Assembly (NCBI RefSeq): GCF_013280595.1
Contig: NZ_JAAATY010000017.1
Span: forward strand, 1 to 64,000
Origin: Kibdelosporangium persicum
Lineage (GTDB): Bacteria > Actinomycetota > Actinomycetes > Mycobacteriales > Pseudonocardiaceae
Direction of reading: 5' to 3'
DNA length: 64,000 nt
Every line of letters begins with the position of its first letter. Position 1 is the first letter of the stretch. The position numbers and the translations under genes were made by a program. Below, in pieces: positions 1-64,000 of this stretch. The notes beneath the pieces are model-generated. The model ran no database searches, was not told where the DNA came from, and was given only the letters and a program-made list of their open reading frames with translations.

Positions 1-1
1 G

Positions 2-1135
2 GGTGTGCGGACCACCCGGGGATCGTCGTTGTTCGCCGATCATGTGCCGGAGGCCGACGCCACCGCCGTGGCACGGCTGCGGGCCGCGGGCGGCATCCCG
101 TTGGCGAAGACCAACTTGCCGGAGATGTCGTACTGGACCGAGACCGACAACCTCCTCGTCGGCCGGTCACTCAACCCCTACGACCCCGAGCGCACCCCCG
201 GCGGCTCCAGCGGTGGCGAGTCCGCGGCCATCGCGGCGGGTCTGTCACCGCTCGGCCTGGGCAGCGACGTCGCGATCTCCGTGCGCGGACCGGCCCACGA
301 CACCGGCATCGCCTCGATCAAACCCACCCACGGCCGGGTGCCGTGCACCGGTCATTTCCCGCACGTACTACGGCGGTGGTGGCACACCGGCCCGATGGCG
401 CGCAGCGTGCGCGACCTGCGCCTGGCGCTGTCGGTGCTGGAAGGCCCCGACAGGCTGGACCCCTACGCGGTCGCCCTGCCCGGCGCCCGGCCCGGCGGGC
501 CCGTCCGGATCGGCTGGACCACCGACGCGTTCGGCCCGATCGACCCCGAGGTGGCCGGCACGGTGACCGCGGCGGCCACGGCGTTGTCGGGCCTCGGTTT
601 CCCGGTCGAGCAGGTCGGCATCCCGTGGCTCGCCGAGCACGACTGCACGCGGATTTCCGCGACGCTGTTCACCGCCGAGATGCTGCCCTACCTGCGCGGC
701 ATCACAGCCGGCCGGGAGGCGGAGTTGCACCCGGTGATCGCGCGGACGCTCCAGGCCCCCGACGTCACGATCGCCGACTACCTCGCCGCCGAGCGCGAGG
801 TGGAACAGCTGAGGTCGGTGTTCACGGGCTGGTTCCAGGACTACGACGTGCTCGTCTGCCCGGTCGTGACGATCCCGGCGCCGCCGCATGCGCAATCCAG
901 CTACGTTGTCGGCGGGCAGAAAGTACCGGCCCGCAACGTCATGCGGGCGACGGTGCCCTTCAACCTCACCGGCCTGCCCGCCGTCTCGCTGCCCTTCGGG
1001 ACGACCGCGAGCGGCCTGCCCATCGGCGTCCAGCTCGTCGGCACCTGGTGGGCCGACCACGACCTCCTCGCACTGGCCGAACGACTCGAATCGGTCAGCC
1101 CGGTCCGCGACCGTCGCCCGCCACTCCAGCCCTGA
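2..1135 (+). CDS. Amidase-signature hydrolase, 5'-truncated by window edge
   Basis: This is the C-terminal 377 or so residues of an amidase-signature (AS) enzyme, which hydrolyses amide bonds with a Ser-cisSer-Lys triad. The reading frame is open at the first base, so the true start and the catalytic Lys, normally about 75 residues before the Gly/Ser-rich loop, lie upstream of the window. The loop [10 protein letters not shown] carries the cis-Ser, and [12 protein letters not shown] carries the nucleophile Ser in the usual S-[IV]-R context, although the two Gly before it are Ala-Ile here. The C-terminal block with [14 protein letters not shown] and GVQLVG is typical of the family. The substrate cannot be told from sequence; bacterial AS enzymes include aryl amidases and 6-aminohexanoate-dimer-type hydrolases. 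It is not clearly GatA because no gatC or gatB is adjacent. Confidence 0.88.
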
Positions 1136-1351
1136 TGTGCCAGTCCCGGCTGGCCAGCCCGCCCAACCCAGACCGCTGTCTCCCAGCCGTGTCTTGACCA
1201 CAAGGGGAACGAGAAGCGCGCCACAGACGCGAAATCCGGCAACCGCGAAGAACGATCTCGGCGTTGAATGGACATCCGCATTCGGCATGAGCAGAAGTCG
1301 AGTTGGATCTGTTGACGCGCTCGCTCAGCGGCATGAGAGTGCGCTTGCCGG

Positions 1352-1873
1352 TCAGATGCCGATGGTGAGAGTTCCCGCGGCCGTGAGCTGGGGGACTCCT
1401 GTCGTCGTACACGCGACAGGATTGGGCTGGGCACCCAGCCCCACCGATTTCGCCGGATCCGGGGTGAACGTTCCGGAAATGATCGAACCCTCGGCCACGA
1501 CCACGATATTGCCGCCGATTCGGCTGACGGTCCTGTTGTAGGAGAACGCGCTCGGCGCGATCGCCGTGTTGGTCCAATGGAAGATCCGGGTTCCGCTACC
1601 TGCGCTCAGGACACTGGTACATGTCGCGTTCGACGCCGTGCCTGTTTCCGAGTAGCTGCCCGTCGAGGCCGAGCCGCTGGTGCAGTTGAAGAGTTGACCA
1701 TTGACGGTGAACGTGACGGTCTGTGGCGTATTGGTCAATGGCGGACTGTAGACGATAACCTCGTTGAGGACGCAAACTTGATCAACCGCCGCATGCGCGG
1801 CCGGAACCACACTGGTCAACAACATCACCGTGGCCGCGAGCAATACCTCAAGTGTTCTCCTGATCGTCCTCAT
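1352..1873 (-). CDS. Secreted protein of unknown function (paralog A)
   Basis: This encodes 173 residues with an N-terminal signal peptide: basic start MRTIRR, a hydrophobic core, and cleavage after AHA. The mature part is small, rich in Ser, Thr and Val, and has four cysteines (CVLNE, NCTSG, TCTSV, ACTTT), enough for two disulfides. That suggests an exported beta-sandwich protein. No enzymatic motif is visible and I do not recognise the family. It is clearly homologous over its full length to the divergently transcribed gene starting at 2040, sharing blocks such as TVNGQLFNCT, GSGTRIF, SYNRT and ISGTFTP. A purine-rich ribosome binding site (AGAGAGG) sits just upstream of the ATG. Confidence 0.75.
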   Translation of the reverse strand: MRTIRRTLEVLLAATVMLLTSVVPAAHAAVDQVCVLNEVIVYSPPLTNTPQTVTFTVNGQLFNCTSGSASTGSYSETGTASNATCTSVLSAGSGTRIFHWTNTAIAPSAFSYNRTVSRIGGNIVVVAEGSIISGTFTPDPAKSVGLGAQPNPVACTTTGVPQLTAAGTLTIGI

Positions 1874-2039
1874 GAGACCTCTCTTCTGCTTTGTCGGGCG
1901 GATGTCGAATCGGCCGTGCTTTACCAGGTGTTACAGCAACGTCGTAACGGGCCCGGTGTCGACAGCGAAGTCAGTGATTGATCCGCTTTTGTCCGCGCTG
2001 CTTGCGGCCGGGGATGACGAAACCTGAAAGGGTGTCGCG

Positions 2040-2570
2040 ATGAACGGAATCAAAACCACGTTCGCAATGGCCGGTGTGTGCTTGGCGGTCGCCGCGGGGG
2101 CACTACTGGGGGCGACGCCGGCCGCGCGGGCCGCGGTTGACCAGACCTGTCTCGTCAACGAAGTAGCTACCTTCAGCCAGCCGGTGACCGATACTCCGCA
2201 GACTGTGACAGTCACGGTCAACGGCCAGCTCTTCAACTGCACCAACGGGTCGGCCTCCGCCGGGAGCTACACCGAGACGGCCACACTGCCGAACTACACG
2301 TGCACGGCCCTGTTCTACCAAGGCAGCGGAACCCGGATCTTCACGTGGACGAACTCCGCCGTGGCGCCAAGTACGCTCTCCTACAACAGGACTTCCAGCA
2401 GGGTCGGAGGCAACATCGAAATAGTGTTGCTTGGATCGATTGTTTCCGGCACTTTCACCCCCGAACCGGCCAAAGTGCAGCTCCTGGCGGTACAGCCCAA
2501 CCCGATCGCCTGCGCGACCACAGGAGTTTCACAACTAACACTCGTGGGCGCCCTCGTCATCGGCATCTGA
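2040..2570 (+). CDS. Secreted protein of unknown function (paralog B)
   Basis: This 176-residue exported protein has a classical signal peptide (hydrophobic segment, then Ala-rich cleavage region before AVDQTC). It is homologous along its full length to the protein encoded at 1352-1873 on the other strand, with the four Cys in equivalent places. A GAAAGGG ribosome binding site lies about 7 bases before the ATG. The two genes are head to head with 166 bases between starts, so they probably share a regulatory region; the arrangement suggests an inverted local duplication. The function is unknown. The fold may be a small disulfide-bonded beta domain, but this is inference only. Confidence 0.78.
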   Translation: MNGIKTTFAMAGVCLAVAAGALLGATPAARAAVDQTCLVNEVATFSQPVTDTPQTVTVTVNGQLFNCTNGSASAGSYTETATLPNYTCTALFYQGSGTRIFTWTNSAVAPSTLSYNRTSSRVGGNIEIVLLGSIVSGTFTPEPAKVQLLAVQPNPIACATTGVSQLTLVGALVIGI

Positions 2571-2870
2571 CCACGGCAACCTCGAAATGAAATGTCCACT
2601 CGATCCGCGGGTGGCGACTGGAAGAACGCCGTAGGTCCCCACAGCAGCACTCCGCTCATCGGCATGACAGGAGGTCGTCGCGGCCCCGGCCTGGTCCTTG
2701 AGCGTGCACGCTGACAGCTGGAACAGTTCCGCGAGCTGTTCGGCGGTGAACAGCTCGTCGGGGTCGGCGGGAAGCCTGCTGGCGATCTCCTTCGGGACAG
2801 TGGACAGGATCTGGAGGTGGTCGATGAGCACGATCGACCACTGTGGAAGGTTTGCGGGCGTGTCGGTCAT
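2535..2870 (-). pseudogene. Truncated excisionase/MerR-type HTH protein
   Basis: The reading frame encodes 111 residues starting at an ATG with a GGAGG site 8 bases upstream (an in-frame ATG at 2882 has no such site). The N-terminal half ends with LFTAEQLAELFQLSACTLKDQ, the first helix-turn-helix of excisionase-like (HTH_17) regulators. After it the expected wing (usually a basic GKxYRF-type segment) is absent. The remainder is low-complexity sequence with no family resemblance and runs into the 3' end of the convergent secreted-protein gene. I read this as the 5' part of a DNA-binding gene that has lost its 3' half, though a short expressed protein cannot be excluded. Confidence 0.5.
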
Positions 2871-2958
2871 CGTGACCTCCACATCCCACAGACAGTGAAA
2901 ACGGTTGGTAGAGCGGGCGTTCGCCAGCGATCACCGTCGCAGGCGTCCACGTCGCGCT

Positions 2959-3168
2959 CTACGTCGACCCGGCTCGATCGACCTCGACGACACCGAGCCG
3001 TGGCTTGTCCGCAACGACACGCACAACACCGCGCCCCTCCGGATCTGCGTCCAAAGCGACGTCGTATTCGACGGCTGACAGCCAGCCCTTGCTCTGGCGC
3101 TCAAGCAAAGGAAACCGCCAACACGACGGCCGTCGAATCGAATCACCAGAACGGTCCACTTCGGACAT
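2959..3168 (-). CDS. Small hypothetical protein (69 aa), uncertain
   Basis: An ATG-initiated frame of 69 residues containing a coherent segment (LSAVEYDVALDADPEGRGVVRVVADKP). It lies on the same strand as, and upstream of, the HTH fragment. The ribosome binding site is weak and no family is recognised. It could be another gene fragment in a region that clearly has been rearranged. Listed because its amino-acid composition looks more protein-like than the antisense shadows around it. Confidence 0.25.
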   Translation of the reverse strand: MSEVDRSGDSIRRPSCWRFPLLERQSKGWLSAVEYDVALDADPEGRGVVRVVADKPRLGVVEVDRAGST

Positions 3169-3248
3169 AAGTTTTCTTGTTTCTCGTTGATGAAGAGGTG
3201 ACTCATGCACGCGTCAACACCCAATCGGAGGCGTCACGGGTCCACTTG

Positions 3249-3269
3249 ACCTTGACCCGAGGTCAAGGT
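3249..3269. promoter_or_regulatory. Perfect 9-3-9 inverted repeat, MerR-type operator
   Basis: The arms ACCTTGACC and GGTCAAGGT are perfectly complementary around a 3-base spacer. This is the shape and sequence style of MerR-family operators, which sit between the -35 and -10 of the promoter they control. It lies 13 bases upstream of the ATG at 3283. No MerR gene is next to it now, so the site appears to be orphaned. Confidence 0.6.
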
Positions 3270-3282
3270 GGATGCTGATCGC

Positions 3283-3423
3283 ATGACTGGTTCGGCCACC
3301 TCACCATGGACCGGCATGGTGCCCGTCGACGACACGGCCCTGTCGGTCACCGACACCCGCGGCTCCGGTCGTCCCGTTGTCTATCTCAACGCAGTTCTTG
3401 TCGTGCGCTGTGGCGCCGAGTAG
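3283..3423 (+). pseudogene. 5' stump of an alpha/beta-hydrolase gene
   Basis: The frame starts at ATG and reads through TGMVPVDDTALSVTDTRG and SGRPVVYLN, the usual N-terminal strand pair of small alpha/beta-hydrolases, where the oxyanion-loop segment (NGS or HGF type) should follow. Instead the match stops at about 3390 and the frame runs into sequence that is the 3' part of the S33 hydrolase gene on the opposite strand, ending at a TAG at 3421-3423. The intact operator and start but missing body show that a deletion or recombination removed the rest of the gene. Confidence 0.6.
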
Positions 3424-4791
3424 GAACGCCGTACCTGCATCGTTCGCGCATACGTTGGGCGAGTACAGGTACGCGTTGTGACCGCCTTGCTCGACGGTAA
3501 CGAGCCGTGCGCGATCGCCGAAGGCTGCACGCAACTCCTGTGCGTTGGCCAGCGGAGTCGACGGGTCGCGGACGTTGTTGATGATCAGGATGTTCTGTGG
3601 GCCACGCGGATTGGCCCGGACCCGCTCATCCACCGGGTAAGGCCAGAACGCACAAGGCCACACGTTCGAACCGGCGCCCGCGAACAGCGGGTACCGGACA
3701 GCGTCCGCGTGGACCTCCCGCTGATAGACGCTCATCGACCGAGGCCAGTCCCCATCAGAACAGGAAACGCCGAGCATCGCGGCGGCACGGTCAGTGGGAC
3801 GCCACGCCCCCAATTGCAACGCCATGTCACCAGCAGTCGCCGCGTCACCTGCGGCCACCGCATGTGCCAACGATGCGAGCATCGGAAGCTGGCCGTCGTT
3901 GTACATCGCGGCGTAGATCGCCGCACGCAGCACGTTGCCGTCGAGTACGCCCCTGGGCGTCTGTAGCGGGGCACGGTCGAGTTGCTTGGTCAGCGTCACA
4001 AGCCTCGGGTACACCTCATCAACTGGCTGACCGACGTGACGGGCGAAATCCGGGAACCGCAGAGCGAACCCTTCGCCGAGCGATCGCTGCCAGTGCCCCC
4101 GCCACATCCGGTCCGGCGACGACACGCTGACCAGCAGTACCCGGTCGGTGTGCTCCGGGAACAGGGACGCGTAGGCCGTACCGAGATAGCTCCCGTACGA
4201 CATCCCAAGGTAGCTGATCTTGCTCTCCCCCAACGCTTTGCGTAGCACCTCCATGTCCCGTGCCACGTAAGCGGTGCCCATGTGCGCGATCACCGGCCCG
4301 CCCTGCTCGACGCAGTTCCGCGCGATCTGCTTGGCAACCGATACGTCCTCGGCGAATCCACCCGGCTGGGGCCACGGGATGAGCGTGTCCCGGCTGGCCG
4401 GCACCTGGCATCGGACCGGCGCGCTGCGACCAAACCCGCGCTGGTCGAAGCTGATGATGTCGTAGGCGTCGGTCAAGCTACGAGGGAAGATCTCGAAAGT
4501 GTCGTTCGCGTGCGGCGCAGGACCGCCTTGGTTGACGATCAGAACCCCACGCCTGGCTGGCGGATTGGTGCTCCGCGTGCGCGAAACCACCATGTCGATG
4601 GAGCCGGCATCCGTGTTTTCGTAGTCCAGCGGTACTTTCACCGTCGTACATTCCGCTTTGGACGGAAACGGGCATGCTCCCCAGTCGAGCGTGCTCCCGG
4701 CCGCGGCTTGCGGCACAACACAAAGACCGGCTACGGTCGCCGCCATCAGGATCCATTTCTGCACAAGGCCGACCGTATTGGCGGATCGCAC
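3301..4791 (-). CDS. Secreted S33 tripeptidyl-aminopeptidase-like serine hydrolase
   Basis: This is a 496-residue alpha/beta-hydrolase of the actinobacterial tripeptidyl aminopeptidase (Tap) type, which releases N-terminal peptides outside the cell. A signal peptide (residues 1-32) precedes the mature enzyme. The nucleophile elbow GMSYGS places Ser at about residue 198, FDQRGFGRS is the typical oxyanion-side block, the catalytic Asp is in VRDPSTPL and the His in GGHNAY. Four to six Cys suggest disulfides. The last 30 or so residues (from about NGTTGAAG) do not look like the family and are antisense to the hydrolase stump at 3283-3423. The native C-terminus has therefore probably been replaced at a recombination junction near 3390. 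The catalytic residues all lie upstream of the junction, so activity may persist. Confidence 0.88.
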   Translation of the reverse strand: MRSANTVGLVQKWILMAATVAGLCVVPQAAAGSTLDWGACPFPSKAECTTVKVPLDYENTDAGSIDMVVSRTRSTNPPARRGVLIVNQGGPAPHANDTFEIFPRSLTDAYDIISFDQRGFGRSAPVRCQVPASRDTLIPWPQPGGFAEDVSVAKQIARNCVEQGGPVIAHMGTAYVARDMEVLRKALGESKISYLGMSYGSYLGTAYASLFPEHTDRVLLVSVSSPDRMWRGHWQRSLGEGFALRFPDFARHVGQPVDEVYPRLVTLTKQLDRAPLQTPRGVLDGNVLRAAIYAAMYNDGQLPMLASLAHAVAAGDAATAGDMALQLGAWRPTDRAAAMLGVSCSDGDWPRSMSVYQREVHADAVRYPLFAGAGSNVWPCAFWPYPVDERVRANPRGPQNILIINNVRDPSTPLANAQELRAAFGDRARLVTVEQGGHNAYLYSPNVCANDAGTAFLLGATAHDKNCVEIDNGTTGAAGVGDRQGRVVDGHHAGPW

Positions 4792-5109
4792 CAGAGGGGT
4801 AGCGGGAATTACCCTGACGTTGTCCCCCTAGACCTCATCGGGAACAGGTCGGGGGAACCAGTAAGGAACGTTGCTCGTTGAGCTGGATGCCTGGGTTCCC
4901 GTGGAACTTGGGCGTTTCCCTTGTGAGGGCTCGTGTTGAGTCCTTCCGCCTAGCCAGACGCAGCGCAGGCCGTGTCGACAAGGGAAGGTGTCCATGGCCC
5001 CACCGCGCTCGGACGAGAGATGGCGGACTGTCCGGTCTGCCCTGGAAAGCTGGTCCCGGACGGGCGTCACACACCCCAGGAGGTTGGTTGTCAAGCTACG
5101 AGGTTTGTT
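4792..5109. other. Intergenic stretch with no supported gene
   Basis: About 320 bases between the S33 hydrolase start and the IS110 relic. Short frames exist on both strands but none has a convincing start, ribosome binding site or family resemblance. It includes the promoter region of the hydrolase gene and probably the outer end of the decayed IS110 element. Confidence 0.5.
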
Positions 5110-5540
5110 GGTAGCGGATGACCAGGCAGTTACCGGGGCATAGAGAGTGCCGGTTTGGAGGCAGCTGTGCAGGATGCCGACTAGTGGTACGTCGTTAGCG
5201 CGCGCCGACTTGCGCGAACACGGGCGGGTCGAGCTTCGTGCGAGACCAGATGGTCCGGCTTGCACACAGGTCAAGACCGTGGCGCCGAGCGGTGGTCCGC
5301 GATCAAGCCCGACTGGGCCGCCGACTCGACAAAGTACTGCTACTAGGCGGTTGTTCACCTGCCGCAGCGGCCTGCATATGCAGCGCGTCAACCAGATGAT
5401 CGTTGTCGACGAACCGTGCATGCACTGTCTTGGCCTTGCCGGACTGGCGGGTGCTCGGCACTGTGCCAGCGTAGTTCTTGCGGCACTTGGCATCGGCGTA
5501 ATGGCCTTACGCGTCACCGAATTCTGTGAGCGCCCAGGCA
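5110..5540 (-). pseudogene. Decayed IS110-family transposase, C-terminal part
   Basis: Read on the minus strand, one frame gives DAKCRKNYAGTVPSTRQSGK followed by AKTVHARFVDNDHLVDALHM, which matches the C-terminal (transposase_20) domain of IS110/IS902 transposases. A second frame closer to 5110 gives LVGILHSCLQTGTLYAPVTA, the conserved tail of the same family. The two parts are in different frames and stop codons intervene, and the N-terminal RuvC-like DEDD domain is missing. It is a dead element. Confidence 0.75.
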
Positions 5541-5738
5541 TCGGTGGAGGGATTCCTTGGGGCGTCGGATAGTCAGGGTTCGAGCCGCTGCCTGTGCAGC
5601 GGTTCCAGTACTTCCAACCGGACGCGCCGCTCGGCACGGACTCGTCCGCCCTGTGGCCGCGTACTGCGTCAAACTCGGCCAGTTTGTGTCACCCGCTACG
5701 ACGACCGGTCACGGTGGCTGACCGATTATGGTGGCACC

Positions 5739-6359
5739 ATGGGTGTTTCTGCTGCCGAGGTGTTCGACGCACTGGGCAACGACTATGAGAAGGCATACGC
5801 GGGACACACGGTCCAGCGCGAGGAGGTCGACTGGCTGCTCACACAATTGCCGGACGCGGCGAGAGTGCTCGACGTCGGGTGCGGTACCGGACGGCCGACG
5901 GCCGAACTGCTGGTGGCTGCCGGCCACGACGTCACTGGCTGCGACGTCTCGCCGGCGATGATCGAGATCGCCCGAGCGCAAGTACCCGGTGCCCGGTTCG
6001 AGGTCGCGGATCTGCGGACGCTGTCGTATCCGGCTGAAAGTTGGAATGCGGTGGTGGTGTTCTTTTCGTTGCTCCAGTTGACCCGTGCCGAGATCGACGC
6101 CACGCTGACGAAGTTCGTCGAGTGGCTGGCGCCGGGCGGATGTTTGCTGTTGGCCACCGTGCCCGCCGATGTCGAAGGCCTCGACGCGTACTTCTTGGGG
6201 AGGGCGGTCACGGTCAGCAGCTACCCACCGGAGGAGTTCCAGCGGCGGCTGACCGACGCGGGACTGGAGGTCGTGCGTGAGCGGGTTGTCGAGTTCCTGG
6301 CTGATCATCCGGAGGCTCAACCGGAACACGACCTGTTCGTCGCCGCGCGCAAGCCGTAA
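5739..6359 (+). CDS. Class I SAM-dependent methyltransferase
   Basis: A 206-residue methyltransferase starting at ATG 5739 (the longer in-frame extension upstream has no family resemblance). Motif I is VLDVGCGTGRPTAELL at about residue 43, motif II CDVSPAMIEIAR gives the acidic residue for the SAM ribose, and a post-motif block LAPGGCLLLATVP is typical of the Methyltransf_11/25 group. The acceptor is unknown. The gene lies between two dead IS elements and its stop codon abuts the ISAs1 relic. It may belong functionally with the P450 and second methyltransferase downstream, but the IS remnant interrupts any operon. Confidence 0.85.
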   Translation: MGVSAAEVFDALGNDYEKAYAGHTVQREEVDWLLTQLPDAARVLDVGCGTGRPTAELLVAAGHDVTGCDVSPAMIEIARAQVPGARFEVADLRTLSYPAESWNAVVVFFSLLQLTRAEIDATLTKFVEWLAPGGCLLLATVPADVEGLDAYFLGRAVTVSSYPPEEFQRRLTDAGLEVVRERVVEFLADHPEAQPEHDLFVAARKP

Positions 6360-6800
6360 GGCGCTGATCGCGAGGTTGCGTAGCGACGCCATGACACGAG
6401 GGCGCGGACACGGGAGGCATCCTCGCCGTGGCGACATCACGGACCCAATCCAGCTTGTTCTCGATGCGCCAATGGGTTGCGCACAAGAGCACCGATCTGG
6501 ACAGGAGCGGTGTACTGGGCGGTGAGGCTGGCGACTCCCAGGACAGCGATGGCGCTGGTGTGCCAACTGGCATGGTTGGTGACGTAGCGTTCGATCAGTA
6601 ACGCTTGGCGCGCATAGGGAAACACGACGTCGGCCAGGGCGCTCAGGACCTGGGTGGTGCGCCTCGATCAGGCCGTGACCGATCTTGCTTGTGGTGTGTC
6701 GCGCGGCGGTGTCCCAGACGAGTACGTCCAGCTTGGGCTGGTTATCCGTCACGACCAGCGCTAGGTCGTGTTTCAAATGCCCGATCGCGATAGCCGGGCC
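6358..6800 (-). pseudogene. Decayed ISAs1-family transposase
   Basis: On the minus strand the frames contain HWRIENKLDWVRDV (the conserved HWxIEN-LHWVRDV signature of ISAs1/DDE_Tnp_1 transposases) and RVMASLRNLAISALRL (the conserved C-terminal RNxAI helix). Upstream, in another frame, VTDNQPKLDVLVWDTAARHT corresponds to the VKANQPxL block. The blocks are in different frames and separated by deletions, so the element is inactive. Up to about 7150 nothing further is recognisable apart from the promoter region of the next gene. Confidence 0.75.
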
Positions 6801-7160
6801 GGATGCGGCCCCTGACGCCACCGCGGGACCGCCCAAAGACAACCAGTATTCGCGGCGATCCCGCGGCGACGCCAGGAACCGCCCCACCGAGCCGATTCCG
6901 GCCTCCGGCCGGGGCAGACTCTCATCGACCGGGACATTCGAAACACGACCTAGTCGGCACCTTTCCGCTCGACCGGCCAGCGGGCTTAGGCAAGCCCCTA
7001 CATGACTCTGCCGAGGCCTTGCCTCCATGCGGCATAGCCCTTTGGGCAGTAACAACCGTACATGCTGTCAGGTTTTTCGAATATTTCACGAGATCGCTGA
7101 AGTCACGAGTAAGGCTCACTTGAGTGACATATTGGGCAAAAGAATAAGGGGTGCAAATTG

Positions 7161-7907
7161 GTGCAGTTTGACGCTTTAGGGCAGGCTTACGAGCGTTCTG
7201 CGGTTGAATTGCCGTTCCGAGAGCACCTTGAGCACCACTCGTTTCGTCACTCCGTCGGAAACATCGCCAGGCTCCGCGTGCTCGACCTTGGTTGTGGCTC
7301 CGGCCTCTACACTCGTCGCCTCGCCGCTTGGCGTGCGGCCAAAGTAACCGGTATAGACGTGTCGGAGGGTATGCTTGACACTGCGCGAGCCCACGCTGGG
7401 ACTCCGGAGCACGTGGAGTATCTGCGCCGGGATGCGACTCGGCCAGCTCCTGGTGGTGATCCCGATATAGACGGCCGGTTCGATCTGGTCGCCTCGGTCT
7501 ATGTGCTCTGCTACGCGGCCACGATTGAACAGCTGACCGGGTTCTTCACCACCGCTCGCCGCGCGCTGACTCCCGAAGGCGGCCGATTGGTCGCAATGAC
7601 TCTCAATCCCGACTACGGGCGTGGTCGCGACTACTATGCCGGTTACGGCTTTACTCTCACTCAGGACGAGGACCGGGAAGGAGCCCCGGTCACCCTCCAC
7701 TCCGCCCTGCCTGGACAGAGCTTTAGCGTCACCGCCCACTGGTGGTCTCGCGGCACCTATGAACATGCCGCCACTTCGGCCGGGTTCACCAGTCTGTCCT
7801 GGACCCTGCCCACCGTTTCCGAAAATGGCGTCGCGAGGTATGGCGACGACTATTGGGCTGCCTACCTGGCAGCACCTCAGGCCGTGATTTTCCAGGCCCA
7901 TGTTTAA
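7161..7907 (+). CDS. Class I SAM-dependent methyltransferase
   Basis: A 248-residue methyltransferase. The GTG at 7161 is 10 bases after an AAGGGG ribosome binding site; a TTG one codon earlier is possible. Motif I VLDLGCGSGLYTRRL, motif II GIDVSEGMLDTAR, and a later VYVLCYAATIEQL/LTPEGGRLVAM block match Methyltransf_25-type small-molecule methyltransferases. A long insertion between residues about 150 and 200 (DYGRGRDYYAGYG) could help form the acceptor site. It is followed 181 bases later by a P450 gene and an unknown gene in the same direction, which suggests a small tailoring cassette. Confidence 0.87.
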   Translation: MQFDALGQAYERSAVELPFREHLEHHSFRHSVGNIARLRVLDLGCGSGLYTRRLAAWRAAKVTGIDVSEGMLDTARAHAGTPEHVEYLRRDATRPAPGGDPDIDGRFDLVASVYVLCYAATIEQLTGFFTTARRALTPEGGRLVAMTLNPDYGRGRDYYAGYGFTLTQDEDREGAPVTLHSALPGQSFSVTAHWWSRGTYEHAATSAGFTSLSWTLPTVSENGVARYGDDYWAAYLAAPQAVIFQAHV

Positions 7908-8088
7908 TGCCCGATTGGCCAATTGGCCGCATACGAGGTTTTTCTGTCCTGAGGTAGAGCTGAACACTTCACGGCCGGTGTTGATCACGTAATCGGTGGC
8001 GAATCTTTGCTGCACATCAACCTTTCTTCGCTATTGTCGCCGGATTCTTGCGGCGCTCTAAATGAACACGTCAGAAAGGTGGCACATC

Positions 8089-9318
8089 GTGAGCACATTA
8101 CCGATGCCTGAAACCTCCCCTGAACTGCCATTGCGCTACCCGTTCCCAGCCGGTCGGATGGGCACCCCACCACCGCTGGTGCACTGGGCTCGCGAGCATC
8201 AACCTGTCTGCCCAGTCGTGCTGCCTTCGGGGGACTCAGCGTGGATGATCACCAACAAGGACGACATCGCCACCGTGTTCACCGACCGGCGCTTCTCCCG
8301 CGAACTCGCCTTCCATGGTGCGCCCCGCATCGTTGGTGACGACACCACTGCGGTCCAGGGTTCAATCTTCAACCTCGACCCGCCCGATCATACTCGGGTA
8401 CGCCGCGTCGTCGCGCCCTACTACTCTCGTTCGGCCACCGAACGGCACCGCGAGATGGTCACCAAACTGATCCACACCACCCTGGACGAAATAGCCGACG
8501 GACCTAATCCGACCGACCTCGTCAAATCGTTCGCCGCTTCGCTTCCCCCCGCCATCGCCTGCGCACTGCTCAAGGTCCGTCCGGACATGGCGGGCGCATT
8601 CGTGAACAGCTTCTCTGTCCAGACTGCCTTTCGAAACACCCCTGCCTCCCTGGCCGCCGCATCCACCACTATCGCCAAGTTCAGCCGTCGGATCATCGAC
8701 TCCCGCCGCCACGACGACGTCGCCGATCGCGACGACCCCATCGGAGCCCTGCTCACCGCCTACGAAAACGGCACCCTCAGCGAAGCCGAACTGCACGGCA
8801 CCGCCTCCTACCTCGTCGTTGTCGGTGTGGGATCCCTCGTCTCCCCGCTGGCCACCGGCCCGCTCACCCTGTTGCTGCATGGCGACCAACTCCGCCAGTG
8901 CCGAGACAATCCGAAACTGTGGGCTCGCGCGGCGGAAGAGGTCCTGCGCTACCACCACAACGGCGTCCTCGGACTGCCGCGTATCGCGGCCGAAGACGTC
9001 GATCTGCACGGTGTCACCATTCGGCGCGGCGACGCGGTCTGCGCCACCATGCTCGGCGCCACCTGGGATCCCGCCTACTATCGTGACCCTGCCAAGTTCG
9101 ACATCCACCGCATGGAAAACGCCGATCCCACCTTCGGTGCCGGACCTCATTTCTGCCTGGGTGTGCATCAGGCCCGAATGATTCTCGCCATTGCTTATCA
9201 GGCGCTTTTCGAGCGGTTCGCCGATCTCGAACTCGCGGTCCCCGAACACGAGATCTCTTTCGACCAGGACTCCATGTTCATCCTCCCCAGCTCGCTTCTC
9301 GTCACCTGGAACACCTGA
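8089..9318 (+). CDS. Cytochrome P450 with atypical I helix
   Basis: A 409-residue bacterial P450. The GTG at 8089 is preceded by AGAAAGGTGG, which favours it over the upstream in-frame ATG at 8062. The K-helix ExxR is E284-V-L-R287, and the heme loop FGAGPHFCLG places the ligand Cys at 356. The I helix (residues about 241-255, LVVVGVGSLVSPLAT) lacks the usual A-G-x-[DE]-T-T: the acid-alcohol pair that delivers protons during oxygen activation is Gly-Ser here. P450s lacking this pair are known among peptide- and aromatic-coupling or peroxide-using enzymes. The gene is 31 bases upstream of an unknown gene and probably co-transcribed with it. No ferredoxin or reductase gene is adjacent. Confidence 0.93.
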   Translation: MSTLPMPETSPELPLRYPFPAGRMGTPPPLVHWAREHQPVCPVVLPSGDSAWMITNKDDIATVFTDRRFSRELAFHGAPRIVGDDTTAVQGSIFNLDPPDHTRVRRVVAPYYSRSATERHREMVTKLIHTTLDEIADGPNPTDLVKSFAASLPPAIACALLKVRPDMAGAFVNSFSVQTAFRNTPASLAAASTTIAKFSRRIIDSRRHDDVADRDDPIGALLTAYENGTLSEAELHGTASYLVVVGVGSLVSPLATGPLTLLLHGDQLRQCRDNPKLWARAAEEVLRYHHNGVLGLPRIAAEDVDLHGVTIRRGDAVCATMLGATWDPAYYRDPAKFDIHRMENADPTFGAGPHFCLGVHQARMILAIAYQALFERFADLELAVPEHEISFDQDSMFILPSSLLVTWNT

Positions 9319-9349
9319 CAGAGAAGGTGCAGCTCGATCGGAGATAATT

Positions 9350-10756
9350 GTGACTTCGAACAAGGTGCATGTGCGCAGTGACCTCTCGTGGAGAGGTCAA
9401 GAAGATCTCACTGTCAATGAACTGGGTCGGCTCGACGACACGCTTCTAGCCGTACACCAAGGGGGCGAGTCAAATGTACTCCCCGCGCTACGTCGCCACT
9501 TTCTTACCGACGATGCCATTGAGCATCCCGTCTCCGGAATCCAGGGCGTGCAGTACATCTCGCTGCAGAACGACAAATCGCCCACTGAAGGGCGCAACGT
9601 TCGCCGTCCGGTTTCCCGCGCAGCCAGACGCGTGGCAGGCGTCGCCACTTTCTTCGGCACAGACCTTCTGACCAGGGGTGACCGGGCCCTGTCGGTGCAG
9701 ACGAGCAGTTACCTCACGGAAGACGTTTTCGTCGAGGCGCGATTCCCGCGTGGCGTACACTACGTGCACCTACGCGGTGCCAAGAACTTGCCCCGCTCAT
9801 TGGCCGGAGTGGAGGCTGTGTCCATTCACTCTGGCATCTGTTTGTTCAGCGACAAGACGCTGAAGTTCTGGGACGAGAACGGTAATAGCCCACCCCTGCT
9901 TCAGCATCTGACCCAACGGCCGCCAACCTGCCGCCTCACTCACATCACTATGGACGACGACTTCTCGCTGTACGAGTACCTCACGGCCGCGCATCTGTCC
10001 CGCACGATTGCCGATGTGGCGGCCACATTGCCGATGACGTTGCCGCTGACCATCGTCGTCGAGGTTCCGCGCGTGCAGTACTACGGCTACCTGCTTGACG
10101 CTTTCCAGCGGGACCTTGTTGACGGAGAGCTGGCGCTGAAATGGTTTGACCTGGTCGATGCTCGCCACAACCGCGTCAGCCAGCTGTTCCAGCAGCGCCT
10201 GTGGGCCGAACTCGCCGCCGTCGGTTGTGAGGATCGCGCTAGGGTGCTGTGCCCGTCACCGGGACTGGATCTGCTTGCTGAGCACATCCGGATGTCCGTG
10301 TCCAACAGAAGATCCACACGGCACGAAGACCTCCTTGACATGCTCTCCCGTAGTGGAGATCCCGCGTGGAACCTGCTGTTGCAAGTCGAGTCGCCGTCTA
10401 CCTCCACGCAACTCAACGATGCGAGTTACATCGTGGAAGTCCTGCGTGGCGCGCGCGTTCGACAGCAGACGGGAAGTGGTCTGTCCATTGTGGTCGACAG
10501 CTACGAGGAGTTCCCTCGGCGGGAACACGCCCAACGCGTCTTGGACAAGCTGGGCAACGGACCGCCGCCGGCGCTGGGGATCTACTCGGCCGAACGCCTG
10601 CTGACCGTGGACACGCAGGGACGACTGGCCACGCCGTACCTTAACGACCCCGGCCGTTATGCGGTCGATGAGGCAGGCAACATGATCGACTTGTTCACTC
10701 TCGTCGATCACCTTTACGGACATTCTCATCACGCATACCAATCGAGCCTGTTGTAG
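9350..10756 (+). CDS. Unknown 468-residue protein coupled to P450
   Basis: The GTG at 9350 follows a CGGAG site by 6 bases; longer in-frame extensions run into the P450 gene and are not used. I do not recognise the family. There is no signal peptide or membrane segment, so it should be cytosolic. The protein looks well ordered, with alternating hydrophobic strands (for example LPLTIVVEVPRVQYYGYLL) and helices rich in charged residues, and tracts such as FDLVDARHNRVSQLFQQRLW. Residues 320-340 are Arg/Ser rich (SNRRSTRHEDLL). It sits 31 bases after the P450 stop, in a set with a methyltransferase, so it may catalyse or scaffold a biosynthetic step. This role is inference only. Confidence 0.75.
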   Translation: MTSNKVHVRSDLSWRGQEDLTVNELGRLDDTLLAVHQGGESNVLPALRRHFLTDDAIEHPVSGIQGVQYISLQNDKSPTEGRNVRRPVSRAARRVAGVATFFGTDLLTRGDRALSVQTSSYLTEDVFVEARFPRGVHYVHLRGAKNLPRSLAGVEAVSIHSGICLFSDKTLKFWDENGNSPPLLQHLTQRPPTCRLTHITMDDDFSLYEYLTAAHLSRTIADVAATLPMTLPLTIVVEVPRVQYYGYLLDAFQRDLVDGELALKWFDLVDARHNRVSQLFQQRLWAELAAVGCEDRARVLCPSPGLDLLAEHIRMSVSNRRSTRHEDLLDMLSRSGDPAWNLLLQVESPSTSTQLNDASYIVEVLRGARVRQQTGSGLSIVVDSYEEFPRREHAQRVLDKLGNGPPPALGIYSAERLLTVDTQGRLATPYLNDPGRYAVDEAGNMIDLFTLVDHLYGHSHHAYQSSLL

Positions 10757-11290
10757 GACCACGTCCGTTTCAAGATTTTTAGGTGGTGATATAACCGGTT
10801 CGATCCGGCGTGTCGGCCGCTGAGGAAGCAGCGAAGTTCCGGTAGCAGGAGGAGTCCGTCCGAGGACTTCTCACCACGGGAGCTTCGCTGCGTGGTCAGT
10901 TTGCCGTGGCGTGTGCGGGATGCTTCCGCCACCTGACTGTTGCGGGTCCCGGCCTTCCTGTCGGGCGCAACTACCGACGGCTTGTCAAGGTCGTTCGCGA
11001 GGAATAGTGCCGCCCGGAGGCCATCGCATGCCACCGGGCGGCTGTCGGTTCACTCGAATGTGCAGGGTGCGCTGTTGAACCCACGCGGCCGGGTGTCGCT
11101 GACGACCACGTTCGCATTGCGGGCGCGGATCGTGTGGCACAGCGCGGAAGGCGGTTCGATCGGTGAGGTCGCCGCGGAGGGGGCGTTTCGCGGCATACCG
11201 TGCCGAATTTCGCGACTATCCCCGGCGGCGCCATCGCGGGATGCTCAATGCCATTACACGGAGCAGGTCAGGTATTGGGATGCTCCCCGA
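10757..11290. other. Intergenic stretch without a recognisable gene
   Basis: About 530 bases between the unknown gene and the MmyB-like regulator gene on the other strand. It contains the hairpin at 10828-10891. Short frames on both strands have no convincing start or family match. The composition and scattered stops suggest degraded coding DNA, but no parent family could be named. Confidence 0.5.
10828..10891 (+). terminator. Long imperfect hairpin after unknown gene
   Basis: The arms GCAGCGAAG and CTTCGCTGC are perfectly complementary, and the interior contains a second smaller dyad (AGTCC/GGACT). It lies 72 bases after the stop of the unknown gene. It could act as a terminator for the P450 operon or be the end of a lost mobile element. 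There is no T-run. Confidence 0.4.
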
Positions 11291-12148
11291 TCATGTGTCC
11301 GTTCCGGCTCCCGTCAGCGCTTGGACGCCGATGACCTCCAGCAGCCGCAGCCGGTCGGCGGTCTCACTGCCCTCCGGCGCGGTGAAGGCCATGATCCGCA
11401 GGTCGGTTCCGAGTGCCGCGAGGATGTCGCAGTCGAGGGTGATCTCACCGACGCTGGCGTGTCGGACCGTCTTGGTCAGGGGCTCGTGCACGCCCACCAC
11501 GCCGGAGTCCCACAGCGCCGCGAAGTCACCGCTGCGGGTTCGGAGCTCGTGGATCAGTGCGGCCAGGCCGGCGTCCTTCGGATAGCGAGCCGACGCCGCT
11601 CGCAGGTCGGACACGAAGGCCGTGCGGTGTCCCGTCTCCCGGCTCACTGCCTGGGGGTATCCGACGAGGGGTTCGACGAAGGACCACCACACCGCGTTCC
11701 TCCTGAAGTCGTGTGGTGTGGGCGGGTCGCCGAACAGCGCGGCCCACAGCGGGTTCCACGTGATGAGGTTCCATGCGGCGTCGTACACGCTCAGTGGGGT
11801 GCTCGTCAGCCGGTCCAGCAGGCGCTGGACGCCTGCGGGCACGTGGTCGGAGACCTGCCCGGGGCCGGGCACTGTCTGACCGGCGAGCACGAACAGGTGC
11901 TCACGCTCCGCCGTCGTCAGCCGCAACGCCCGAGCCAGCGTGGACAGTACTTGGGGGGACGGATTGGTCGACCTGCCCTGTTCGAGCCGCACGATGTAGT
12001 CGACGGACAGGCCGGCGAGCAGGGCGAGCTCCTCACGCCGCAGGCCTGGCGCGCGCCGGTGTCCGTCGCCTGGCAGGCCGACCTCTGCGGGTTTCGTGCG
12101 ATCCCGCCAAGCATGCAAGGCCCTGCCAAGATCCGTGGTTCCGGTCAT
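11291..12148 (-). CDS. MmyB-like helix-turn-helix transcriptional regulator
   Basis: A 285-residue regulator. An open frame extends much further upstream, but the family start is the ATG at 12148 (MTGTTDLGRALHAWRD). The N-terminal XRE-type HTH (RAPGLRREELALLAGLSVDY, LEQGR) binds DNA. The C-terminal half (VYDAAWNLITWNPLWAALFG and later WDSGVV/ITLDCDIL) is the MmyB-type ligand-binding domain that accommodates small hydrophobic molecules. Such regulators are common beside oxidoreductase genes in actinomycetes. The divergent aldo/keto reductase gene at 12299 is the likely target, with a 150-base shared promoter region. Confidence 0.9.
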   Translation of the reverse strand: MTGTTDLGRALHAWRDRTKPAEVGLPGDGHRRAPGLRREELALLAGLSVDYIVRLEQGRSTNPSPQVLSTLARALRLTTAEREHLFVLAGQTVPGPGQVSDHVPAGVQRLLDRLTSTPLSVYDAAWNLITWNPLWAALFGDPPTPHDFRRNAVWWSFVEPLVGYPQAVSRETGHRTAFVSDLRAASARYPKDAGLAALIHELRTRSGDFAALWDSGVVGVHEPLTKTVRHASVGEITLDCDILAALGTDLRIMAFTAPEGSETADRLRLLEVIGVQALTGAGTDT

Positions 12149-12298
12149 CTCCCCAGTATCGGCGGTCGGCCGCGGCCCGTCGTGGTACTCGGGATCCACC
12201 GGCTGCGGCGGGTACTGGTCGATTCCCGGGGGCTCGCGGAAGGTGGATCTACCGGCCGGCGGGAGCCACCTGCCGGTCTGCACCGAAGGAGCACGTTG

Positions 12299-13318
12299 AT
12301 GAAGTACCGCAAGCTCGGGCGGACCGGGATCGAGGTCAGCCCCTACGCACTCGGCACGTTGATGTTCGCCAGCCAGATGGGCAACGCACCGGACGAGTCG
12401 GTCCGGATCATCCACAAGGCGATCGACGCCGGGATCAACCTCATTGACACCGCCGACCGTTACGCCGACTCCGAGGATATCGTCGGAAGGGCACTGAAGG
12501 GCCGCCGCGACGAGGTGGTCCTGGCCACCAAGGTCGGCATGCCCATGGGCGCGGGGCCCAACCAGCAGGGCGGCTCCCGCCGCTGGATCACCACCGCCGT
12601 CGAGAACTCCCTGCGCAGGCTCGGCACCGACTACATCGACATCTACCAGCTCCAGCGGCCCGACCCGGACACCGACCTGGAGGAGACCCTCTCTGTCCTG
12701 ACCGACCTCGTCAGGGCGGGCAAGGTGCGCGTGGTCGGTTCCTCGACGACGCCCGCCTCGATGATCGTCCAGGCCCAGTGGGTCGCAGAACGCGCCGGGC
12801 TGCAGCGGTTGCGCACCGAGCAACCGCCGTACTCGATCCTGAATCGCGGCATCGAACGGGAGGTCCTGCCGATCGCGCAGGAGTACGGCATGGGCGTCAT
12901 GGTGTGGGGTCCGTTCGCCCAAGGCATGCTGACCGGCCGGGTGCGCAAAGGCGGTGGCAACGACCTCAAACGCGTCCAGTACTCCCGCCACCTCTCCGAC
13001 GAACGCCGCATCGACGTCGTCGAACAACTCGTCCCGCTCGCGCAGGAGGCCGGCCTGCCCATGACTCACCTGGCGATGGCGTTCGCCGTCGCCCACCCGG
13101 GCGTCACCGCCGCACTCCTCGGCCCGCGCACCATGGCACACCTCGACGACCTTCTGGCCGGGGCTGCCGTCGAACTGTCCGACGAGGTCATGGACCGGAT
13201 CGACGAGATCGTCCCGCCGGGCACCGACGTCACCGCGCTCGACCAGGAGTACCGACCCCCGGCATTGCTCGAGACCGCTCTCCGGCGTCGCCCCGCTGGG
13301 CTCCGGTCGGCGGCCTGA
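12299..13318 (+). CDS. Aldo/keto reductase with altered catalytic tetrad
   Basis: A 339-residue NADPH-dependent aldo/keto reductase of the YghZ/tas-like group. The start is the ATG at 12299 with GAAGGAG upstream; the open frame beyond it is not coding. Family blocks are LGRTGIEVSPYALGT, DTADRYADSEDIVG (catalytic Asp50 and Tyr55), ATKVG (Lys78) and the C-terminal cofactor region ALLGPRTMAHLDD. The fourth tetrad residue, a His in the typical YQIHRPDP block, is Gln119 here (YQLQRPDP). The physiological substrate is unknown. It is divergent from the MmyB-like regulator gene, which probably controls it. Confidence 0.92.
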   Translation: MKYRKLGRTGIEVSPYALGTLMFASQMGNAPDESVRIIHKAIDAGINLIDTADRYADSEDIVGRALKGRRDEVVLATKVGMPMGAGPNQQGGSRRWITTAVENSLRRLGTDYIDIYQLQRPDPDTDLEETLSVLTDLVRAGKVRVVGSSTTPASMIVQAQWVAERAGLQRLRTEQPPYSILNRGIEREVLPIAQEYGMGVMVWGPFAQGMLTGRVRKGGGNDLKRVQYSRHLSDERRIDVVEQLVPLAQEAGLPMTHLAMAFAVAHPGVTAALLGPRTMAHLDDLLAGAAVELSDEVMDRIDEIVPPGTDVTALDQEYRPPALLETALRRRPAGLRSAA

Positions 13319-13355
13319 GCCGGGGCCCGCGGATCACCCGCGCTGGTTCGCCAGG

Positions 13356-13865
13356 TCAGAGCCGCCGCGGGGTCCGTCCGGTGGACCGCATCCCGGTGTG
13401 CTCGCCTTCGACTTGGCCGGCGATCTGGCGGCCGATGTCACGCAACTCGGTCACCTGGTCGGGCCTGAGCGCGTCGAACACGTACCGCCGGACCGCGGCC
13501 ACGTGGCCGGGTGCGGCCTTCTTGACCACCGCCATGCCCGCCTCGGTGAGGGTCGCCTCGATGTAGCGGCCGTTCTCCGCGCTGGGCGCCCGTCGCATCC
13601 AGCCGCGCTGCTCAAGGCGTTTGGCCACGTTGGACAGCCGGGTCACCGAACCGTTCACGTGCTGGGCGAGGTCACTCATTCGCAGGCACCGGTCGGGAGA
13701 CATGGACAGCGAGGCGAGCACGAGGTACTCGAAGAACGAGATGCCGCTGTCACGCTGCAACTGAGCGTCGATCTCACTGGGCAGCTTGATCATCAGCCAG
13801 GACAGGGAGATCCAGGCGTCGAGCTCGTCCGGCGACAGCCACTGGGGTTCACTCTGGCCCTTCAC
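13356..13865 (-). CDS. MarR-family transcriptional regulator
   Basis: A 169-residue winged-helix repressor-type protein. The GTG at 13865 gives the usual N-terminal helix (SPDELDAWISLSWLMIKL); later ATGs would remove it. The core contains FFEYLVLASLSMSP, MSDLAQHVNGSVTRLSNVAKR (recognition helix region) and the wing RAPSAENGRYIEATLTEAG. It lies beside F420-linked gene relics and upstream of a quinone-oxidoreductase and LLM pair on the other strand. Two related TTGATTTCA-containing dyads at 14022 and 15337 are candidate operators. Confidence 0.9.
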   Translation of the reverse strand: MKGQSEPQWLSPDELDAWISLSWLMIKLPSEIDAQLQRDSGISFFEYLVLASLSMSPDRCLRMSDLAQHVNGSVTRLSNVAKRLEQRGWMRRAPSAENGRYIEATLTEAGMAVVKKAAPGHVAAVRRYVFDALRPDQVTELRDIGRQIAGQVEGEHTGMRSTGRTPRRL

Positions 13866-13875
13866 GCCGGCGATC

Positions 13876-14012
13876 CTACTCAAAAGGCCAGGTCGACCAC
13901 TCGCGCTCGCCAGGCGGGTACCAGGACATTGATTTGGTGGACGCGGCCAGCCGCATCGGTCGTTCCCAGGTCCACAACGAGTCGTAGCCGAGCCGTGGCG
14001 CCAAGTCCAGCA
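13876..14012 (-). pseudogene. Fragment of an LLM (F420-type) oxidoreductase gene
   Basis: On the minus strand the segment LAPRLGYDSLWTWERPMRLA matches the N-terminal region of LLM-class oxidoreductases and closely resembles AERLGYDSLWTYERLLRPMA in the intact gene at 15419. Neither the first strand (KLGIMLP) nor anything after about 45 residues is present. It is a short leftover of a lost or duplicated gene. Confidence 0.5.
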
Positions 14013-14021
14013 TCGATTCAT

Positions 14022-14035
14022 GGTTGAAATCAACC
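14022..14035. promoter_or_regulatory. Palindrome GGTTGA-AA-TCAACC, candidate MarR operator
   Basis: A perfect 6-2-6 inverted repeat 36 bases upstream of the F420-reductase relic. Its complement contains TTGATTTCA, which also occurs inside the 36-base dyad before the LLM gene at 15419. MarR proteins bind such short palindromes, and a MarR gene is 160 bases away. The regulatory link is inferred. Confidence 0.4.
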
Positions 14036-14070
14036 TTGAAATGATTGGTGCGGAGGACGACAATCACCCC

Positions 14071-14244
14071 ATGACAACCGTCGGACTCATCGGCAGCACA
14101 GTCGCACGACCAGCCATCGCCGCGGGCCACAACGTGGTCCTCGGCAACTCCCTCGGCCCCGAGACGCTCCAGAACCTGGTCGCCGAACTGGGGCCGAACG
14201 CTTGCGCCGCCCCCGCCTCCCACCGCCTGCCCCGGATCAAGTGA
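14071..14244 (+). pseudogene. Remnant of NADPH:F420 oxidoreductase gene
   Basis: The frame begins MTTVGLIGS and continues TVARPAIAAGHNVVLGNSLG with PETLQNLVAELGPNA, the N-terminal Rossmann segment of NADPH-dependent F420 reductase (Npd/Fno family). The glycine loop GSGNIGGTVA is shortened to GSTVA, so the dinucleotide fold is broken, and the frame stops after 57 residues of a roughly 210-residue family. It is a clear gene fragment. Its presence beside an F420-type oxidoreductase suggests the locus once carried a cofactor-regenerating partner. Confidence 0.65.
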
Positions 14245-14361
14245 GAAGAAACGGAAGCGCCGTATCCAGCTCAGGGGCTCCGTCGCGTCCTGAAACCGCT
14301 ACGCAAGGCCGAATGGGCAGCAGCGCCCAGTAGCAGCAACGGAAGGGTGTCACGATCATTC

Positions 14362-15321
14362 ATGCGGGCTGTTCAGTACGAGCGCGTCGGCGGTCCAGAA
14401 GTACTACGTGTCAACAATGTGCCCACTCCTGAACCTGGATCGGGAGAGGTCCTTGTCGAAGTCCGCGCGGCCAGCGTGGATGCTTCGGAGGCGGTCATCC
14501 GCGCGGGCAAACTGCGCGGTTTCGTCCGAGGCCGGTTCCCCCGTCGCCTGGGGAGCGACTTCGCCGGCCACGTCGTGGCCCTGGGCCCCGGAGTCCACGC
14601 GTGGAGCGTCGGCGACGACGTCTGGGGACTGATGCCGCACTACGCGTTCGGCGCCTTGGCCGACTACGTCGTCGTCCCCGGGCAGCGGCTCGCCAGGGCG
14701 CCGGAGAACCTGAGCCTGCTGGATGCCGCGGCACTGCCGGTGTCAGGCACAACCGCCCTCACCGCGCTGACGGACAAGGCCGGCCTGAAAAGTGGGGAAC
14801 GACTGCTGGTTCGCGGCGCGAGTGGGGCCGTCGGAAGCCTTGTGGTGCAACTGGGTAAGGCGTTCGGCGCCCATGTCACCGGGCTGGCCGGTGCTGCCAA
14901 CCTTGACCTGGTCACCGAACTCGGCGCCGACGTGGCCCTGGACTACCGAACGACCCGCCCGGAGGAACTCGGCTCCTTCGACGTGATCGTCGACCTCGTG
15001 GGCACACACATCAGCGCCTACCTGGCCCGACTTACCCGCGGCGGCCGGATGGTCGCTCTCGCCTTCGACCAGGACCGCATCCTGACCTCCATGGCCACCC
15101 TGATACTGCGCTTCGCGGTGGATCGGCGGATCAAGGTCTTCAGCAACAACCCGTCGCCGGAGCGGATCGCCGGGCTGACCACGGCGGTCGAGGCCGGAAG
15201 CATCCGCCCCGTGATCGACACCGTCTTCCCGCTGACCGGCATCGCCGAGGTTCACCGACGCCTCGAAGCGGGCGGCGTCCGGGGCAAGCACGTGATCGAC
15301 ATGCGGCTCGACAGAGCATGA
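14362..15321 (+). CDS. NAD(P)-dependent zinc-free alcohol dehydrogenase/quinone oxidoreductase
   Basis: A 319-residue medium-chain dehydrogenase. MRAVQYERVGGPEVL at 14362 is the canonical family start; an upstream GTG at 14347 overlaps the GGAAGGG site. The N-terminal GroES-like domain has LGSDFAGHVVALGPGV, and the Rossmann fold has LLVRGASGAVGSLVVQLGKAFGA. The structural and catalytic zinc Cys ligands are absent, so it belongs to the quinone-oxidoreductase (QOR) branch. It should act on an enone or quinone in the cytosol. The LLM gene follows 97 bases later on the same strand. Confidence 0.9.
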   Translation: MRAVQYERVGGPEVLRVNNVPTPEPGSGEVLVEVRAASVDASEAVIRAGKLRGFVRGRFPRRLGSDFAGHVVALGPGVHAWSVGDDVWGLMPHYAFGALADYVVVPGQRLARAPENLSLLDAAALPVSGTTALTALTDKAGLKSGERLLVRGASGAVGSLVVQLGKAFGAHVTGLAGAANLDLVTELGADVALDYRTTRPEELGSFDVIVDLVGTHISAYLARLTRGGRMVALAFDQDRILTSMATLILRFAVDRRIKVFSNNPSPERIAGLTTAVEAGSIRPVIDTVFPLTGIAEVHRRLEAGGVRGKHVIDMRLDRA

Positions 15322-15336
15322 GGAGCCGGGCCCACC

Positions 15337-15372
15337 ACTCGTTTCAACCTTGATTTCACGATTGAAACGAGT
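15337..15372. promoter_or_regulatory. Perfect 11-14-11 inverted repeat upstream of LLM gene
   Basis: The arms ACTCGTTTCAA and TTGAAACGAGT are perfectly complementary, separated by CCTTGATTTCACGA. The dyad ends 46 bases before the GTG of the LLM oxidoreductase, so a bound regulator would cover its promoter. The MarR regulator at 13356-13865 is the nearest candidate, and the core TTGATTTCA recurs near 14022. Confidence 0.6.
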
Positions 15373-15418
15373 CTATCCTCGGGGTACCGCACATCCGTCG
15401 TACCGCAGGAGAGTGTCT

Positions 15419-16333
15419 GTGAAGCTCGGCATCATGTTGCCCGTGTCCGGAGTCCACGCGTCGCCGGCGACCATCAGGACCATCGCGCAGGCCGCGGAGA
15501 GACTCGGCTACGACTCGTTGTGGACCTACGAACGGCTGCTGCGCCCGATGGCACCGCTGCTGCCCGGCCCGGACGGCAATCTGGAACGCATCCCCGACAT
15601 CTACCACACCGCCTTCGAGCCACTGGAGACGTTGAGTTACGTTGCCGCGCTCACCAGCCGCATCGCGCTGGGCACCAACATCGTCAACCCGCTGTTCCAC
15701 GCGCCGGTCGTGCTGGCCCGCAGGTACGCCACGCTCGACCAGTTCAGCGGTGGCCGCGCCATCGCCGGGTTCGGGCAGGGCTGGATGCCCCAGGAGTTCG
15801 CGACCGCAGGCGTGTCCATGAAGCGGCGCGGCGCGGGATTCGACGATGTCATCGCGGCGATCCGGGCCTGCTGGGGACCTGACCCTGTCGAGTACGCGGG
15901 CCGCTTCTACTCGATCGAGGCCTCCGAGATCAACCCGAAGCCCGTCCGTGGCGACATCCCGGTCATCATCGGCGCCAACACCGACGGCGGCATCGACCGG
16001 GCCGCCAGGATCGCCGACGGCATCACGCCGCTGACCTGGGAACTGGACGCGGTGACCGCGCAGGCCCAGCGCTTCCGGACGACCGCGGAACGCCTCGGGC
16101 GAAACCCGGCCGCGCTCACCGTGACGGCACAGACCAACCACGTCATGCAGCCCAAGCCGATCAGTGGTGATCGTCCGTTCCTCGCCGGCTCACCGCAGCA
16201 ACTCGCCGACGACATCGAGCAGTTGCGGCACCGTGGGTTCGACGGGGTGCTGTTCGCGTTCCCGCCCAGCGACGAGATCCCCACGCAGATCGAGATGCTC
16301 GACGAACTCCGTTCCCTGGTCCCAGCCGCGTGA
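15419..16333 (+). CDS. LLM-class F420-dependent oxidoreductase
   Basis: A 304-residue luciferase-like (TIM-barrel) oxidoreductase. The GTG at 15419 follows a CAGGAGAG site and gives the family start KLGIMLPVSG. Characteristic blocks are AERLGYDSLWTYERLL, TSRIALGTNIVNPLFHAP, RYATLDQFSGGRAIAGFGQGW and PKPVRGDIPVIIGANTDGG, matching the F420-binding group common in actinomycetes. It transfers hydride from F420H2 (or flavin) to an unknown substrate. The adjacent F420-reductase relic and the dyad upstream suggest a MarR-controlled detoxification or redox unit. Confidence 0.9.
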   Translation: MKLGIMLPVSGVHASPATIRTIAQAAERLGYDSLWTYERLLRPMAPLLPGPDGNLERIPDIYHTAFEPLETLSYVAALTSRIALGTNIVNPLFHAPVVLARRYATLDQFSGGRAIAGFGQGWMPQEFATAGVSMKRRGAGFDDVIAAIRACWGPDPVEYAGRFYSIEASEINPKPVRGDIPVIIGANTDGGIDRAARIADGITPLTWELDAVTAQAQRFRTTAERLGRNPAALTVTAQTNHVMQPKPISGDRPFLAGSPQQLADDIEQLRHRGFDGVLFAFPPSDEIPTQIEMLDELRSLVPAA

Positions 16334-16533
16334 GCACGAGTGGACGCGGTCCATGCAGACGCCGGCCCGAGCGCAACCGGTTCCAGGCCGGAGTCATCGA
16401 GTCTGCAGGTCATGAATGACACCGACGTTCGCCGCACAGGGCGGGCGCGGCCACGATCGCGAACGATCGCAGCACCTTCCAAGGCGACGACCAGCACGGA
16501 TACCTCAACTACGCAGTGTTGGAGGCAGGAACC

Positions 16534-17265
16534 ATGGGCCAGTTGGCAGGCAAGGTAGCCGTCATCACCGGCGGATCGGCCGGGATCGGCCTTGCCACCG
16601 CACGCCGGTTCGTCGCCGAGGGCGCGCGCGTGTTCCTTACCGGTCGGAGCACGGAGCGGCTTGTCGCCGCGGTCGATGACCTCGGTCCCGCCGCCACCGG
16701 TGTGCCCGGCGACGTCACCAGTGCCGAAGACCTCGACCGCCTGCACGATGCGGTAGCGGAGCACCGCCAGGGCCTGGATGTGTTGTTCGCCAACGCGGGC
16801 GGCGGCAGCTTCACCCCGTTCGGCGAAGTCACGCCGGACACCTTCGACCAGATCATGGCGAGCAACACGCGTGGGGTCTACTTCACCGTGCAGAGGCTCC
16901 TGCCGCTGCTGAATCGGGACGCCTCCGTCATCCTGATGTCCTCCGTCGGCGGAACCGTGGCCGTGCCCGGCCTGAGCGTGTACTCGGCGGCCAAGGCGGC
17001 GATCCGGTCCTTCGCCCGCGGTCTGGCCGTCGAACTGGGAGACCGGGGGATTCGCGTGAACGCGATCAGCCCCGGCTACATCCGCACCAGACCAGGGCAA
17101 GCCGACGTCGAGGCCTTTCAAGCCGCCGGCGCCGCCGGCACCCCGCTGCGCCGCGTAGGACGACCCGAGGAGGTCGCCGCAGCCACCCTGTTCCTCGCCT
17201 CCAGCGACAGCAGCTACATCACAGGCAGCGAACTGTTCGTCGACGGCGGCCGCAAGCAGGTCTGA
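16534..17265 (+). CDS. SDR-family oxidoreductase
   Basis: A 243-residue classical short-chain dehydrogenase. The ATG at 16534 follows GGAGGCAGG by 5 bases. Cofactor motif TGGSAGIG, strand motif NAGG, catalytic Ser in MSSVGG, YSAAK (Tyr and Lys) and the C-terminal TGSELFVDGGRKQ are all present. The cofactor preference looks like NADP (TGRS after the second strand). The substrate is not deducible. Confidence 0.93.
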   Translation: MGQLAGKVAVITGGSAGIGLATARRFVAEGARVFLTGRSTERLVAAVDDLGPAATGVPGDVTSAEDLDRLHDAVAEHRQGLDVLFANAGGGSFTPFGEVTPDTFDQIMASNTRGVYFTVQRLLPLLNRDASVILMSSVGGTVAVPGLSVYSAAKAAIRSFARGLAVELGDRGIRVNAISPGYIRTRPGQADVEAFQAAGAAGTPLRRVGRPEEVAAATLFLASSDSSYITGSELFVDGGRKQV

Positions 17266-17859
17266 CGCAGGCCTCCCCGCGTTCTCATTTCGACGCCGGG
17301 GAGCAGCATGTCGAGCTGCCAGGCGGTGCAACGCGGGCACGAGCAGGACCCGTTCTGCACTGGTCCCAACGTGTCTGGAGAGCGGCGTGTTCGACGTACA
17401 CACCGCGCGGAACCCGCCGAGGATGCTGGTAGCCGTGCAGCTCGCGCGCTGCCTTCTTCAACGGCGAAATTTTGTACTCGCTGGTGCTTGTCCGCACCTC
17501 GGCTGGCTGGGCGCTCGGGGGTGTCATTTCGGCTCCTCCTGCTTGTCAACGGCTCGCGTGAGGGCCGGTGTCCCGAGGTGGACGGCGGGTCGGCGCGGGC
17601 GATTTCGGTGGCGTCAGGTCATGCCAACCAGGGTAGGCGGGCGGTGTGTCGGTGGCCCGCGGCCCGACGCCGACCGGACCACTCGCATGGGCAGAACCAG
17701 TCCGGCAGGCGGTGGACAACAGAGCCCGCGTCGATGACGATGGGCCGTCAGCACAGCGGGCAGTACCGGAGGGACGGGTTGCTGAGGGCTGCACCACCCT
17801 CACCCCTGCCTCCGTCGTGCACTGCGCCGTCCCCGACGTCCGACGGAGGAGACGCCACC
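17266..17859. other. Mostly non-coding stretch, one weak small frame
   Basis: Apart from the doubtful 80-residue minus-strand frame listed separately, no gene with a convincing start or family match was seen here. The last 100 bases carry the promoter and GGAGGAG site for the membrane protein gene at 17860. Confidence 0.5.
17285..17527 (-). CDS. Hypothetical 80-residue protein, uncertain
   Basis: An 80-residue frame whose ATG is preceded by CAGGAGGAGCC, a strong ribosome binding site at good distance, which is the main reason to list it. The N-terminal half (TSTSEYKISPLKKAARELHG) looks protein-like, while the C-terminal part is Arg/Pro/Cys-rich. In a neighbouring frame the sequence QNGSCSCPRCTAWQLDML appears, so a frameshift near 17370 is possible. 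No family recognised. Confidence 0.35.
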   Translation of the reverse strand: MTPPSAQPAEVRTSTSEYKISPLKKAARELHGYQHPRRVPRGVYVEHAALQTRWDQCRTGPARARVAPPGSSTCCSPASK

Positions 17860-18321
17860 ATGAGACCCGGTGCCCCGAACAGCTCCTACGGTGGCTACCT
17901 GGGCCATCCGACGGGCATGAACATGCCCGGATTGATAAGGGGGGCGCGGGTACTCCTGTTCGTCATGGGTGGCGTGCAACTCACCGTCGGTGTGCTCGTC
18001 GCCGGACTCTTAGCCGGCGTCGTCGCTAACGACGGCGGCAGCATCGCCGATGCCGTCGCCATCGTCAGTGTGCTGCTGGGCCTGGGTGCGCTGTCGATCA
18101 CCCTGGGGACGAAGTTCGCCACCGGCGGCGGAGGTGTCCGGGTCACCACGATCGTGTACGCCTCGCTGATGATCGTGGCCTGCCTGGGCAGCCTGGGCCT
18201 CGGGGACGGCTTCGGCCTCATCTTCACGGGCGGGCCGGTCATCGGGCTCGCCTGTGGCGGCATCATCCTGGCGTTGATGGTCACCGCACAGGCCAGCGCC
18301 TGGTTCAACCGCCCACGGTAG
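17860..18321 (+). CDS. Small integral membrane protein
   Basis: A 153-residue protein starting at ATG 17860 with GGAGGAG 8 bases upstream. Four predicted membrane helices lie at about residues 27-50, 58-80, 92-110 and 118-143, with a short polar N-terminus (RPGAPNSSYGGYLGHP). It resembles the many uncharacterised actinobacterial four-helix membrane proteins. No catalytic motif is seen and the role is unknown. Confidence 0.75.
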   Translation: MRPGAPNSSYGGYLGHPTGMNMPGLIRGARVLLFVMGGVQLTVGVLVAGLLAGVVANDGGSIADAVAIVSVLLGLGALSITLGTKFATGGGGVRVTTIVYASLMIVACLGSLGLGDGFGLIFTGGPVIGLACGGIILALMVTAQASAWFNRPR

Positions 18322-18729
18322 GTATCGAGCAGCACGACACCCACACACGCGCGGGGGTCCCGCCGTGGTGTGTCATGCAGCGGCGGGCATGAGCGCTTTC
18401 GCGTACGGGACGCTCCTCACGGTGCGGCCGCGTTATCGAGGTACCCGCGCGCTTGGTGGCTGATCACGCAAGCGGAGACATGTGTGCTGAAAGCTTTGCG
18501 ACACAGCAGGTTCGGGCACTCCGGAGATCTGCATCAACGGCGTTGTCAACGACAGTCTGGAACCTGTGTTCGCATCACGAGAGCGTTGGGCGCACTGTCT
18601 CCTGGGGTGAGTCGACGCAAAGTCTCGCCGTTGTCCGCCTCACCGCGCACCCGTCCGTAGCCGCAAACCCATGCCAGTGCGCGGAAATCCGGCCCGTTGG
18701 GCCGCAGTCACAGGAGCCGACCCGGACGA
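18322..18729. other. Intergenic stretch, possible terminator near 18343
   Basis: About 400 bases with no supported gene. Just after the membrane-protein stop, at about 18343-18373, the sequence CACACACGCGCGGG-GGT-CCCGCCGTGGTGTG can form an imperfect GC-rich hairpin that could act as a terminator. The rest contains only short antisense frames. Confidence 0.4.
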
Positions 18730-20220
18730 TTACGAGAGATCGAAGGGGGCGGGGGAGTGGCCTTCCCAGATCTGGCGGGATGCCTGTTCGGGATAGGGCA
18801 GAGTCTTCGACTCGGTGTCCAGGACGCGGGTGAGGTGCCCGCCGGGCCGGTGAGCGGACCAGCCCGCGTCGCCGGTGGTGACGAAGCGGACCCAGGCCTC
18901 CCGGAGTTCGCGGGAGAGCGCGACGGCCTCGGGAGTGCGCTCCTCGCCGATGAGCTGGGTGCCGACGGGGCTGTCCAGCGTGCCGAACGCCAGGGGCACG
19001 TCGAGGCTGTGGCAGGCACCCAAGATGCCGCCGAGGGCCGGGGCGACCCAGCACAGTTCGAACAGGTACGAGGTGCCGCCGGCTGCGGCGTTCGCCTCGG
19101 CCAGCTTCTGTGACGGCATGCGGAAGAGGGCGTCGGAGTACACCGTCTCCACCAGCTCCTCCGGCCCTGCCTGCGGGAACGCGGCACGGTAGGCCCGCGC
19201 ACCGTCCGGCTGCGGGGCGTGCAGTTCCAGGGCTGCGTGGGCGTCATCCTCGGTGAAGGTGCCGTACCGTCCGCTCATGACGCTGAAGTACCGGAATTCG
19301 TCCCGGGCGTGGCCGACGAGCAGTTCGGTCCCGCTCGCGCGCGCGCCGGTCAGCGCGAGCCAAGGCGTTTCCGGGAGGACCTCGCCGTCGACGACGGGGC
19401 ACAGCGCGGTGCCGGTCTCCGTGAGGCGTCCCCAGCTCTCCCGGTGCGCGTGGAGGCCGGCGTTGAAGGAGGTGAGCTCAGCGGCCAGGTGCCATGGGTC
19501 GATGTCGCGCAGGGCCTCCGCGGTGGGGGCCGTCGCGCCGAGCCGGTCCGCGAACGCGGCGGTGACCTGCCGTGCCAGCGCGGGGGTGCTGTGCAGCCCG
19601 GGCACCGAATGGGCGATGGCCCGCCGGAACAGGCCGCGCGCGGACTTCATCGTCAGCAGGGCGGCGACCGAGCCCGCCCCGGCGGACACCCCGCCCACGG
19701 TGACCCGGCCGGGGTCGCCTCCGAAGGCGGCGATGTTGCGCTGCACCCACTCCAGCGCCGCGATCTGGTCGAGGAATCCGCGGTTGGGCGGCACGTCGTC
19801 GAGGAACGCGAATCCCTCCGCGCCCACGCGGCAGTTGATGGTCACCACGACGACTCCCGCCTCGGCCAGCGCCGCCGGGTCGTACATCGGGTCGCTCGAC
19901 GCCGCCGAGAGGTAGCCGCCCACGGGGATCCACACCAGCACCGGCAGTCCCGCCGCGCCGGGATCCGGAGTGCCGACGTTGAGCGTCAGCCAGTCGGTGC
20001 CCTGCGGGGGCACGTCGATCGGCAGGGACAGCGGCACCACGGGGCCGAACTCGACCGCTTGCCTCGTCCCCTCCCAGCGGTGCGGCGGCACGGGCGCGGC
20101 GAAGCGGAGCGCTCCGACCGGGGGCTGGGCGTAGGGGATGCCGCGGAACACCGCGTGCCCCTGCCGCCAGCGCCCCTGCACCACGCCTTCCGTGGTTCGT
20201 ACCTTTGGTTGTTCGGACAT
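18730..20220 (-). CDS. Type-B carboxylesterase/lipase
   Basis: A 496-residue alpha/beta-hydrolase of the para-nitrobenzyl esterase type, with no signal peptide. FRGIPYAQPPVGALRF is the N-terminal family signature. The nucleophile elbow is VTVGGVSAGAGSV (usually GESAGA; Val replaces Glu). The loop IAALEWVQRNIAAFGGDPGRVT is typical, and the His is expected in ACHSLDVPLAFG. The ATG at 20220 is preceded by GGGAGGAG. It is divergent from the TetR gene, which probably regulates it. Substrates are likely small esters. Confidence 0.92.
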   Translation of the reverse strand: MSEQPKVRTTEGVVQGRWRQGHAVFRGIPYAQPPVGALRFAAPVPPHRWEGTRQAVEFGPVVPLSLPIDVPPQGTDWLTLNVGTPDPGAAGLPVLVWIPVGGYLSAASSDPMYDPAALAEAGVVVVTINCRVGAEGFAFLDDVPPNRGFLDQIAALEWVQRNIAAFGGDPGRVTVGGVSAGAGSVAALLTMKSARGLFRRAIAHSVPGLHSTPALARQVTAAFADRLGATAPTAEALRDIDPWHLAAELTSFNAGLHAHRESWGRLTETGTALCPVVDGEVLPETPWLALTGARASGTELLVGHARDEFRYFSVMSGRYGTFTEDDAHAALELHAPQPDGARAYRAAFPQAGPEELVETVYSDALFRMPSQKLAEANAAAGGTSYLFELCWVAPALGGILGACHSLDVPLAFGTLDSPVGTQLIGEERTPEAVALSRELREAWVRFVTTGDAGWSAHRPGGHLTRVLDTESKTLPYPEQASRQIWEGHSPAPFDLS

Positions 20221-20309
20221 GACGACTCCTCCCTCAAGTGGACCCAGGATTATGGGTCAGATGTATTATGTCAACTGTATTGGAACAGGGTACGAGGGAG
20301 GGGCCGGCG

Positions 20310-20909
20310 ATGCCGAAACAGGTGGATCACCGCGGACGCCGCGAAGCGATCGCCCGCGCACTGTGGCGGGTGGTGGAGCAGCGCGGCGTCACACAGCTGA
20401 CGATGCGCGTGGTGGCGCAGGAGGCGGGCATGTCACTCGGGCAGTTGCAGCACTACTTCGCGTCCCGGACCGCCATGCTCTCCTTCGCCATGGATTTCGC
20501 GTCCGAGCAGACCTCGGTGCGCGTACACCAGGGGCTCGAAAAGCTCGGTGACCGTCCGCACCCCCGTGACGTGCTGCGACTGACGCTCGCGGAAATGCTC
20601 CCCCTGCATGCCGACTCCCGCGCGACCAGCCGGATGAGCACCGCCTACGTCCTGGAGGCACTGCACGACAAGGCCGTGCACGAGCAGGCGCGCCGCGGCC
20701 TCGTCCAAGGGCGGGCTCTCGTCGAGCAGTTGGTCCGCCAGGCGATCGCCGACGGGCACATCGACTCCGGCCGCGACCCGGCGACCGAGACCAACCTGCT
20801 CCTCGCCCTCACCGGCTTCACTTCCCTGATCGAACTCGACGTGATCGAGCCCCAGGACGCGCTCGCCGCGATCGACGTGCATCTGGACCGGCTGTTCAGC
20901 AGGACGTGA
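20310..20909 (+). CDS. TetR-family transcriptional regulator
   Basis: A 199-residue repressor. The N-terminal HTH is REAIARALWRVVEQRGVTQL-TMRVVAQEAGMSLGQLQHYFASR, and the C-terminal helices form the usual ligand pocket (TetR_C_6/BetI-like). It is transcribed away from the carboxylesterase gene with about 90 bases between starts, so it most likely controls the esterase and itself. Confidence 0.92.
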   Translation: MPKQVDHRGRREAIARALWRVVEQRGVTQLTMRVVAQEAGMSLGQLQHYFASRTAMLSFAMDFASEQTSVRVHQGLEKLGDRPHPRDVLRLTLAEMLPLHADSRATSRMSTAYVLEALHDKAVHEQARRGLVQGRALVEQLVRQAIADGHIDSGRDPATETNLLLALTGFTSLIELDVIEPQDALAAIDVHLDRLFSRT

Positions 20910-20945
20910 CCTACCCCGGACACGGGGCAGGTGGGACACCGCCCG

Positions 20946-21110
20946 GAGTGGCGAACCTCGGCACGGGTAAGCCGACGCTGGCCACGGGCTACGCCTCTCG
21001 CACAGTCAACCACTGCCTCAGCGCCGTGTACGGCTTCTCTGCCTTCCACGCTGGTTCCGGTCGGGGCGGACCGGAGCAGGTGTTCGTGGCGCGTGCGGTG
21101 GACGGGTGGT
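20946..21110 (+). pseudogene. Relic of a tyrosine recombinase/integrase gene
   Basis: The frame GTGKPTLATGYASRTVNHCL followed by SAVYGFSAFH matches the N-terminal SAM-like core-binding domain of phage-type integrases (the ..GYSPATINHCLTVVRGFYAFH.. segment). Only about 40 residues remain; the catalytic Arg/His/Tyr domain is absent. It is a trace of a mobile element. The rest of 20910-21444 holds no supported gene. Confidence 0.5.
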
Positions 21111-21444
21111 GCCCAAGTCGGAGCGGCGCTGGGGCCGGAAGGGACGGAGCGCGGGCCGATGTGTTGGGGACCGGTCCCTGAATCGCCTGAACACACTGTC
21201 AGTGTCCTGGTGGCGGCCATTTCCCCACGGTCGAACGCCAAGGTGCGACGGACTACTTCTACCTCAAGAACGCCGTCTCGAAGATGTGCCTGGACGTGTA
21301 CACCGAGTTGCTTGCCGCGTACCGGCACTCCGTCGACCCGCCGACGGGCGCGGTTGGCTGGAAACCGCCGCAACCCGCTCGGGTCCCTCCCCACCCCTCT
21401 GATCGTGGCGGTGACCGGGGATTTTCACGACCCCGCACCACGCG

Positions 21445-22719
21445 TCACGCGCCGTCGACGATGTCGAGGATGGCGCCCACCGGGTCGGCGGCCCGGTAGT
21501 CCGCGCTCAGCTCCCGTGCACGACGCCGGAACCCCGGCTCGTCGAGCACCCGCCGGACGGCCTGCCTGACAGCCGCGGCCTCGGGGCGGCCGGTTCGCAG
21601 GTCGATACCGACGCCGAAGTCCGCGACCCGGGCCGCCACCGCGGGCTTGTCCTCGCCGGCGCCCGCCACGACGAGCGGCACGCCGTGGTGCAAGGCGAGT
21701 TGCACACCGCCGTAGCCGCCGTTGGTGACCACGACGTCGACTAGCGGGAAGAGCGCGTCGAACGGAATGAACGGCTCCACCCGTGCATTCGTCGGCACGC
21801 GCAGGTCGCCGACCTCCCGCCCACCGAGTCCGGCGACGACGAGCACGTCGTCGCCCGCCAGCGCGTCGAGCGTGGGTTGGACGAGGTCGGTCAGGTCGTT
21901 GTTGGCCACTGTGCCCTGGGTGAGCGCGACGACCCGGCGCTGCGACAGCTCTGGCCACCACGAGGGTGGCTCCCACGTCGCAGGCGGTTCAGGCGGCAGG
22001 GCCCCGACCAGCCGCAGCGTCGGCGGGGCATCGACCCGTGGGTACTCGAAGGACGGCACGGTGAGCTGGGCGAATACGTCGGGCAGAAGGACCTGTGCGT
22101 CGCTGATGACCGGCAGTGCAGCCGTCGCGCCCAGCTCCGCCATGACCTGCTGGGCGTGCGCGGTGGCGCCGGCCAGCTGCGCGGCGAGTTCGGCGTTGAA
22201 CGCCGCGGCGGCTTCCCGCACGTCGAGCCCGTCGCGCGGGGGTGGAGGACCCATCATGGTCAGCTCGGCGCCGCTGAGAGTCAGGGGGAACACCCCGAGG
22301 CCGACGGTGCGCCGCGGCCGGATCCCGGGTGCTCCCAGCAGCTGCGGCCACGTCCCGTAGAAGGCGGCCTCGTGGAGGACGGCGGCATCCGGCTGCTGCG
22401 CCAGTACCTGTTGCAGCACGGCGTTCTGCGCGGGCGCCATGTCGGTGAACCAGCCGAACATGGCCTCCAGGAATGCCGGGCCCGGCGCCAGCTCGTGCAG
22501 CCACGGCTGGAGCTCACCGAGGCGGCGGTCATCGAAGTCGGCCGGCCCGGACAGCGGGACGAACGCCGCTCCCACCGCCTCGGTCTCCGTCCGGAACCGG
22601 CTGCCGGTGACGACTGTGACTCGCCGTCCGGCGGCGACGAGGTGGCGGGCGAGGTTCAGGACCGGCCGGACGTGTCCGGTGAGCGGGGTTGCGGCGAGCA
22701 CGATGGGTGCGGCTGTCAT
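21445..22719 (-). CDS. GT1-family (MGT-type) glycosyltransferase
   Basis: A 424-residue UDP-glycosyltransferase-like enzyme. The N-terminal domain starts IVLAATPLTGHVRPVLNLARHL, which is typical of macrolide/flavonoid glycosyltransferases. The C-terminal donor-binding domain contains VVALTQGTVANNDLTDL, VEPFIPFDALFPLVDVVVTNGGYGGVQLALHHGVPLV and AGAGEDKPAVAARVADFG, where GGYG replaces the usual GGxG/HGG. It should transfer a sugar to a small hydrophobic acceptor (antibiotic tailoring or detoxification). The neighbouring large regulator, read in the same direction and located upstream, may control it. Confidence 0.92.
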   Translation of the reverse strand: MTAAPIVLAATPLTGHVRPVLNLARHLVAAGRRVTVVTGSRFRTETEAVGAAFVPLSGPADFDDRRLGELQPWLHELAPGPAFLEAMFGWFTDMAPAQNAVLQQVLAQQPDAAVLHEAAFYGTWPQLLGAPGIRPRRTVGLGVFPLTLSGAELTMMGPPPPRDGLDVREAAAAFNAELAAQLAGATAHAQQVMAELGATAALPVISDAQVLLPDVFAQLTVPSFEYPRVDAPPTLRLVGALPPEPPATWEPPSWWPELSQRRVVALTQGTVANNDLTDLVQPTLDALAGDDVLVVAGLGGREVGDLRVPTNARVEPFIPFDALFPLVDVVVTNGGYGGVQLALHHGVPLVVAGAGEDKPAVAARVADFGVGIDLRTGRPEAAAVRQAVRRVLDEPGFRRRARELSADYRAADPVGAILDIVDGA

Positions 22720-22849
22720 GGGGGGACGTCCTCAGGATCGACGGAGGTCGGCCTGGGAGGCGGCCGACCCGATGACCTGGAGTCTCGCCACTCCGCTCGC
22801 GGCAGACCACCGGACATCGACCGGACGCCGCCGGTACGGATGGCCGCGC

Positions 22850-25049
22850 TCAGTCCTGCCCGGAGACGGTGTCGGCACGCCGGACCAGCTCCTCGAACCG
22901 CTTGTGGAGCTCAGCGGTGTCCAACGGAGCTGTGCCCGATCCCGCCACGCCCTCCCACCACTGCGCCGATGCCACGTCACCGAGGTCGGCCGCCACGGCA
23001 GCGGCCACGCCCGCCAGGTGCGCCCGACGCCGGTGCCCGTCCCGCTGGGGGCCCAGCTCGTGGTCGGCGGCGGCGAGCATCACGGCCGCGTCGTCCAGGC
23101 GTCCTTCGCTGCGGGCGGCCTCGGCGCACTCCGCGAGGACAGCGGCCACCGAGAATCCGCTGCCCAGCTCCCGCGCCGTGGCTGCGGCCGCCCGCCAGTG
23201 CCCCACCGCCGCGGACCGGTCGCCGCGCAGCAGCGCGCCGTCCCCCCGTCCGATGGGCACATGCACGGCCGCCCACACGTCGTTCCTGACGTCGAGCCGC
23301 AACGCGACGTGCTCTTCGGCCCGATCCAGCAGAGCCCCCGAAGCGTCGAAGTCCTCCAAGCGCAGCGCCGCCGCCGAAGCGAAGATCGCCGCCTCCGTGG
23401 CCAGCGAGGCGTCGTCGACCTGCTCGGCCAGCCGCACCGCCCGCTCCGCGACGGCGAAGAGGTCGGCGGCGACGCGGTTGAACCCGGCGCGCGCCACCAA
23501 CCAGCGGGCCCGGCCTCGCTCGCTCAGGTCGTCCTCGCGCAGGCGGCCGGTCCAGGCGAAGCCTTCGCGGCTGTGCCCGCTCATCCACAGCGGCAGCCAC
23601 ACCGACCACACCAGCTCGGCGGCGTCGTCGTGCCGGCGGGCGTCGACGAGCTGGTCGAACCCGAGCCGCAGCACGCCGCGATCGACCTCGACCTGCTCCA
23701 CCGCCGTCATGTCGCCACGGCCCCGGATCCGCGCACTGAGTTCTCGCGCCGTACGGAGTGCCCACTGGCCGACGCTCTGCCGGACCTGCTCCCGCTCGGC
23801 CGGTTCGAGCGTCTCGAGCGCGTACCGACGTACCGGTTCCAGCAGCCGGAACCGCGCGATGTGCCCGACATCGCCGCGGGCGACCAGCGAATGCTCGATC
23901 AACTCGGTGAGCGCGCTCACCGCGTCCGCGGTGTCCGGCGCAGCGATCGCTTCGACGGTATCGAGGGAGAAGCTGCCCGGGACGATGGCGAGCCTGCGGA
24001 ACAGCCGATGGGCCGCGGGGCCAAGTATCCGGCAGCTCCACTCGATGGTGGCGGCCATGGTGCGTTGCCGCTCCGGCAGGTCCCGGGGGGCCGGCCACGG
24101 GCAGCTTCGCCAGCCGATCGACCCGGTCCAGCAGCGCCTGGGGGCCGAGTCGCGCGGCCGCGGCGGCCAGGAGTTCGATCGCCAGTGGCAGCCCGTCGGC
24201 CCGCCGGCAAAGCCGTACGACGGGATCATCGTCCTCCCCGCTCGTGGTCGGCGATGGTGCGCCGGCGGCCGTCAGCCGCTCGGTGAAGAGCCGCACGGCC
24301 GCCGCCGGGGCCAGCGGGGCGATGCGGATCTCGCGTTCCCGACGCACCCGCAGCGGAACGCGGCTGGTGGTCAGGACCACCGCGCCGGGACAGGCCGACA
24401 GCAGTTCGGCCAGTTGCGGAGCGCAGGCGGCCACACGCTCCAGGTTGTCCAGAACGAGCAGGACCGCCGCCCCGTCGAGGTGCGCGGCGAGGCCGGTCAC
24501 GGTGTCGGCGTGGGTTCCCGCCGCGCGGGCGACGGCGGCGAGGACGTCGTCGGGGTCAGTGACGTCGGTGAGGTCGGCGAAGAACGCCCCGCCCGGGTAG
24601 TCCCCAGCCACCGTCCGCGCCGCCAACAGCGCAACGGTGGTCTTGCCGACCCCGCCGGGGCCGGTGAGCGTCACCAGCCGGCCCGGCGCGGAACGCAGGG
24701 CGGCGAGGATCTCGGTGACCTCGTCGTGCCGCCCGACCACCGGGACGGCTGGCGGAGGCGGCGGGTGGGACGTCAACGTGCGGGACGGCATCTCAAGGGC
24801 CTCGTTCCCCGCCCGTCCTAGGGCCGACAGCAGCGCCGTGCGGTCGGCGTCGCGGAGTTGCAGCGCCGAGGCCAGCGCCCGCACGGTGTGCGGCTGGGGC
24901 CGGGTCCGCCGCCCGCGTTCCAGCGCGCTGACCGCATCGACGGACAGTCCCGCGGCAGCGGCAAGCTCCTGCTGGGTCAGTGACCTGGCCTCCCGCAGCG
25001 CACGCAGCACAGCCGCGAAGCTGCGCGCCGATCCCGACGGATCGTTCAC
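22850..25049 (-). pseudogene. HTH/NB-ARC regulator, frameshifted in a G run
   Basis: A roughly 730-residue regulator split between two frames. The first frame, from GTG 25049, has an XRE HTH (RSLTQQELAAAAGLSVDAVS, LERGRRTRPQ), then a P-loop ATPase (LTGPGGVGKTTVALLAA, VLLVLDNLERV). The second frame starts with DLPERQRTMAATIEWSCRIL and continues through the winged and TPR-like C-terminal part to the stop at 22850. The join falls in the six-base G run at 24085-24090; removing one base restores VAGPRDLPERQR. This is either a true phase-variable or inactivating frameshift or a sequencing error. Intact homologues act as ATP-dependent activators or repressors near glycosyltransferase genes. Upstream in-frame extension beyond 25049 is not coding. 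Confidence 0.8.
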
Positions 25050-25169
25050 GATCTTGATTATGCCCGCCGTTGCCGGGGTGGTGTCCGGGCGTTGTCCGGT
25101 TGTCGGGCCCCACCCCCGGCGATCACCATCGACGGTGACAGGCGAACCGGAGAATGAGGAGTCGAAGAC

Positions 25170-25973
25170 ATGGTCCCCGAGGCCCTGGAAGCGTTGCGCG
25201 TGGCGATCAACTCCCACGTCCCGGAGCGGATCGCCGGCTGTTTCACGGACGACTACGTGGCCGAGCGGCCGCTGAAGCCGCATGAGGGGTTCATCGGCTC
25301 CGAGCGCGTCGCCGCGAACTGGAGGAAGATCCTGGCCGGACTGCCGGACCTGCGGGCCGAGATCCTGCGCCACGCCCAGAACGGCGACGAACTGTGGTCG
25401 GAGTGGGAAATGCGGGGCACCGCCGCGACCGGGGCGACGGTCGTGCTGCGCGGCCCGGTGGTGCTCACCACCCGCGACGGACGGATCGCCTGGGCCCGGT
25501 TCTACCCCGACCCGGTCACCACGAACGGCCCGGCCCACACCACGGTCTCCCGGGTGCTGACCGCTTCGGCCGAACGGATCTTCGCGGTGCTCCGCGACCC
25601 CCGCCGCCACCCCGAGCTCGATGCCACCGGCTTCCGGGGCCACGCCGAGACCCCCGGCCCGATCGACGCCGTCGGCGACACCTTCGTCATGGCCATGCAC
25701 AACGACGAGCAGGGTGACTACCGGGTCGAGAACCGCGTCGTGGCCTTCACCGAGGACCGGGTCATCGGTTGGGAATCCGGCCGATCGGGTCAGCGCCTGG
25801 CCGGTCACCGCTTTGTTTGGAAGCTCACCCCGACCGACGACGGCCGCACCGAGGTGACCCTGACCTACGACTGGGCGGCGGTCACCGACCCGGCTGAAGT
25901 ACCGCGCCTGCCGCTCGTCTCCGCTGCCCAACTCGAAGCGTCCTTGGAGCAACTGGCCGCGGTGGTGGCGTAG
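25170..25973 (+). CDS. SnoaL-like/SRPBCC fusion protein
   Basis: A 267-residue cytosolic protein with two domains of the kind that bind hydrophobic small molecules. Residues 1-120 form a SnoaL/NTF2-like domain (MVPEALEALRVAINSHVPER, GCFTDDYVAERP, WARFYPDP). Residues about 125-265 form an SRPBCC (polyketide cyclase/START) domain (SRVLTASAERIFAVLRDPRR, RVENRVVAFTEDRVIGWES, EVTLTYDWAAVTDP). Each is normally a separate protein of about 130-150 residues. The fusion could be a bifunctional cyclase or a ligand carrier. It is divergent from the regulator gene at 22850-25049. Confidence 0.82.
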   Translation: MVPEALEALRVAINSHVPERIAGCFTDDYVAERPLKPHEGFIGSERVAANWRKILAGLPDLRAEILRHAQNGDELWSEWEMRGTAATGATVVLRGPVVLTTRDGRIAWARFYPDPVTTNGPAHTTVSRVLTASAERIFAVLRDPRRHPELDATGFRGHAETPGPIDAVGDTFVMAMHNDEQGDYRVENRVVAFTEDRVIGWESGRSGQRLAGHRFVWKLTPTDDGRTEVTLTYDWAAVTDPAEVPRLPLVSAAQLEASLEQLAAVVA

Positions 25974-26159
25974 ACGCCGGGTTCTGTCGCCGATCCGCCG
26001 GTAGGGGAACTCGGCGAGCGAGCGATACGGATGCTCGCCTTGATGCAGGTGGTGGTGGCCGATCCGGTGGTGTCGGTGTGGCGAGCACCCGTTCTCGTTC
26101 GGTGGCAACGTCATCGCTCACGACGCGTCACCAGGAATCCCCAGGACAGCACCATCCGG

Positions 26160-27164
26160 TCAGGCCATCGGAGCCGCCGCTTCTGCTTCCAGGTAGCGGT
26201 CCGCGTGCCGGGACTCGGCGATCAGCCGGAGGGTCCGGCTGCGTGCGGTCCCGGTGTGTTCGATGGGCACGAGCATGATCTCGTCAACGTCCATAGTGGT
26301 CGCCAGGTTGTGGATCTCGTTCAGCACGGTCGTGGGCGCGCCGCGGACGACCTGTCCTTCGTCGAGGACCTGGTCGACCAGGTACCGCAGGCGCGACTCG
26401 ATGAGGTCGTCGCCTTCACGCCGCCGGACATCCCATTGCGCGACCGCGATGGCGGCCCGCTCGGCTTCCTCGTCTGTCTCCGCGCACACGACGTTGACAG
26501 ACGCGATCACGTAAGGCCGCTCACCGGTGAACGTCGCCCGATAGCGGTCCACCGCCGCCGGACGAGCCTTGCTTCGCCCAAGGTGGTGGCCGTAGACGAA
26601 CGGTAGTCCGCGTTCGGCGGCGAGACGAGCGCTGTTCTCCCCGGCTCCGAGGACGAAAACACCGGGCGGTGTCGAGATTCTGGGTGACATCCGCAGCGAC
26701 TCGAACCGGTGGCCGGCGGGCCACGAGTCGTGCAGGAAACCGAGTAGCTCATCGACCAGATCGGAGAACTCCGCCATCGCCCGCGGATGGCGATACAGCG
26801 CGTCATGGAGCACGTTGCTCGTCGTGTTGCCGCCGGAGGACCGGCCGACACCGAGATCAACCCGGCCATCGTGCAGCCCCTGCAGGACGGCGAACTGTTC
26901 GGCGACGACCAGCGGTGCGTGGTTGGGCAGCATGACCCCGCCGGAGCCGACCCGCAAAGTCTTTGTGCAGGCGGCGATATAGGCCAGCAGGACGGCGGGG
27001 GAGCTGCCTGCGGTCGCGGCCGCCGCATGGTGCTCGGCCACCCAGAACCGGTGGTACCCATGCCGTTCCGCGGTCCGGGCGACCTGTACGACGTCCCGAA
27101 GCGCTTGTTCGGGCGAGCTGTCCTGGCCGATCACCGCGAGGTCGAGCACCGACAGGTCAAGCAT
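26160..27164 (-). CDS. LLM-class oxidoreductase in lanthipeptide operon
   Basis: A 334-residue luciferase-like oxidoreductase of the MsnO8-like group. Family blocks are LSVLDLAVIGQDSSPEQALR, HRFWVAEHH, VGSGGVMLPNHAPLVVAEQF and HDGRVDLGVGRSSGG. It starts at ATG 27164 with a GGAG site, 9 bases after the MFS stop, so it is the fourth gene of the precursor-lanKC-MFS operon. F420H2-dependent reductases (LanJC) are known to reduce dehydroalanine to D-Ala in lanthipeptides such as lexapeptide; an analogous role here is an inference. A monooxygenase role is the alternative. Confidence 0.9.
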   Translation of the reverse strand: MLDLSVLDLAVIGQDSSPEQALRDVVQVARTAERHGYHRFWVAEHHAAAATAGSSPAVLLAYIAACTKTLRVGSGGVMLPNHAPLVVAEQFAVLQGLHDGRVDLGVGRSSGGNTTSNVLHDALYRHPRAMAEFSDLVDELLGFLHDSWPAGHRFESLRMSPRISTPPGVFVLGAGENSARLAAERGLPFVYGHHLGRSKARPAAVDRYRATFTGERPYVIASVNVVCAETDEEAERAAIAVAQWDVRRREGDDLIESRLRYLVDQVLDEGQVVRGAPTTVLNEIHNLATTMDVDEIMLVPIEHTGTARSRTLRLIAESRHADRYLEAEAAAPMA

Positions 27165-27173
27165 GGTCGTCTC

Positions 27174-28391
27174 CTAGTGTGCGGAGTGCTGTGGAGCGGG
27201 CAGCAGGACGGCGAGTGCGGCCAGTGCGCTGAGCGTGATGGCGAACAACCCGGCCGTCATGCCGAAACTGGCCTCGGTGAGCAGGATTCCCGCGGCCAAT
27301 GGTCCCAGGGGCTGCAGGACTTGGGCGGTGAAGCTGCTGGCGGCGGTGACCCGGCCGTAGATCTCTTCCGGGACCGCCTTGGCCAGGATGGTGGCCAGCA
27401 CAGCCCCGGTCACCGGGGCGAACAGGCACAACGTGGAGAACGCCGCGACGAACGGGATGGTCCCGCCGCCGGACCAGGCGACCACGAGCAGCGCAGCGGC
27501 GATCACCGGGCCGGCCGCGAGCACTGTCCGGAGCGACAGCCGTTTGGCGGCAGTGGGCGCGATGAGCGAGCCGGCCAGACCGGCCACCGCGGCCGTGCTC
27601 AGCGCCACGCCCACCGCGGCCGCGCCGCCGGGCTGGCCGGCCGTGCCGAGGATCAACGCGAAGGTCAGTGCGGAGAAAGTCACGTTCAGCAGCGCGAAGA
27701 ACAGCGACGACCACCGCAGGAACCGGTCTCTGACAAGGTATCGCCAACCGGCGGCGACCTGGCGCAGGAAGCGCTCACGAACGGCCGGCTGCCCACTGGA
27801 CGGGGATCGGGCCAGCAAAGCCACACATGACGCGGAGATCGCGAAGGTGACAGCATCGACCGCGAACGGTGCCCACGCCGCCACGGACAACAGCAACCCG
27901 GCCGCAGCCGGTGCCACGATCGTGGCCGCGTAAGTGCGAGCCTGGTTGAGCGACACCGCCTGGCTGAGCTGATCCACCGGGACGACCCGGCGCACCACCT
28001 TGCTCTGGCTGGGCCGGAACACCTCCAGCGCGACACCCGACACGATCACCAGCGCGAACGCCGACCACAGCGGCAACGGCCCGACGAACGCGAGCACCGC
28101 GACGATCGCCACGGCGACCAGACGCGCCAGGTCACAGACCAACATCAGCGTGCGCTGGTCGTATCGGTCGGCCAGATACCCGCTGGGGACCCGGATGACC
28201 AGACCCACCACGAGGACCACGGTCCCGAGCAGACCCGCGGTCGCCGGGGCGTACCCGGCCGCGAGCAGCGTCAGCGGCACCGCCAACGCTGTCATCTCCG
28301 ACCCGAAGTCCGACAGTGCCTGGCCGACCCAGAGCAACCGGAACTCCCGGTTGCGCCGCAGCGGAGTGACCGTCTCCTGCGTCGCGGTCAT
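27174..28391 (-). CDS. MFS transporter, likely lanthipeptide exporter
   Basis: A 405-residue major-facilitator protein with about 12 membrane helices, of the MFS_3/enterobactin-exporter-like type (LLWVGQALSDFGSEMTALAV at the first helix, SGYLADRYDQRTLML as loop 2-3 motif A). The true start is ATG 28391, overlapping the lanKC stop by four bases (ATGA), a sign of translational coupling. Longer frames upstream lie inside lanKC. Transport of the modified peptide or self-resistance is the natural inference, although lanthipeptides more often use ABC exporters. Confidence 0.9.
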   Translation of the reverse strand: MTATQETVTPLRRNREFRLLWVGQALSDFGSEMTALAVPLTLLAAGYAPATAGLLGTVVLVVGLVIRVPSGYLADRYDQRTLMLVCDLARLVAVAIVAVLAFVGPLPLWSAFALVIVSGVALEVFRPSQSKVVRRVVPVDQLSQAVSLNQARTYAATIVAPAAAGLLLSVAAWAPFAVDAVTFAISASCVALLARSPSSGQPAVRERFLRQVAAGWRYLVRDRFLRWSSLFFALLNVTFSALTFALILGTAGQPGGAAAVGVALSTAAVAGLAGSLIAPTAAKRLSLRTVLAAGPVIAAALLVVAWSGGGTIPFVAAFSTLCLFAPVTGAVLATILAKAVPEEIYGRVTAASSFTAQVLQPLGPLAAGILLTEASFGMTAGLFAITLSALAALAVLLPAPQHSAH

Positions 28392-31105
28392 CGCCGGTCC
28401 ACGAGCAGGTCGTCGAGCACGAAGTTCAGGTTCGTCCGGGCACCCGGCGCGGTCCGCCGGAACCGGTCGAGGAACAACGCGACACCAGCCGAGCCGGTGG
28501 CGAGGTCGGCACTCTCCCGCAGGGTCTGCTCGCCAGGGAACACCACGCCTTCGGGGCGTTCGACAGCGTTGCACAGGACCGCGGCGGCGACCCGTTCCGC
28601 GTCCCCGAGCAGCTCCGGGTCGCCGAGGAACTCGTAGGCGTCCAGCAGGGTGTTGCCGATTCCGCTCGCGCCGTGGAAAAGCTGGGGGAAGGCCACGTAC
28701 TTGCGTCGTACATCGGGCAGCAGCTTGTCGATCCACGACCGGTACTCGCCGGTCACCTCGTGGTATCGCAGGGTGGTGGTCAGGATGCCCGCGGTGCCCT
28801 CGTCCCAGTAGTGCCGCAGCATGGTGGTCGGACTGTCCTCTGTGGCCGCGACCGCCGGGAACGTGAGCACGCCGCTGGAGAGGTACTCGCCCTGGGACAA
28901 GTCGTAGTCCAGCGCGGCTCGGCCGAGGTCCAAAGTGGCCGGATCGTTCGTCGCGGCGTGCAGGGCGAGCAGGAACATCGCCACGCCGGACGCGCCGTAC
29001 CCGTAACCGATGGGCACCTCGTCGTCCGGGCTGGGCCAGTGCGCGTGGCCGCCGTCCCAGACCGCGCGGTCACCGAGACTGGTACCGATGGCGCGGGCGC
29101 GGTCGAGGAACTCTGGCAGTCCGGTGTCACGCCACAACCGCAGGCATGCCATGCCATGACCGGCCGCGCCGATGAGCACACCGGGTTCGGTGAGCAGCAA
29201 CGGGTGGTCGCTGCTGCCGCGCAGGGTCGTTGTCGCGAGCTCCGGGTAGCCCATCGCCGACTGGGCCCACGCGACTCCGGCGGTGCCGTAGTACAGGCCC
29301 GGCGGCATGGCCGCCACGGCCGTCGACCGCTGTAGCGTCCAGCCGAGGAAGGTGTCCGGAATCTGTCCTTTGAGGACATGCAACGCGTAGAGGCTCCCGT
29401 AGGCGCCGTGTGCCAGCGACAATGGGTTCGTCTCGAACACCAGCAGGTCTGCGGGGAACAGCCGGTCCTCGCGGTGCGGATCGGCCGAGTTGACCAGGTA
29501 GTCGGCGACACTGTCCATAGTCGCCTCGATCCGCTTGTGCAGGCGGGCACTCGCGACCGGCTCAGGGGTCACCGGCCTGGCCAGCGGTGGTGATCGTCGC
29601 CAGGCGGTGGTGAAGGGAAGGTCCTCGATCCGCTTGCGCACCACCGCCGCGTCCGGCAACGGCGCGTCCTCGGCGTAGAGGTCTCCGATCAGGGACACCA
29701 GTTCGGCCGGCAGGTCCAGATCCGCGGCCGCCTCGGCGAACAACTGTCGCGGGATGTCCTGCTCCACGACATCGGCCTGGTGACACATCAGAACGCAGCA
29801 CAGGATCACGCCACCGAGCGCGTAGTAGTCGGTCCGCCGGTCACCGCATCGTGCGGCTAGTGCCCGTCGGGTCACCATGCCCGGTGTGCTCAACCCGGCG
29901 CCCTGATCGACGCCCTCGTGGAACGCGGATTCCAGGTCGATGATCCGCACGTGGTCGTCCGGAGTCACGATGATGTTCGTCGGCGACAGGTCGCCCAGGA
30001 CGATCCCGCGCTCGTGGCACACGGCGACCGCCTCGGCCACCTGCGCCCACAGCCCGCGGAACCGCGAGTAGTAGTCCGTGAGCCGGGAGGGCGTGGGATC
30101 CAGGCTGTAGATCGGGTTCTCGGTGATGCTCAGCCGGCCGATCGGGGTGCCCGGGACGTACTCCTCCACGAGGTAGGCGTGTTCCCACTGGGTGAAGAAG
30201 TCGATCGGACGGACGAACAGGCCGGTGTCGGACAGGTCGGTCAGAATGTCGTACTCGTGGCGCAACAACCGCACGGCGTCGATCCCGGCCGGGCCGACCT
30301 CGACCCCCGGACGAGCCTCACGCAGGACGATGTCGGCGCCGGTCTCGGTGTCGATGCCGCGGTACACGCCGCCCCGGTTGCTCAGCAGCAGAGCACTGTC
30401 CACTACGTACCGGCCACCGGCGAGTGCGGTGGAACCAGGGGTGTCGTCCGCCGTCACGGGAGTCTCGCTTCCGAACGGGTCACGCGCCCAGTCCGGTACT
30501 GACCAATAGGGATTGCGGATGTCCGGAACCTTGGAGCCGTCCGGCGCGTCGATCATCAGTTCCCGGATGCCCGAGGACCGTAGCCGGAAGTAGCTCGTGA
30601 AGCCGCCGTACCGGTAGTACACGACCCGCGACCCGGGAAACCGGCGGTCGGACAACAGATACGGTCCGTCGAAATCCTTGAGCTCCTGCGTCAATGCTTC
30701 TCCGACCGCGTGGAACTCGGCCTCGTCGGCCGGATACACGGTGATGAACTTGCCGCTGGAGCCGCGCGGGTACGACTTCCCGTTCACCTCGCGGACCGCC
30801 AACGGATCCATGAGGAACTTGAAGCGGACGCCTGCGTCACGCAGCACCGGCAGTGCCGCGCGCAGCACTTCGGCGGAGTTGCGCGAAGTGGCCGATACGT
30901 GCAGTTTCCAGCCCTGCCCGACGAGTGGCACCTCCGGCGGCTCGGCGATGAGCCAGTAACCGCGTCGCCGCAGCTGCCAGTCACCGGGCATCGCGGCGCG
31001 GTACTCGCCGACATGCTCGCTGCCCGGCGTTCGCCGCGTGAAGTCCTCGAACCACCGTGGATGGTGCATCATGTAGGACACCACGGTCTCCCAGTCGACC
31101 TGCAT
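28388..31105 (-). CDS. lanKC: Class III lanthipeptide synthetase (LanKC)
   Basis: A 905-residue three-domain RiPP synthetase. Residues about 1-210 are the phosphoSer/Thr lyase-like domain (SYPRGSSGKFITVYPA). The kinase domain at about 240-490 has CHERGIVLGDLSPTNIIV, with GDLSPTN as catalytic loop, and IIDLESA in place of DFG. The rest is a LanC-like cyclase (HGAYGSLYALHVL, GYGYGASGVAMFLLALH, LFHGASGIGNTLLDAYEF). The zinc ligands of true LanC are missing (WDEGTAG for WCxGxxG; FHG for CHG), which places it in class III, not class IV. The ATG at 31105 has a GGAG site; the upstream GTG at 31144 lies against a hairpin and has none. It should dehydrate Ser and form (methyl)lanthionine or labionin rings on the peptide encoded upstream. 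Confidence 0.94.
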   Translation of the reverse strand: MQVDWETVVSYMMHHPRWFEDFTRRTPGSEHVGEYRAAMPGDWQLRRRGYWLIAEPPEVPLVGQGWKLHVSATSRNSAEVLRAALPVLRDAGVRFKFLMDPLAVREVNGKSYPRGSSGKFITVYPADEAEFHAVGEALTQELKDFDGPYLLSDRRFPGSRVVYYRYGGFTSYFRLRSSGIRELMIDAPDGSKVPDIRNPYWSVPDWARDPFGSETPVTADDTPGSTALAGGRYVVDSALLLSNRGGVYRGIDTETGADIVLREARPGVEVGPAGIDAVRLLRHEYDILTDLSDTGLFVRPIDFFTQWEHAYLVEEYVPGTPIGRLSITENPIYSLDPTPSRLTDYYSRFRGLWAQVAEAVAVCHERGIVLGDLSPTNIIVTPDDHVRIIDLESAFHEGVDQGAGLSTPGMVTRRALAARCGDRRTDYYALGGVILCCVLMCHQADVVEQDIPRQLFAEAAADLDLPAELVSLIGDLYAEDAPLPDAAVVRKRIEDLPFTTAWRRSPPLARPVTPEPVASARLHKRIEATMDSVADYLVNSADPHREDRLFPADLLVFETNPLSLAHGAYGSLYALHVLKGQIPDTFLGWTLQRSTAVAAMPPGLYYGTAGVAWAQSAMGYPELATTTLRGSSDHPLLLTEPGVLIGAAGHGMACLRLWRDTGLPEFLDRARAIGTSLGDRAVWDGGHAHWPSPDDEVPIGYGYGASGVAMFLLALHAATNDPATLDLGRAALDYDLSQGEYLSSGVLTFPAVAATEDSPTTMLRHYWDEGTAGILTTTLRYHEVTGEYRSWIDKLLPDVRRKYVAFPQLFHGASGIGNTLLDAYEFLGDPELLGDAERVAAAVLCNAVERPEGVVFPGEQTLRESADLATGSAGVALFLDRFRRTAPGARTNLNFVLDDLLVDRR

Positions 31106-31146
31106 TCCGCTCACTCCATCCACTTCGGGTTCGGCCAGGGGCACCC

Positions 31147-31179
31147 GTGGGCTTGAAGGCGCACTGCCTTCAAGCCCAC
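31147..31179 (-). terminator. Perfect 14-bp hairpin between precursor gene and lanKC
   Basis: The arms GTGGGCTTGAAGGC and GCCTTCAAGCCCAC are fully complementary with a five-base loop (GCACT). It begins 14 bases after the precursor stop and ends 41 bases before the lanKC start. Such hairpins after RiPP precursor genes usually act as leaky terminators or RNA stabilisers, making the precursor transcript more abundant than the synthetase transcript. Confidence 0.75.
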
Positions 31180-31192
31180 AGACGTCGGGAAC

Positions 31193-31357
31193 TCAGCAGC
31201 TGGCCCCGTAGCAGGAGCTGCAGCTCATCCCCGGGCTGCTGTACTGCGGCCCCTTCTCGGTCTTGAGCTTCTGCAGACCGAGAACGTCCGCGCTGTGCGC
31301 CTCGACCTCGTCGCTGTCGATCTCCTCGGGCTCCGGCTGGGTCGTGTCGTCGGACAT
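31193..31357 (-). CDS. lanA: Lanthipeptide precursor peptide (54 aa)
   Basis: A 54-residue peptide with a GGGAGG site before ATG 31357. The leader is acidic (MSDDTTQPEPEEIDSDEVEA), with the helical segment SADVLGLQKLKTEK resembling the LLxLQ motif by which class III synthetases bind leaders. The putative core is about GPQYSSPGMSCSSCYGASC, with five to six Ser and three Cys (46, 49, 54). Ser45-x2-Ser48-x5-Cys54 fits the labionin pattern S-x2-S-x(2-5)-C. The tyrosines and CxxC spacing could also suit radical-SAM thioether chemistry. The leader/core boundary is not certain. It heads the lanKC-MFS-LLM operon and is divergent from the radical SAM gene. Confidence 0.85.
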   Translation of the reverse strand: MSDDTTQPEPEEIDSDEVEAHSADVLGLQKLKTEKGPQYSSPGMSCSSCYGASC

Positions 31358-31603
31358 GCGTGTTCCTCCCTGTTGTGAGGTGTGGCAGGTGACGCCGTGC
31401 ACCACGCTAGGGACGCGATTCGGAAGCCTGGTATGCGCGTGGTGAAGGTGTTGCCGCACAGGGGAAACAGTCATGCCGCGCAGCTCGTTTTTCTGTCTAT
31501 TGTGGTGTGTCCACCGGCGCTGGCCAGTGCGCATACCGGACGCAAACCGCACGACAGGGGGGCCACCGAGAATAAGAGACCGGCGGCAAGGAGGTGTCAG
31601 CGG

Positions 31604-32647
31604 ATGCGACTGGCCGAGATGATGGCGCTTCGCCAGGAGATCTGCGCTGGTCTCCTGGTGACGTTGACCGAACGGTGCCCACTGCACTGTGCGCACTGCT
31701 CGGCGTCCGCTGCTCTGAACGGCAGGCACCTTGATGGTGTGGCCCTGCTGCGGTTCGTGCGGACGTTCACCGCACAGTGCCGTCCGGACGTGGTGATGCT
31801 GACCGGTGGTGAACCGTTGCTCCGTCCGCGGTTGGTCGTTGAGACCGCGCGGGCGGCCAAGGCCGCGGGCACCCGGACCGCGGTGCTGTCAGGTGCGTTC
31901 TTCGCCGGAGACGGCCGGATTCCGGCGTCCATCCGGCCGGCGATCCAGGCGGTGGATCACGTCTCCCTGAGTCTCGACGTGTTCCATGAGCGTGAAGTCG
32001 CCCGCCAGGACGTCTTCGCTGTGCTGAGAACCCTTCTGCGCCACGGCATCACGACCAGTCTGCACATCACGGGCACAAGCTCGGATGATCCCTACCTCAG
32101 CGAGGTGACCGCCGAGGTCACCCGCATCTTCGGCACGGACGTGCCCATGCTGGTGAGTGAGTTCAAGCCGATCGGCCGCGCGGCCGCCTGGGCGAGAGCG
32201 ACTCCACAAGCGGACAGCAGTGCCGCACCGTGCGCGATGGCCGCTTGGCCGGTGGTCACCGTCGACGCGGCCGTGGTCGTCTGCTGCAATCAGGACGTGG
32301 TGGACGGCCGGACCAGGCCGGACCACCTGCGCCTGGGCGTGCTGGCTACCTCGACCTGGCCCGAGGTTCACGAACGGGCACATTCGTCGCCGGTGCTGCG
32401 CATGATCCGCACTGTCGGACCGCTGCACATCGCCCGCTGCGGCGGCACCGACCTGGCGGACTATTGTGGTTCGTGCCAACGACTCGCGCCCGCCGCACTG
32501 GACTGGGCCACACAGGCGGGCACCGGGCCCGCGGGCGAACTGCTCCAGGCTGTTGCGGTCCGCAATGGACAGATGGGTGGGCCACGCGCGTTGCTGCGCA
32601 GGCACGGCGTCGCTCGCTACGCGCATCTTGTCGGTGATGACGGATGA
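31604..32647 (+). CDS. Radical SAM protein with C-terminal auxiliary Cys cluster
   Basis: A 347-residue radical SAM enzyme. ATG 31604 has AAGGAGG upstream. TERCPLHCAHC gives the CxxxCxxC 4Fe-4S motif at Cys25, 29 and 32; MLTGGEPLL is the SAM-binding GGE loop. Later cysteines in VVVCCNQD and ARCGGTDLADYCGSCQ form a twitch/SPASM-like region, which in peptide-modifying enzymes holds auxiliary clusters. It is the first gene of an operon divergent from the lanthipeptide precursor gene (246 bases between starts). A role in modifying that precursor, or the 67-residue peptide encoded downstream, is inferred. Confidence 0.9.
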   Translation: MRLAEMMALRQEICAGLLVTLTERCPLHCAHCSASAALNGRHLDGVALLRFVRTFTAQCRPDVVMLTGGEPLLRPRLVVETARAAKAAGTRTAVLSGAFFAGDGRIPASIRPAIQAVDHVSLSLDVFHEREVARQDVFAVLRTLLRHGITTSLHITGTSSDDPYLSEVTAEVTRIFGTDVPMLVSEFKPIGRAAAWARATPQADSSAAPCAMAAWPVVTVDAAVVVCCNQDVVDGRTRPDHLRLGVLATSTWPEVHERAHSSPVLRMIRTVGPLHIARCGGTDLADYCGSCQRLAPAALDWATQAGTGPAGELLQAVAVRNGQMGGPRALLRRHGVARYAHLVGDDG

Positions 32648-32720
32648 GCGAGCTTGCGAGCGAATCATCCAATGCAGAGCCCCGCTCATGCGACGTGGGT
32701 GGCCACAACGAGGAGAAGGC

Positions 32721-33389
32721 ATGAGCGCCGAGTTGCAGACCGTGCTGGACCTCATCAGCCCGGCCGTGCGGCGGAGCGCCGCCGCAGTGTGGCAGCCCAG
32801 CGGACTGCGTGAGCGCTATGCCCGGTACCTCGTCGAGATGCACGCGGTGTTGCGGGCCTCGGTACCTCTCATGGAGCTGGCGGCGCTGCGTTGCGCCCAG
32901 CCTGACCCGGTGTGTTCCCGGCTGCGCACCTATTTCCCAGTGCACATCGAGCAGGAGCTCGGCCACGACGAATGGCTGCTCGGCGATATGGCGGCCGTGG
33001 GACTCAGGCCGGAGGTCGAGCAGGCTCGCCCGCCGTCGGTGCAGGTCGCCCGTCTCGTCGGCCCGCAGTACTACTGGATCAACCACCACCATCCGGTGGC
33101 GCTGCTGGGCTACATCGCCGTGCTGGAGGGCAATTCGCCGTCGCCGGAGCTGACCGGGCTGCTCGCCGACCGGACCGGCCTGCCGCTGCGGGCCTTCCAC
33201 ACGCTGAGTCATCACGCCGAGGCCGATCCCGGGCACAGCGGTGAGGTGTTCGCCCTGCTCGCCGAGTTGGACCTCACCGCGGAGCAACGTCTTGTGGTTC
33301 GGACGAGCGCACTGCACACGGCGGCGGCGCTCATCGACCTGTTCGACATCCTGGCCGCACCGCCCCAGAACCGGGAGGACCCGCTGTGA
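32721..33389 (+). CDS. Heme-oxygenase-like di-iron (HDO/TenA-type) protein
   Basis: A 222-residue all-helical protein beginning ATG 32721 with AGGAGAAGG upstream. The block HIEQELGHDEWLLGDM (residues 75-90) and the later HTLSHHAEADPGHSGE supply Glu/His/Asp ligands in the order seen in heme-oxygenase-like di-iron oxidases and oxygenases (iron-containing redox enzyme family). Such enzymes cleave C-C bonds or N-oxygenate substrates. The gene overlaps the next by four bases (GTGA). In this operon it may oxidise the RiPP or an aromatic residue; this is inference. Confidence 0.8.
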   Translation: MSAELQTVLDLISPAVRRSAAAVWQPSGLRERYARYLVEMHAVLRASVPLMELAALRCAQPDPVCSRLRTYFPVHIEQELGHDEWLLGDMAAVGLRPEVEQARPPSVQVARLVGPQYYWINHHHPVALLGYIAVLEGNSPSPELTGLLADRTGLPLRAFHTLSHHAEADPGHSGEVFALLAELDLTAEQRLVVRTSALHTAAALIDLFDILAAPPQNREDPL

Positions 33390-33589
33390 CGACCGAGCCC
33401 GACGCGACCCTGCGCGCACTGGCCGACGCAGGCTTTCCGATCGACACGTTCACCGAGGAGCAGCGTGCTGTGTTCGCCGGGCTCTCCGCGGCGGAACTGG
33501 AGCTGATCCTCGACATCAAACGTCGGCTGGACGCCGTGGAACCCGAGGTCCAGGCGCACGCCGTCGTCGCGGGTGCTGCGCTGTTCTGA
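33386..33589 (+). CDS. 67-residue leader-like peptide (aroma-sacti-cluster type)
   Basis: A GTG-initiated 67-residue protein overlapping the HDO stop by four bases. It is mostly helical: ALADAGFPIDTFTEEQRAVF and GLSAAELELILDIKRRLDAV are followed by EPEVQAHAVVAGAALF. From memory this resembles small proteins named aroma-sacti cluster domain proteins, found beside radical SAM genes in actinomycetes. It could be a second RiPP precursor whose C-terminal AHAVVAGAALF tail is the core, or a leader-binding partner. No Cys is present, so it cannot form thioethers. Confidence 0.8.
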   Translation: MTTEPDATLRALADAGFPIDTFTEEQRAVFAGLSAAELELILDIKRRLDAVEPEVQAHAVVAGAALF

Positions 33590-33603
33590 GTGGGGGACAC
33601 GCC

Positions 33604-36510
33604 ATGGAGCAGCGTAAACTCGTGACGGTTTTGTTCTGCGACCTCGTCGGTTCCACCGAACTGGCCGGCGTCCTGGAACCGGAGACGCTCCGGTCGGTCG
33701 TCATGAGCTACTTCGACACCGCGCGCAGGCAGATCGAGGCGCACGGCGGAACGGTCGAGAAATTCATCGGGGACGCGGTGATGGCCGTGTTCGGTGTCCC
33801 CACCGTGCGCGAGGACGATGCGCGTCGTGGCGCGGCTGCCGCCTTGGACATGATCGCCGCACTGGCCGAGCTCAACGCCGACCTGGAAAGCACGTTCGAC
33901 TGCAGACTGTCGGTGCGGATCGGCGTCAACACCGGTGAGGTCGTCGCCACCGGCACGCAGGGCGCCACCGAGAACCTGGTCGCCGGTGAGGTGGTCAACG
34001 TCGCGGCCCGGCTGGAACAGAACGCGGGCCCGGGCGAGGTCCTGATCGGACCGGTCACCCGTGCGCTGCTCGGCGGCGAGGCGGAGGTCGAGACGGTCGG
34101 GGCGTTGGCGTTGAAGGGAAAACGCGACCCGGTGACCACGTTCCGGCTGCTGGGTATCCGGCCCGACCCAGGATGGCTGGACATGGCCGTCGGCACCCCG
34201 TTCGTCGGCCGGGAGCGGGAGCTCGACCTGTTGCGCGAATGTTGGGCCAGGACGCTGGACGGGCGGAGCCAGTCGGTGACGCTGTCCGGTGAGGCGGGGA
34301 TCGGCAAGACCAGACTCGTCCAGCACTGGCTGTCCGGGCTGCCGGACGACAGTGCGATGATCGGGTCGGGACGCTGCCACCCTTATCGCGACCAGGCGAG
34401 CCTCACCCCCCTTGCGCAGGCGTTGCGCCAGATCCTCGACACGGCGACCCACATCGGCGTGCCCACCGGAAAGTTGCGGTGCGAGCCTGCCTACCGAGTG
34501 CTGCGCTCCGGTCTGCTGCGGGACGGTACCCCGGGCCGCTCGGCGGACAGCACTTACGCCGCGATCGCCACTCTGCTGACCGAAATGGCCACCGTCCGCC
34601 CGGTCATCCTCGTGCTCGACGATGTCCAATGGGCAGAGGAGGTTCTGCTCGACGGTGTCGCCCGGCTGGCCGACATGGTGAGCGAGACGCGGGTGCTTCT
34701 GGTTCTCGCGGGCCGGAAAACCGGCAGTCCACTCCGGACAGTCGAGGTGCCTGCGCTGCCCGAAGCGGACATGGAGCGGCTTGCCGCCGAACTGGTCGAG
34801 GTGCAGGCGCACGTGCCTGCCGTACTCGCCAGGGTGATCGACCGGGCCGAGGGCAACCCGCTGTATCTCGAACAGTTGCTGGCGATGCTCGATGACGGAG
34901 CTGATCCCGGGAAGCTGCCGGTGACGGTGACCGCGGTGCTGGCCGCGCGGATCGACTCACTCGGCCCGGCCGAACGCGTGGTGCTGGACGCCGCCTCCGT
35001 CGTCGGCCGCCAGTTCGACACAGTCGAGATCGAGGCGCTGGCTGAGACCGGGGTGTCCGCCGGACTGCCCGGACTGACGCGCCGCGGGCTGGTCGAACCC
35101 GTGCGCGGCAGCGAGTACCGGTTCCGGAGCGGGTTGCTGCGGGACGTGGCCTACCAGGCGATCAGCAAACGCCGTCGGGCGGACTGGCACGAGGCGCTCG
35201 CCGGGCGGTGCACGACTGCGGCCGCCACGGGTCACCACCTCGAGCAGGCGTATCTCCATCGGCACGGACTCGGCCTGCGCGACGACCACACCGGCCGCCT
35301 GCGCGAGCAGGCCGCCTGTGCCCTCACCGTCGCGGGCCGCAGCGCACTGGCGCGCGCTGACCTGTCCTGGTCGGCGGACCTGGGCAGGCGGGCCATCGCA
35401 CACTCCACACAGGACGACCCGTGGTGGGCGCTGGCGGCCGAAGGGCTCGGCGAGACCCTGCTGGCCATGGGTATGACCCGGGACGGCAGCGAACTGCTGC
35501 GGGACGTAATGGCCTTGTCGATCACCTCAGGCGATCAGCTCACCTACGCGCACGCGAAGCTGCAACTGGCGGCGCTGGACACCCAGCCGGCCCGGCCCGG
35601 GCGGATACCGGCGGCCGACACCGCGCGCGAGGTGCTGCCGGTCTTCGAGGCGTACACCGACCACCTGGGCTTGGCACGCGGTCACATCCGCCTCGCTCAG
35701 GAACAGCAACTGATCGGGTCGCACGGCGCCGCGGAAGAACTGCTGGCCGCCGCGCTGCGGCACGCCGTCACGGCCGATGCCGCACCCGAGCAGGCGATGG
35801 CGCTCGGCGCGATCGGGATCTCCCTCTGGTACGGACCGGCACCGGCGGCCCAGGCTGTGCGGCGCTGTCGCGAACTGCTCGCCCTGCACGGCCGGAATCA
35901 CGACGTCGTGTCCGTCACCCTCAACTACCCGCTGGCGAACCTTCTCGCCCTGCAAGGAAAGGATCGTGAGGCGCGGGCTTGTCTCGCCGTCGCGGACAAG
36001 TTCGCCAATGACCTCGGCTACGCGGAGGCCGCGATGTTCGGGCCGCTGTTCGCCGCGGGAGTCGACGCGCTCGCCGGCCGGCTCGAGTCAGCCGAACAGT
36101 TGCTGGTCGACGCCGTCCGGTCGGCGCGGGCAGCCGGCGACCCGGGACTGATCGCGACCGCATCCTGCCAGCTGGCCAGAGTGCTGCTGCGCCGGGGAAA
36201 ACCTCCTGGGCCGGAGCTGCTCGACCAGATCTCCGGATCGCCCAGTGGGCAGGACGCCGACCCGCTCGGCGTGCTCGCCCTCGCGGCGGGCGATCCGGCG
36301 ATGGCGCATCGCGCGGTGGCCGCGGCGGAGCGAACCGACTCGCCGATCACACTTGCCACGGCACACTTGGACCTCGCCGCGGTGAGCCTGGCGACCGGTG
36401 ACGCCGCGACCGCGGTGACCGCCGCGGACCGCGCGGCGGACTGGTTCGCGGCCAAGGGCCATGTCGTCGGCGGCCATGCCGCCGCCGCCATCCGGGAGGC
36501 CGCGCTGTGA
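33604..36510 (+). CDS. Class III nucleotide cyclase/AAA ATPase regulator
   Basis: A 968-residue multidomain regulator. The N-terminal 175 residues are a class III adenylate/guanylate cyclase domain (LVTVLFCDLVGSTELAG, GGTVEKFIGDAVMAVFG with both metal Asp, VNVAARLEQNA). An AAA_16 ATPase follows (FVGRERELDLL, LSGEAGIGKTRLV P-loop, VILVLDDVQWAEE Walker B), then a long TPR-like helical C-terminus. This architecture is common in actinobacterial signalling regulators. It lies 14 bases after the small peptide gene and overlaps the subtilase gene by four bases, so it is co-translated with the RiPP operon. It may sense a ligand and control the cluster. Confidence 0.92.
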   Translation: MEQRKLVTVLFCDLVGSTELAGVLEPETLRSVVMSYFDTARRQIEAHGGTVEKFIGDAVMAVFGVPTVREDDARRGAAAALDMIAALAELNADLESTFDCRLSVRIGVNTGEVVATGTQGATENLVAGEVVNVAARLEQNAGPGEVLIGPVTRALLGGEAEVETVGALALKGKRDPVTTFRLLGIRPDPGWLDMAVGTPFVGRERELDLLRECWARTLDGRSQSVTLSGEAGIGKTRLVQHWLSGLPDDSAMIGSGRCHPYRDQASLTPLAQALRQILDTATHIGVPTGKLRCEPAYRVLRSGLLRDGTPGRSADSTYAAIATLLTEMATVRPVILVLDDVQWAEEVLLDGVARLADMVSETRVLLVLAGRKTGSPLRTVEVPALPEADMERLAAELVEVQAHVPAVLARVIDRAEGNPLYLEQLLAMLDDGADPGKLPVTVTAVLAARIDSLGPAERVVLDAASVVGRQFDTVEIEALAETGVSAGLPGLTRRGLVEPVRGSEYRFRSGLLRDVAYQAISKRRRADWHEALAGRCTTAAATGHHLEQAYLHRHGLGLRDDHTGRLREQAACALTVAGRSALARADLSWSADLGRRAIAHSTQDDPWWALAAEGLGETLLAMGMTRDGSELLRDVMALSITSGDQLTYAHAKLQLAALDTQPARPGRIPAADTAREVLPVFEAYTDHLGLARGHIRLAQEQQLIGSHGAAEELLAAALRHAVTADAAPEQAMALGAIGISLWYGPAPAAQAVRRCRELLALHGRNHDVVSVTLNYPLANLLALQGKDREARACLAVADKFANDLGYAEAAMFGPLFAAGVDALAGRLESAEQLLVDAVRSARAAGDPGLIATASCQLARVLLRRGKPPGPELLDQISGSPSGQDADPLGVLALAAGDPAMAHRAVAAAERTDSPITLATAHLDLAAVSLATGDAATAVTAADRAADWFAAKGHVVGGHAAAAIREAAL

Positions 36511-37319
36511 CTCGTGCGCTCAGCTGGGGCCTGCGTGATCAGAGACCCTCGGACATCAAGGTCGGCGCGACCGGCCTCGATCAGGTGACCCCCGAGTGGG
36601 CCTGGGGAGGCTCGACCGGTGCGGGGGTCCGGGTGTGCGTTGTGGACAGTGGGATCGAGGGCGGCCATCCGCTTGTCCGGTCGGTCGCCAGCGCACATGA
36701 GGTGGTGCAAGGAGAAAACGGTCCCGAGGTGCGCCCGGCCGACCCCGAGGACACCTGCGGCCACGGCACCGCCTGCGCCGGGATCATCCGCGATGTCGCA
36801 CCGGACTGCGAACTGCACAGCGTCCGGGTCCTTGGCCGGGGGTTCACCGGCAGCGGCCGCTTCCTGCTCGCCGGGCTGCGCTGGGCCGTCGAGCAAAGGT
36901 TCGACGTGATCAACATGAGCCTGTCGACCACGCACACCAAGTTCGCCCACGAACTGCACGAACTGGCCGACGAGGCCTACTTCCGGCGCATCGCCATCGT
37001 CGCGTCGGCCCACAACACCCCGGTGGTCAGCTTTCCCTGGCGGTTCTGCTCCGTCCTGTCGGTCGGCAGCCACCAGGAACCCGACCCTGGCCTGTACCTG
37101 TACAACCCGGCGCCACCGGTGGAGTTCTTCGCGATGGGCCGTGATGTGGTCGTCGCGTGGCCCGGTGGTGGAACCGTCCGCACCACGGGCAACAGCTTCG
37201 CCACGCCGAGGATCACCGGCCTGTGCGCGGCGATCCTCGCCAAACACCCGCAGCTGACCATCTTCCAGCTCAAGACCGTGCTGTACCTGGCCGCGGCGAA
37301 CGTCCGCACCGAGAAATGA
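36507..37319 (+). CDS. Cytosolic S8 subtilisin-like protease without prodomain
   Basis: A 270-residue minimal subtilase. Catalytic Asp47 in VVDSGIEGGHP, His86 in CGHGTACAG, oxyanion Asn170 in VASAHNTP and Ser230 in TGNSFATPRITG are all present, though GTS is GNS. There is no signal peptide and no I9 prodomain, so it should fold and act inside the cell. It resembles the small S8 proteins in several RiPP clusters and the protease part of cyanobactin PatA-type enzymes. Cleavage of a leader peptide is the likely role. GTG 36507 overlaps the upstream stop (GTGA). Confidence 0.9.
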   Translation: MTRALSWGLRDQRPSDIKVGATGLDQVTPEWAWGGSTGAGVRVCVVDSGIEGGHPLVRSVASAHEVVQGENGPEVRPADPEDTCGHGTACAGIIRDVAPDCELHSVRVLGRGFTGSGRFLLAGLRWAVEQRFDVINMSLSTTHTKFAHELHELADEAYFRRIAIVASAHNTPVVSFPWRFCSVLSVGSHQEPDPGLYLYNPAPPVEFFAMGRDVVVAWPGGGTVRTTGNSFATPRITGLCAAILAKHPQLTIFQLKTVLYLAAANVRTEK

Positions 37320-37328
37320 GGTCTGGCC

Positions 37329-37910
37329 GTGACACTGGACGTCTCACCCGCGCCGAGCGGCACCCGGGAACTGCTTCAGTCCATTGTGGAGGTCGCGATG
37401 GCGATCTTCGGCGCCGCCGCCAGCTCGGTCTTCCTGCTCGACGAACCCGAGGGTGAACTGGTCTTCGAGGCCGTCGCCGGTGCCGGGCAGGATTTCCTGA
37501 TCGGCACCAGGATCCCGGCCGGCCGCGGGATCGCGGGCTGGGTGGTGAGTTCGGGCCAGGCCGTCATCGCCGACGACCTGACCGGCAACCGGACGTTCGC
37601 CCGTGATCTGGCGGAGTCCACCGGCTACGTGCCCCAGGCGCTGATGGCCGCGCCGCTGTTGTCCGCCGGCGAGGTGCTCGGTGTGCTGGAGGTGATCGAT
37701 CCGGCCGTGCAGTCCCGCTCCAGCCTGGGCGACCTGGACTTGCTGTCGCTGTTCGCCAACCAGGCCGCCACGGCGCTGCGGGTGGCCAGAGGATGCTCTC
37801 ACTGCCGGGACGACAGTGAGCCGCTCGTCCGCCTCGCCGCCGACGAGAGTGAACTCGGCGCGCAACTGGTGGGCGTGTTCAAGGACTTCCTGCGGCACCG
37901 GAATGGCTGA
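37329..37910 (+). CDS. GAF-domain protein
   Basis: A 193-residue protein with one GAF domain (SSVFLLDEPEGELVFEAVAG, GRGIAGWVVSSGQAVIADDL, VPQALMAAPLLSAGEVLGVL), followed by a short helical tail with CSHC. It has no output domain, so it may bind a small ligand and signal through a partner, perhaps the cyclase/AAA protein of the same operon. It starts at GTG 37329, 9 bases after the subtilase stop, and its 3' end overlaps the convergent SARP gene by 32 bases. Confidence 0.85.
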   Translation: MTLDVSPAPSGTRELLQSIVEVAMAIFGAAASSVFLLDEPEGELVFEAVAGAGQDFLIGTRIPAGRGIAGWVVSSGQAVIADDLTGNRTFARDLAESTGYVPQALMAAPLLSAGEVLGVLEVIDPAVQSRSSLGDLDLLSLFANQAATALRVARGCSHCRDDSEPLVRLAADESELGAQLVGVFKDFLRHRNG

Positions 37911-39666
37911 CCCGGTGGCGCGCAGCGGTTTCCCGGCAGTGCCGGTAGGTCAGGGCGGACATGTCGTAGCTGGCGTAGCACGCGGTGACCTCGGCGTCCG
38001 GCGCTGCCAGGACATCACACTCCAGCAGCGATTCCAGCAGCAGGTCGGGCGACGCGGCCAGGTCGGCCAGTGCCGCGATGATCTGGCCGTGCTCGAATGG
38101 TGGCGGCGGCAAGTCGGCGAGCCGGCGGTACGCGGCGCGCTGCAGGTCGGACATGGTGCGGTAGAACAGGTCGAGCCGGTCGCGGAAGGCCAGTCCCCCC
38201 ACCGCCAGCTCGTCCAGCACGCGCGCGGGATCGCCGAGGCGGTCGGCGAACTCGGCGAGGGTGATGTGCCGCAGTGCCGCCAGTCTCGACGCGACGATCT
38301 GGATCGCGAGTGGCCGGCCCTCGCAGCTGCCGATGATCCGCCCGACCGCGTCCCGGTCGGCGAGCACCCGGCTGCGGCCGATGACCCGGCCGAGCAGCTC
38401 CCGGCTCTCCGCCTCGCCCAGTGCCCCGAGACGGATACGCAGCACCGATTCCAGTCCCCACAGTGGGCTGCGGCCGGTCACGAGCACGCCACTCGTTCCC
38501 CAGCCGGGCAGGACCGCCCGGACGGTGTCCTCGTGTGTCGCGTTGTCCAGCACGAGCAGCAGCCTGCGCTGCGCGATCCAGGACCGCCAGCGCGCCGATG
38601 CCTGCGCCGCCCCACAGTCGAGGCCGATCATGCCCAGCAGGTGCTCGAACACCCGGCTCGCCGGCTTGGGCGTGCCGTCTTCCTCGGCCAGGTCGAGAAA
38701 CAGCTGCCCGTCGGGGAAGTTCGCGCGCAGCAGGTGGGCCACGTGAACGGCGAACGAGGACTTGCCGGAGCCGACCGGGCCGTGCACCACGACCACCCGG
38801 TGGCCCTTGTGACCGGACAGGGTTTCGGTGGCGCGGTCGGCCTCGGCGGCTCGTCCGACGAAGTCCGGCAGGGCGCGGGGAAGCTGGTTACCCGGCGCGA
38901 ACCGGCCCGGGCGGTTCGGCGGCCGGGCCTCGCCGTTGAGCAGTTCCCGGTGCACACTGCCCAGCATCGGACTGGGGTCCACGCCCAGTTCGTCGGCCAG
39001 CGTCTGCCGGATGAGCTCGTAGTGCGCCAAGGCCTCCTGGACCCGGCCGTCCGCAGCCAGAGCGCGGATCCATGCGCCGCCAAGCCTTTCCCGGAGCACA
39101 TGCGGCCGGACGTGCTCGGCCAGCCGGTCCAGCACGATCTGGTGGTCCCCGGATTCGACCGCCAGCTCGGCCCAGTCCTCCAGGCTGGCCAGGAAGATCT
39201 CGTGCCACCGGCCGAGGTCGGCGGTCAGGCCCGGTTCGTCCGCGAACTCGGCCAGCGGTGCACGCCACAGCGCCACGGCGTGACCGAGCAGGTCCGCGGC
39301 CGCGTCGGCATCCCCGTCCCGGCGCAATCGCCGCCCGCCGCGGGCGAGGTGCTCGAACCGCAGCAGGTCACACTCGTCGGGCGTGAGGTTCAGCCGGTAG
39401 CCGCGGGCGGTGAACCCGAGCCGGTCGCCGAAAGTCCGGCGCAGTTTGGAAATGTAGACCTGGAGGTTCTTCGGCGCCGTCCGTGGCGGGTGGGCGGCCC
39501 AGAGTGTCTCGACGAGGTCCTTGACCGGTACCACCGAGTTGGCCCGGCACAGCAGCTGAGCCAGCAGCAGCCGCTGCTTGGGCCGGCCGAGGTCGGCGGC
39601 CCGGCCGTCGACAAGGACCGTCAGCTCGCCAAATGTCCGGCATTCCACGGTGTTGCGTAAGCCCAT
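37879..39666 (-). CDS. SARP-type AfsR-like regulator
   Basis: A 595-residue regulator. Residues about 8-90 are an OmpR-like winged helix (FGELTVLVDGRAADLGRPKQ, LWAAHPPRTAPKNLQVYISK); about 95-240 are the BTAD domain (LADELGVDPSPMLGSVHREL); from about 265 an NB-ARC ATPase follows (FVGRAAEADR, VVHGPVGSGKSSFAVHVAHL, RLLLVLDNA). Such SARPs activate specialised-metabolism operons. ATG 39666 has a GGGGAG site. The gene converges on the RiPP operon and is the probable pathway activator. Confidence 0.93.
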   Translation of the reverse strand: MGLRNTVECRTFGELTVLVDGRAADLGRPKQRLLLAQLLCRANSVVPVKDLVETLWAAHPPRTAPKNLQVYISKLRRTFGDRLGFTARGYRLNLTPDECDLLRFEHLARGGRRLRRDGDADAAADLLGHAVALWRAPLAEFADEPGLTADLGRWHEIFLASLEDWAELAVESGDHQIVLDRLAEHVRPHVLRERLGGAWIRALAADGRVQEALAHYELIRQTLADELGVDPSPMLGSVHRELLNGEARPPNRPGRFAPGNQLPRALPDFVGRAAEADRATETLSGHKGHRVVVVHGPVGSGKSSFAVHVAHLLRANFPDGQLFLDLAEEDGTPKPASRVFEHLLGMIGLDCGAAQASARWRSWIAQRRLLLVLDNATHEDTVRAVLPGWGTSGVLVTGRSPLWGLESVLRIRLGALGEAESRELLGRVIGRSRVLADRDAVGRIIGSCEGRPLAIQIVASRLAALRHITLAEFADRLGDPARVLDELAVGGLAFRDRLDLFYRTMSDLQRAAYRRLADLPPPPFEHGQIIAALADLAASPDLLLESLLECDVLAAPDAEVTACYASYDMSALTYRHCRETAARHRVSHSGAAGSP

Positions 39667-39748
39667 GTGCTCCCCATCCCTTCGCCCCGGCGAGTATCAC
39701 CGTGCGGCGTTGGGAGCCGGTTGGACCCGGATAGGGCAGACGTGCGGC

Positions 39749-42700
39749 TCAGCCGGCACCGAGATCGGCGAGCCTGGCCGCCGAACGCCGGTGCCAGGTG
39801 ACGCACTCCATTTCGGCGTTGTGGCGTTCGGCCTTGCGCAGCAGGGTGATCGCCCGTTCGGTCTGTCCGGCGGTGGCGGCGGCCGCACCGAGGAAGTAGT
39901 CGATGGAGCCCCAGCAGAGGATCGCCGAGCCGGTGGTCACACTCTGGCCGGAGTACCGGAGCAGTTGCCCCAACGCGTACTCGCACGAGGGACCGTCGCC
40001 GCACAATGCCCAGGTGTAGGCGCGGATGACCATCTGCGTCAGCCACAACCAGTCCCGTGGCGGTTCTTTGAGCTGCCCGGCGGGCGGGCAGGCCACCCTG
40101 GCCTCGGCAAGATTTCCCTGCAAGGCGAGCACCAATCCCCGATGCTCCAGGGTGACCGGACTGTCCGGCTCGTCATGGCCACGCAGCATCTGTTGCGCTT
40201 CCTCGTACTTGCCCTGGTCGATCAGCCAGGACACGAGCTGGGCCGTGAGCGCGGGCTCCGAGCCCCACACTGTCTGCCGGTGCAACTCGTACGTCTGCCG
40301 GGACAGCCGCGCGGCGGTCTCCGGGTCACCGGCCAGGCCGGCCCGCATCGCTTTCCACCACCGCAGATGCACATCGACCTCGGGAAGCCGGATCCGCAGA
40401 TTGGCCTCGGTACAGGCGTCGATGTCGGCTTGCGCGGCCGTCATGTCGCCGGCTTCCAGCGAGGTCAACGCCCTGCGCAACAGCACACGCGGCGTCCAGT
40501 CCGCGCTGAGCTCGGCGTGCTCGGTCAGCTCGACCTGTTCCTGGACGATCCGCCGGCGCTCGGCGAGCGTGTCGGCATACCGGATCGCTTGGTGGCGCAA
40601 GTGAAGCGCGCGCATCAGCAGCGTGGGGTCACCGAGTCGCCGGGCCATGGCGACCGCCTCGGCGGAAGGCTGGCTCGGCCCGTGGACGTCAGGGCCGAAC
40701 TCGAAGTACTGCTCCGTCGCCAGCGCCGCGAGCGAGAGGCACCGCAAGCGCGAGTCCTCGGCGGGAAGCAACCGCACGGAGTCACGCAGCGCGGCCAGCA
40801 CAACCGGTTCCAGGGCAAGATATTCACGCATCGACCAGAACGACTCGGTGCTGTACGTGCAGGCGGCCGTGGCCAGTGCGCGCAGATCGCCGAGTTTCTC
40901 CGCGAGCCCGATCGCGCGACGCAACGTGGCCGAGGCGAGCTGTTGAAGGCCTGCGCGGCAACTGGTGCGGCCCAGTCTCACCAGCAACTCGAACAGTCTG
41001 CGTGTCTGCGTCGCGGACCGGGGAATCGCGTGGCGGTCGATGACGTCGACGACAGCACCGAACAGCGTCGCCGCGTGCTGGTACGCGTGCACTTGTTCGG
41101 CGCGCTCCGCTGCGGCGTGCCCAGCGGCGATCGCCTCCTCCGCGTGCCCGGCGCCGGATGCTTCCAGCCAGTGGTATGCCACGGCGTCCAGGACGTCGCT
41201 GTCGGGAATGTGTGGCACGCGCCGCGCGAGCGCGCGTGCGGCGTCGGCGTGCAGTTTCGCCAGCCGAAGCCGGGAAACCGAGGAACGGACGGTGTCGCGC
41301 ACGAGTGCGTGGCTGAACCGGTACCGGCCGGAGCTGGACTCGGTCACCAGCCCCCAGCGCAGCGCGGCGTCCAGCACCTCCGAGAACGTCTCGGCCGTGA
41401 GGCCGCTGGTCTCGGCCAGGACGTCCGTCGCGAACTCCTCACCGAGCACGGCCGCTGCCAACAGAACGGATCCGGCCTCGGGCGGCAGCCTGCGCAGCCG
41501 GTGCTGGATGAGGTCGCGGGTACCCTGTGGCAGGGCGTCGGCCAGCGAGCCGGACGTCAGCCTGGGGACCAGTCGGGCCAGTTCGACCACGTGGAAGGGG
41601 TTTCCGCCGGAGCGCTGGTGGATCACCCGCACGGCGTCCGGGTGCTCGGAGTCCGGCCAGGCGCTGAGCACCTCGCCGACCTCGGCCTCGGTCAGTCGGC
41701 GCAGCTGCCACCTGGTCGCCCAGCGCCCGGTCAGCTGGGCGACCAGCCCGGCGGCCGGCTCGACGAGGTCGGCTCCGTCCCGGCTGGTCGCGACCACGAG
41801 CAGCGGCAGCTCCGGCAGCATGGTGGTGAGCACCCGCAGCACGAGCACCGAGTCGGGATCGGCCCAGTGCAGGTCGTCCAGGACCACCAGTGCCGGGCGG
41901 TGGCCGGCGGCCGCCGCGATCACGTCGACAATGGCTGTGTGCAACCGTTTCTCGTTCGGTTGCGCGGACCGGCCGACGTTGAGCAGGGCACCGAGCCCGG
42001 CCTCCCCGGCCAGTTCCCGCAACGCGGAATCGGGCTCGATCAGCGTGCGCAGGACCGAAACCCACGGCCAGAAAGCCGGACTGCCCTCACCGTCCGGGCA
42101 CCGGCCCAACGCCACCGTGAACCCGAATTTCGTGCCCATGGCGACCGCGGCCTCGGTGACGCGGGTCTTGCCGATCCCGGGTTCGCCGGTGACCAGGAAC
42201 AGATGTCCGCTGCCGGTACTGGCGCGGGTCATCGCCTGCCGGATGGCGCGCAGCACGTCATCACGACCCGCCAAGCGCTCCACTGGGCGCGGACCGGTCA
42301 CCTCGACCGGGGCGCTGGTCAGGTCAAGGCTGGGGTCCTGGGTGAGGATGGCCTGTTCCAGCCGGCGCAGCCCGGCGCTCGGCTCGATGCCCAGTTCGGT
42401 CACCAGGGTGTGCCTGGCCTCCCGCAACGCTCCGAGCGCGTCGGCCTGCCGGCCGCTGCGGTAGAGCGCGAGCGTGAGCATCTCCCAGCGGCGTTCCCGC
42501 AACGGTTCGGCCATGACCAGCAGGCGCAACGCGACGGCCGCTTTGGCGGGCTGTCCCACCGCGAGTTCGGTCTCGGCCCGCTCGTCCTGGGCGGCGAGCC
42601 GCAGTTCCTCGAGTTCGGCCGCGGCCGTCGCGGCGAACGCGTCCGCGGCGAACTCACCGAACGCCGGGCCTCGCCACAAGTTGAGCGCCTCGTCGAACAG

Positions 42701-43084
42701 GTTCAACGCGTCCAGCGGACGTCCTCCCGTCCGCGCGGAGTTCGCCGCCGCGACCAGGTCACGGAACTGGGACGAGTCAAGCTGCCCCGGCTCTATCAAC
42801 AACCGGTACCCCAAGGGGGAACTGGCCAGCACCGACTCGGTGGCCCGCGGGGCCCGGTGCGGCTCCAGCGCTCGCCGCAGGTTGGCGACATAGGCGCGCA
42901 GGGTTCCTACCGCCGAGGCTGGTGCCGCTGATCCCCAGACCGCGTCGACCAGGCTCGCGACCGGAACGGCCGCCCCCGGCTGGACCAACAGCGCGGCCAG
43001 CACACGGCGCTGTTTGGCACCACCGAGTTCGACGCTTCTGCCATCCACCAACGCCCCGATCGCACCTAGCACCGTCCAGCGCAC
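39749..43084 (-). CDS. Large SARP/AAA regulator with TPR C-terminus
   Basis: A protein of about 1,111 residues. An N-terminal trans_reg_C winged helix (LGAIGALVDGRSVELGGAKQ, VWGSAAPASAVGTLRAYVAN) and BTAD domain (LVTELGIEPSAGLRRLEQAI) precede an AAA ATPase (LAGRDDVLRAI, LVTGEPGIGKTRVTEAAVA, LVVLDDLHWAD) and a long helical repeat region. The family start MRWTVLG at GTG 43084 is preferred; a TTG at 43090 is possible. It follows the first SARP gene on the same strand with 82 bases between. Two SARP-type activators beside one RiPP locus is notable. Confidence 0.92.
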   Translation of the reverse strand: MRWTVLGAIGALVDGRSVELGGAKQRRVLAALLVQPGAAVPVASLVDAVWGSAAPASAVGTLRAYVANLRRALEPHRAPRATESVLASSPLGYRLLIEPGQLDSSQFRDLVAAANSARTGGRPLDALNLFDEALNLWRGPAFGEFAADAFAATAAAELEELRLAAQDERAETELAVGQPAKAAVALRLLVMAEPLRERRWEMLTLALYRSGRQADALGALREARHTLVTELGIEPSAGLRRLEQAILTQDPSLDLTSAPVEVTGPRPVERLAGRDDVLRAIRQAMTRASTGSGHLFLVTGEPGIGKTRVTEAAVAMGTKFGFTVALGRCPDGEGSPAFWPWVSVLRTLIEPDSALRELAGEAGLGALLNVGRSAQPNEKRLHTAIVDVIAAAAGHRPALVVLDDLHWADPDSVLVLRVLTTMLPELPLLVVATSRDGADLVEPAAGLVAQLTGRWATRWQLRRLTEAEVGEVLSAWPDSEHPDAVRVIHQRSGGNPFHVVELARLVPRLTSGSLADALPQGTRDLIQHRLRRLPPEAGSVLLAAAVLGEEFATDVLAETSGLTAETFSEVLDAALRWGLVTESSSGRYRFSHALVRDTVRSSVSRLRLAKLHADAARALARRVPHIPDSDVLDAVAYHWLEASGAGHAEEAIAAGHAAAERAEQVHAYQHAATLFGAVVDVIDRHAIPRSATQTRRLFELLVRLGRTSCRAGLQQLASATLRRAIGLAEKLGDLRALATAACTYSTESFWSMREYLALEPVVLAALRDSVRLLPAEDSRLRCLSLAALATEQYFEFGPDVHGPSQPSAEAVAMARRLGDPTLLMRALHLRHQAIRYADTLAERRRIVQEQVELTEHAELSADWTPRVLLRRALTSLEAGDMTAAQADIDACTEANLRIRLPEVDVHLRWWKAMRAGLAGDPETAARLSRQTYELHRQTVWGSEPALTAQLVSWLIDQGKYEEAQQMLRGHDEPDSPVTLEHRGLVLALQGNLAEARVACPPAGQLKEPPRDWLWLTQMVIRAYTWALCGDGPSCEYALGQLLRYSGQSVTTGSAILCWGSIDYFLGAAAATAGQTERAITLLRKAERHNAEMECVTWHRRSAARLADLGAG

Positions 43085-43090
43085 GTACAA

Positions 43091-43425
43091 ACGATAACGA
43101 TCAACCAGGCAGCCAACCAGAGACCGTCGATCCGCAGCCGAGTCCTCAGAAGGCGTACCGATGCGCAGGTACGGAGCGTGTGTTTCGACGAGTGTGAGGA
43201 AGGAATCGAGAAGCTCCCGCTTGAGACCGCGCCGCTAGCGGACGTTGATCCCGCCGCCCTCGCTGCGGTTGGCCTCCTGCGGCTCTGGGCGCCACAGGAG
43301 GTCTTCGGCCCGTGGGTGCCAGTTGATAACCTTGGCGGACACCGGGACTGAGCCGGTTCACAGCTACGAGTGCGCGACCGGCGATGTCGTCTCGATGCAC
43401 TGGTGGCGCGATCCCCACTGACCTG
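43091..43425. other. Intergenic stretch with no supported gene
   Basis: Between the large SARP gene and the hairpin before the MFS gene. Short frames exist on both strands; a plus-strand frame ending YECATGDVVSMHWWRDPH near 43420 looks protein-like but has no start or family match. It may be a small gene relic. Confidence 0.4.
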
Positions 43426-43471
43426 CTCGTGAGTGTTTATCAGGGTTAGAACACCGATAAACACTCACGAG
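43426..43471. terminator. Perfect 16-bp hairpin overlapping MFS stop
   Basis: The arms CTCGTGAGTGTTTATC and GATAAACACTCACGAG are fully complementary around a 14-base loop. The 3' arm includes the stop codon of the MFS gene (43465-43467, minus strand). It is likely a transcription terminator for the MFS unit. The CTCGTGAGTG sequence may be one copy of a dispersed genomic repeat; only one copy is seen in this window. Confidence 0.7.
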
Positions 43472-44703
43472 GCTTGATCAGCGGCGGAGCCGGCGGACCG
43501 CTGGTGCGCCGGATCTTCTTGCGGGACATCACTTAGCCCACTGGATCTGGGGTGCGGCGCGGACAGCGACCGTTCGCGCCCGACACCCAGGCGCGTCGTG
43601 GCGAGCAGCGGCAGCACCATGAGAGCCGCCGACGTCCACACCAGCGCGCCGGGAACGGTGTCCAGGACCAGGCCGCCGAGGGCCGCCCCACCGGCCACCG
43701 CCCCGTTCCAGGACGCGACGGTCAACGACTGGGCGGCGTCCGCGGTGCGTCCGGCGATCATCGCGGTGACCGCCTGGAAAGCCGTCGGAGCACCGCCGAA
43801 GGCCAATCCCCACAAGGCCGTCGCGGGCAGCAGCCAGGACGGCTCGCCGTCCGACACCTGCACCAGGGCCACTGCCGCAGCGGCGGTCACCGCGCACATC
43901 GCCGGCACGCCGCGGGGAAACCGGTCGAGCGCGCCACCGACGACGAGGATGCCCGCCACGGCGGCGCCGCCGAACACCAGGAGTGCCGTGCTGAGCAGGG
44001 ACTGCCGCCCGAACCCTGCCAACACCGGCCCCAGATAGGTGTAGACGGTGTTGTGCGCCAGGGAGAAACCGAGCACCATCGCCAACACGGCGCCCATGCG
44101 CGGCACGGTGAGCGCCGCGCGGACGCTCAGGCGTTGGGTGGCCGGTTCCGGCGCGACGGGGGGAACCACGGCCGCCACCCACGCGAACAGCGGGACGGCC
44201 ACCGCGCCCATGAGGGCGAAAGACCACCGCCACCCGACGAGGTCGCCGAGCGCGGTGCCCGCGGGCACCCCCACGGCGAAGCCGAGCGGCGTGCCCGCCA
44301 TGGCCACCGCCAGCGCGCGGCCGGACAGGGCAGGCGGCGCGATCCGCATGGCATACACGGCGACCAGCGACCACATCACCCCGGTGATCGCACCGGAGGC
44401 GATCCGCGCGACCAGCACGACCGAGTACCACGGGGACAACGCGATGACGAAGTTCGTCACCGCGAAACTCAGCACGAGGGCGAGCAGTACCGCCTTGCGC
44501 GGCAGGCGGGAAATCAACGCCGTCAACGGGATCGCGGTCAGCGCCGTTGTGATGGCGTAGCCGGTGACCAGGTGCCCGGCGGTGGACGGGGAGACGTCGA
44601 AGTCAGCGGAAATACCGAGCAGCAGCCCGGCGGGAAGCACCTCGGTGAGGCAGCCGAGCAGGACGACGATGGACAGCGGGAGCAGGGACCGCAGGGGGAG
44701 CAC
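43465..44703 (-). CDS. MFS transporter (drug:H+ antiporter type)
   Basis: A 412-residue, 12-helix MFS protein of the DHA1/AraJ-like type (LSIVVLLGCLTEVLPAGLLL at helix 1, LISRLPRKAVLLALVL loop 2-3, SGRALAVAMAGTPLGFAVGVPAGTAL motif C). GTG 44703 follows GGAAGG by 6 bases and begins directly before helix 1; a GTG at 44760, 2 bases after the thioredoxin stop, is an alternative. It probably exports small molecules. It is co-directional with the thioredoxin and rhodanese genes. Confidence 0.88.
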   Translation of the reverse strand: MLPLRSLLPLSIVVLLGCLTEVLPAGLLLGISADFDVSPSTAGHLVTGYAITTALTAIPLTALISRLPRKAVLLALVLSFAVTNFVIALSPWYSVVLVARIASGAITGVMWSLVAVYAMRIAPPALSGRALAVAMAGTPLGFAVGVPAGTALGDLVGWRWSFALMGAVAVPLFAWVAAVVPPVAPEPATQRLSVRAALTVPRMGAVLAMVLGFSLAHNTVYTYLGPVLAGFGRQSLLSTALLVFGGAAVAGILVVGGALDRFPRGVPAMCAVTAAAAVALVQVSDGEPSWLLPATALWGLAFGGAPTAFQAVTAMIAGRTADAAQSLTVASWNGAVAGGAALGGLVLDTVPGALVWTSAALMVLPLLATTRLGVGRERSLSAPHPRSSGLSDVPQEDPAHQRSAGSAADQAS

Positions 44704-44762
44704 GGGAATCCTTCCCGACCGGAGGGCGGCCGGCGCCCCGGGCGGGGACGCCGGCCGCACGG

Positions 44763-45218
44763 TCAGCCCTTGGCGAGCTGGGCGTTGATCCAGGCCCGCA
44801 GCGCGGCTTCACCGCGGTACCCGATGTGGCGGGAGTTGGGCAGCTCCGCGCCGTGCCGGATGGGGACCAGCGTGGGCAGGTACCGGATGCGGTACATGGC
44901 CGAAAGGTCGCGGCTGACGTCCACGTTGACGACACCGACCAGGAAGCGGCCGTTGTACTCGGCCGCGAGCCGCTCGAGCACCGGCTTCATCTGCCGGCAC
45001 GGGCCGCACCAGTCGGCGCCGAAGTCCAGGATCACGAGCTTCGTCTTCGAGATCTGGAGGATTTCGTCGTGGTTGGCCGAGGTGACCTTGACGACGTTCT
45101 CGTTGGCCAGGGCGGTTTCGGCCGGCGCGGCGGTGGCGGGTGCCACCATCGCGAAGGTGGCCGCGGTGATAGCGACGGCGGTCACACCGGCGCGCAGGAG
45201 TCTCTTGAGCAGGGACAT
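44763..45218 (-). CDS. Exported thioredoxin
   Basis: A 151-residue thioredoxin-fold protein with a signal peptide (residues 1-31, cleavage near ATA-APAE). The redox site is ADWCGPCRQMKPVLERLA, as in classical thioredoxins; the cis-Pro loop is RYLPTLVPI. It should work in the extracytoplasmic space, reducing or isomerising disulfides. It lies 43 bases downstream of the rhodanese gene in one operon. Confidence 0.92.
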   Translation of the reverse strand: MSLLKRLLRAGVTAVAITAATFAMVAPATAAPAETALANENVVKVTSANHDEILQISKTKLVILDFGADWCGPCRQMKPVLERLAAEYNGRFLVGVVNVDVSRDLSAMYRIRYLPTLVPIRHGAELPNSRHIGYRGEAALRAWINAQLAKG

Positions 45219-45261
45219 GAAGAATCCTCATCGGCAGGGATCGGACATGACGGCGAACCAC

Positions 45262-45639
45262 TCAGTCCGAAGTGGACGTTTGACGGCCGGCGGTCTTCGT
45301 GGACGTGGGCAGGCCGGCGGCCACCCAATCCTCAATGCCCTCGCGGTACTTACGCACGTTCTGGTAGCCGAGCCCGACGAGCCGTGCGCCCACGAGTTCG
45401 CTGTTTCGGCACGGCACGTTGGCGCAGTACACGACGATGCCAGCGGACTTGTCCGGCAGCACCGAGGGTGCGTACCGGTCCGTGAACTCGGCTGCCTGCT
45501 CGTACGGAAAGCCAGGGATGTTCACCGCGCCGGGCAGGTGTTCCTTCTCGTAGTACGCCTCGGGCATGGTGTCGACCACCACGAGGGTGCCCGCGTCGAT
45601 GCCTTTCTTCAGTTCGTCGCGAGTGATCAGCGGCAGCAT
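45262..45639 (-). CDS. Rhodanese-domain protein
   Basis: A 125-residue single-domain sulfurtransferase. DTMPEAYYEKEHLPGAVNIP is the typical N-terminal rhodanese block, and the persulfide loop is VVYCANVPCRNS, with an extra Cys four residues after the catalytic one. It has no signal peptide. It may move sulfane sulfur or protect thiols, working with the adjacent thioredoxin. Confidence 0.9.
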   Translation of the reverse strand: MLPLITRDELKKGIDAGTLVVVDTMPEAYYEKEHLPGAVNIPGFPYEQAAEFTDRYAPSVLPDKSAGIVVYCANVPCRNSELVGARLVGLGYQNVRKYREGIEDWVAAGLPTSTKTAGRQTSTSD

Positions 45640-45725
45640 GGCTGTTCCCTTTCCGGCGGGGAAGCGTTACGTGGCGGTGAACAGAGTGTGTCCACAGCCG
45701 GGGTGCGCCGCCCACTGCCGATGGC

Positions 45726-46664
45726 CTATGCCATGCGGTTATCCGCTCCCAGCCACCGCCGGTACACCGCGTTGTCCTCGGCCAGCCGTTGATATGCGCG
45801 CACCGATGCGGCATGCAGTTCCTCGAACCGGTCGGCGAGCGGGTGGTCGGTGCGCCACAACAGGATGTGCTGCACGGTCATCGGCGTCCCGGCCAGCGGG
45901 CGGATCACCATACCGGGCATGTCCGGCGTCGTCGGCTGCACCAGGCAGACGCCGTGCCCGCCCGCCACCAGCCGGAACCGCACCGTGTCCACGTCGTGCG
46001 CGATGCGGGGCCGGAAACCGTGCTCCAGGCACATCTCCCGGAAGACGATGCGGCAGCCGTCGCCGCAGCTGGACACGATCCACCGTTCCTCGGCCAGGTC
46101 GGCGAGGTCGACGGTCGCCGCGTCGGCGAGTTGGTGCCCCGACGGCAGCGCCACGAACGCGGGCTCGGTCACCAGGTGCGCCACGTGGACGTCGCCGGGC
46201 ACGGCCAGCGTCCGCCGGCCGCAGATCAACACCAGCGCCAGGTCCACGCACCGGTTGTCCACCTGCTGCACCAAACGGGTGTGCGACATGTCCGCCCTGG
46301 TCGTCAGCTCGCGGTCGGGTACGAGTTCCCGCACGCACCGGAACACCTCCGGCGCCAGTGCGCTGTCGTTCCAGCCGACCCGCACGCCGCCCTCGGACTT
46401 CTGGTGGCGGCGGAAATCGCGATCCAGTTCATCGAACGCCGGGATGATCGCCTCGGCGCGGGACAACACCAGAGCACCGATGCGCGTGGGCCGCACGCCG
46501 CGCGGGTCGCGGTCGAACAGCCGGTCGCCGACCAGTTGCTCGATGCGCCGCAACTGGTGGCTCAGCGCCGGTTGCGGCAGCCGCAGCTCGGCTGCCGCGC
46601 GGTTGAGGCTGCCCGCGCGTGCGATGGCGAGCAGCACCCGGAGATGCCGAACCTGAAGTTCCAT
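45726..46664 (-). CDS. LysR-family regulator, divergent from CDPS gene
   Basis: A 312-residue LysR regulator starting MELQVRHLRVLLAIARAGSL at ATG 46664. The HTH is RAAAELRLPQPALSHQLRRI, followed by the effector-binding domain (PALSGHQLAD-type region; LVAGGHGVCLVQP). About 237 bases separate it from the cyclodipeptide synthase start, so it likely regulates that gene. Confidence 0.92.
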   Translation of the reverse strand: MELQVRHLRVLLAIARAGSLNRAAAELRLPQPALSHQLRRIEQLVGDRLFDRDPRGVRPTRIGALVLSRAEAIIPAFDELDRDFRRHQKSEGGVRVGWNDSALAPEVFRCVRELVPDRELTTRADMSHTRLVQQVDNRCVDLALVLICGRRTLAVPGDVHVAHLVTEPAFVALPSGHQLADAATVDLADLAEERWIVSSCGDGCRIVFREMCLEHGFRPRIAHDVDTVRFRLVAGGHGVCLVQPTTPDMPGMVIRPLAGTPMTVQHILLWRTDHPLADRFEELHAASVRAYQRLAEDNAVYRRWLGADNRMA

Positions 46665-46901
46665 CGTTCCATTACGCTCTTCCGCCGCCACGCTGTCACC
46701 ACAGGCGTGCCGATTACGCCGACCGTCGCCGGACAGGCGGGTGCACGCACTAAGTCGGTCGGCTCAGCAGTCGAGCGACCATAAGACGACGGCATGGCGT
46801 TTCGGCAGTACCACCCTCCCGGTGTGGTCCGCATAGTGGTCGGACGCGGGTGATCCCCTGCATTTCCCCGCTTCCCTGCGAATTTCTTCTCGGAGCCGAC
46901 G

Positions 46902-47585
46902 GTGTTGCTGACAACCCCGCTGACCGAGCACTGCGCTGCCCCGTTGCGAAGCGGACAGCACGTGTGCGTCGGCGTAAGCCCGTTCAACAGCTATTTCTCG
47001 GTCGAGCTCATCACCGACGCGGCGCGTTGGGCGATGAGCGAATTCGACAACTTCCACTTCTTCATCCCCGACCGCGCCGCGGTCCACACGTTGGAGGCGT
47101 TGGGCTACGAGCCCGGCCGTGCCCGGCTGAAAGCCCGCCGGCAAGGGCAGTACGTGGTCAACAAGGTGTGCCGGGCGCTGGGAGACCTCGGGGTCGCCAA
47201 CCCGGGGGAGCACGTGCTCGACGGCGCCGCCCTCGCCGACAACGCCTGCTACCAAAAGCTTCTGGCGTACGCCCACGACCTGTTCACCGTCAACGAGGTG
47301 TTCACCGCACACTGCCTGGACGCGACCCGGTGGGTGCTGGACCGCAGACTGCCGGAAGGCCAGGTGCCGACGGACGAGCAACTCCGGCGCGCCGTCCGGT
47401 ACTTCCTGGCCGAACTCCCGCTGTTCGTCGACACCCCCGCCATCACCGGGGTGGAGAGCTCGGTGTTCGCCTACCACCAGCGGGTCAAATTCCTGGAAAT
47501 GCTTTACGGCCGCGAGCTGCCGTGGCGTCCGAACCCGAGGCAGGGCTTCGTGCTCCTGCGTGCCGAAGAAGACGGGGAGTACTGA
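46902..47585 (+). CDS. Cyclodipeptide synthase (tRNA-dependent)
   Basis: A 227-residue CDPS, which uses two aminoacyl-tRNAs to make a 2,5-diketopiperazine. The catalytic loop GVSPFNSYFS has the nucleophile Ser26 and Asn29; YFLAELPLFVD gives Tyr167 and Glu171, the pair equivalent to Tyr178/Glu182 of AlbC; SSVFAYH gives Tyr191. The tRNA-binding basic helix RARLKARRQGQYVVNK is present. The Asn in the FNSYF loop points to the NYQ-type subfamily. GTG 46902 has a GGAG site. The product cannot be predicted. The next gene, an NCS1 permease, starts 2 bases after its stop. Confidence 0.92.
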   Translation: MLLTTPLTEHCAAPLRSGQHVCVGVSPFNSYFSVELITDAARWAMSEFDNFHFFIPDRAAVHTLEALGYEPGRARLKARRQGQYVVNKVCRALGDLGVANPGEHVLDGAALADNACYQKLLAYAHDLFTVNEVFTAHCLDATRWVLDRRLPEGQVPTDEQLRRAVRYFLAELPLFVDTPAITGVESSVFAYHQRVKFLEMLYGRELPWRPNPRQGFVLLRAEEDGEY

Positions 47586-47587
47586 CC

Positions 47588-48886
47588 GTGCACGACGACT
47601 ACTCGCTGCGCCGCCTGCCCGAATCCGCGCGCTGCTCCTGGGTTTCGGTGGCGGTGCAGCGGTTCGGGCAGGTGTCCTCGTTCCACCAGTTCCTGCTGGG
47701 CGCCGTGCTCGGGTTCGGCATGACCTTCTGGGACGCCGTCCTCGCGATCACGCTGGGCGCGGTGATGCTGGAGGTCGTCACCGTGCTGATGGGCGTGGCC
47801 GGGATGAGGGAGGGCGTCTCCACGTCGGTGCTGGCGCGCTGGGCGGGCTTCGGCGGGCGCGGATCCGCGCTGGTCGGCCTGCTGGTCACGCTCAGCCTCG
47901 CCGGGTGGTTCGGCGTGCAGAACGACGTGTTCGCGCACGGTCTGCACGCCCTGATGGGCGGCCTCCCGGTGTGGGGGTGGGCCGTGTTCGGCGGCGTCGC
48001 GGTGACCGTCATTGTCGTCGCGGGCTTCCACATGATGGCGTGGACCGCCTACCTGACGGTACCCGCGTTCCTGCTGCTGGCCGGGTACGCCATCAGTCAG
48101 GAGCTGCGCCACCACGACCTCGGCGAGCTGGTGTCCATGTCCCCGCCCGGCCCGGCGATGTCCCTCGCACAGGGCACGACCCTGGTGGCGGGCGCGTTCA
48201 TCATGGGCGCGGTCATGACACCGGACATGACCCGCTTCAACCGCCGCGTCAGCGACGTCGTCAAGCAGACGCTGATCAGCGTCACCCTCGGCGAGTACCT
48301 GATCGGGCTGACCGGCGTTCTGCTGGCCCACGCCGCGCGCAGCGCCGACATCGTCGCCGTGATCACCTCGACCTCCGGTGTGCTCGGCACGCTGATCCTG
48401 GTCACCGCGATCATGAAGATCAACGACTGGAACCTCTACTCGGCGTCGTTGGGCCTGGTCAACACGGTCGACGTGCTCGCCGGTCGCAAGATGTCGCGCC
48501 GCACCGCGACCCTGCTGCTCGGCGCACTGGGCACCCTGCTGTCCGCGCTGGGCATTCTCGACCACTTCACGACGTTCCTGACGTGGATCGGCGTGATCAC
48601 CCCGCCCGTCGCGGGCATCGTGATCGCCGAGTACTTCGTGGTCCGCACCTGGCGCGCCGCGCTCGACTCGTCGCGGGCGGCCGGGGAACTGCCTGACACC
48701 CCGCCGAACTGGGTGCCCGCCTCCTTGCTGTGCTGGGCCGCTGGCGCCGCGGTGGGCGCGTTCGTGCCGGTGGGTATTCCCGCCATCAACTCCGTGGTGA
48801 CCGCCTTCGCGCTGTATGCTGTGATCGGCAGCACAGTCGGGATCATGCGACCACCGCCGAGGTCCCGGGTCGACACCCACCGGTGA
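47588..48886 (+). CDS. NCS1-family permease coupled to CDPS
   Basis: A 432-residue membrane protein with about 12 helices of the NCS1 (nucleobase:cation symporter-1) family, which carries cytosine, purines and hydantoins. Typical segments include the substrate-side GQVSSFHQFLLGAVLGFGMT, WFGVQNDVFAHG and MTPDMTRFNRR. The GTG start is 2 bases after the CDPS stop and its ribosome binding site lies inside the CDPS gene, so the two are translationally coupled. It may supply a nucleobase for a diketopiperazine-purine hybrid, or carry the diketopiperazine itself, whose ring resembles hydantoin. Both are inferences. Confidence 0.9.
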   Translation: MHDDYSLRRLPESARCSWVSVAVQRFGQVSSFHQFLLGAVLGFGMTFWDAVLAITLGAVMLEVVTVLMGVAGMREGVSTSVLARWAGFGGRGSALVGLLVTLSLAGWFGVQNDVFAHGLHALMGGLPVWGWAVFGGVAVTVIVVAGFHMMAWTAYLTVPAFLLLAGYAISQELRHHDLGELVSMSPPGPAMSLAQGTTLVAGAFIMGAVMTPDMTRFNRRVSDVVKQTLISVTLGEYLIGLTGVLLAHAARSADIVAVITSTSGVLGTLILVTAIMKINDWNLYSASLGLVNTVDVLAGRKMSRRTATLLLGALGTLLSALGILDHFTTFLTWIGVITPPVAGIVIAEYFVVRTWRAALDSSRAAGELPDTPPNWVPASLLCWAAGAAVGAFVPVGIPAINSVVTAFALYAVIGSTVGIMRPPPRSRVDTHR

Positions 48887-48902
48887 AACGGGGTGTGACG
48901 GC

Positions 48903-49838
48903 ATGGAACTCGATGTCCACCATCTCCGCCTCGTGCGGGCGATCGGGGAGACCGGCAGCCTCTCCGAGGCTGCGGTGGCACTCGGCGTCACCCAGCCCGC
49001 GGTGAGCGGGACGTTGAAACGCCTGGAGAACGCACTAGGCCAACGACTGTTCGAACGGGGCCGGGCCACGGCGGTGACCCCCACGCCGACCGGCGAGCTG
49101 CTGCTCAGCCGGATCGCCGCGGTGCTGCCGCTGATGGAGGGCCTGGTGCGCGACATCGAAACACGCGCGCGCCCGAATGGCTCCACGATGCGGGTGGGTG
49201 GGGTCTGCTCGCCGATCGTCGGGCACCTGCCCGGCATCGTGGCCGACCGGCTCCCGTCCGGGGAGGGCGCTTCGCTGTTCGACAGCGACTGCCCCGACCT
49301 GGTGATCGACCTGGTCGCGCAGCGCAGGCTGGAGCTGGGGCTGATCAAGGAGTACCCGGGGTTCGAGGCGGCGGTGCCCTCGTCGGTGGAGGCCGCGCTG
49401 ATCGCGGTGGACCCGACGATGGTGGTGCTGCCCGAGGACCATCCGTTGGCGCGGCAGAAGGTCGTGCGGCTGGAGCAACTCGCCGACGCCGAATGGGTGC
49501 TGCCCGTGCCGGACTCGTCCCGGTTCCACGAGTACTTCCGCCACACGTGCCGGGCCGCCGGGTTCGACCCGCGCGCCCGGCACTTCGCGGACAACTACTC
49601 GACGACAGTGGCGGCGGTGCGCAGCGGCGCGGTCGGCCTGTCCCAAGCCGTTTGCGAGGGGCACCAGCAGGTGGCGGTACGGCTGCTCGCCGATGAGGCG
49701 CTGGTCCGCCGGTTCCTCCTGCTGTGGCACCGGGAAGGCGCCGCCGCGCCGCACGCGCGCGAGGTGTTCGCCGACGTCACCGCGGCCTACCGGGCCGAAT
49801 GCCGCGCGTCGCCGGTGTTCTCGCGGTACCTCGGATAA
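48903..49838 (+). CDS. LysR-family regulator downstream of CDPS operon
   Basis: A 311-residue LysR protein beginning MELDVHHLRLVRAIGETGSL; HTH SEAAVALGVTQPAVSGTLKRLE. The effector domain includes VVLPEDHPLARQ and VAAVRSGAVGLSQAV. It begins 16 bases after the NCS1 stop in the same direction, so it may be the last gene of the CDPS operon. Together with the divergent LysR this gives the locus two regulators of the same family. Confidence 0.92.
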   Translation: MELDVHHLRLVRAIGETGSLSEAAVALGVTQPAVSGTLKRLENALGQRLFERGRATAVTPTPTGELLLSRIAAVLPLMEGLVRDIETRARPNGSTMRVGGVCSPIVGHLPGIVADRLPSGEGASLFDSDCPDLVIDLVAQRRLELGLIKEYPGFEAAVPSSVEAALIAVDPTMVVLPEDHPLARQKVVRLEQLADAEWVLPVPDSSRFHEYFRHTCRAAGFDPRARHFADNYSTTVAAVRSGAVGLSQAVCEGHQQVAVRLLADEALVRRFLLLWHREGAAAPHAREVFADVTAAYRAECRASPVFSRYLG

Positions 49839-49849
49839 GCCGGGCGCCG

Positions 49850-51262
49850 TCAGCCCAGAAACCCGGTGGGCTTGGCCGTGCCGTCCACCCAGGCGTCGAA
49901 GAAGGGCTTGAGCTCCATGTCGGCCACCGCGGCGGTGTAGAGCTCCCAGTCGTACCAGCCCTGGTTCCAGTTGTCGTTGATCTCGGGAAACTCCCGGAGC
50001 ACGGTGAAGAAGGCCTCGTCACCGATGTGCTTGCGCAGCGCGTGCACCATCAGCACACCCTTGTCGGACACCGAGAACTGCCGCCCCCTGCCGGGGTCGG
50101 AAAGCTTGCGCCCCCAGAACGCCGTGTCCGCGCGGGCCACCGCGTCGCGGTAGCGCTGCTCGACCGGCAGCCCGTGGCGCTGCTCGTCCCACAGCCACAC
50201 CAGGTACCGCGAGAAGGAGTCCACCAGCGGCTGGTCCCTCCACATCTTGATGGCCAGCCGGTTACCCCACCACTGCGCGGCCACCGCCTGGACCAGCGCG
50301 GCCTCGCCCGCACCGGCGCCGAACACCGGCCTGCCCTGTGCGGGGTGCGCGAAGCCCAGCCTGTCCGCCACGTACATCCCGCCGGCCGCGTCGTACGGGA
50401 ACGGACCGAGCTTGCCGCTCAGGAAGTCCACGACAGCGGGCAGTTTGGCGGCGAGCGCACCGGCGTCGGTGCCCGGGGCGAAGGCGTCGAACACCGGTGT
50501 GCCGCCGGGGAGTGTCGACTCGCGCGTGGTGAACCGGTCGATGCCGATCATGGTCGCCGAGGGCGCGATCGGCTTGTCCTCCGACCACGCCACGGTGGTC
50601 CGCTGTCCAACCTGGACGGACTTGCGGAGGCCGTTGGAGACGGCCGTCCAACCGTTCGGCACCGTCGCCGTGACGCTGAACGTCGCCTTGTCCGCCGTGG
50701 TGTCGTTGACCGGGAACCACGTGGTGGCCGAGTGCGGCGCGCCCGCGGCGAACGCCCCGCCGGTCCACGAGGTGCGCCACCCCGTCCAGCCGCGTGGGGT
50801 GTACTCAGCCGACGGCCGTCCACAGTAGACGACCGTCACGGTGAACGTCGCGTCTTCGGGCAGGACCGAAGCGGGCGTGATCACCAGTTCGTGCTCCTTG
50901 GCCCGGGTGAACGCGGCGGGTGCGCCGTTCACCCGCACTTCGCTCACCGTCAGCCCGCGCAGGTCGAGGTTGAACCGGCTCAACCGCTGGGTCGTCGCTG
51001 CCGTGACGACCGTCTTGGCGTTGAGGAACTTGTTCGCCGGGTCGTAGGACAGGGTCACGTCGTAGTCGGTGACGTCGTAGCCGCCATTGCCGTCGGTCGG
51101 GTAGTACGGATCGACACCGAGCACGGTGCCGTTCGGCGCGACGTGCACGTAGCCGTCCGTGCCGATGGTGTCGTCCTGCGCGGCCGCGGTCGCCGGGCAC
51201 AGGGACAGGCCGCACAACAGCAGGGTGACCGACGAACTAACTCGTCGGATGCGCACAGCCAT
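49850..51262 (-). CDS. Secreted M1-peptidase homologue lacking zinc site
   Basis: A 470-residue exported protein (signal peptide 1-28, cleavage after ATAAA). It has the beta-saddle and catalytic-fold landmarks of M1 aminopeptidases (VTDYDVTLSYDPANKFLNAK, WFPVNDTTADKATFSVT, GDEAFFTVLREF). However, the HExxHQW zinc motif is QAVAAQWWGN (Q325 to A329), the third ligand Glu in NEGFATY is D348 in VDSFSRY, and the GAMEN loop is gone. It cannot bind zinc in the usual way and is a pseudoenzyme, perhaps a binding protein. The start is ATG 51262; the frame upstream is not coding. Confidence 0.87.
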   Translation of the reverse strand: MAVRIRRVSSSVTLLLCGLSLCPATAAAQDDTIGTDGYVHVAPNGTVLGVDPYYPTDGNGGYDVTDYDVTLSYDPANKFLNAKTVVTAATTQRLSRFNLDLRGLTVSEVRVNGAPAAFTRAKEHELVITPASVLPEDATFTVTVVYCGRPSAEYTPRGWTGWRTSWTGGAFAAGAPHSATTWFPVNDTTADKATFSVTATVPNGWTAVSNGLRKSVQVGQRTTVAWSEDKPIAPSATMIGIDRFTTRESTLPGGTPVFDAFAPGTDAGALAAKLPAVVDFLSGKLGPFPYDAAGGMYVADRLGFAHPAQGRPVFGAGAGEAALVQAVAAQWWGNRLAIKMWRDQPLVDSFSRYLVWLWDEQRHGLPVEQRYRDAVARADTAFWGRKLSDPGRGRQFSVSDKGVLMVHALRKHIGDEAFFTVLREFPEINDNWNQGWYDWELYTAAVADMELKPFFDAWVDGTAKPTGFLG

Positions 51263-51357
51263 GGGAAAACCTTTCGGTTCGGTGCAGTTCTGGCGGCCAG
51301 TCTCAGGGACCGGTCGTCCGCGGCCCACTGCCAATTGCCCATGTCGGCGCGTTATCC

Positions 51358-51966
51358 GTGGTGCTTGTCTTCCGGTGTCCATGGCCGCAGGCGGGGCAGC
51401 CAGGCGGGCAGGGCACGGCGCGCGACGGGCTGGGCGCGGTCACCCTGGAGGTCGTCGCCGCGGCCGCGGACTGCTCACCCACCAGCCTGCACGCCATCTT
51501 CGGCAGCCGTGACGGGCTGCTCGCCACCATGTTCGACCGGTACGTCCCCATCCCCGACCTGGAAGCGCTGGCCGCCGATCCCCCCGAGCGGCTCGAAGAC
51601 ACCGTCCACGCCGTCTACGCGGCGCTGGCCGAGGCGTTCGCCAGGGAACCGCGCGTGCTGCCCGCGATCTTCGGCGACCTGTTCACCCGCCCCGACGGCA
51701 CCGCCGCGCGCATGCTCAAGGCGAACCTGCCCAGGATGTTCGCCAGCCTCGGCGGCCTGCCGAGCACGCTGGTCCACACCGGACGGCTCCGCCCGCTCCC
51801 GCTGCCACTGCTCATCCAGCTGATGCTCGGCCCGATGACCGGGCACATGCTGCTGCGCCCGGTACTCCAGGACGCACTGGGAAACACCCTGCCCCCGGTC
51901 GACGAGGTCGCCCGCACCTTCGCCGAAGCGTTCCTCCGCGCCTCAGCCCCGGAGGCGCGGGCCTGA
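51358..51966 (+). CDS. TetR-like protein with incomplete HTH
   Basis: A 202-residue frame whose TetR similarity begins at ARDGLGAVTLEVVAAAADCS, followed by PTSLHAIFGSRDGLLATMFD, the second and third helices of a TetR HTH. The first helix is replaced by a Pro/Gly-rich segment (CPWPQAGQPGGQGT), and no convincing ribosome binding site is seen. The C-terminal ligand domain is complete. Either the 5' end of the gene is damaged or the real start is at an unrecognised codon. DNA binding may be impaired. Confidence 0.6.
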   Translation: MVLVFRCPWPQAGQPGGQGTARDGLGAVTLEVVAAAADCSPTSLHAIFGSRDGLLATMFDRYVPIPDLEALAADPPERLEDTVHAVYAALAEAFAREPRVLPAIFGDLFTRPDGTAARMLKANLPRMFASLGGLPSTLVHTGRLRPLPLPLLIQLMLGPMTGHMLLRPVLQDALGNTLPPVDEVARTFAEAFLRASAPEARA

Positions 51967-52042
51967 CCGGGACGTCGGCATGACCGCCAATTCATGGGTC
52001 CTCCCCATGCAGGGGCAGGGAAGGCGGCCACAGCCGGAGTAC

Positions 52043-53458
52043 CTAGAAGCGTGCTCCGACGTCCGCGCCGTTGCTGGGACGGAGGAAGGTGGAGGCCGGG
52101 ATTGAGCCGTCCGCGTTCCTCGGGCCTGTGATGGTGCTGGGGTTGGTGCTCTGGAAGGACCAGGAGCCGCCGAGGTCCCAGGAGTTGCCGCTGCCACTGG
52201 AGTTCGAGCCCAGTGACACGTTGGTTCCGTTGGCGACCGCGAGGTTCGCGGTGAGCGTGCTGTCGGAGCGGTCGAAGTCGAAGCCGGTGCCGGGGTTGTC
52301 CCAGGCGGTGCAGCGTTCGATCCGGTGCCGGCCGGGATTGTTGTTGTCGATGATGCCGCTGACCGCGTTGTCCCACGCCATGCTGTTGCGCAGGGTGTGG
52401 TTGCCGACGACGCCGTTGCCGCCGAGCTTGAACCCGTTGCCGTCACCGACGAAGTCCGGGAGGTTCCAGCGGTTGAATCCGTTGCCCCAGGCGAGGGTGT
52501 TCTCCGTCAGGATCGGTGATCCGAACATCCAGTAGTCGAGGCCGTCGTCTGAGTTGTTCCACACCCGGGCGCCGCGCACGACGTTGCCGCTGCCGGAACC
52601 CTCTTTGATGGCAAGGCCGTCGGCGCTCTCGCCGTTCTTGCGCGGGTCGCGGTTGCCGTAGCTGTCCAGGTTGAGGATCAGGTTGTTGCTCGTGGCCAGC
52701 ACGAGATGCAGCCCGGACTCGTAGTTGTCCCGCGTGATGAGACGGTCATAGACGTTGTTGCTGGAATCCAGCCCGAAGATCCCGTACGGGCCGTGGATGA
52801 TCTCCAGGCCGATCAGCCGCCAGTAGTCACCCTCGATGTGGATGGCGCCACGCTCCGGCCGTGGGATGGTCGAACCCACCGCGCCTGGCGTGTGAGGCAT
52901 GTTCTCACCGTCGATGATCACCCGCTCACCGTTGTAGTTGCGCATGGTGATCGGCTGGCTTGGCGTGCCGTCCTTGAGGATCTGGATGTTGGTGCTTGGC
53001 GCGTACGTGCCGCCCCGGATGTAAATGGTGTATCCGGGCTGCGCCAGATCGACCGCGCGCTGGACAGTGCGCAAGGGAGCGGCCAACGTGCCGGAGTCGC
53101 TGTCGTTGCCGTTCGTCGCGACGTACAACGCGTTGCCAGGCTGCTGTTGGCCGTCCATGGTGACGTCGGCCGCCCGGCTGGTCGTACCATCGTTGGCGAA
53201 CCGGATGGGCACGGTCGCGGAGTCCGAAGTGGACGCGTTGACGGTGAATTGTGCGTAGGCGCCGACAGTGTTGTCGCCGTTGCAGAATCCGGTGCCCGGA
53301 TAGCCGGGCCAGTTGGTGTCGATCGTGCCGGTGCAGACCGCAGGCGATGCCTCGGCCTCGTAGTGCGCCGTCGCGGCTGTCGCCATGGAAATCGGTAATG
53401 TCATGACGGTGCCCGTGACCAGGGCCATGCCCGCGACGAACGGCTTCCATCTCATCAT
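52043..53458 (-). CDS. Secreted PL9-type pectate lyase with shortened CBM35
   Basis: A 471-residue exported right-handed beta-helix enzyme. After the signal peptide (1-29) comes only the first half of a CBM35-like module (HYEAEASPAVCTG, GFCNGDNTVGAYAQFTVNA); then NALYVATNGNDSDSGTLAAP starts the lyase domain. Ca-site and catalytic landmarks of family PL9 are present: ESADGLAIKEGSG, NNSDDGLDYW and DGNGFKLGGNG with the candidate catalytic Lys. About 60 residues of CBM35 present in the divergent paralog are missing. Pectin breakdown outside the cell is the likely role. ATG 53458 has an AGGAG site. Confidence 0.9.
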   Translation of the reverse strand: MMRWKPFVAGMALVTGTVMTLPISMATAATAHYEAEASPAVCTGTIDTNWPGYPGTGFCNGDNTVGAYAQFTVNASTSDSATVPIRFANDGTTSRAADVTMDGQQQPGNALYVATNGNDSDSGTLAAPLRTVQRAVDLAQPGYTIYIRGGTYAPSTNIQILKDGTPSQPITMRNYNGERVIIDGENMPHTPGAVGSTIPRPERGAIHIEGDYWRLIGLEIIHGPYGIFGLDSSNNVYDRLITRDNYESGLHLVLATSNNLILNLDSYGNRDPRKNGESADGLAIKEGSGSGNVVRGARVWNNSDDGLDYWMFGSPILTENTLAWGNGFNRWNLPDFVGDGNGFKLGGNGVVGNHTLRNSMAWDNAVSGIIDNNNPGRHRIERCTAWDNPGTGFDFDRSDSTLTANLAVANGTNVSLGSNSSGSGNSWDLGGSWSFQSTNPSTITGPRNADGSIPASTFLRPSNGADVGARF

Positions 53459-53571
53459 GCTTCTCCTGTGGTGTTGTTCGCGGAGTGGTTCCTGATCACC
53501 GTGCGGTTGACAGACAAGGTCGAACCGCGTCAGGAGGCCGTGTCACCGGGCAGGCGTGCCTTGTGCAAGTC

Positions 53572-53585
53572 GGAAAGCGCTTTCC
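53572..53585. promoter_or_regulatory. LacI/cre-type operator GGAAAGCGCTTTCC
   Basis: A perfect 14-base palindrome with the central CG of LacI-family operators, 114 bases upstream of the minus-strand lyase start. The same core occurs in the palindrome at 53720. Confidence 0.75.
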
Positions 53586-53719
53586 AGTAAAACTACTCCA
53601 GCTGAGGGTCGGCGTCAACGCGTATTCGGCGATGCCGGACAGGAGAGCGGACGTCCGGAGAAGCAAATCGTGACGGCCGCGGGTGAAAGGGGTTTCAGTG
53701 ACCAGGCGAAGCCGTACGC

Positions 53720-53743
53720 CTTGCGGAAAGCGCTTTCCGCAAG
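53720..53743. promoter_or_regulatory. 24-base perfect palindrome, LacI-type operator
   Basis: CTTGCGGAAAGC followed by GCTTTCCGCAAG is its own reverse complement over 24 bases. The core GGAAAGCGCTTTCC is identical to the site at 53572. Centre-to-centre spacing is about 153 bases, compatible with looping by a tetrameric or paired LacI-type repressor. Confidence 0.8.
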
Positions 53744-53922
53744 TAGTGTCCGACGGCAGAGTCGGCTTTGCGCAACGCCGGATCGCCATCCGTCACGACT
53801 GGTTCCCTTCACCCGGCCGCGGACATTCCCGCGCTGCTTCGGCAGTACGCCGGACCGCGGAGCGGTATTGGCATGCAGAGAGGTCACACCATGAACTCTG
53901 ACGGGCACCCTCCTGGAGGTAG

Positions 53923-55479
53923 ATGATGAGATCTCAGTTCTTCGTGGCCGGCGTGGCACTGCTGGTGGGCGCGGCGGGCTTACTGGCCCCTGGCTCGGCG
54001 GCCGCCGCGACCACCAGGTACGAGGCCGAGACGTCCCCGGCGGTCTGTTCCGGCTCGATCGACAGCGACCACTCCGGGTACTCCGGTTCCGGGTTCTGCA
54101 ACGGCACCAACGCCACGACCGGTTATGCCCAGCTCACGGTGAACGCCGCGGCGGGCCCGGCGACGGTCGCGGTGCGGTTCGCCAGCGGGAGCAGCTCGGC
54201 TCGGCCTGCCGACCTGGTCGTGAACGGGTCCACGGTGCAGTCGGTGTCGTTCGAAGGCACGGGTGCGTGGAACACTTGGGTCACCAAGACGCTCACCGTC
54301 ACCATGACCGCGGGCAACAACACGATCCGGCTCAACCCCACCAGCAGCAGCGGGCTGCCGAACATCGACTACTTCGACTTCACCTCGGACGGCGCGCCGC
54401 CGGATCCGGACCCGCCGGCCGACACGCTATACGTGGCGCCGGGCGGCAGCGACAACGCGGCCGGCACGATATCGAACCCGACGACGCTCGCTTCGGCCCT
54501 TACCCGCGTCGCCGTCGGCGGCACGATCTTCATGCGCGGCGGGACCTACCGTTACTCCGAAACGATCACCATCGCGCAGGACAACAACGGCACCGCCAGC
54601 GCCCGCAAGAAGCTGTACGCCTACCAGAGTGAGACCCCCGTGCTGAACTTCTCGGCACAGAGCGAGGACCCGGCGAACCGGGGGTTCGCCATAGGCGGGT
54701 CGTACTGGCACATCCGGGGCATCGTGGTCGAGCGCGCCGGGGACAACGGGATACTGCTGGCCGGCAACAACAACATCATCGAGCGCACGGTGACGCGCTT
54801 CAACCGCGACTCCGGGCTGCAGCTCTCACGGCTGATCGCCGGCGCCCCACCGAGCCAGTGGCCGTCCAACAACCTCGTCGTGAGCGCCGAGTCGCACGAC
54901 AACGCCGACTCTGACGGTGAGGACGCCGATGGTTTCGCTCCGAAGCTGACCGTCGGCCCTGGCAACGTCTTCCGCTACACCGTGTCCCATCACAACATCG
55001 ATGACGGCTATGACCTGTTCACCAAGTCGGACACGGGGCCCATTGGTGCGGTGACCATTGAGGACTCGTTGGCCTACGGCAACGGTACCTTGAGTGACGG
55101 CTCCCAGGCCGGGAACGGTGACCGCAATGGGTACAAGCTCGGTGGCGAGGACATCGGGGTCGACCACGTCGTCCGGCGCAACATCGCCTACGACAACGGC
55201 AAGCATGGGTTCACATACAACCGCAACCTCGGCACGATGACGATTTCGGACAACGTCAGCATCGGCAACGAGCAGCGCAACTTCAACTTCGATGGCGGCT
55301 CCTCGGTGTTCCGGAACAACACCTCGTGCGACAGCGGATCCAACGACCGGATCATCGGCAGCTCCGACAGCTCGAACCAGTTCTGGTCGGGCACCAACGG
55401 GTCTCGATGCTCCTCCTACACCGGCACCCCGAGGTGGTCCTTCGCCGCGGACGGCCGCCTCGTGGTGACCTTCGGCTGA
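53923..55479 (+). CDS. Secreted CBM35-PL9 pectate lyase
   Basis: A 518-residue exported enzyme. Signal peptide 1-29; a complete CBM35-like carbohydrate-binding module at about 30-155 (RYEAETSPAVCSGSIDSD, WNTWVTKTLTVTMTAG, NIDYFDF); a Pro-rich linker; then a PL9-type beta-helix (DTLYVAPGGSDNAAGTISNP). Ca-binding and catalytic landmarks are DSDGEDADGFAPKLTVGPGN, HNIDDGYDLFTK and DRNGYKLGGEDIG with the candidate catalytic Lys. A GGAGG site precedes tandem ATG codons. It is divergent from its CBM-shortened paralog. Confidence 0.92.
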   Translation: MMRSQFFVAGVALLVGAAGLLAPGSAAAATTRYEAETSPAVCSGSIDSDHSGYSGSGFCNGTNATTGYAQLTVNAAAGPATVAVRFASGSSSARPADLVVNGSTVQSVSFEGTGAWNTWVTKTLTVTMTAGNNTIRLNPTSSSGLPNIDYFDFTSDGAPPDPDPPADTLYVAPGGSDNAAGTISNPTTLASALTRVAVGGTIFMRGGTYRYSETITIAQDNNGTASARKKLYAYQSETPVLNFSAQSEDPANRGFAIGGSYWHIRGIVVERAGDNGILLAGNNNIIERTVTRFNRDSGLQLSRLIAGAPPSQWPSNNLVVSAESHDNADSDGEDADGFAPKLTVGPGNVFRYTVSHHNIDDGYDLFTKSDTGPIGAVTIEDSLAYGNGTLSDGSQAGNGDRNGYKLGGEDIGVDHVVRRNIAYDNGKHGFTYNRNLGTMTISDNVSIGNEQRNFNFDGGSSVFRNNTSCDSGSNDRIIGSSDSSNQFWSGTNGSRCSSYTGTPRWSFAADGRLVVTFG

Positions 55480-55503
55480 CCGGTCCCAGCTTGTCGAAGG
55501 TGT

Positions 55504-55534
55504 CTCTCCCGCCGGAGGTTTCCGTGCGGGAGAG
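55504..55534 (+). terminator. 9-bp hairpin after PL9 gene
   Basis: The arms CTCTCCCGC and GCGGGAGAG are perfectly complementary with a 13-base loop, 25 bases after the lyase stop. A likely transcription terminator separating it from the PL1 gene. Confidence 0.6.
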
Positions 55535-55640
55535 TCCGGTCTCGGCGCAGCGGCACGAACAGCGCCGCGGAGTTCGACTGGTTCCTGGTGCGGTCAGGCA
55601 GCTGAGCCGATCATCCGTGGACAAGAACTGGAGGCCCACC

Positions 55641-56894
55641 ATGAGACGATTTCCGGCTCTCACCGCGTTGATCACCGCCTGCGGTGCACTCATGGCACCA
55701 GGAGCCGTCGCCGCCGCGGCGGCGCCTGCGTTCCCCGGAGCAGCAGGATTCGGTGCGCAGGCCACCGGTGGCCGCGGCGGCGAGGTGTACCACGTCACCA
55801 ACCTCAACGACTCCGGCCCGGGTTCGCTGCGTGACGCGGTAAGCACCGGCCCTCGGATCGTCGTCTTCGAGGTCGGTGGGTACATCGAGCTGGAGTCGCC
55901 GCTGAGCATCAAGAGCAACATCACCATCGCGGGACAGACGGCACCGGGCGACGGCATCGCGACGCGCGGCTACCAAGTGTCGACGTCGAACGCGACCAAC
56001 GTCGTCATCCGGTACATGCGCTTCCGGAACGGCCTGACACCGAACCAGAACCGCGACGGCGTGACGATCAACGAGGGGCGTGACCAGATCTTCGACCACG
56101 TATCCGTGTCCTGGGGACGTGACGAGAACTTCTCCATCAACAACAGCACAGGCATCACAGTGCAGAACTCCATCATCGCCGAGGGCCTGGACCCGCACTC
56201 CTGCGGTGGTCTGGTCCAGAGCGACGGCGTCACGATCTACCGCAGCCTGTACGCGCACAACAAGACCCGCAACCCGAAAGTCAAGGGCCGCAACCAGTTT
56301 GTCAGCAATGTCGTCTACAACTGGGGCTCCGACGCCTACATCGAGGGCGACTCCGCCGGGCGCAGCGACGCGAACGTGGTGGACAACTACTTCGTCAAAG
56401 GGCCGTCCACCGGTTCCGGCAGTCCTTTCACGCGGGGAAACCTCAACTTCCACATCTACGCGGCGGGCAACTACCACGACGGCAACAAGAACAAGGTGCT
56501 CGACGGTGTGCCGGTGACCAGAGCGGAACTCGGCAACGTCGTGGTGGAGCAGAACCCGTTCCCCTATCCGGCGGTTCCGTCCACGCCCGCCGCGGAGGCG
56601 TACCGCACGGTACTCGCGCAGGCCGGGGCGTCACTGCGTCGTGACTCCATCGACCGGCGTATCACGGCGAATGTCGCCGACCAGAGCGGTGCGATCATCA
56701 CCGATCCGGCGAGCGTCGGTGGTTTCGGCAGTCTCGCCGGTGGCACGGCGCCGACCGACACCGATCGCGACGGCATGCCGGATATGTGGGAACGGGCGAA
56801 CGGCCTCAACCCCGGCGACGCCGGAGACGGCGACGACATCGGCTCGGACGGCTACTCCAATGTGGAGAGATATCTCAACAGCCTTGTTCGATGA
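55641..56894 (+). CDS. Secreted PL1-like pectate lyase
   Basis: A 417-residue exported beta-helix lyase. ATG 55641 has a GGAGG site; the upstream open frame is not coding. Signal peptide 1-27, then FPGAAGFGAQATGGRGGEVY, typical of actinomycete PL1 enzymes. HVTNLNDSGPGSLRDAVSTG, NITIAGQTAPGDGI, DHVSVSWGRDENFSI and NKTRNPKVKGRNQFVSNVVY match PL1 pectate lyases, the last holding the Arg/Lys-rich catalytic face. The C-terminus DTDRDGMPDMWERANGLNPG is a Ca-binding thrombospondin-3/dockerin-like tail. It is part of the pectin-use set. Confidence 0.92.
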   Translation: MRRFPALTALITACGALMAPGAVAAAAAPAFPGAAGFGAQATGGRGGEVYHVTNLNDSGPGSLRDAVSTGPRIVVFEVGGYIELESPLSIKSNITIAGQTAPGDGIATRGYQVSTSNATNVVIRYMRFRNGLTPNQNRDGVTINEGRDQIFDHVSVSWGRDENFSINNSTGITVQNSIIAEGLDPHSCGGLVQSDGVTIYRSLYAHNKTRNPKVKGRNQFVSNVVYNWGSDAYIEGDSAGRSDANVVDNYFVKGPSTGSGSPFTRGNLNFHIYAAGNYHDGNKNKVLDGVPVTRAELGNVVVEQNPFPYPAVPSTPAAEAYRTVLAQAGASLRRDSIDRRITANVADQSGAIITDPASVGGFGSLAGGTAPTDTDRDGMPDMWERANGLNPGDAGDGDDIGSDGYSNVERYLNSLVR

Positions 56895-56991
56895 CCATGT
56901 TTCGTGGTCGGACTGTCCGCGGAGCAAGTCGCCGAACGCAGCCCAGGCCAGGCCCGCCTTCCGCAGTGCCTGAACCAGGCGTGGGAAACGC

Positions 56992-57957
56992 TTAACGGAT
57001 CAGGCCTGCGGCGCGTAGGTCGGTCCAGACCTGCGCGGGCACCTGCACGGCGAACGACTCCACGTTGCGTCGTGCCTCCTGTGCGGAGCGCATCCCGACC
57101 GCGATACCGGCGACAGCGGGGTGCTGGAGCGGGAAAGCCATGGCCACCTGGGGAAGTGTCACGCCGTGTGCCTCGCAGACGTCGGCGATCTTGTTCGCCC
57201 TGTCCAGGACATCCGGTGTCGCGGTCTCGTAGTCGAAGTGTGCTCCTTCGCTGGGCCGTGGCACGGCGAGCAACCCGGAGTTGAAGATCGACGCCGCGAT
57301 CACCGAGACACCGCGTTCCTCACACGCGGGCAGGAACGTGTCGAGCGCGCTGTGATCGAGCAGCGTGTAGCGGCCTGACTGCATGACCACGTCGACATCC
57401 GTTTCCTGCACCAGAGTGGTCAGCATGGCCGTGTCGTACATGCCCGCGCCGATCGCGCCGACGACCCCTTCCGACCGCAGCTCCGCCAGGGCCGGGTAGC
57501 CGTCACGCAACGCGTCGTCGAAGAACTCCTCAGCGTCATGCAGGTACAGCACGTCGATCCGATCGAGGCCCATCCGTTCCAGGGAATCCTCGACACTGCG
57601 CCGGACCCCGTCGCGAGTGAAATCACGCACGCGGTAATGCGTTGCGGGCACGTGGAAACCGGCCGGATCCATCTTGCCGTCCGCGTCCTGCGGCACCAGC
57701 AGCCGGCCGACCTTCGTCGACAGGGTGAACGAATCACGCGGCTGCTGGCGCAGGAACTCACCGATCCTGCGCTCGGAATGCCCGATGCCGTAGTGCGGTG
57801 ACGTGTCGTAGTACCGGATCCCGCCCTCCCACGCCGCAGCCAGCGCTTCTGCCGCGGTCTCGTCGTCCAGCGGCGCGAACAGTCCACCGAGTGGCCCGCC
57901 GCCGAACCCCAGCTGTGTCACCTCGACTGTGGTGCGCCCGAGCCGGTTCCTCTCCAT
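56992..57957 (-). CDS. Aldo/keto reductase (aldose dehydrogenase-like)
   Basis: A 321-residue AKR beginning at ATG 57957 with GGAAGGGGAG upstream; the frame extends further but is not coding. YYDTSPHYGIGHSERRIGEF holds the catalytic Asp and Tyr, STKVGR the Lys, and VLYLHDAEEFFDDAL the His, so the tetrad is complete. The sequence resembles L-fucose, D-threo-aldose or pyridoxal dehydrogenases. Next to pectate lyases, oxidation of a pectin-derived sugar is plausible. A weak LacI-like sequence (GGGAAACGCTTAACGG at about 56983) overlaps its 3' end. Confidence 0.9.
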   Translation of the reverse strand: MERNRLGRTTVEVTQLGFGGGPLGGLFAPLDDETAAEALAAAWEGGIRYYDTSPHYGIGHSERRIGEFLRQQPRDSFTLSTKVGRLLVPQDADGKMDPAGFHVPATHYRVRDFTRDGVRRSVEDSLERMGLDRIDVLYLHDAEEFFDDALRDGYPALAELRSEGVVGAIGAGMYDTAMLTTLVQETDVDVVMQSGRYTLLDHSALDTFLPACEERGVSVIAASIFNSGLLAVPRPSEGAHFDYETATPDVLDRANKIADVCEAHGVTLPQVAMAFPLQHPAVAGIAVGMRSAQEARRNVESFAVQVPAQVWTDLRAAGLIR

Positions 57958-58160
57958 CGCCAGCTCCCCTTCCGTGATCAGTTCGCTAACACGTTGCCAT
58001 ACCGGCGGTTCGTCATGCGCGGGATTTCCGGTGCTGGCGGGACTGCGTGGGCGGCGATACCGAGGACGATCCACATGGACACCCGCCACGACTTGCCGGG
58101 GTCCTGAGCTTCCACCCAGGAGCCCGTGAACAAGAACGCGAGGTGTCACGGCAAATCGGG

Positions 58161-58310
58161 TCAGTTCAAGAAATCGGCGGAGTGATGCGAACGCGGAAAA
58201 GTTCGCAGGTACTCGAAGAAACGAGCAAGCACTCGATCACCGCGAGTGAGGTTTCCCGGGGTGTAGTGCATACCGGCGAAGACCGGCAGGTCCTCGCTGG
58301 CGATCGACAT
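58161..58310 (-). pseudogene. Coherent out-of-frame C-terminal fragment after trpB
   Basis: In a different frame from trpB and overlapping its 3' end, the sequence SIASEDLPVFAGMHYTPGNL then TRGDRVLARFFEYLRTFPRS reads as well-formed protein and ends at 58161. It has an ATG at 58310 but no ribosome binding site. It may be the C-terminus of a lost gene fused by deletion, or a very small gene (49 residues). The family is not recognised. Confidence 0.35.
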
Positions 58311-59547
58311 CTCCAGGTTCAGTACCAAGCCCGCCAGGAGCGAACCTGGCCAGCACGAAGTCGACGTCCTTGTCGCCGCGCCCGGACAGGTTGACCAGGA
58401 TGCGTTCGCGGCGGGGCCTGTCCGCTGCCAGGCGGATCGCGAATGCGAGAGCGTGTGCGCTCTCAAGTGCCGGGATGATCCCCTCCGACCGCGCGATGCG
58501 GAGGAACGTGCCGACTGCTTCCTCGTCGGAAACGGTGTCGACGGACACCCGGCCGGACTTGCACAGCATGGCCATCTCGGGGCCGACACCGGGGTAGGCG
58601 AGCCCTGATGCGATCGACATCACCGCGGCGGGTGTTCCGTCGTTCTCCTGCAGAACGACGGAGGACGCCCCGTGCAGGGTTCCTGGACGCCCGAAAGTCA
58701 GTGTGGCCGCGTGCTGACCGAACTCGGCACTCTTGCCGAGGGGTTCCACCGCGTGCAGGGCGACCTCAGGATCGTCCAGGAAACCGGAGTAAAGCCCCAG
58801 CGCGTTCGAGCCACCAGCGACGCAGGCGACGACGTGGTCGGGCAACACTCCGTCGGTGATCGCGAGGAACTGCGCGCGTGCCTCCTGGCCGACGACGGAC
58901 TGGAAGTCTCGGACGATCATCGGAAAGGGATGTGGTCCGATGGCCGAACCTATCGCGTAGAGAGCATGGGCATGCTGCTCGGTGTAGGCGTGCAGCGCCG
59001 AGTCGCTGGCCTCCTTCAAGGTCGACTGACCGGAGGCAACCGGAACGACACGAGCGCCCAGGAGGCGCATGAGGTCTACGTTCGCGTTCACCTTGTCGGC
59101 GTCGGTCGCACCGATGTGCACTTCGCATTCGAGTCCGAAACGGGCGGCCGCGCTGGCGAGAGCGACACCGTGCTGGCCGGCACCCGTCTCGGCGATCAGC
59201 TTCCGCTTGCCCATCCTCCTTGCGAGGAGCGCGAACCCCACACAATGGTTGATCTTGTGTGCGCCGGTGTGGTTGAGGTCCTCGCGTTTGACGTAGATCC
59301 TGGCGCCACCCAGCTGGTTCGAGATGTTCTCCAGGTGCAGCACCGGCGTGGGCCGGCCCTGGAGGCCGGTGCGGACGGTGTCGAGCTCGTGCCGGAAGTC
59401 CGGCGATGACCGCAGCTGCTCGTACGCGCCGGTGAGTTCTTCGAGTGCGGGCCCCATGTGCGCGGGCCAGTGGTTGCCGCCGAACTCTCCGTAGTAGCCG
59501 TTGGCGTCGGGAATGCGGCTGACGTGGTTGCTTCCGCTGTATGACAT
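58237..59547 (-). CDS. trpB: Stand-alone tryptophan synthase beta chain
   Basis: A 436-residue PLP enzyme. ATG 59547 is preceded by GAAGGG; a GTG three codons earlier is possible. PLP-binding Lys is in LNHTGAHKINHCVGFALLA, with AETGAGQHGVALASAAARFG, VACVAGGSNALGLYSGF and VNLSGRGDKDVDFVLARF as family blocks. The subunit condenses indole and Ser to Trp. No trpA or other trp gene is nearby, which points to a second, pathway-specific copy, such as one supplying Trp or modified Trp. The last 35 or so residues after LARF do not match the family and arise where another frame looks coding, so the 3' end may be rearranged. Confidence 0.9.
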   Translation of the reverse strand: MSYSGSNHVSRIPDANGYYGEFGGNHWPAHMGPALEELTGAYEQLRSSPDFRHELDTVRTGLQGRPTPVLHLENISNQLGGARIYVKREDLNHTGAHKINHCVGFALLARRMGKRKLIAETGAGQHGVALASAAARFGLECEVHIGATDADKVNANVDLMRLLGARVVPVASGQSTLKEASDSALHAYTEQHAHALYAIGSAIGPHPFPMIVRDFQSVVGQEARAQFLAITDGVLPDHVVACVAGGSNALGLYSGFLDDPEVALHAVEPLGKSAEFGQHAATLTFGRPGTLHGASSVVLQENDGTPAAVMSIASGLAYPGVGPEMAMLCKSGRVSVDTVSDEEAVGTFLRIARSEGIIPALESAHALAFAIRLAADRPRRERILVNLSGRGDKDVDFVLARFAPGGLGTEPGDVDRQRGPAGLRRYALHPGKPHSR

Positions 59548-59633
59548 CGTGACCACCCTTCAGGTAGGTCGACGGTAGGTACAGCTGAATCCGAAATCTT
59601 GAACAGGATGTGCGCCGCGGCCGCTTCGGCGAC

Positions 59634-60416
59634 TCACCGGCCCACGTCACGGGACAGCGCTCCCGGCGGCACGCCGAACACCTTCTTGAACTCGCGGGTG
59701 AGGTGTGGTTGATCGGAGAAGTTGGCCATCTGCGCGACATCGCTCAGATCGAACCCGGCGCAGATGAGCTCTCGGGCCCGTGCGACGCGGACTTGGCGAA
59801 CGTAGGTCTGCGGGGGAACACCGATCGTTTTCCTGAAGGTTCGGACGAGGTGGCTCGGGTTGACGCCGATCTCGCGGGCGAGGTCGTCCGTACGGGTCGA
59901 GCGCGGACCGTCCCGCCTGATGAGCTGGGATGCCGTTCGCGCGATCGACATCGGGGTCGACGCGGGGTACTCGACCGAGAAACTGCATTCCTCCAGCACC
60001 CGCCGGAGGCATCCCTCGACCGATGCGCTGTCGGCGATCGGTGCTGACAACGCGTCGGCCAGATCACGCGTTGTCCGGCTTCGTGTCACCACATCGGTGC
60101 GTATGGTCCGGATCGCGTTCGGCTCGATCGTGCCCATGCAGCTGTCGAGGAACGCCTCCGACGGGTAAAGGACGTCGTACTGCGCGGGACTGCTTGTGCT
60201 TCTGCCCGCATGCACCTCGAAGGGGTTGAAGAAGAAGACGTCGCCGGCGCGGACCGTGCTGTTCCAGCGGCTGGACCAGATGTGCGCGGTTCCGCTCGTG
60301 ACGACCACGACCGAGTACGTGTCGTGCAGGTGCGGGTCGAAGTCCACCGCCGCAGCCCGTGCACGAAGGAGATCCACGCGTTGGAGTGCGAACGTCATCG
60401 ATTCGACTCGTGTCAC
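59634..60416 (-). CDS. AraC-family transcriptional regulator
   Basis: A 260-residue regulator. GTG 60416 follows a GGAGGATTT site. The N-terminal cupin-like sensing domain (FDPHLHDTYSVVVVTSGTAH, FFFNPFEVHAG) is followed by two HTH motifs (DDLAREIGVNPSHLVRTFRK, LSDVAQMANFSDQPHLTREF). It lies 86 bases upstream of trpB in the same direction and probably regulates it. Confidence 0.92.
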   Translation of the reverse strand: MTRVESMTFALQRVDLLRARAAAVDFDPHLHDTYSVVVVTSGTAHIWSSRWNSTVRAGDVFFFNPFEVHAGRSTSSPAQYDVLYPSEAFLDSCMGTIEPNAIRTIRTDVVTRSRTTRDLADALSAPIADSASVEGCLRRVLEECSFSVEYPASTPMSIARTASQLIRRDGPRSTRTDDLAREIGVNPSHLVRTFRKTIGVPPQTYVRQVRVARARELICAGFDLSDVAQMANFSDQPHLTREFKKVFGVPPGALSRDVGR

Positions 60417-60623
60417 GGCGAGAAATCCTCCGCGCCGCCCGCTCGAGCACGGTCACCGGTACGTCCCGGACGTCGGCGGCCGCCGACGCGGTGACCGTGC
60501 GGCTGACGGAGATGTGGCGATCCGAACACCTCGACCACAGTAGACGGACACCGGAGAGGCGGCACATCGTCAGCCCGGTCCTGCGGTGACCGTGCGGTGG
60601 ACGGCAGCGGTTCGGGCCGGTTG

Positions 60624-61019
60624 TCAGCTGAGTGGGGCGGGTGTGGTGGCCGCCCGGTGGTCGAAGGCTGTGCGGGCGGTGAGGATCTGGTCGACGTGGG
60701 CTAATGCCCATTCGCCGATAAGCACGGTCAGCCGCCCGGCCTTGTGCCCGAGGGAGGTCAGCTCGTACTCCACGCGCGGAGGCACGGTTGGGTACACCCG
60801 CCTGGCCACCAGGCCGTCGCGCTCCAGCGTGCGCAGAGTCTGGGTCAGCATCTTCTGCGTGATGCCGGGCAGGGTGCGGCCAAGCTGGTTGAACCGCATC
60901 GGCTCGCCGTGCTGTTGCAACGCGCCCAGCACGTACAGCACCCACTTGTTGGCCAGCACCTCCAGCACCGTCCGGGAGGGGCACTCGACGGATGGGACGG
61001 TCCAGGGTGCGGTATCCAT
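60624..61019 (-). CDS. HxlR-family winged-helix regulator
   Basis: A 131-residue regulator beginning MDTAPWTVPSVECPSRTVLE at ATG 61019. VLANKWVLYVLGALQQHGEP is the typical HxlR/MarR-like first helix block, and TQKMLTQTLRTLERDGLVAR the recognition helix with wing. It is divergent from a quinone-oxidoreductase gene, the classic HxlR target arrangement. Confidence 0.92.
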   Translation of the reverse strand: MDTAPWTVPSVECPSRTVLEVLANKWVLYVLGALQQHGEPMRFNQLGRTLPGITQKMLTQTLRTLERDGLVARRVYPTVPPRVEYELTSLGHKAGRLTVLIGEWALAHVDQILTARTAFDHRAATTPAPLS

Positions 61020-61021
61020 TG

Positions 61022-61049
61022 GGTACCTACCTTTCAAACAGGTGCCTAC
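61022..61049. promoter_or_regulatory. Direct repeats in HxlR/QOR intergenic region
   Basis: GGTACCTAC and GGTGCCTAC are near-identical direct repeats 19 bases apart, two turns of DNA, in the 65-base space between the divergent starts. HxlR-type regulators often bind direct or inverted repeats here to control the oxidoreductase gene. Confidence 0.5.
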
Positions 61050-61084
61050 TATACATCGGAGACCAAAGGCCTGAAGATGGGCGC

Positions 61085-62008
61085 ATGCCAAGAGTGATCA
61101 GTCAGCAGTCCCTCGGCGGCCCCGAGGTGCTGGAGGTTGTGGAAACCGAACGCCCCACCGCCGGTCCCGGTGAGGTCCTCGTGCGGGTGCGCGCCGTCGG
61201 CGTCAACCCGGCGGACCGAAAGGTTCGTTCCGGGTATGTGCGGCTGTTCGGCGATCCACCGTTCACCCTGGGGCACGAGTTCAGCGGCGTGGTGGTCGAG
61301 GAGGCCGGCGGCTTCCGACCCGGTGACGAGGTGTACGGCTGGGTGACCCCGCCCCACGGCGCCTACGCCGACTATGTCGTGGTACCAGGGACGTCGCTCG
61401 CGGCCAAGCCAGCGAGCATCGACCACATCCATGCCGCAGCGCTGCCCATCGCCGGGCTCACCGCCTGGCAGGCGCTGGTGAAGGTGGGCCAGGTGCGGCC
61501 GGGGCAGCGTGTGCTCGTCCACGGGGCGGCGGGCGGGGTCGGGCACCTCGCCGTACAGATCGCCAAGGCCCGCGGCGCCCATGTGATCGGCACGGCGCGG
61601 AGGGCCAAGCACGACTTCCTGTGGAAACTCGGCGCCGACGAGCTGATCGACCACACGGCGGCGGACTTCACCCGCACCCGGAACGTAGACGTGGTGCTGG
61701 ACACGGTCAGCGGCGACGTCGGGCTGAGGTCGCTGGCCACACTCAACCCCGGTGGCGCGGTGATCGACGTGGTGGGCATCGGCTTCGACCGCACGGCCGT
61801 GAGGGAACGTGCGGCGGCGAGCGGGCTGCGGTTCGTGGAGTTCAACCTCGAGCCGACCCCGGGCGACCTCGCCGCCCTCGCCGAACTGGTGGACCGCGAG
61901 GGCCTGCGCCCGTTCGTGGCGGAGACGCTACCGCTGACAGACGCTTCCAAGGCACACGAACTCGGCGAGAGCGGGCAGGTCCGGGGCAAGGTGGTGCTGG
62001 TGCCGTGA
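61085..62008 (+). CDS. NADP-dependent quinone oxidoreductase-like protein
   Basis: A 307-residue zinc-free MDR enzyme starting MPRVISQQSLGGPEVLEVVE at ATG 61085. GHEFSGVVVEEAGGFRPGDE and VLVHGAAGGVGHLAVQIAKA are the family signatures. It reduces quinones or enones with NADPH in the cytosol. It is probably induced through the divergent HxlR regulator. Confidence 0.92.
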   Translation: MPRVISQQSLGGPEVLEVVETERPTAGPGEVLVRVRAVGVNPADRKVRSGYVRLFGDPPFTLGHEFSGVVVEEAGGFRPGDEVYGWVTPPHGAYADYVVVPGTSLAAKPASIDHIHAAALPIAGLTAWQALVKVGQVRPGQRVLVHGAAGGVGHLAVQIAKARGAHVIGTARRAKHDFLWKLGADELIDHTAADFTRTRNVDVVLDTVSGDVGLRSLATLNPGGAVIDVVGIGFDRTAVRERAAASGLRFVEFNLEPTPGDLAALAELVDREGLRPFVAETLPLTDASKAHELGESGQVRGKVVLVP

Positions 62009-62029
62009 CCGCCGCCGGGGCAACGGGTC

Positions 62030-62320
62030 TTGGTCCGCATTGCCGAACAGCAACCGCGCCGGCGCCAACCGCGACTCGGGTGCTCGGTGATGTCGGTGAC
62101 CCACAGCTAATTGGGGCCGCCACGTCGGAAGTCGCGCTTGACCAGATCGGTCACCGTGACCACGGCAGGCACGCGTTTGGTCTTGTGCCACAACGGTAAC
62201 CCGGCTAAACCAGCCCGACACATCAGTAACGCCACCGTCTTTCGCGACACGGTCACGCCCCTGGCCGTGAACCAGCGGAAGAACTCGTCACATCTCCGTA
62301 AGGACCGTTAAGTCCCGTTT
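62030..62320 (-). pseudogene. Decayed IS3-family transposase fragment
   Basis: On the minus strand the frame reads SRKTVALLMCRAGLAGLPLW, VTVTDLVKRDFRRGGPN, a TAG stop where Gln is expected, then LWVTDITEHPSR. This is the HTH_21/start-of-rve region of IS3-type OrfB transposases. The catalytic DDE core is absent. The rest of 62009-62373 carries only the promoter of the TlpA gene. Confidence 0.75.
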
Positions 62321-62373
62321 GGTCGGCGACTACGGCAAGATCGACGCCGATTAGTCACGGAGGTGGTGGTGGA

Positions 62374-62952
62374 GTGTTCGGTCGACGGATCGGTGCGATG
62401 CTGTTGGTGGGTGCACTGTCCAGCGTGGTCGCCGCGTGTGGCACAGACGCAGCCAGTCCGACGCCACCGGGAGGCAACCAACCCGCCCCGCCCTCGATGG
62501 TGGATACCTCGGCGGCTGCATCAACACCTGTTGCGGCGCCGGTGCCGGAGCAGTTGAAGTTCACCGCGAAGACCGTCGACGGCCAGAACTTCACCGGGGA
62601 GAGCCTGGCGGGGAAGGCGGTCGTGTTGTGGTTCTGGGCACCGTGGTGTCCTAAGTGCCGTGCGGAGGCGGGCAGGGTCGCCACGACCGCCCAGGCCAAC
62701 AGCGGCAAGGTCACCTTCGTCGGGGTCGCCGCCCAGGACCAGGTGCCCGCGATGAAGAAGTTTGTCACCGACTACCAGGTCGGCGGCTTCCAGCACCTGG
62801 CCGATCTCGACGCCGCCATCTGGACCAGGTTCGGAGTCACCCAGCAACCCGCCTACGCGTTCATCAGCCCGGACGGCAAGGTGGACGTGGTCAAGCAGCA
62901 ACTCTCGGAGTCCGCACTGACCGAGCGGGTCGGCGCGCTGGCCAGGGCGTAA
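62374..62952 (+). CDS. TlpA/DsbE-like thioredoxin lipoprotein
   Basis: A 192-residue lipoprotein. GTG 62374 has a GGAGG site about 10 bases before. The signal sequence ends with the lipobox VVAACG, then a Pro/Ala/Ser linker (residues 24-58). The thioredoxin-like domain has WFWAPWCPKCRAEAGRVATT with the CPKC redox site. It is anchored outside the membrane and should be kept reduced by the CcdA-like protein whose gene overlaps its stop codon. Confidence 0.92.
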   Translation: MFGRRIGAMLLVGALSSVVAACGTDAASPTPPGGNQPAPPSMVDTSAAASTPVAAPVPEQLKFTAKTVDGQNFTGESLAGKAVVLWFWAPWCPKCRAEAGRVATTAQANSGKVTFVGVAAQDQVPAMKKFVTDYQVGGFQHLADLDAAIWTRFGVTQQPAYAFISPDGKVDVVKQQLSESALTERVGALARA

Positions 62953-63821
62953 TGGATTTCGACGCGTTGGGTTTCGCTCTCGCGGCAGGCATGGTGGCCG
63001 TGGTCAATCCGTGCGGCTTCGCGATGCTGCCTGCCTATCTGACCCTGGTGGTCGCGGGCGAAAGCCGGGCTCCGGTGCCCGCTGTGCTGCGTGCGCTGGC
63101 CGCGACCGGGTTGATGGCGCTGGGTTTTCTCGTGGTGTTCGGCGCCTTCGGACTGGTGGTGGCGCCGTTGGGTTCGTCGGTGCAGGAGTACCTCCCCGCG
63201 GTCACGGTGGTGATCGGTGCCGTGATGGTGGCCCTGGGTGCGTGGATGCTGGCCGGAAAGGAGGTCACGCTCCTGCTTCCGAAACCCCGTGCAGGCGCTC
63301 CGACCGCGCGGCTGAGCTCGATGTTCGGTTACGGCCTCGCGTACGCGGTTGTCTCGCTGTCGTGCACCATCGCGCCATTCCTGGCCGTGACCAGCACGAC
63401 CTTCCGCAGTGGCTCGGTGCTCACCGGGATAGCCGCGTATGTGGCATACGGGCTGGGGATGTCGCTGGTGGTCGGTGTGCTGGCCGTGTCGATCGCGGTC
63501 GCCAGCAAGGCCGTAACCACGTGGGTTCGCCGAATTCAGCCGTACATCGGCCGGATCGGCGGAGTCATTCTGGTCCTGGCAGGGCTCTACATCGCCTACT
63601 ACGGGGTGTACGAGCTGCGCCTGTTCCACGCCGACGGGCCGGCGGAGGACCCGATCGTGGACGCGGCGGGCGCGCTGCAGACAGCGCTGTCGACGTTGGT
63701 GGATCGGATCGGGCCGGTGCCGCTGGTGACAGGCTTGGTGGTGCTCATCGGCGCGGTCGCTCTGATCACCCGGCGCCGTGCGCGTGTGTCCTCCCGCGAA
63801 GACGAAGACACCTCGGCATGA
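62952..63821 (+). CDS. ccdA: CcdA-like electron-transfer membrane protein
   Basis: A 289-residue membrane protein with about seven helices. Conserved redox cysteines are in VVNPCGFAMLPAYL and SLSCTIAPFLAVTS, as in CcdA/DsbD-type proteins that pass electrons from cytosolic thioredoxin to periplasmic-side thioredoxins. The ATG overlaps the TlpA stop (TAATG). The pair may support cytochrome c maturation or repair of exported proteins; no other ccs gene is visible in the window. Confidence 0.9.
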   Translation: MDFDALGFALAAGMVAVVNPCGFAMLPAYLTLVVAGESRAPVPAVLRALAATGLMALGFLVVFGAFGLVVAPLGSSVQEYLPAVTVVIGAVMVALGAWMLAGKEVTLLLPKPRAGAPTARLSSMFGYGLAYAVVSLSCTIAPFLAVTSTTFRSGSVLTGIAAYVAYGLGMSLVVGVLAVSIAVASKAVTTWVRRIQPYIGRIGGVILVLAGLYIAYYGVYELRLFHADGPAEDPIVDAAGALQTALSTLVDRIGPVPLVTGLVVLIGAVALITRRRARVSSREDEDTSA

Positions 63822-64000
63822 CGCGGCCGTAGTGCCGACTCGAACCGAGCCAGTTTCAGGCGCGTGAGTTCGGACGAGGTGCTCACGTGGGGCGTTGTGC
63901 ATGATCACCGCGGTGAGCGGGTGGCCTGAGGTTGGCGCCCCGCTCTTGCGATGTGACACTGCCCAGTACAACAACGGCGGCCGCGTGTTCATGGACGTTG

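Follow-up and report, generated by a model that had tools for sequence, protein, structure and literature searches.

A common leader tag connects a class III lanthipeptide cassette with a radical SAM/HDO operon that encodes its own aromatic-ended peptide

The window analysed here, a stretch of 64,000 nucleotides from Kibdelosporangium persicum, contains a class III lanthipeptide cassette and a radical SAM/HDO operon, each with its own small peptide, and both peptides carry the tag [DE]V-x-[AG]-H. Gene content, linkage, conservation of the motif and the non-overlap of two kinds of cassette in the examined loci were established directly. The reading that we consider the likely one is that two RiPPs are made with separate tailoring enzymes and one common S8 protease; for this we infer the substrates, the cleavage by S8, the cut point and the regulation.

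The gene layout was found as originally predicted, with every named gene present: LanA, LanKC, MFS and LLM genes on the minus strand face radical SAM, HDO, 67-aa peptide, cyclase/AAA, S8 and GAF genes on the plus strand. The translated LanA precursor (54 aa, 31193–31357, minus strand) has a tagged leader with EVEAH at residues 17–21 (31295–31309), a VLGLQKL motif and a core with SCSSCYGASC; its C-terminal end is CSSCYGASC. It is accompanied by LanKC (28388–31144), an MFS transporter (27174–28391; PF07690, PF05977) and an LLM-class flavin oxidoreductase of the MsnO8 family (26160–27164; TIGR03558, 313 bits, cut-off 167). LanKC and the likely MFS start, an ATG overlapping the LanKC stop that was picked by eye, overlap by four bases (28388–28391). 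The plus strand encodes the radical SAM enzyme (31604–32647), the HDO-like diiron protein (32721–33389), the 67-aa peptide (33386–33589), a protein with an adenylate/guanylate cyclase-like domain, an AAA domain and a TPR-like region (33604–36510; PF00211 and PF13191 above cut-off), which is likely a regulator, the S8 subtilase (36507–37319; PF00082) and a GAF-domain protein (37329–37910; PF01590). The four-base overlaps that had been claimed for this operon occur at two of its five junctions (HDO/67-aa peptide, 33386–33389; cyclase/S8, 36507–36510), whereas the genes are 73, 14 and 9 bp apart at the remaining ones.

LanKC has the domains of a class III synthetase, with RamC_N (PF25816), kinase (PF00069) and LanC-like (PF05147) matches all above cut-off and 746 bits against NF038151 (cut-off 575). 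Judged by its LxLQ leader and its Ser/Cys core, LanA is of the class III type, with putative ring chemistry. No precursor model matched it in the profile search; related precursors with a leader of the same kind were found at four other loci (L012, L013, L022, L027), at one of which, L012, the LLM oxidoreductase also adjoins LanKC.

The radical SAM enzyme belongs to the superfamily by PF04055 (49.7 bits, cut-off 29.5) and by the CX3CX2C cysteines C25, C29 and C32, which are invariant in all 16 aligned sequences. Four further cysteines, C210, C227, C288 and C291, are invariant in the same alignment and are candidates for SPASM/twitch auxiliary-cluster ligands. None of the best 25 of 41 matches listed was an NCBIfam radical SAM model above cut-off, and a profile of the enzyme finds YydG ahead of PqqE. 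The HDO-like protein matches PF14518 (46.9 bits, cut-off 28.9), and E79, H82, E136, H165, D169 and H172 are invariant in 15 of 15 sequences. Its predicted model (pLDDT 93.8) has 3dde, UndA and CADD as the nearest structures. By this model, it is an HDO-superfamily protein with a heme-oxygenase-like fold, in which three His and three carboxylates are putative ligands; this role was assigned to the invariant residues by analogy with the available part of PMC13108848.

The 67-aa peptide, which had been described as leader-like, is indeed present, but it is better described as a member of a named NCBIfam domain family, aroma_sacti_dom (NF045560, E 1.6e-23, 82.7 bits, cut-off 30). It falls below the cut-off of the model for StsA-related sactipeptides (NF045559, 27.7 against 75 bits) and contains no Cys, and thus no CxC core. 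These two were its only matches at E values up to 0.1, and no mycofactocin or PQQ precursor was among them. The tag, here EVQAH at residues 54–58 (33545–33559), is followed by AVVAGAALF and lies at the border between the helices and the disordered tail in the predicted model. The peptide is likely the substrate of the radical SAM/HDO pair. It is quite unlikely that it serves instead as a regulator or an adaptor (by mimicking a leader, for instance) and that the pair acts on another substrate. Conservation over the whole length of the peptide would suit such a role, as would two loci in which the aroma domain is part of a larger protein (L161 and L163, in the latter behind a LuxR-type region). 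However, homologues lie near the radical SAM gene at all of 67 loci except one (L078), the tail that bears the conserved aromatic end G[GA]xx[FW] is predicted to be disordered, and the domain is common to precursors of StsA-related sactipeptides. In two of those precursors (L163 and L165), the aroma domain is followed by DVVAH, and cyclase, S8 and GAF genes are nearby; the peptide in the window differs in having no Cys in its tail and in its partners, a radical SAM enzyme of another family and an HDO. PQQ and mycofactocin pathways likewise combine a radical SAM enzyme, a protein with a heme-oxygenase fold and a peptide with a C-terminal aromatic residue. The operon resembles them in all three, although the precursor family is different.

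The two gene sets form one recurrent system, as had been proposed, and the check on their co-occurrence gave a linkage far above chance. LanKC was found within about 9.5 kb of the radical SAM operon at 22 of 50 Streptomyces loci, where 0.23 were expected. Of the 15 Streptomyces genomes whose LanKC match is the only one, seven have it next to the operon. The linked enzymes fall into four separate groups among 91 LanKCs in a quick tree, on which the linkage label needs four changes, at least three of them forced by well supported branches; the count was the same with 89 LanKCs. Mapped onto the radical SAM tree, the presence of LanKC requires six changes, at least five of which are forced. Changes on either tree may reflect loss rather than gain. 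The probability that two unrelated clusters are neighbours by chance is practically nil: LanKC is absent from the examined DNA at 36 of the 67 radical SAM loci, including those of Mesorhizobium, and present at 31, but the linkage counts and the separate LanKC groups rule out a chance neighbourhood, and the tag in LanA tracks the linkage.

The tag sits directly ahead of the tail of the 67-aa peptide and inside the LanA leader. It was found in LanA at all 31 linked LanKC loci. The same genomes have 58 LanKC loci without linkage, at which 31 LanA-like peptides could be recognised, and none of these peptides carries it. That the tag is simply generic to class III leaders is ruled out for these genomes, since the leaders at the unlinked loci are AmfS/SapB-like, of the ILALQ kind or of other types, and have no tag; operon-free genomes entered this comparison only through the tag profile. 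This profile, which was built from the radical SAM-operon loci, matches 34 of 295 Streptomyces genomes, 33 of them among the radical SAM-positive genomes. In the remaining genome (G811), HDO, 67-aa peptide, cyclase, S8 and GAF genes are present where a contig ends. One exception is locus L146 in genome G787, where LanKC lies 9.8 kb from the radical SAM gene and its LanA has no tag. The A or G of the tag is the same in both peptides at 37 of 37 loci (33 AH and four GH, counted by eye), these being the loci where the script found both peptides and the second peptide having been searched for [AG]H only. Since all four GH loci group together, as a deep clade, on the radical SAM tree, their agreement could be a single event. 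Inside one LanKC group, the letter follows the operon, with EVEAH at L036 and L074 and EVQGH at L030 and L034.

The original prediction was that a single precursor, LanA, is processed by LanKC as well as by the radical SAM enzyme and HDO to give one doubly modified RiPP. This was not supported, as the radical SAM/HDO pair is accompanied by a 67-aa peptide of its own with a conserved C-terminus, and keeps it even where the examined DNA has no LanKC. The co-occurrence of the two gene sets and the three Cys in the LanA core are compatible with double modification, and the common motif could mean that the pair recognises LanA too. Nevertheless, we regard it as very unlikely. Both the aroma domain and the GxxF/W tail are missing from LanA, and LanA cores vary widely (SCSSC.., NCISVLSVVE.., STASIVC) next to a single radical SAM family. 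Moreover, the Mesorhizobium loci retain the pair and its peptide without the motif: the homologues at L021 and L033 end in GGFVW, and that of L021 scores 46.7 bits for the aroma domain.

Many of the loci without LanKC encode other tagged Cys peptides next to a second radical SAM and/or glycosyltransferase-like gene. Such a gene is present at 24 of 36 non-LanKC loci and at none of the 31 LanKC loci. At 12 of 67 loci, the examined DNA holds neither LanKC nor another cassette, and at eight of these (L026, L031 and L077–L082) no convincing tagged second peptide was found in it.

Under the two-RiPP reading, the S8 subtilase is likely, as judged from sequence, the leader protease common to both peptides, and the tag is probably the place where it would cut. 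Among PDB structures, the S8 protein matches subtilisins; it weakly matches models of QhpE, mycosin and PatA, all below cut-off. This assignment is favoured because known S8 leader sites look alike. According to the available part of PMC10885120, the leader site is (D/E-5)(L/V-4)X2(Q-1) for ElxP and (T/S/A)EVE for AmyP. Compared with the ElxP site as given there, the tag in the window fits positions -5 and -4 but has H in place of Q at -1, if H, the candidate cut point, is counted as -1; the EVEGQ of L159–L162 also fits the Q. The likeness to ElxP, a class I lanthipeptide protease, is one of site. The AmyP type, as described in the same portion of text, resembles the locus in its LanKC, a LanA leader with EVE and a co-encoded S8 protease. 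It differs in that LanA in the window has DEVE, with D instead of T/S/A (in some relatives, EV is preceded by A or another residue), and in that S8 is encoded within a radical SAM/HDO operon that has a gene for a second peptide bearing the same motif. In cyanobactin maturation (PatA and PatE), according to what is available of PMC10885120, each core is preceded by a copy of a short sequence that an S8 protease recognises. The tag is likewise repeated ahead of each of three WCGVHQE cores at L149, L150 and L151, loci of three genomes, but the site itself differs, and the S8 protein scores 32 against 421 bits in the PatA/PatG cyanobactin protease model TIGR03895.

An alternative with two products has the tag read by something other than S8, as a docking motif for the cyclase and GAF proteins or for the radical SAM/HDO pair. 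S8, cyclase and GAF genes are found together at every locus whose contig extends that far, except in Mesorhizobium, and because all three co-occur, any of them could be the reader. Furthermore, a cut after H in LanA would leave the VLGLQ part attached. We consider this alternative unlikely, as the repetition of the tag before each core of multi-core precursors is what is expected of a cleavage site, and similar sites are read by the S8 proteases in the available part of PMC10885120. The Mesorhizobium radical SAM enzyme and HDO accompany an untagged peptide, at loci that have no S8, cyclase or GAF gene; this lineage without S8 and tag is a single one, represented by two species.

In the favoured scheme of two RiPPs with one protease, LanKC would act on the 54-aa LanA, and the 67-aa peptide would be modified by the radical SAM enzyme and diiron HDO, the probable site being its C-terminal G[GA]xx[FW]. 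The S8 subtilase would read [DE]V-x-[AG]-H on both precursors and cut, most likely after H. This would free a nine-residue peptide, AVVAGAALF in the window, and strip most of the LanA leader, ahead of its VLGLQ part. The cyclase/AAA and GAF proteins would have a sensory or regulatory part. In place of the LanA/LanKC cassette, relatives have other Cys peptides with the tag, together with a second radical SAM enzyme and/or a glycosyltransferase-like protein. Because the 67-aa peptide varies so little at its end, it may have a conserved role, for instance as a signal. A tentative extension, possible rather than probable, is that the nonapeptide of the operon (SEIAGGALF-like) is a signal for its own cyclase and GAF proteins, that S8 matures any tagged partner RiPP and that cassettes of different RiPP classes are swappable via the tag. 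The partners envisaged are class III lanthipeptides, radical-SAM and possibly glycosylated Cys peptides, and StsA-type sactipeptides.

If the tag is a common protease site, unrelated RiPP chemistries would be coupled via one maturation step. Leader removal would be explained for this group of class III lanthipeptides, and a substrate would be assigned to an uncharacterised radical SAM/HDO pair. In hybrid peptides, the tag could be used as a plug-in recognition sequence, and it could serve as a handle for mining, as all 34 matched Streptomyces genomes carry the operon (G811 most of it). Among the open-licence papers covered by the searches, no account of this exchangeable cross-class layout and no text on 'aroma-sacti' was found. 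A search of 297 genomes of the Mesorhizobium order for further Proteobacteria returned one, which was already known, and a plasmid search gave no match. At L014, L015, L018, L019, L020, L032 and L046, no convincing tagged second peptide was seen in the examined DNA either. The notion of SARP-type loci without a second peptide proved false for the five genomes that were followed up (G851, G931, G982, G571 and G954), in which tagged peptides lie 12–14 kb away from the radical SAM gene.

Both gene sets described in the original prediction were found in the window with all their parts, divergent and separated by 246 bp. The minus-strand set encodes a 54-aa precursor (LanA), LanKC, an MFS transporter and an LLM flavin oxidoreductase. 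The plus-strand set encodes a radical SAM protein, an HDO-like protein, a 67-aa peptide, a cyclase/AAA protein, an S8 subtilase and a GAF protein. LanKC belongs to class III (NF038151, 746 bits; cut-off 575), and the 67-aa peptide matches aroma_sacti_dom (NF045560, E 1.6e-23) and, below the cut-off, a StsA-related sactipeptide model. The flanks hold one HTH/AAA regulator and two SARP-type regulators with a BTAD domain, the latter after the GAF gene on the opposite strand (37879-43090, minus strand). In relatives of the L014 and L024 type (L-numbers denote related loci), a gene that looks SARP-like is divergent from the radical SAM gene.

A contig scan with the window radical SAM protein yielded 23 loci. 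With the window's own counted, the protein occurs in 3/390 genomes of the window's family and in 3/396 of a phylum sample; in the genus of genome G496, taken as Streptomyces, it occurs in 51/392. The loci of 50 of these 51 positives and of two relatives of the window were examined, and the set comprised 67 loci after repeats were dropped. The gene order radical SAM-HDO-67 aa-cyclase-S8-GAF is conserved in most of them; in some, an additional radical SAM gene is present, or S8 and GAF are placed on the opposite side. The Mesorhizobium version (L021, 9644-14461, and L033) consists of an aroma peptide, two radical SAM genes and HDO; L021 also encodes a 561-aa protein whose C-terminal part presumably resembles Asp/Asn beta-hydroxylases.

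The proposal that the LanKC and radical SAM operons belong together gains support from their linkage: LanKC lies inside ~9.5 kb of the radical SAM operon in 22 of 50 Streptomyces loci, against 0.23 expected by chance from per-genome LanKC match counts. Three independent LanKC placements alone would give P = 0.0015, and where a Streptomyces genome has a single LanKC match, it adjoins the operon in 7 of 15 cases. In a tree of 91 LanKC sequences (58 unlinked ones from the same genomes and 33 linked rows), the linked sequences split into four separate groups: the window with L012; L036, L074, L030 and L034; 25 rows from Streptomyces-type loci; and one of two L035 genes with L146. The linkage label requires four changes, at least three of them forced by well supported branches, though this is a quick tree with long branches and label changes may be losses. 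Mapped onto the radical SAM tree, LanKC presence requires six changes, at least five of them forced. These label changes suggest that the radical SAM operon was probably paired with different LanKCs more than once. Genomes G958 (L035, L145) and G787 (L036, L146) have three and two LanKC genes, respectively, near one radical SAM operon, with differing LanA peptides. In another LanKC group (L123-L130, L142), the LanAs from five loci read ILALQ...CFSVAWS(I/M)SDIFPEPM; a distance of ~18 kb separates the unlinked LanKC of L123 (genome G973) from the radical SAM operon.

The two sets also share a short tag, [DE]V-x-[AG]-H. It reads EVEAH in the window LanA leader (residues 17-21) and EVQAH at the domain/tail boundary of the 67-aa peptide (residues 54-58). 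The LanA of all 31 LanKC loci carries it; the tagged LanA is divergent from and at most 1.2 kb from the radical SAM gene in 26, and adjoins LanKC in the other five (L017, L030, L034, L036, L074). The comparison set consisted of 60 further LanKC loci from the same genomes, 58 unlinked and two (L145, L146) near a radical SAM gene. Of the 60, 33 yielded a LanA-like peptide (31 from the 58 unlinked loci), and solely that of L145 had the tag, which leaves 0/31 unlinked. The LanA of L146 has no tag although it is near a radical SAM gene, and counts against a strict rule of tag with linkage. The tag appeared in shuffled single peptides at a frequency of 0.001 to 0.008, and three copies, as in L149, in 0/20000 shuffles.

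The tag also occurs where no LanKC lies in the stretches examined. In 13 of 36 such LanKC-less loci, a tagged Cys peptide is encoded divergently to the radical SAM gene (in L060, for example, ...EVVAHREDEEAEAGCIVNHSAEM); in L029 and L083 one lies elsewhere, in the form DVEGH. A tag profile (A4) matched 34 of 295 Streptomyces genomes, 33 of which are radical SAM-positive; the 34th, G811, has HDO, 67-aa, cyclase, S8 and GAF genes at a contig end. As the profile was derived from operon-bearing loci, the absence of matches elsewhere is the informative part. Weak matches revealed tagged peptides in five genomes in which a SARP gene adjoins the radical SAM gene, at a distance of 12-14 kb from the latter; in three of the five (L149, L150, L151), the tag precedes every one of three WCGVHQE cores. 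Weak matches also pointed to tagged peptides at three other sites in operon-bearing genomes (L153-L155). Many LanKC-less tagged loci encode an additional radical SAM protein (closest to TIGR04463, at a score under the cut-off) and/or a glycosyltransferase-like protein, often with a prolyl oligopeptidase. The glycosyltransferase-like protein of L060 scores 35 bits against TIGR01426 (cut-off 260), and that of L148 has no Pfam match. Over the 67 loci, 31 have LanKC, 24 a second radical SAM and/or glycosyltransferase-like protein, 12 neither and none both, in counts that include some short contigs and an L083 match only ~30% identical. No convincing tagged second peptide was found in the examined stretches of L014, L015, L018, L019, L020, L026, L031, L032, L046 and L077-L082. 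Each component belongs to a known type, and class III leader removal by S8 proteases has precedent; as far as literature searches show, what is new is the pairing of one radical SAM/HDO/protease operon with exchangeable RiPP cassettes by way of a common tag.

The original prediction envisaged one doubly modified product of both enzyme sets. This is not supported, as homologues of the 67-aa peptide persist in 66/67 loci (exception L078), including those of Mesorhizobium without nearby LanKC. The radical SAM/HDO pair therefore more likely acts on the 67-aa peptide than on LanA, as judged from sequence. Most homologues end in GGALF or GAALF, and others in GGVVW, GGVLF, GGYLW, GGAVW or GAFVW. The two Mesorhizobium loci have two radical SAM genes and HDO, with no LanKC, S8, cyclase or GAF inside 10 kb; directly upstream is an aroma-type peptide ending in GGFVW (46.7 bits against the aroma domain in L021). 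The predicted 67-aa structure is helical up to residue 55 and disordered beyond (mean pLDDT 77). The putative HDO ligands E79, H82, E136, H165, D169 and H172 are invariant in 15/15 sequences and would correspond to the 3-His/3-carboxylate set given for HDOs in PMC13108848. The predicted HDO structure (pLDDT 93.8) is nearest to 3dde, TenA-like proteins, UndA and CADD; the HDO sequence profile also matches MboA, an HDO described in PMC13185094 as desaturating a peptide side chain. The radical SAM profile has both YydG and PqqE among its matches to solved structures, and the chemistry is therefore not fixed by homology. Second aroma peptides with SGAFVW ends occur in L026 (19943-20212, minus strand), beside a second HDO gene, and in L077 (6395-7129, plus strand); DVVSH or DVVPH replaces the tag in these.

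Cyclase, S8 and GAF are not separable as tag readers in this data set. S8 is favoured, for four reasons: the tag repeats ahead of each core in multi-core precursors; its A/G letter matches between both peptides of a locus; Mesorhizobium lacks both S8 and the tag; and known S8 leader proteases recognise similar sequences. The letter agrees in 37/37 loci where the script detected both peptides and tracks the operon, not the LanKC group, although the four GH loci form a single clade. The sites listed in PMC10885120 are (D/E-5)(L/V-4)X2(Q-1) for ElxP, (T/S/A)EVE for AmyP of a class III lanthipeptide and G(L/V)E(A/P)S for PatA. A cut after H would release a nonapeptide from the window 67-aa precursor, and in LanA would leave the leader partly retained, so that further trimming would be needed; such trimming occurs in other class III systems, according to the same review (PMC10885120).

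A wider set comprised seven genomes with aroma-domain genes and without a close radical SAM relative. L163 and L165 encode StsA-related sactipeptides (NF045559, E 3.7e-39 and 8e-39) with DVVAH directly after the aroma domain, and L164 a peptide near-identical to them in sequence; in all three, cyclase, S8 and GAF genes lie within ~15 kb. EVEGQ occurs in an aroma-domain protein of each of L159-L162, and L159 and L160 each have another such protein with AVEGQ. In L161 and L162, S8 and GAF were found; the contigs of L159 and L160 stop short of that region. From this gene content and these tag-like sequences, the common part of the wider circle is the cyclase/S8/GAF trio, accompanied by a tag-like sequence. 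In L161 (9918-10292) and L163 (3695-4186), the aroma domain is C-terminal in larger proteins that end in DLKLL, and in the latter it follows a LuxR-type DNA-binding region; these are possibly regulators that mimic a precursor.
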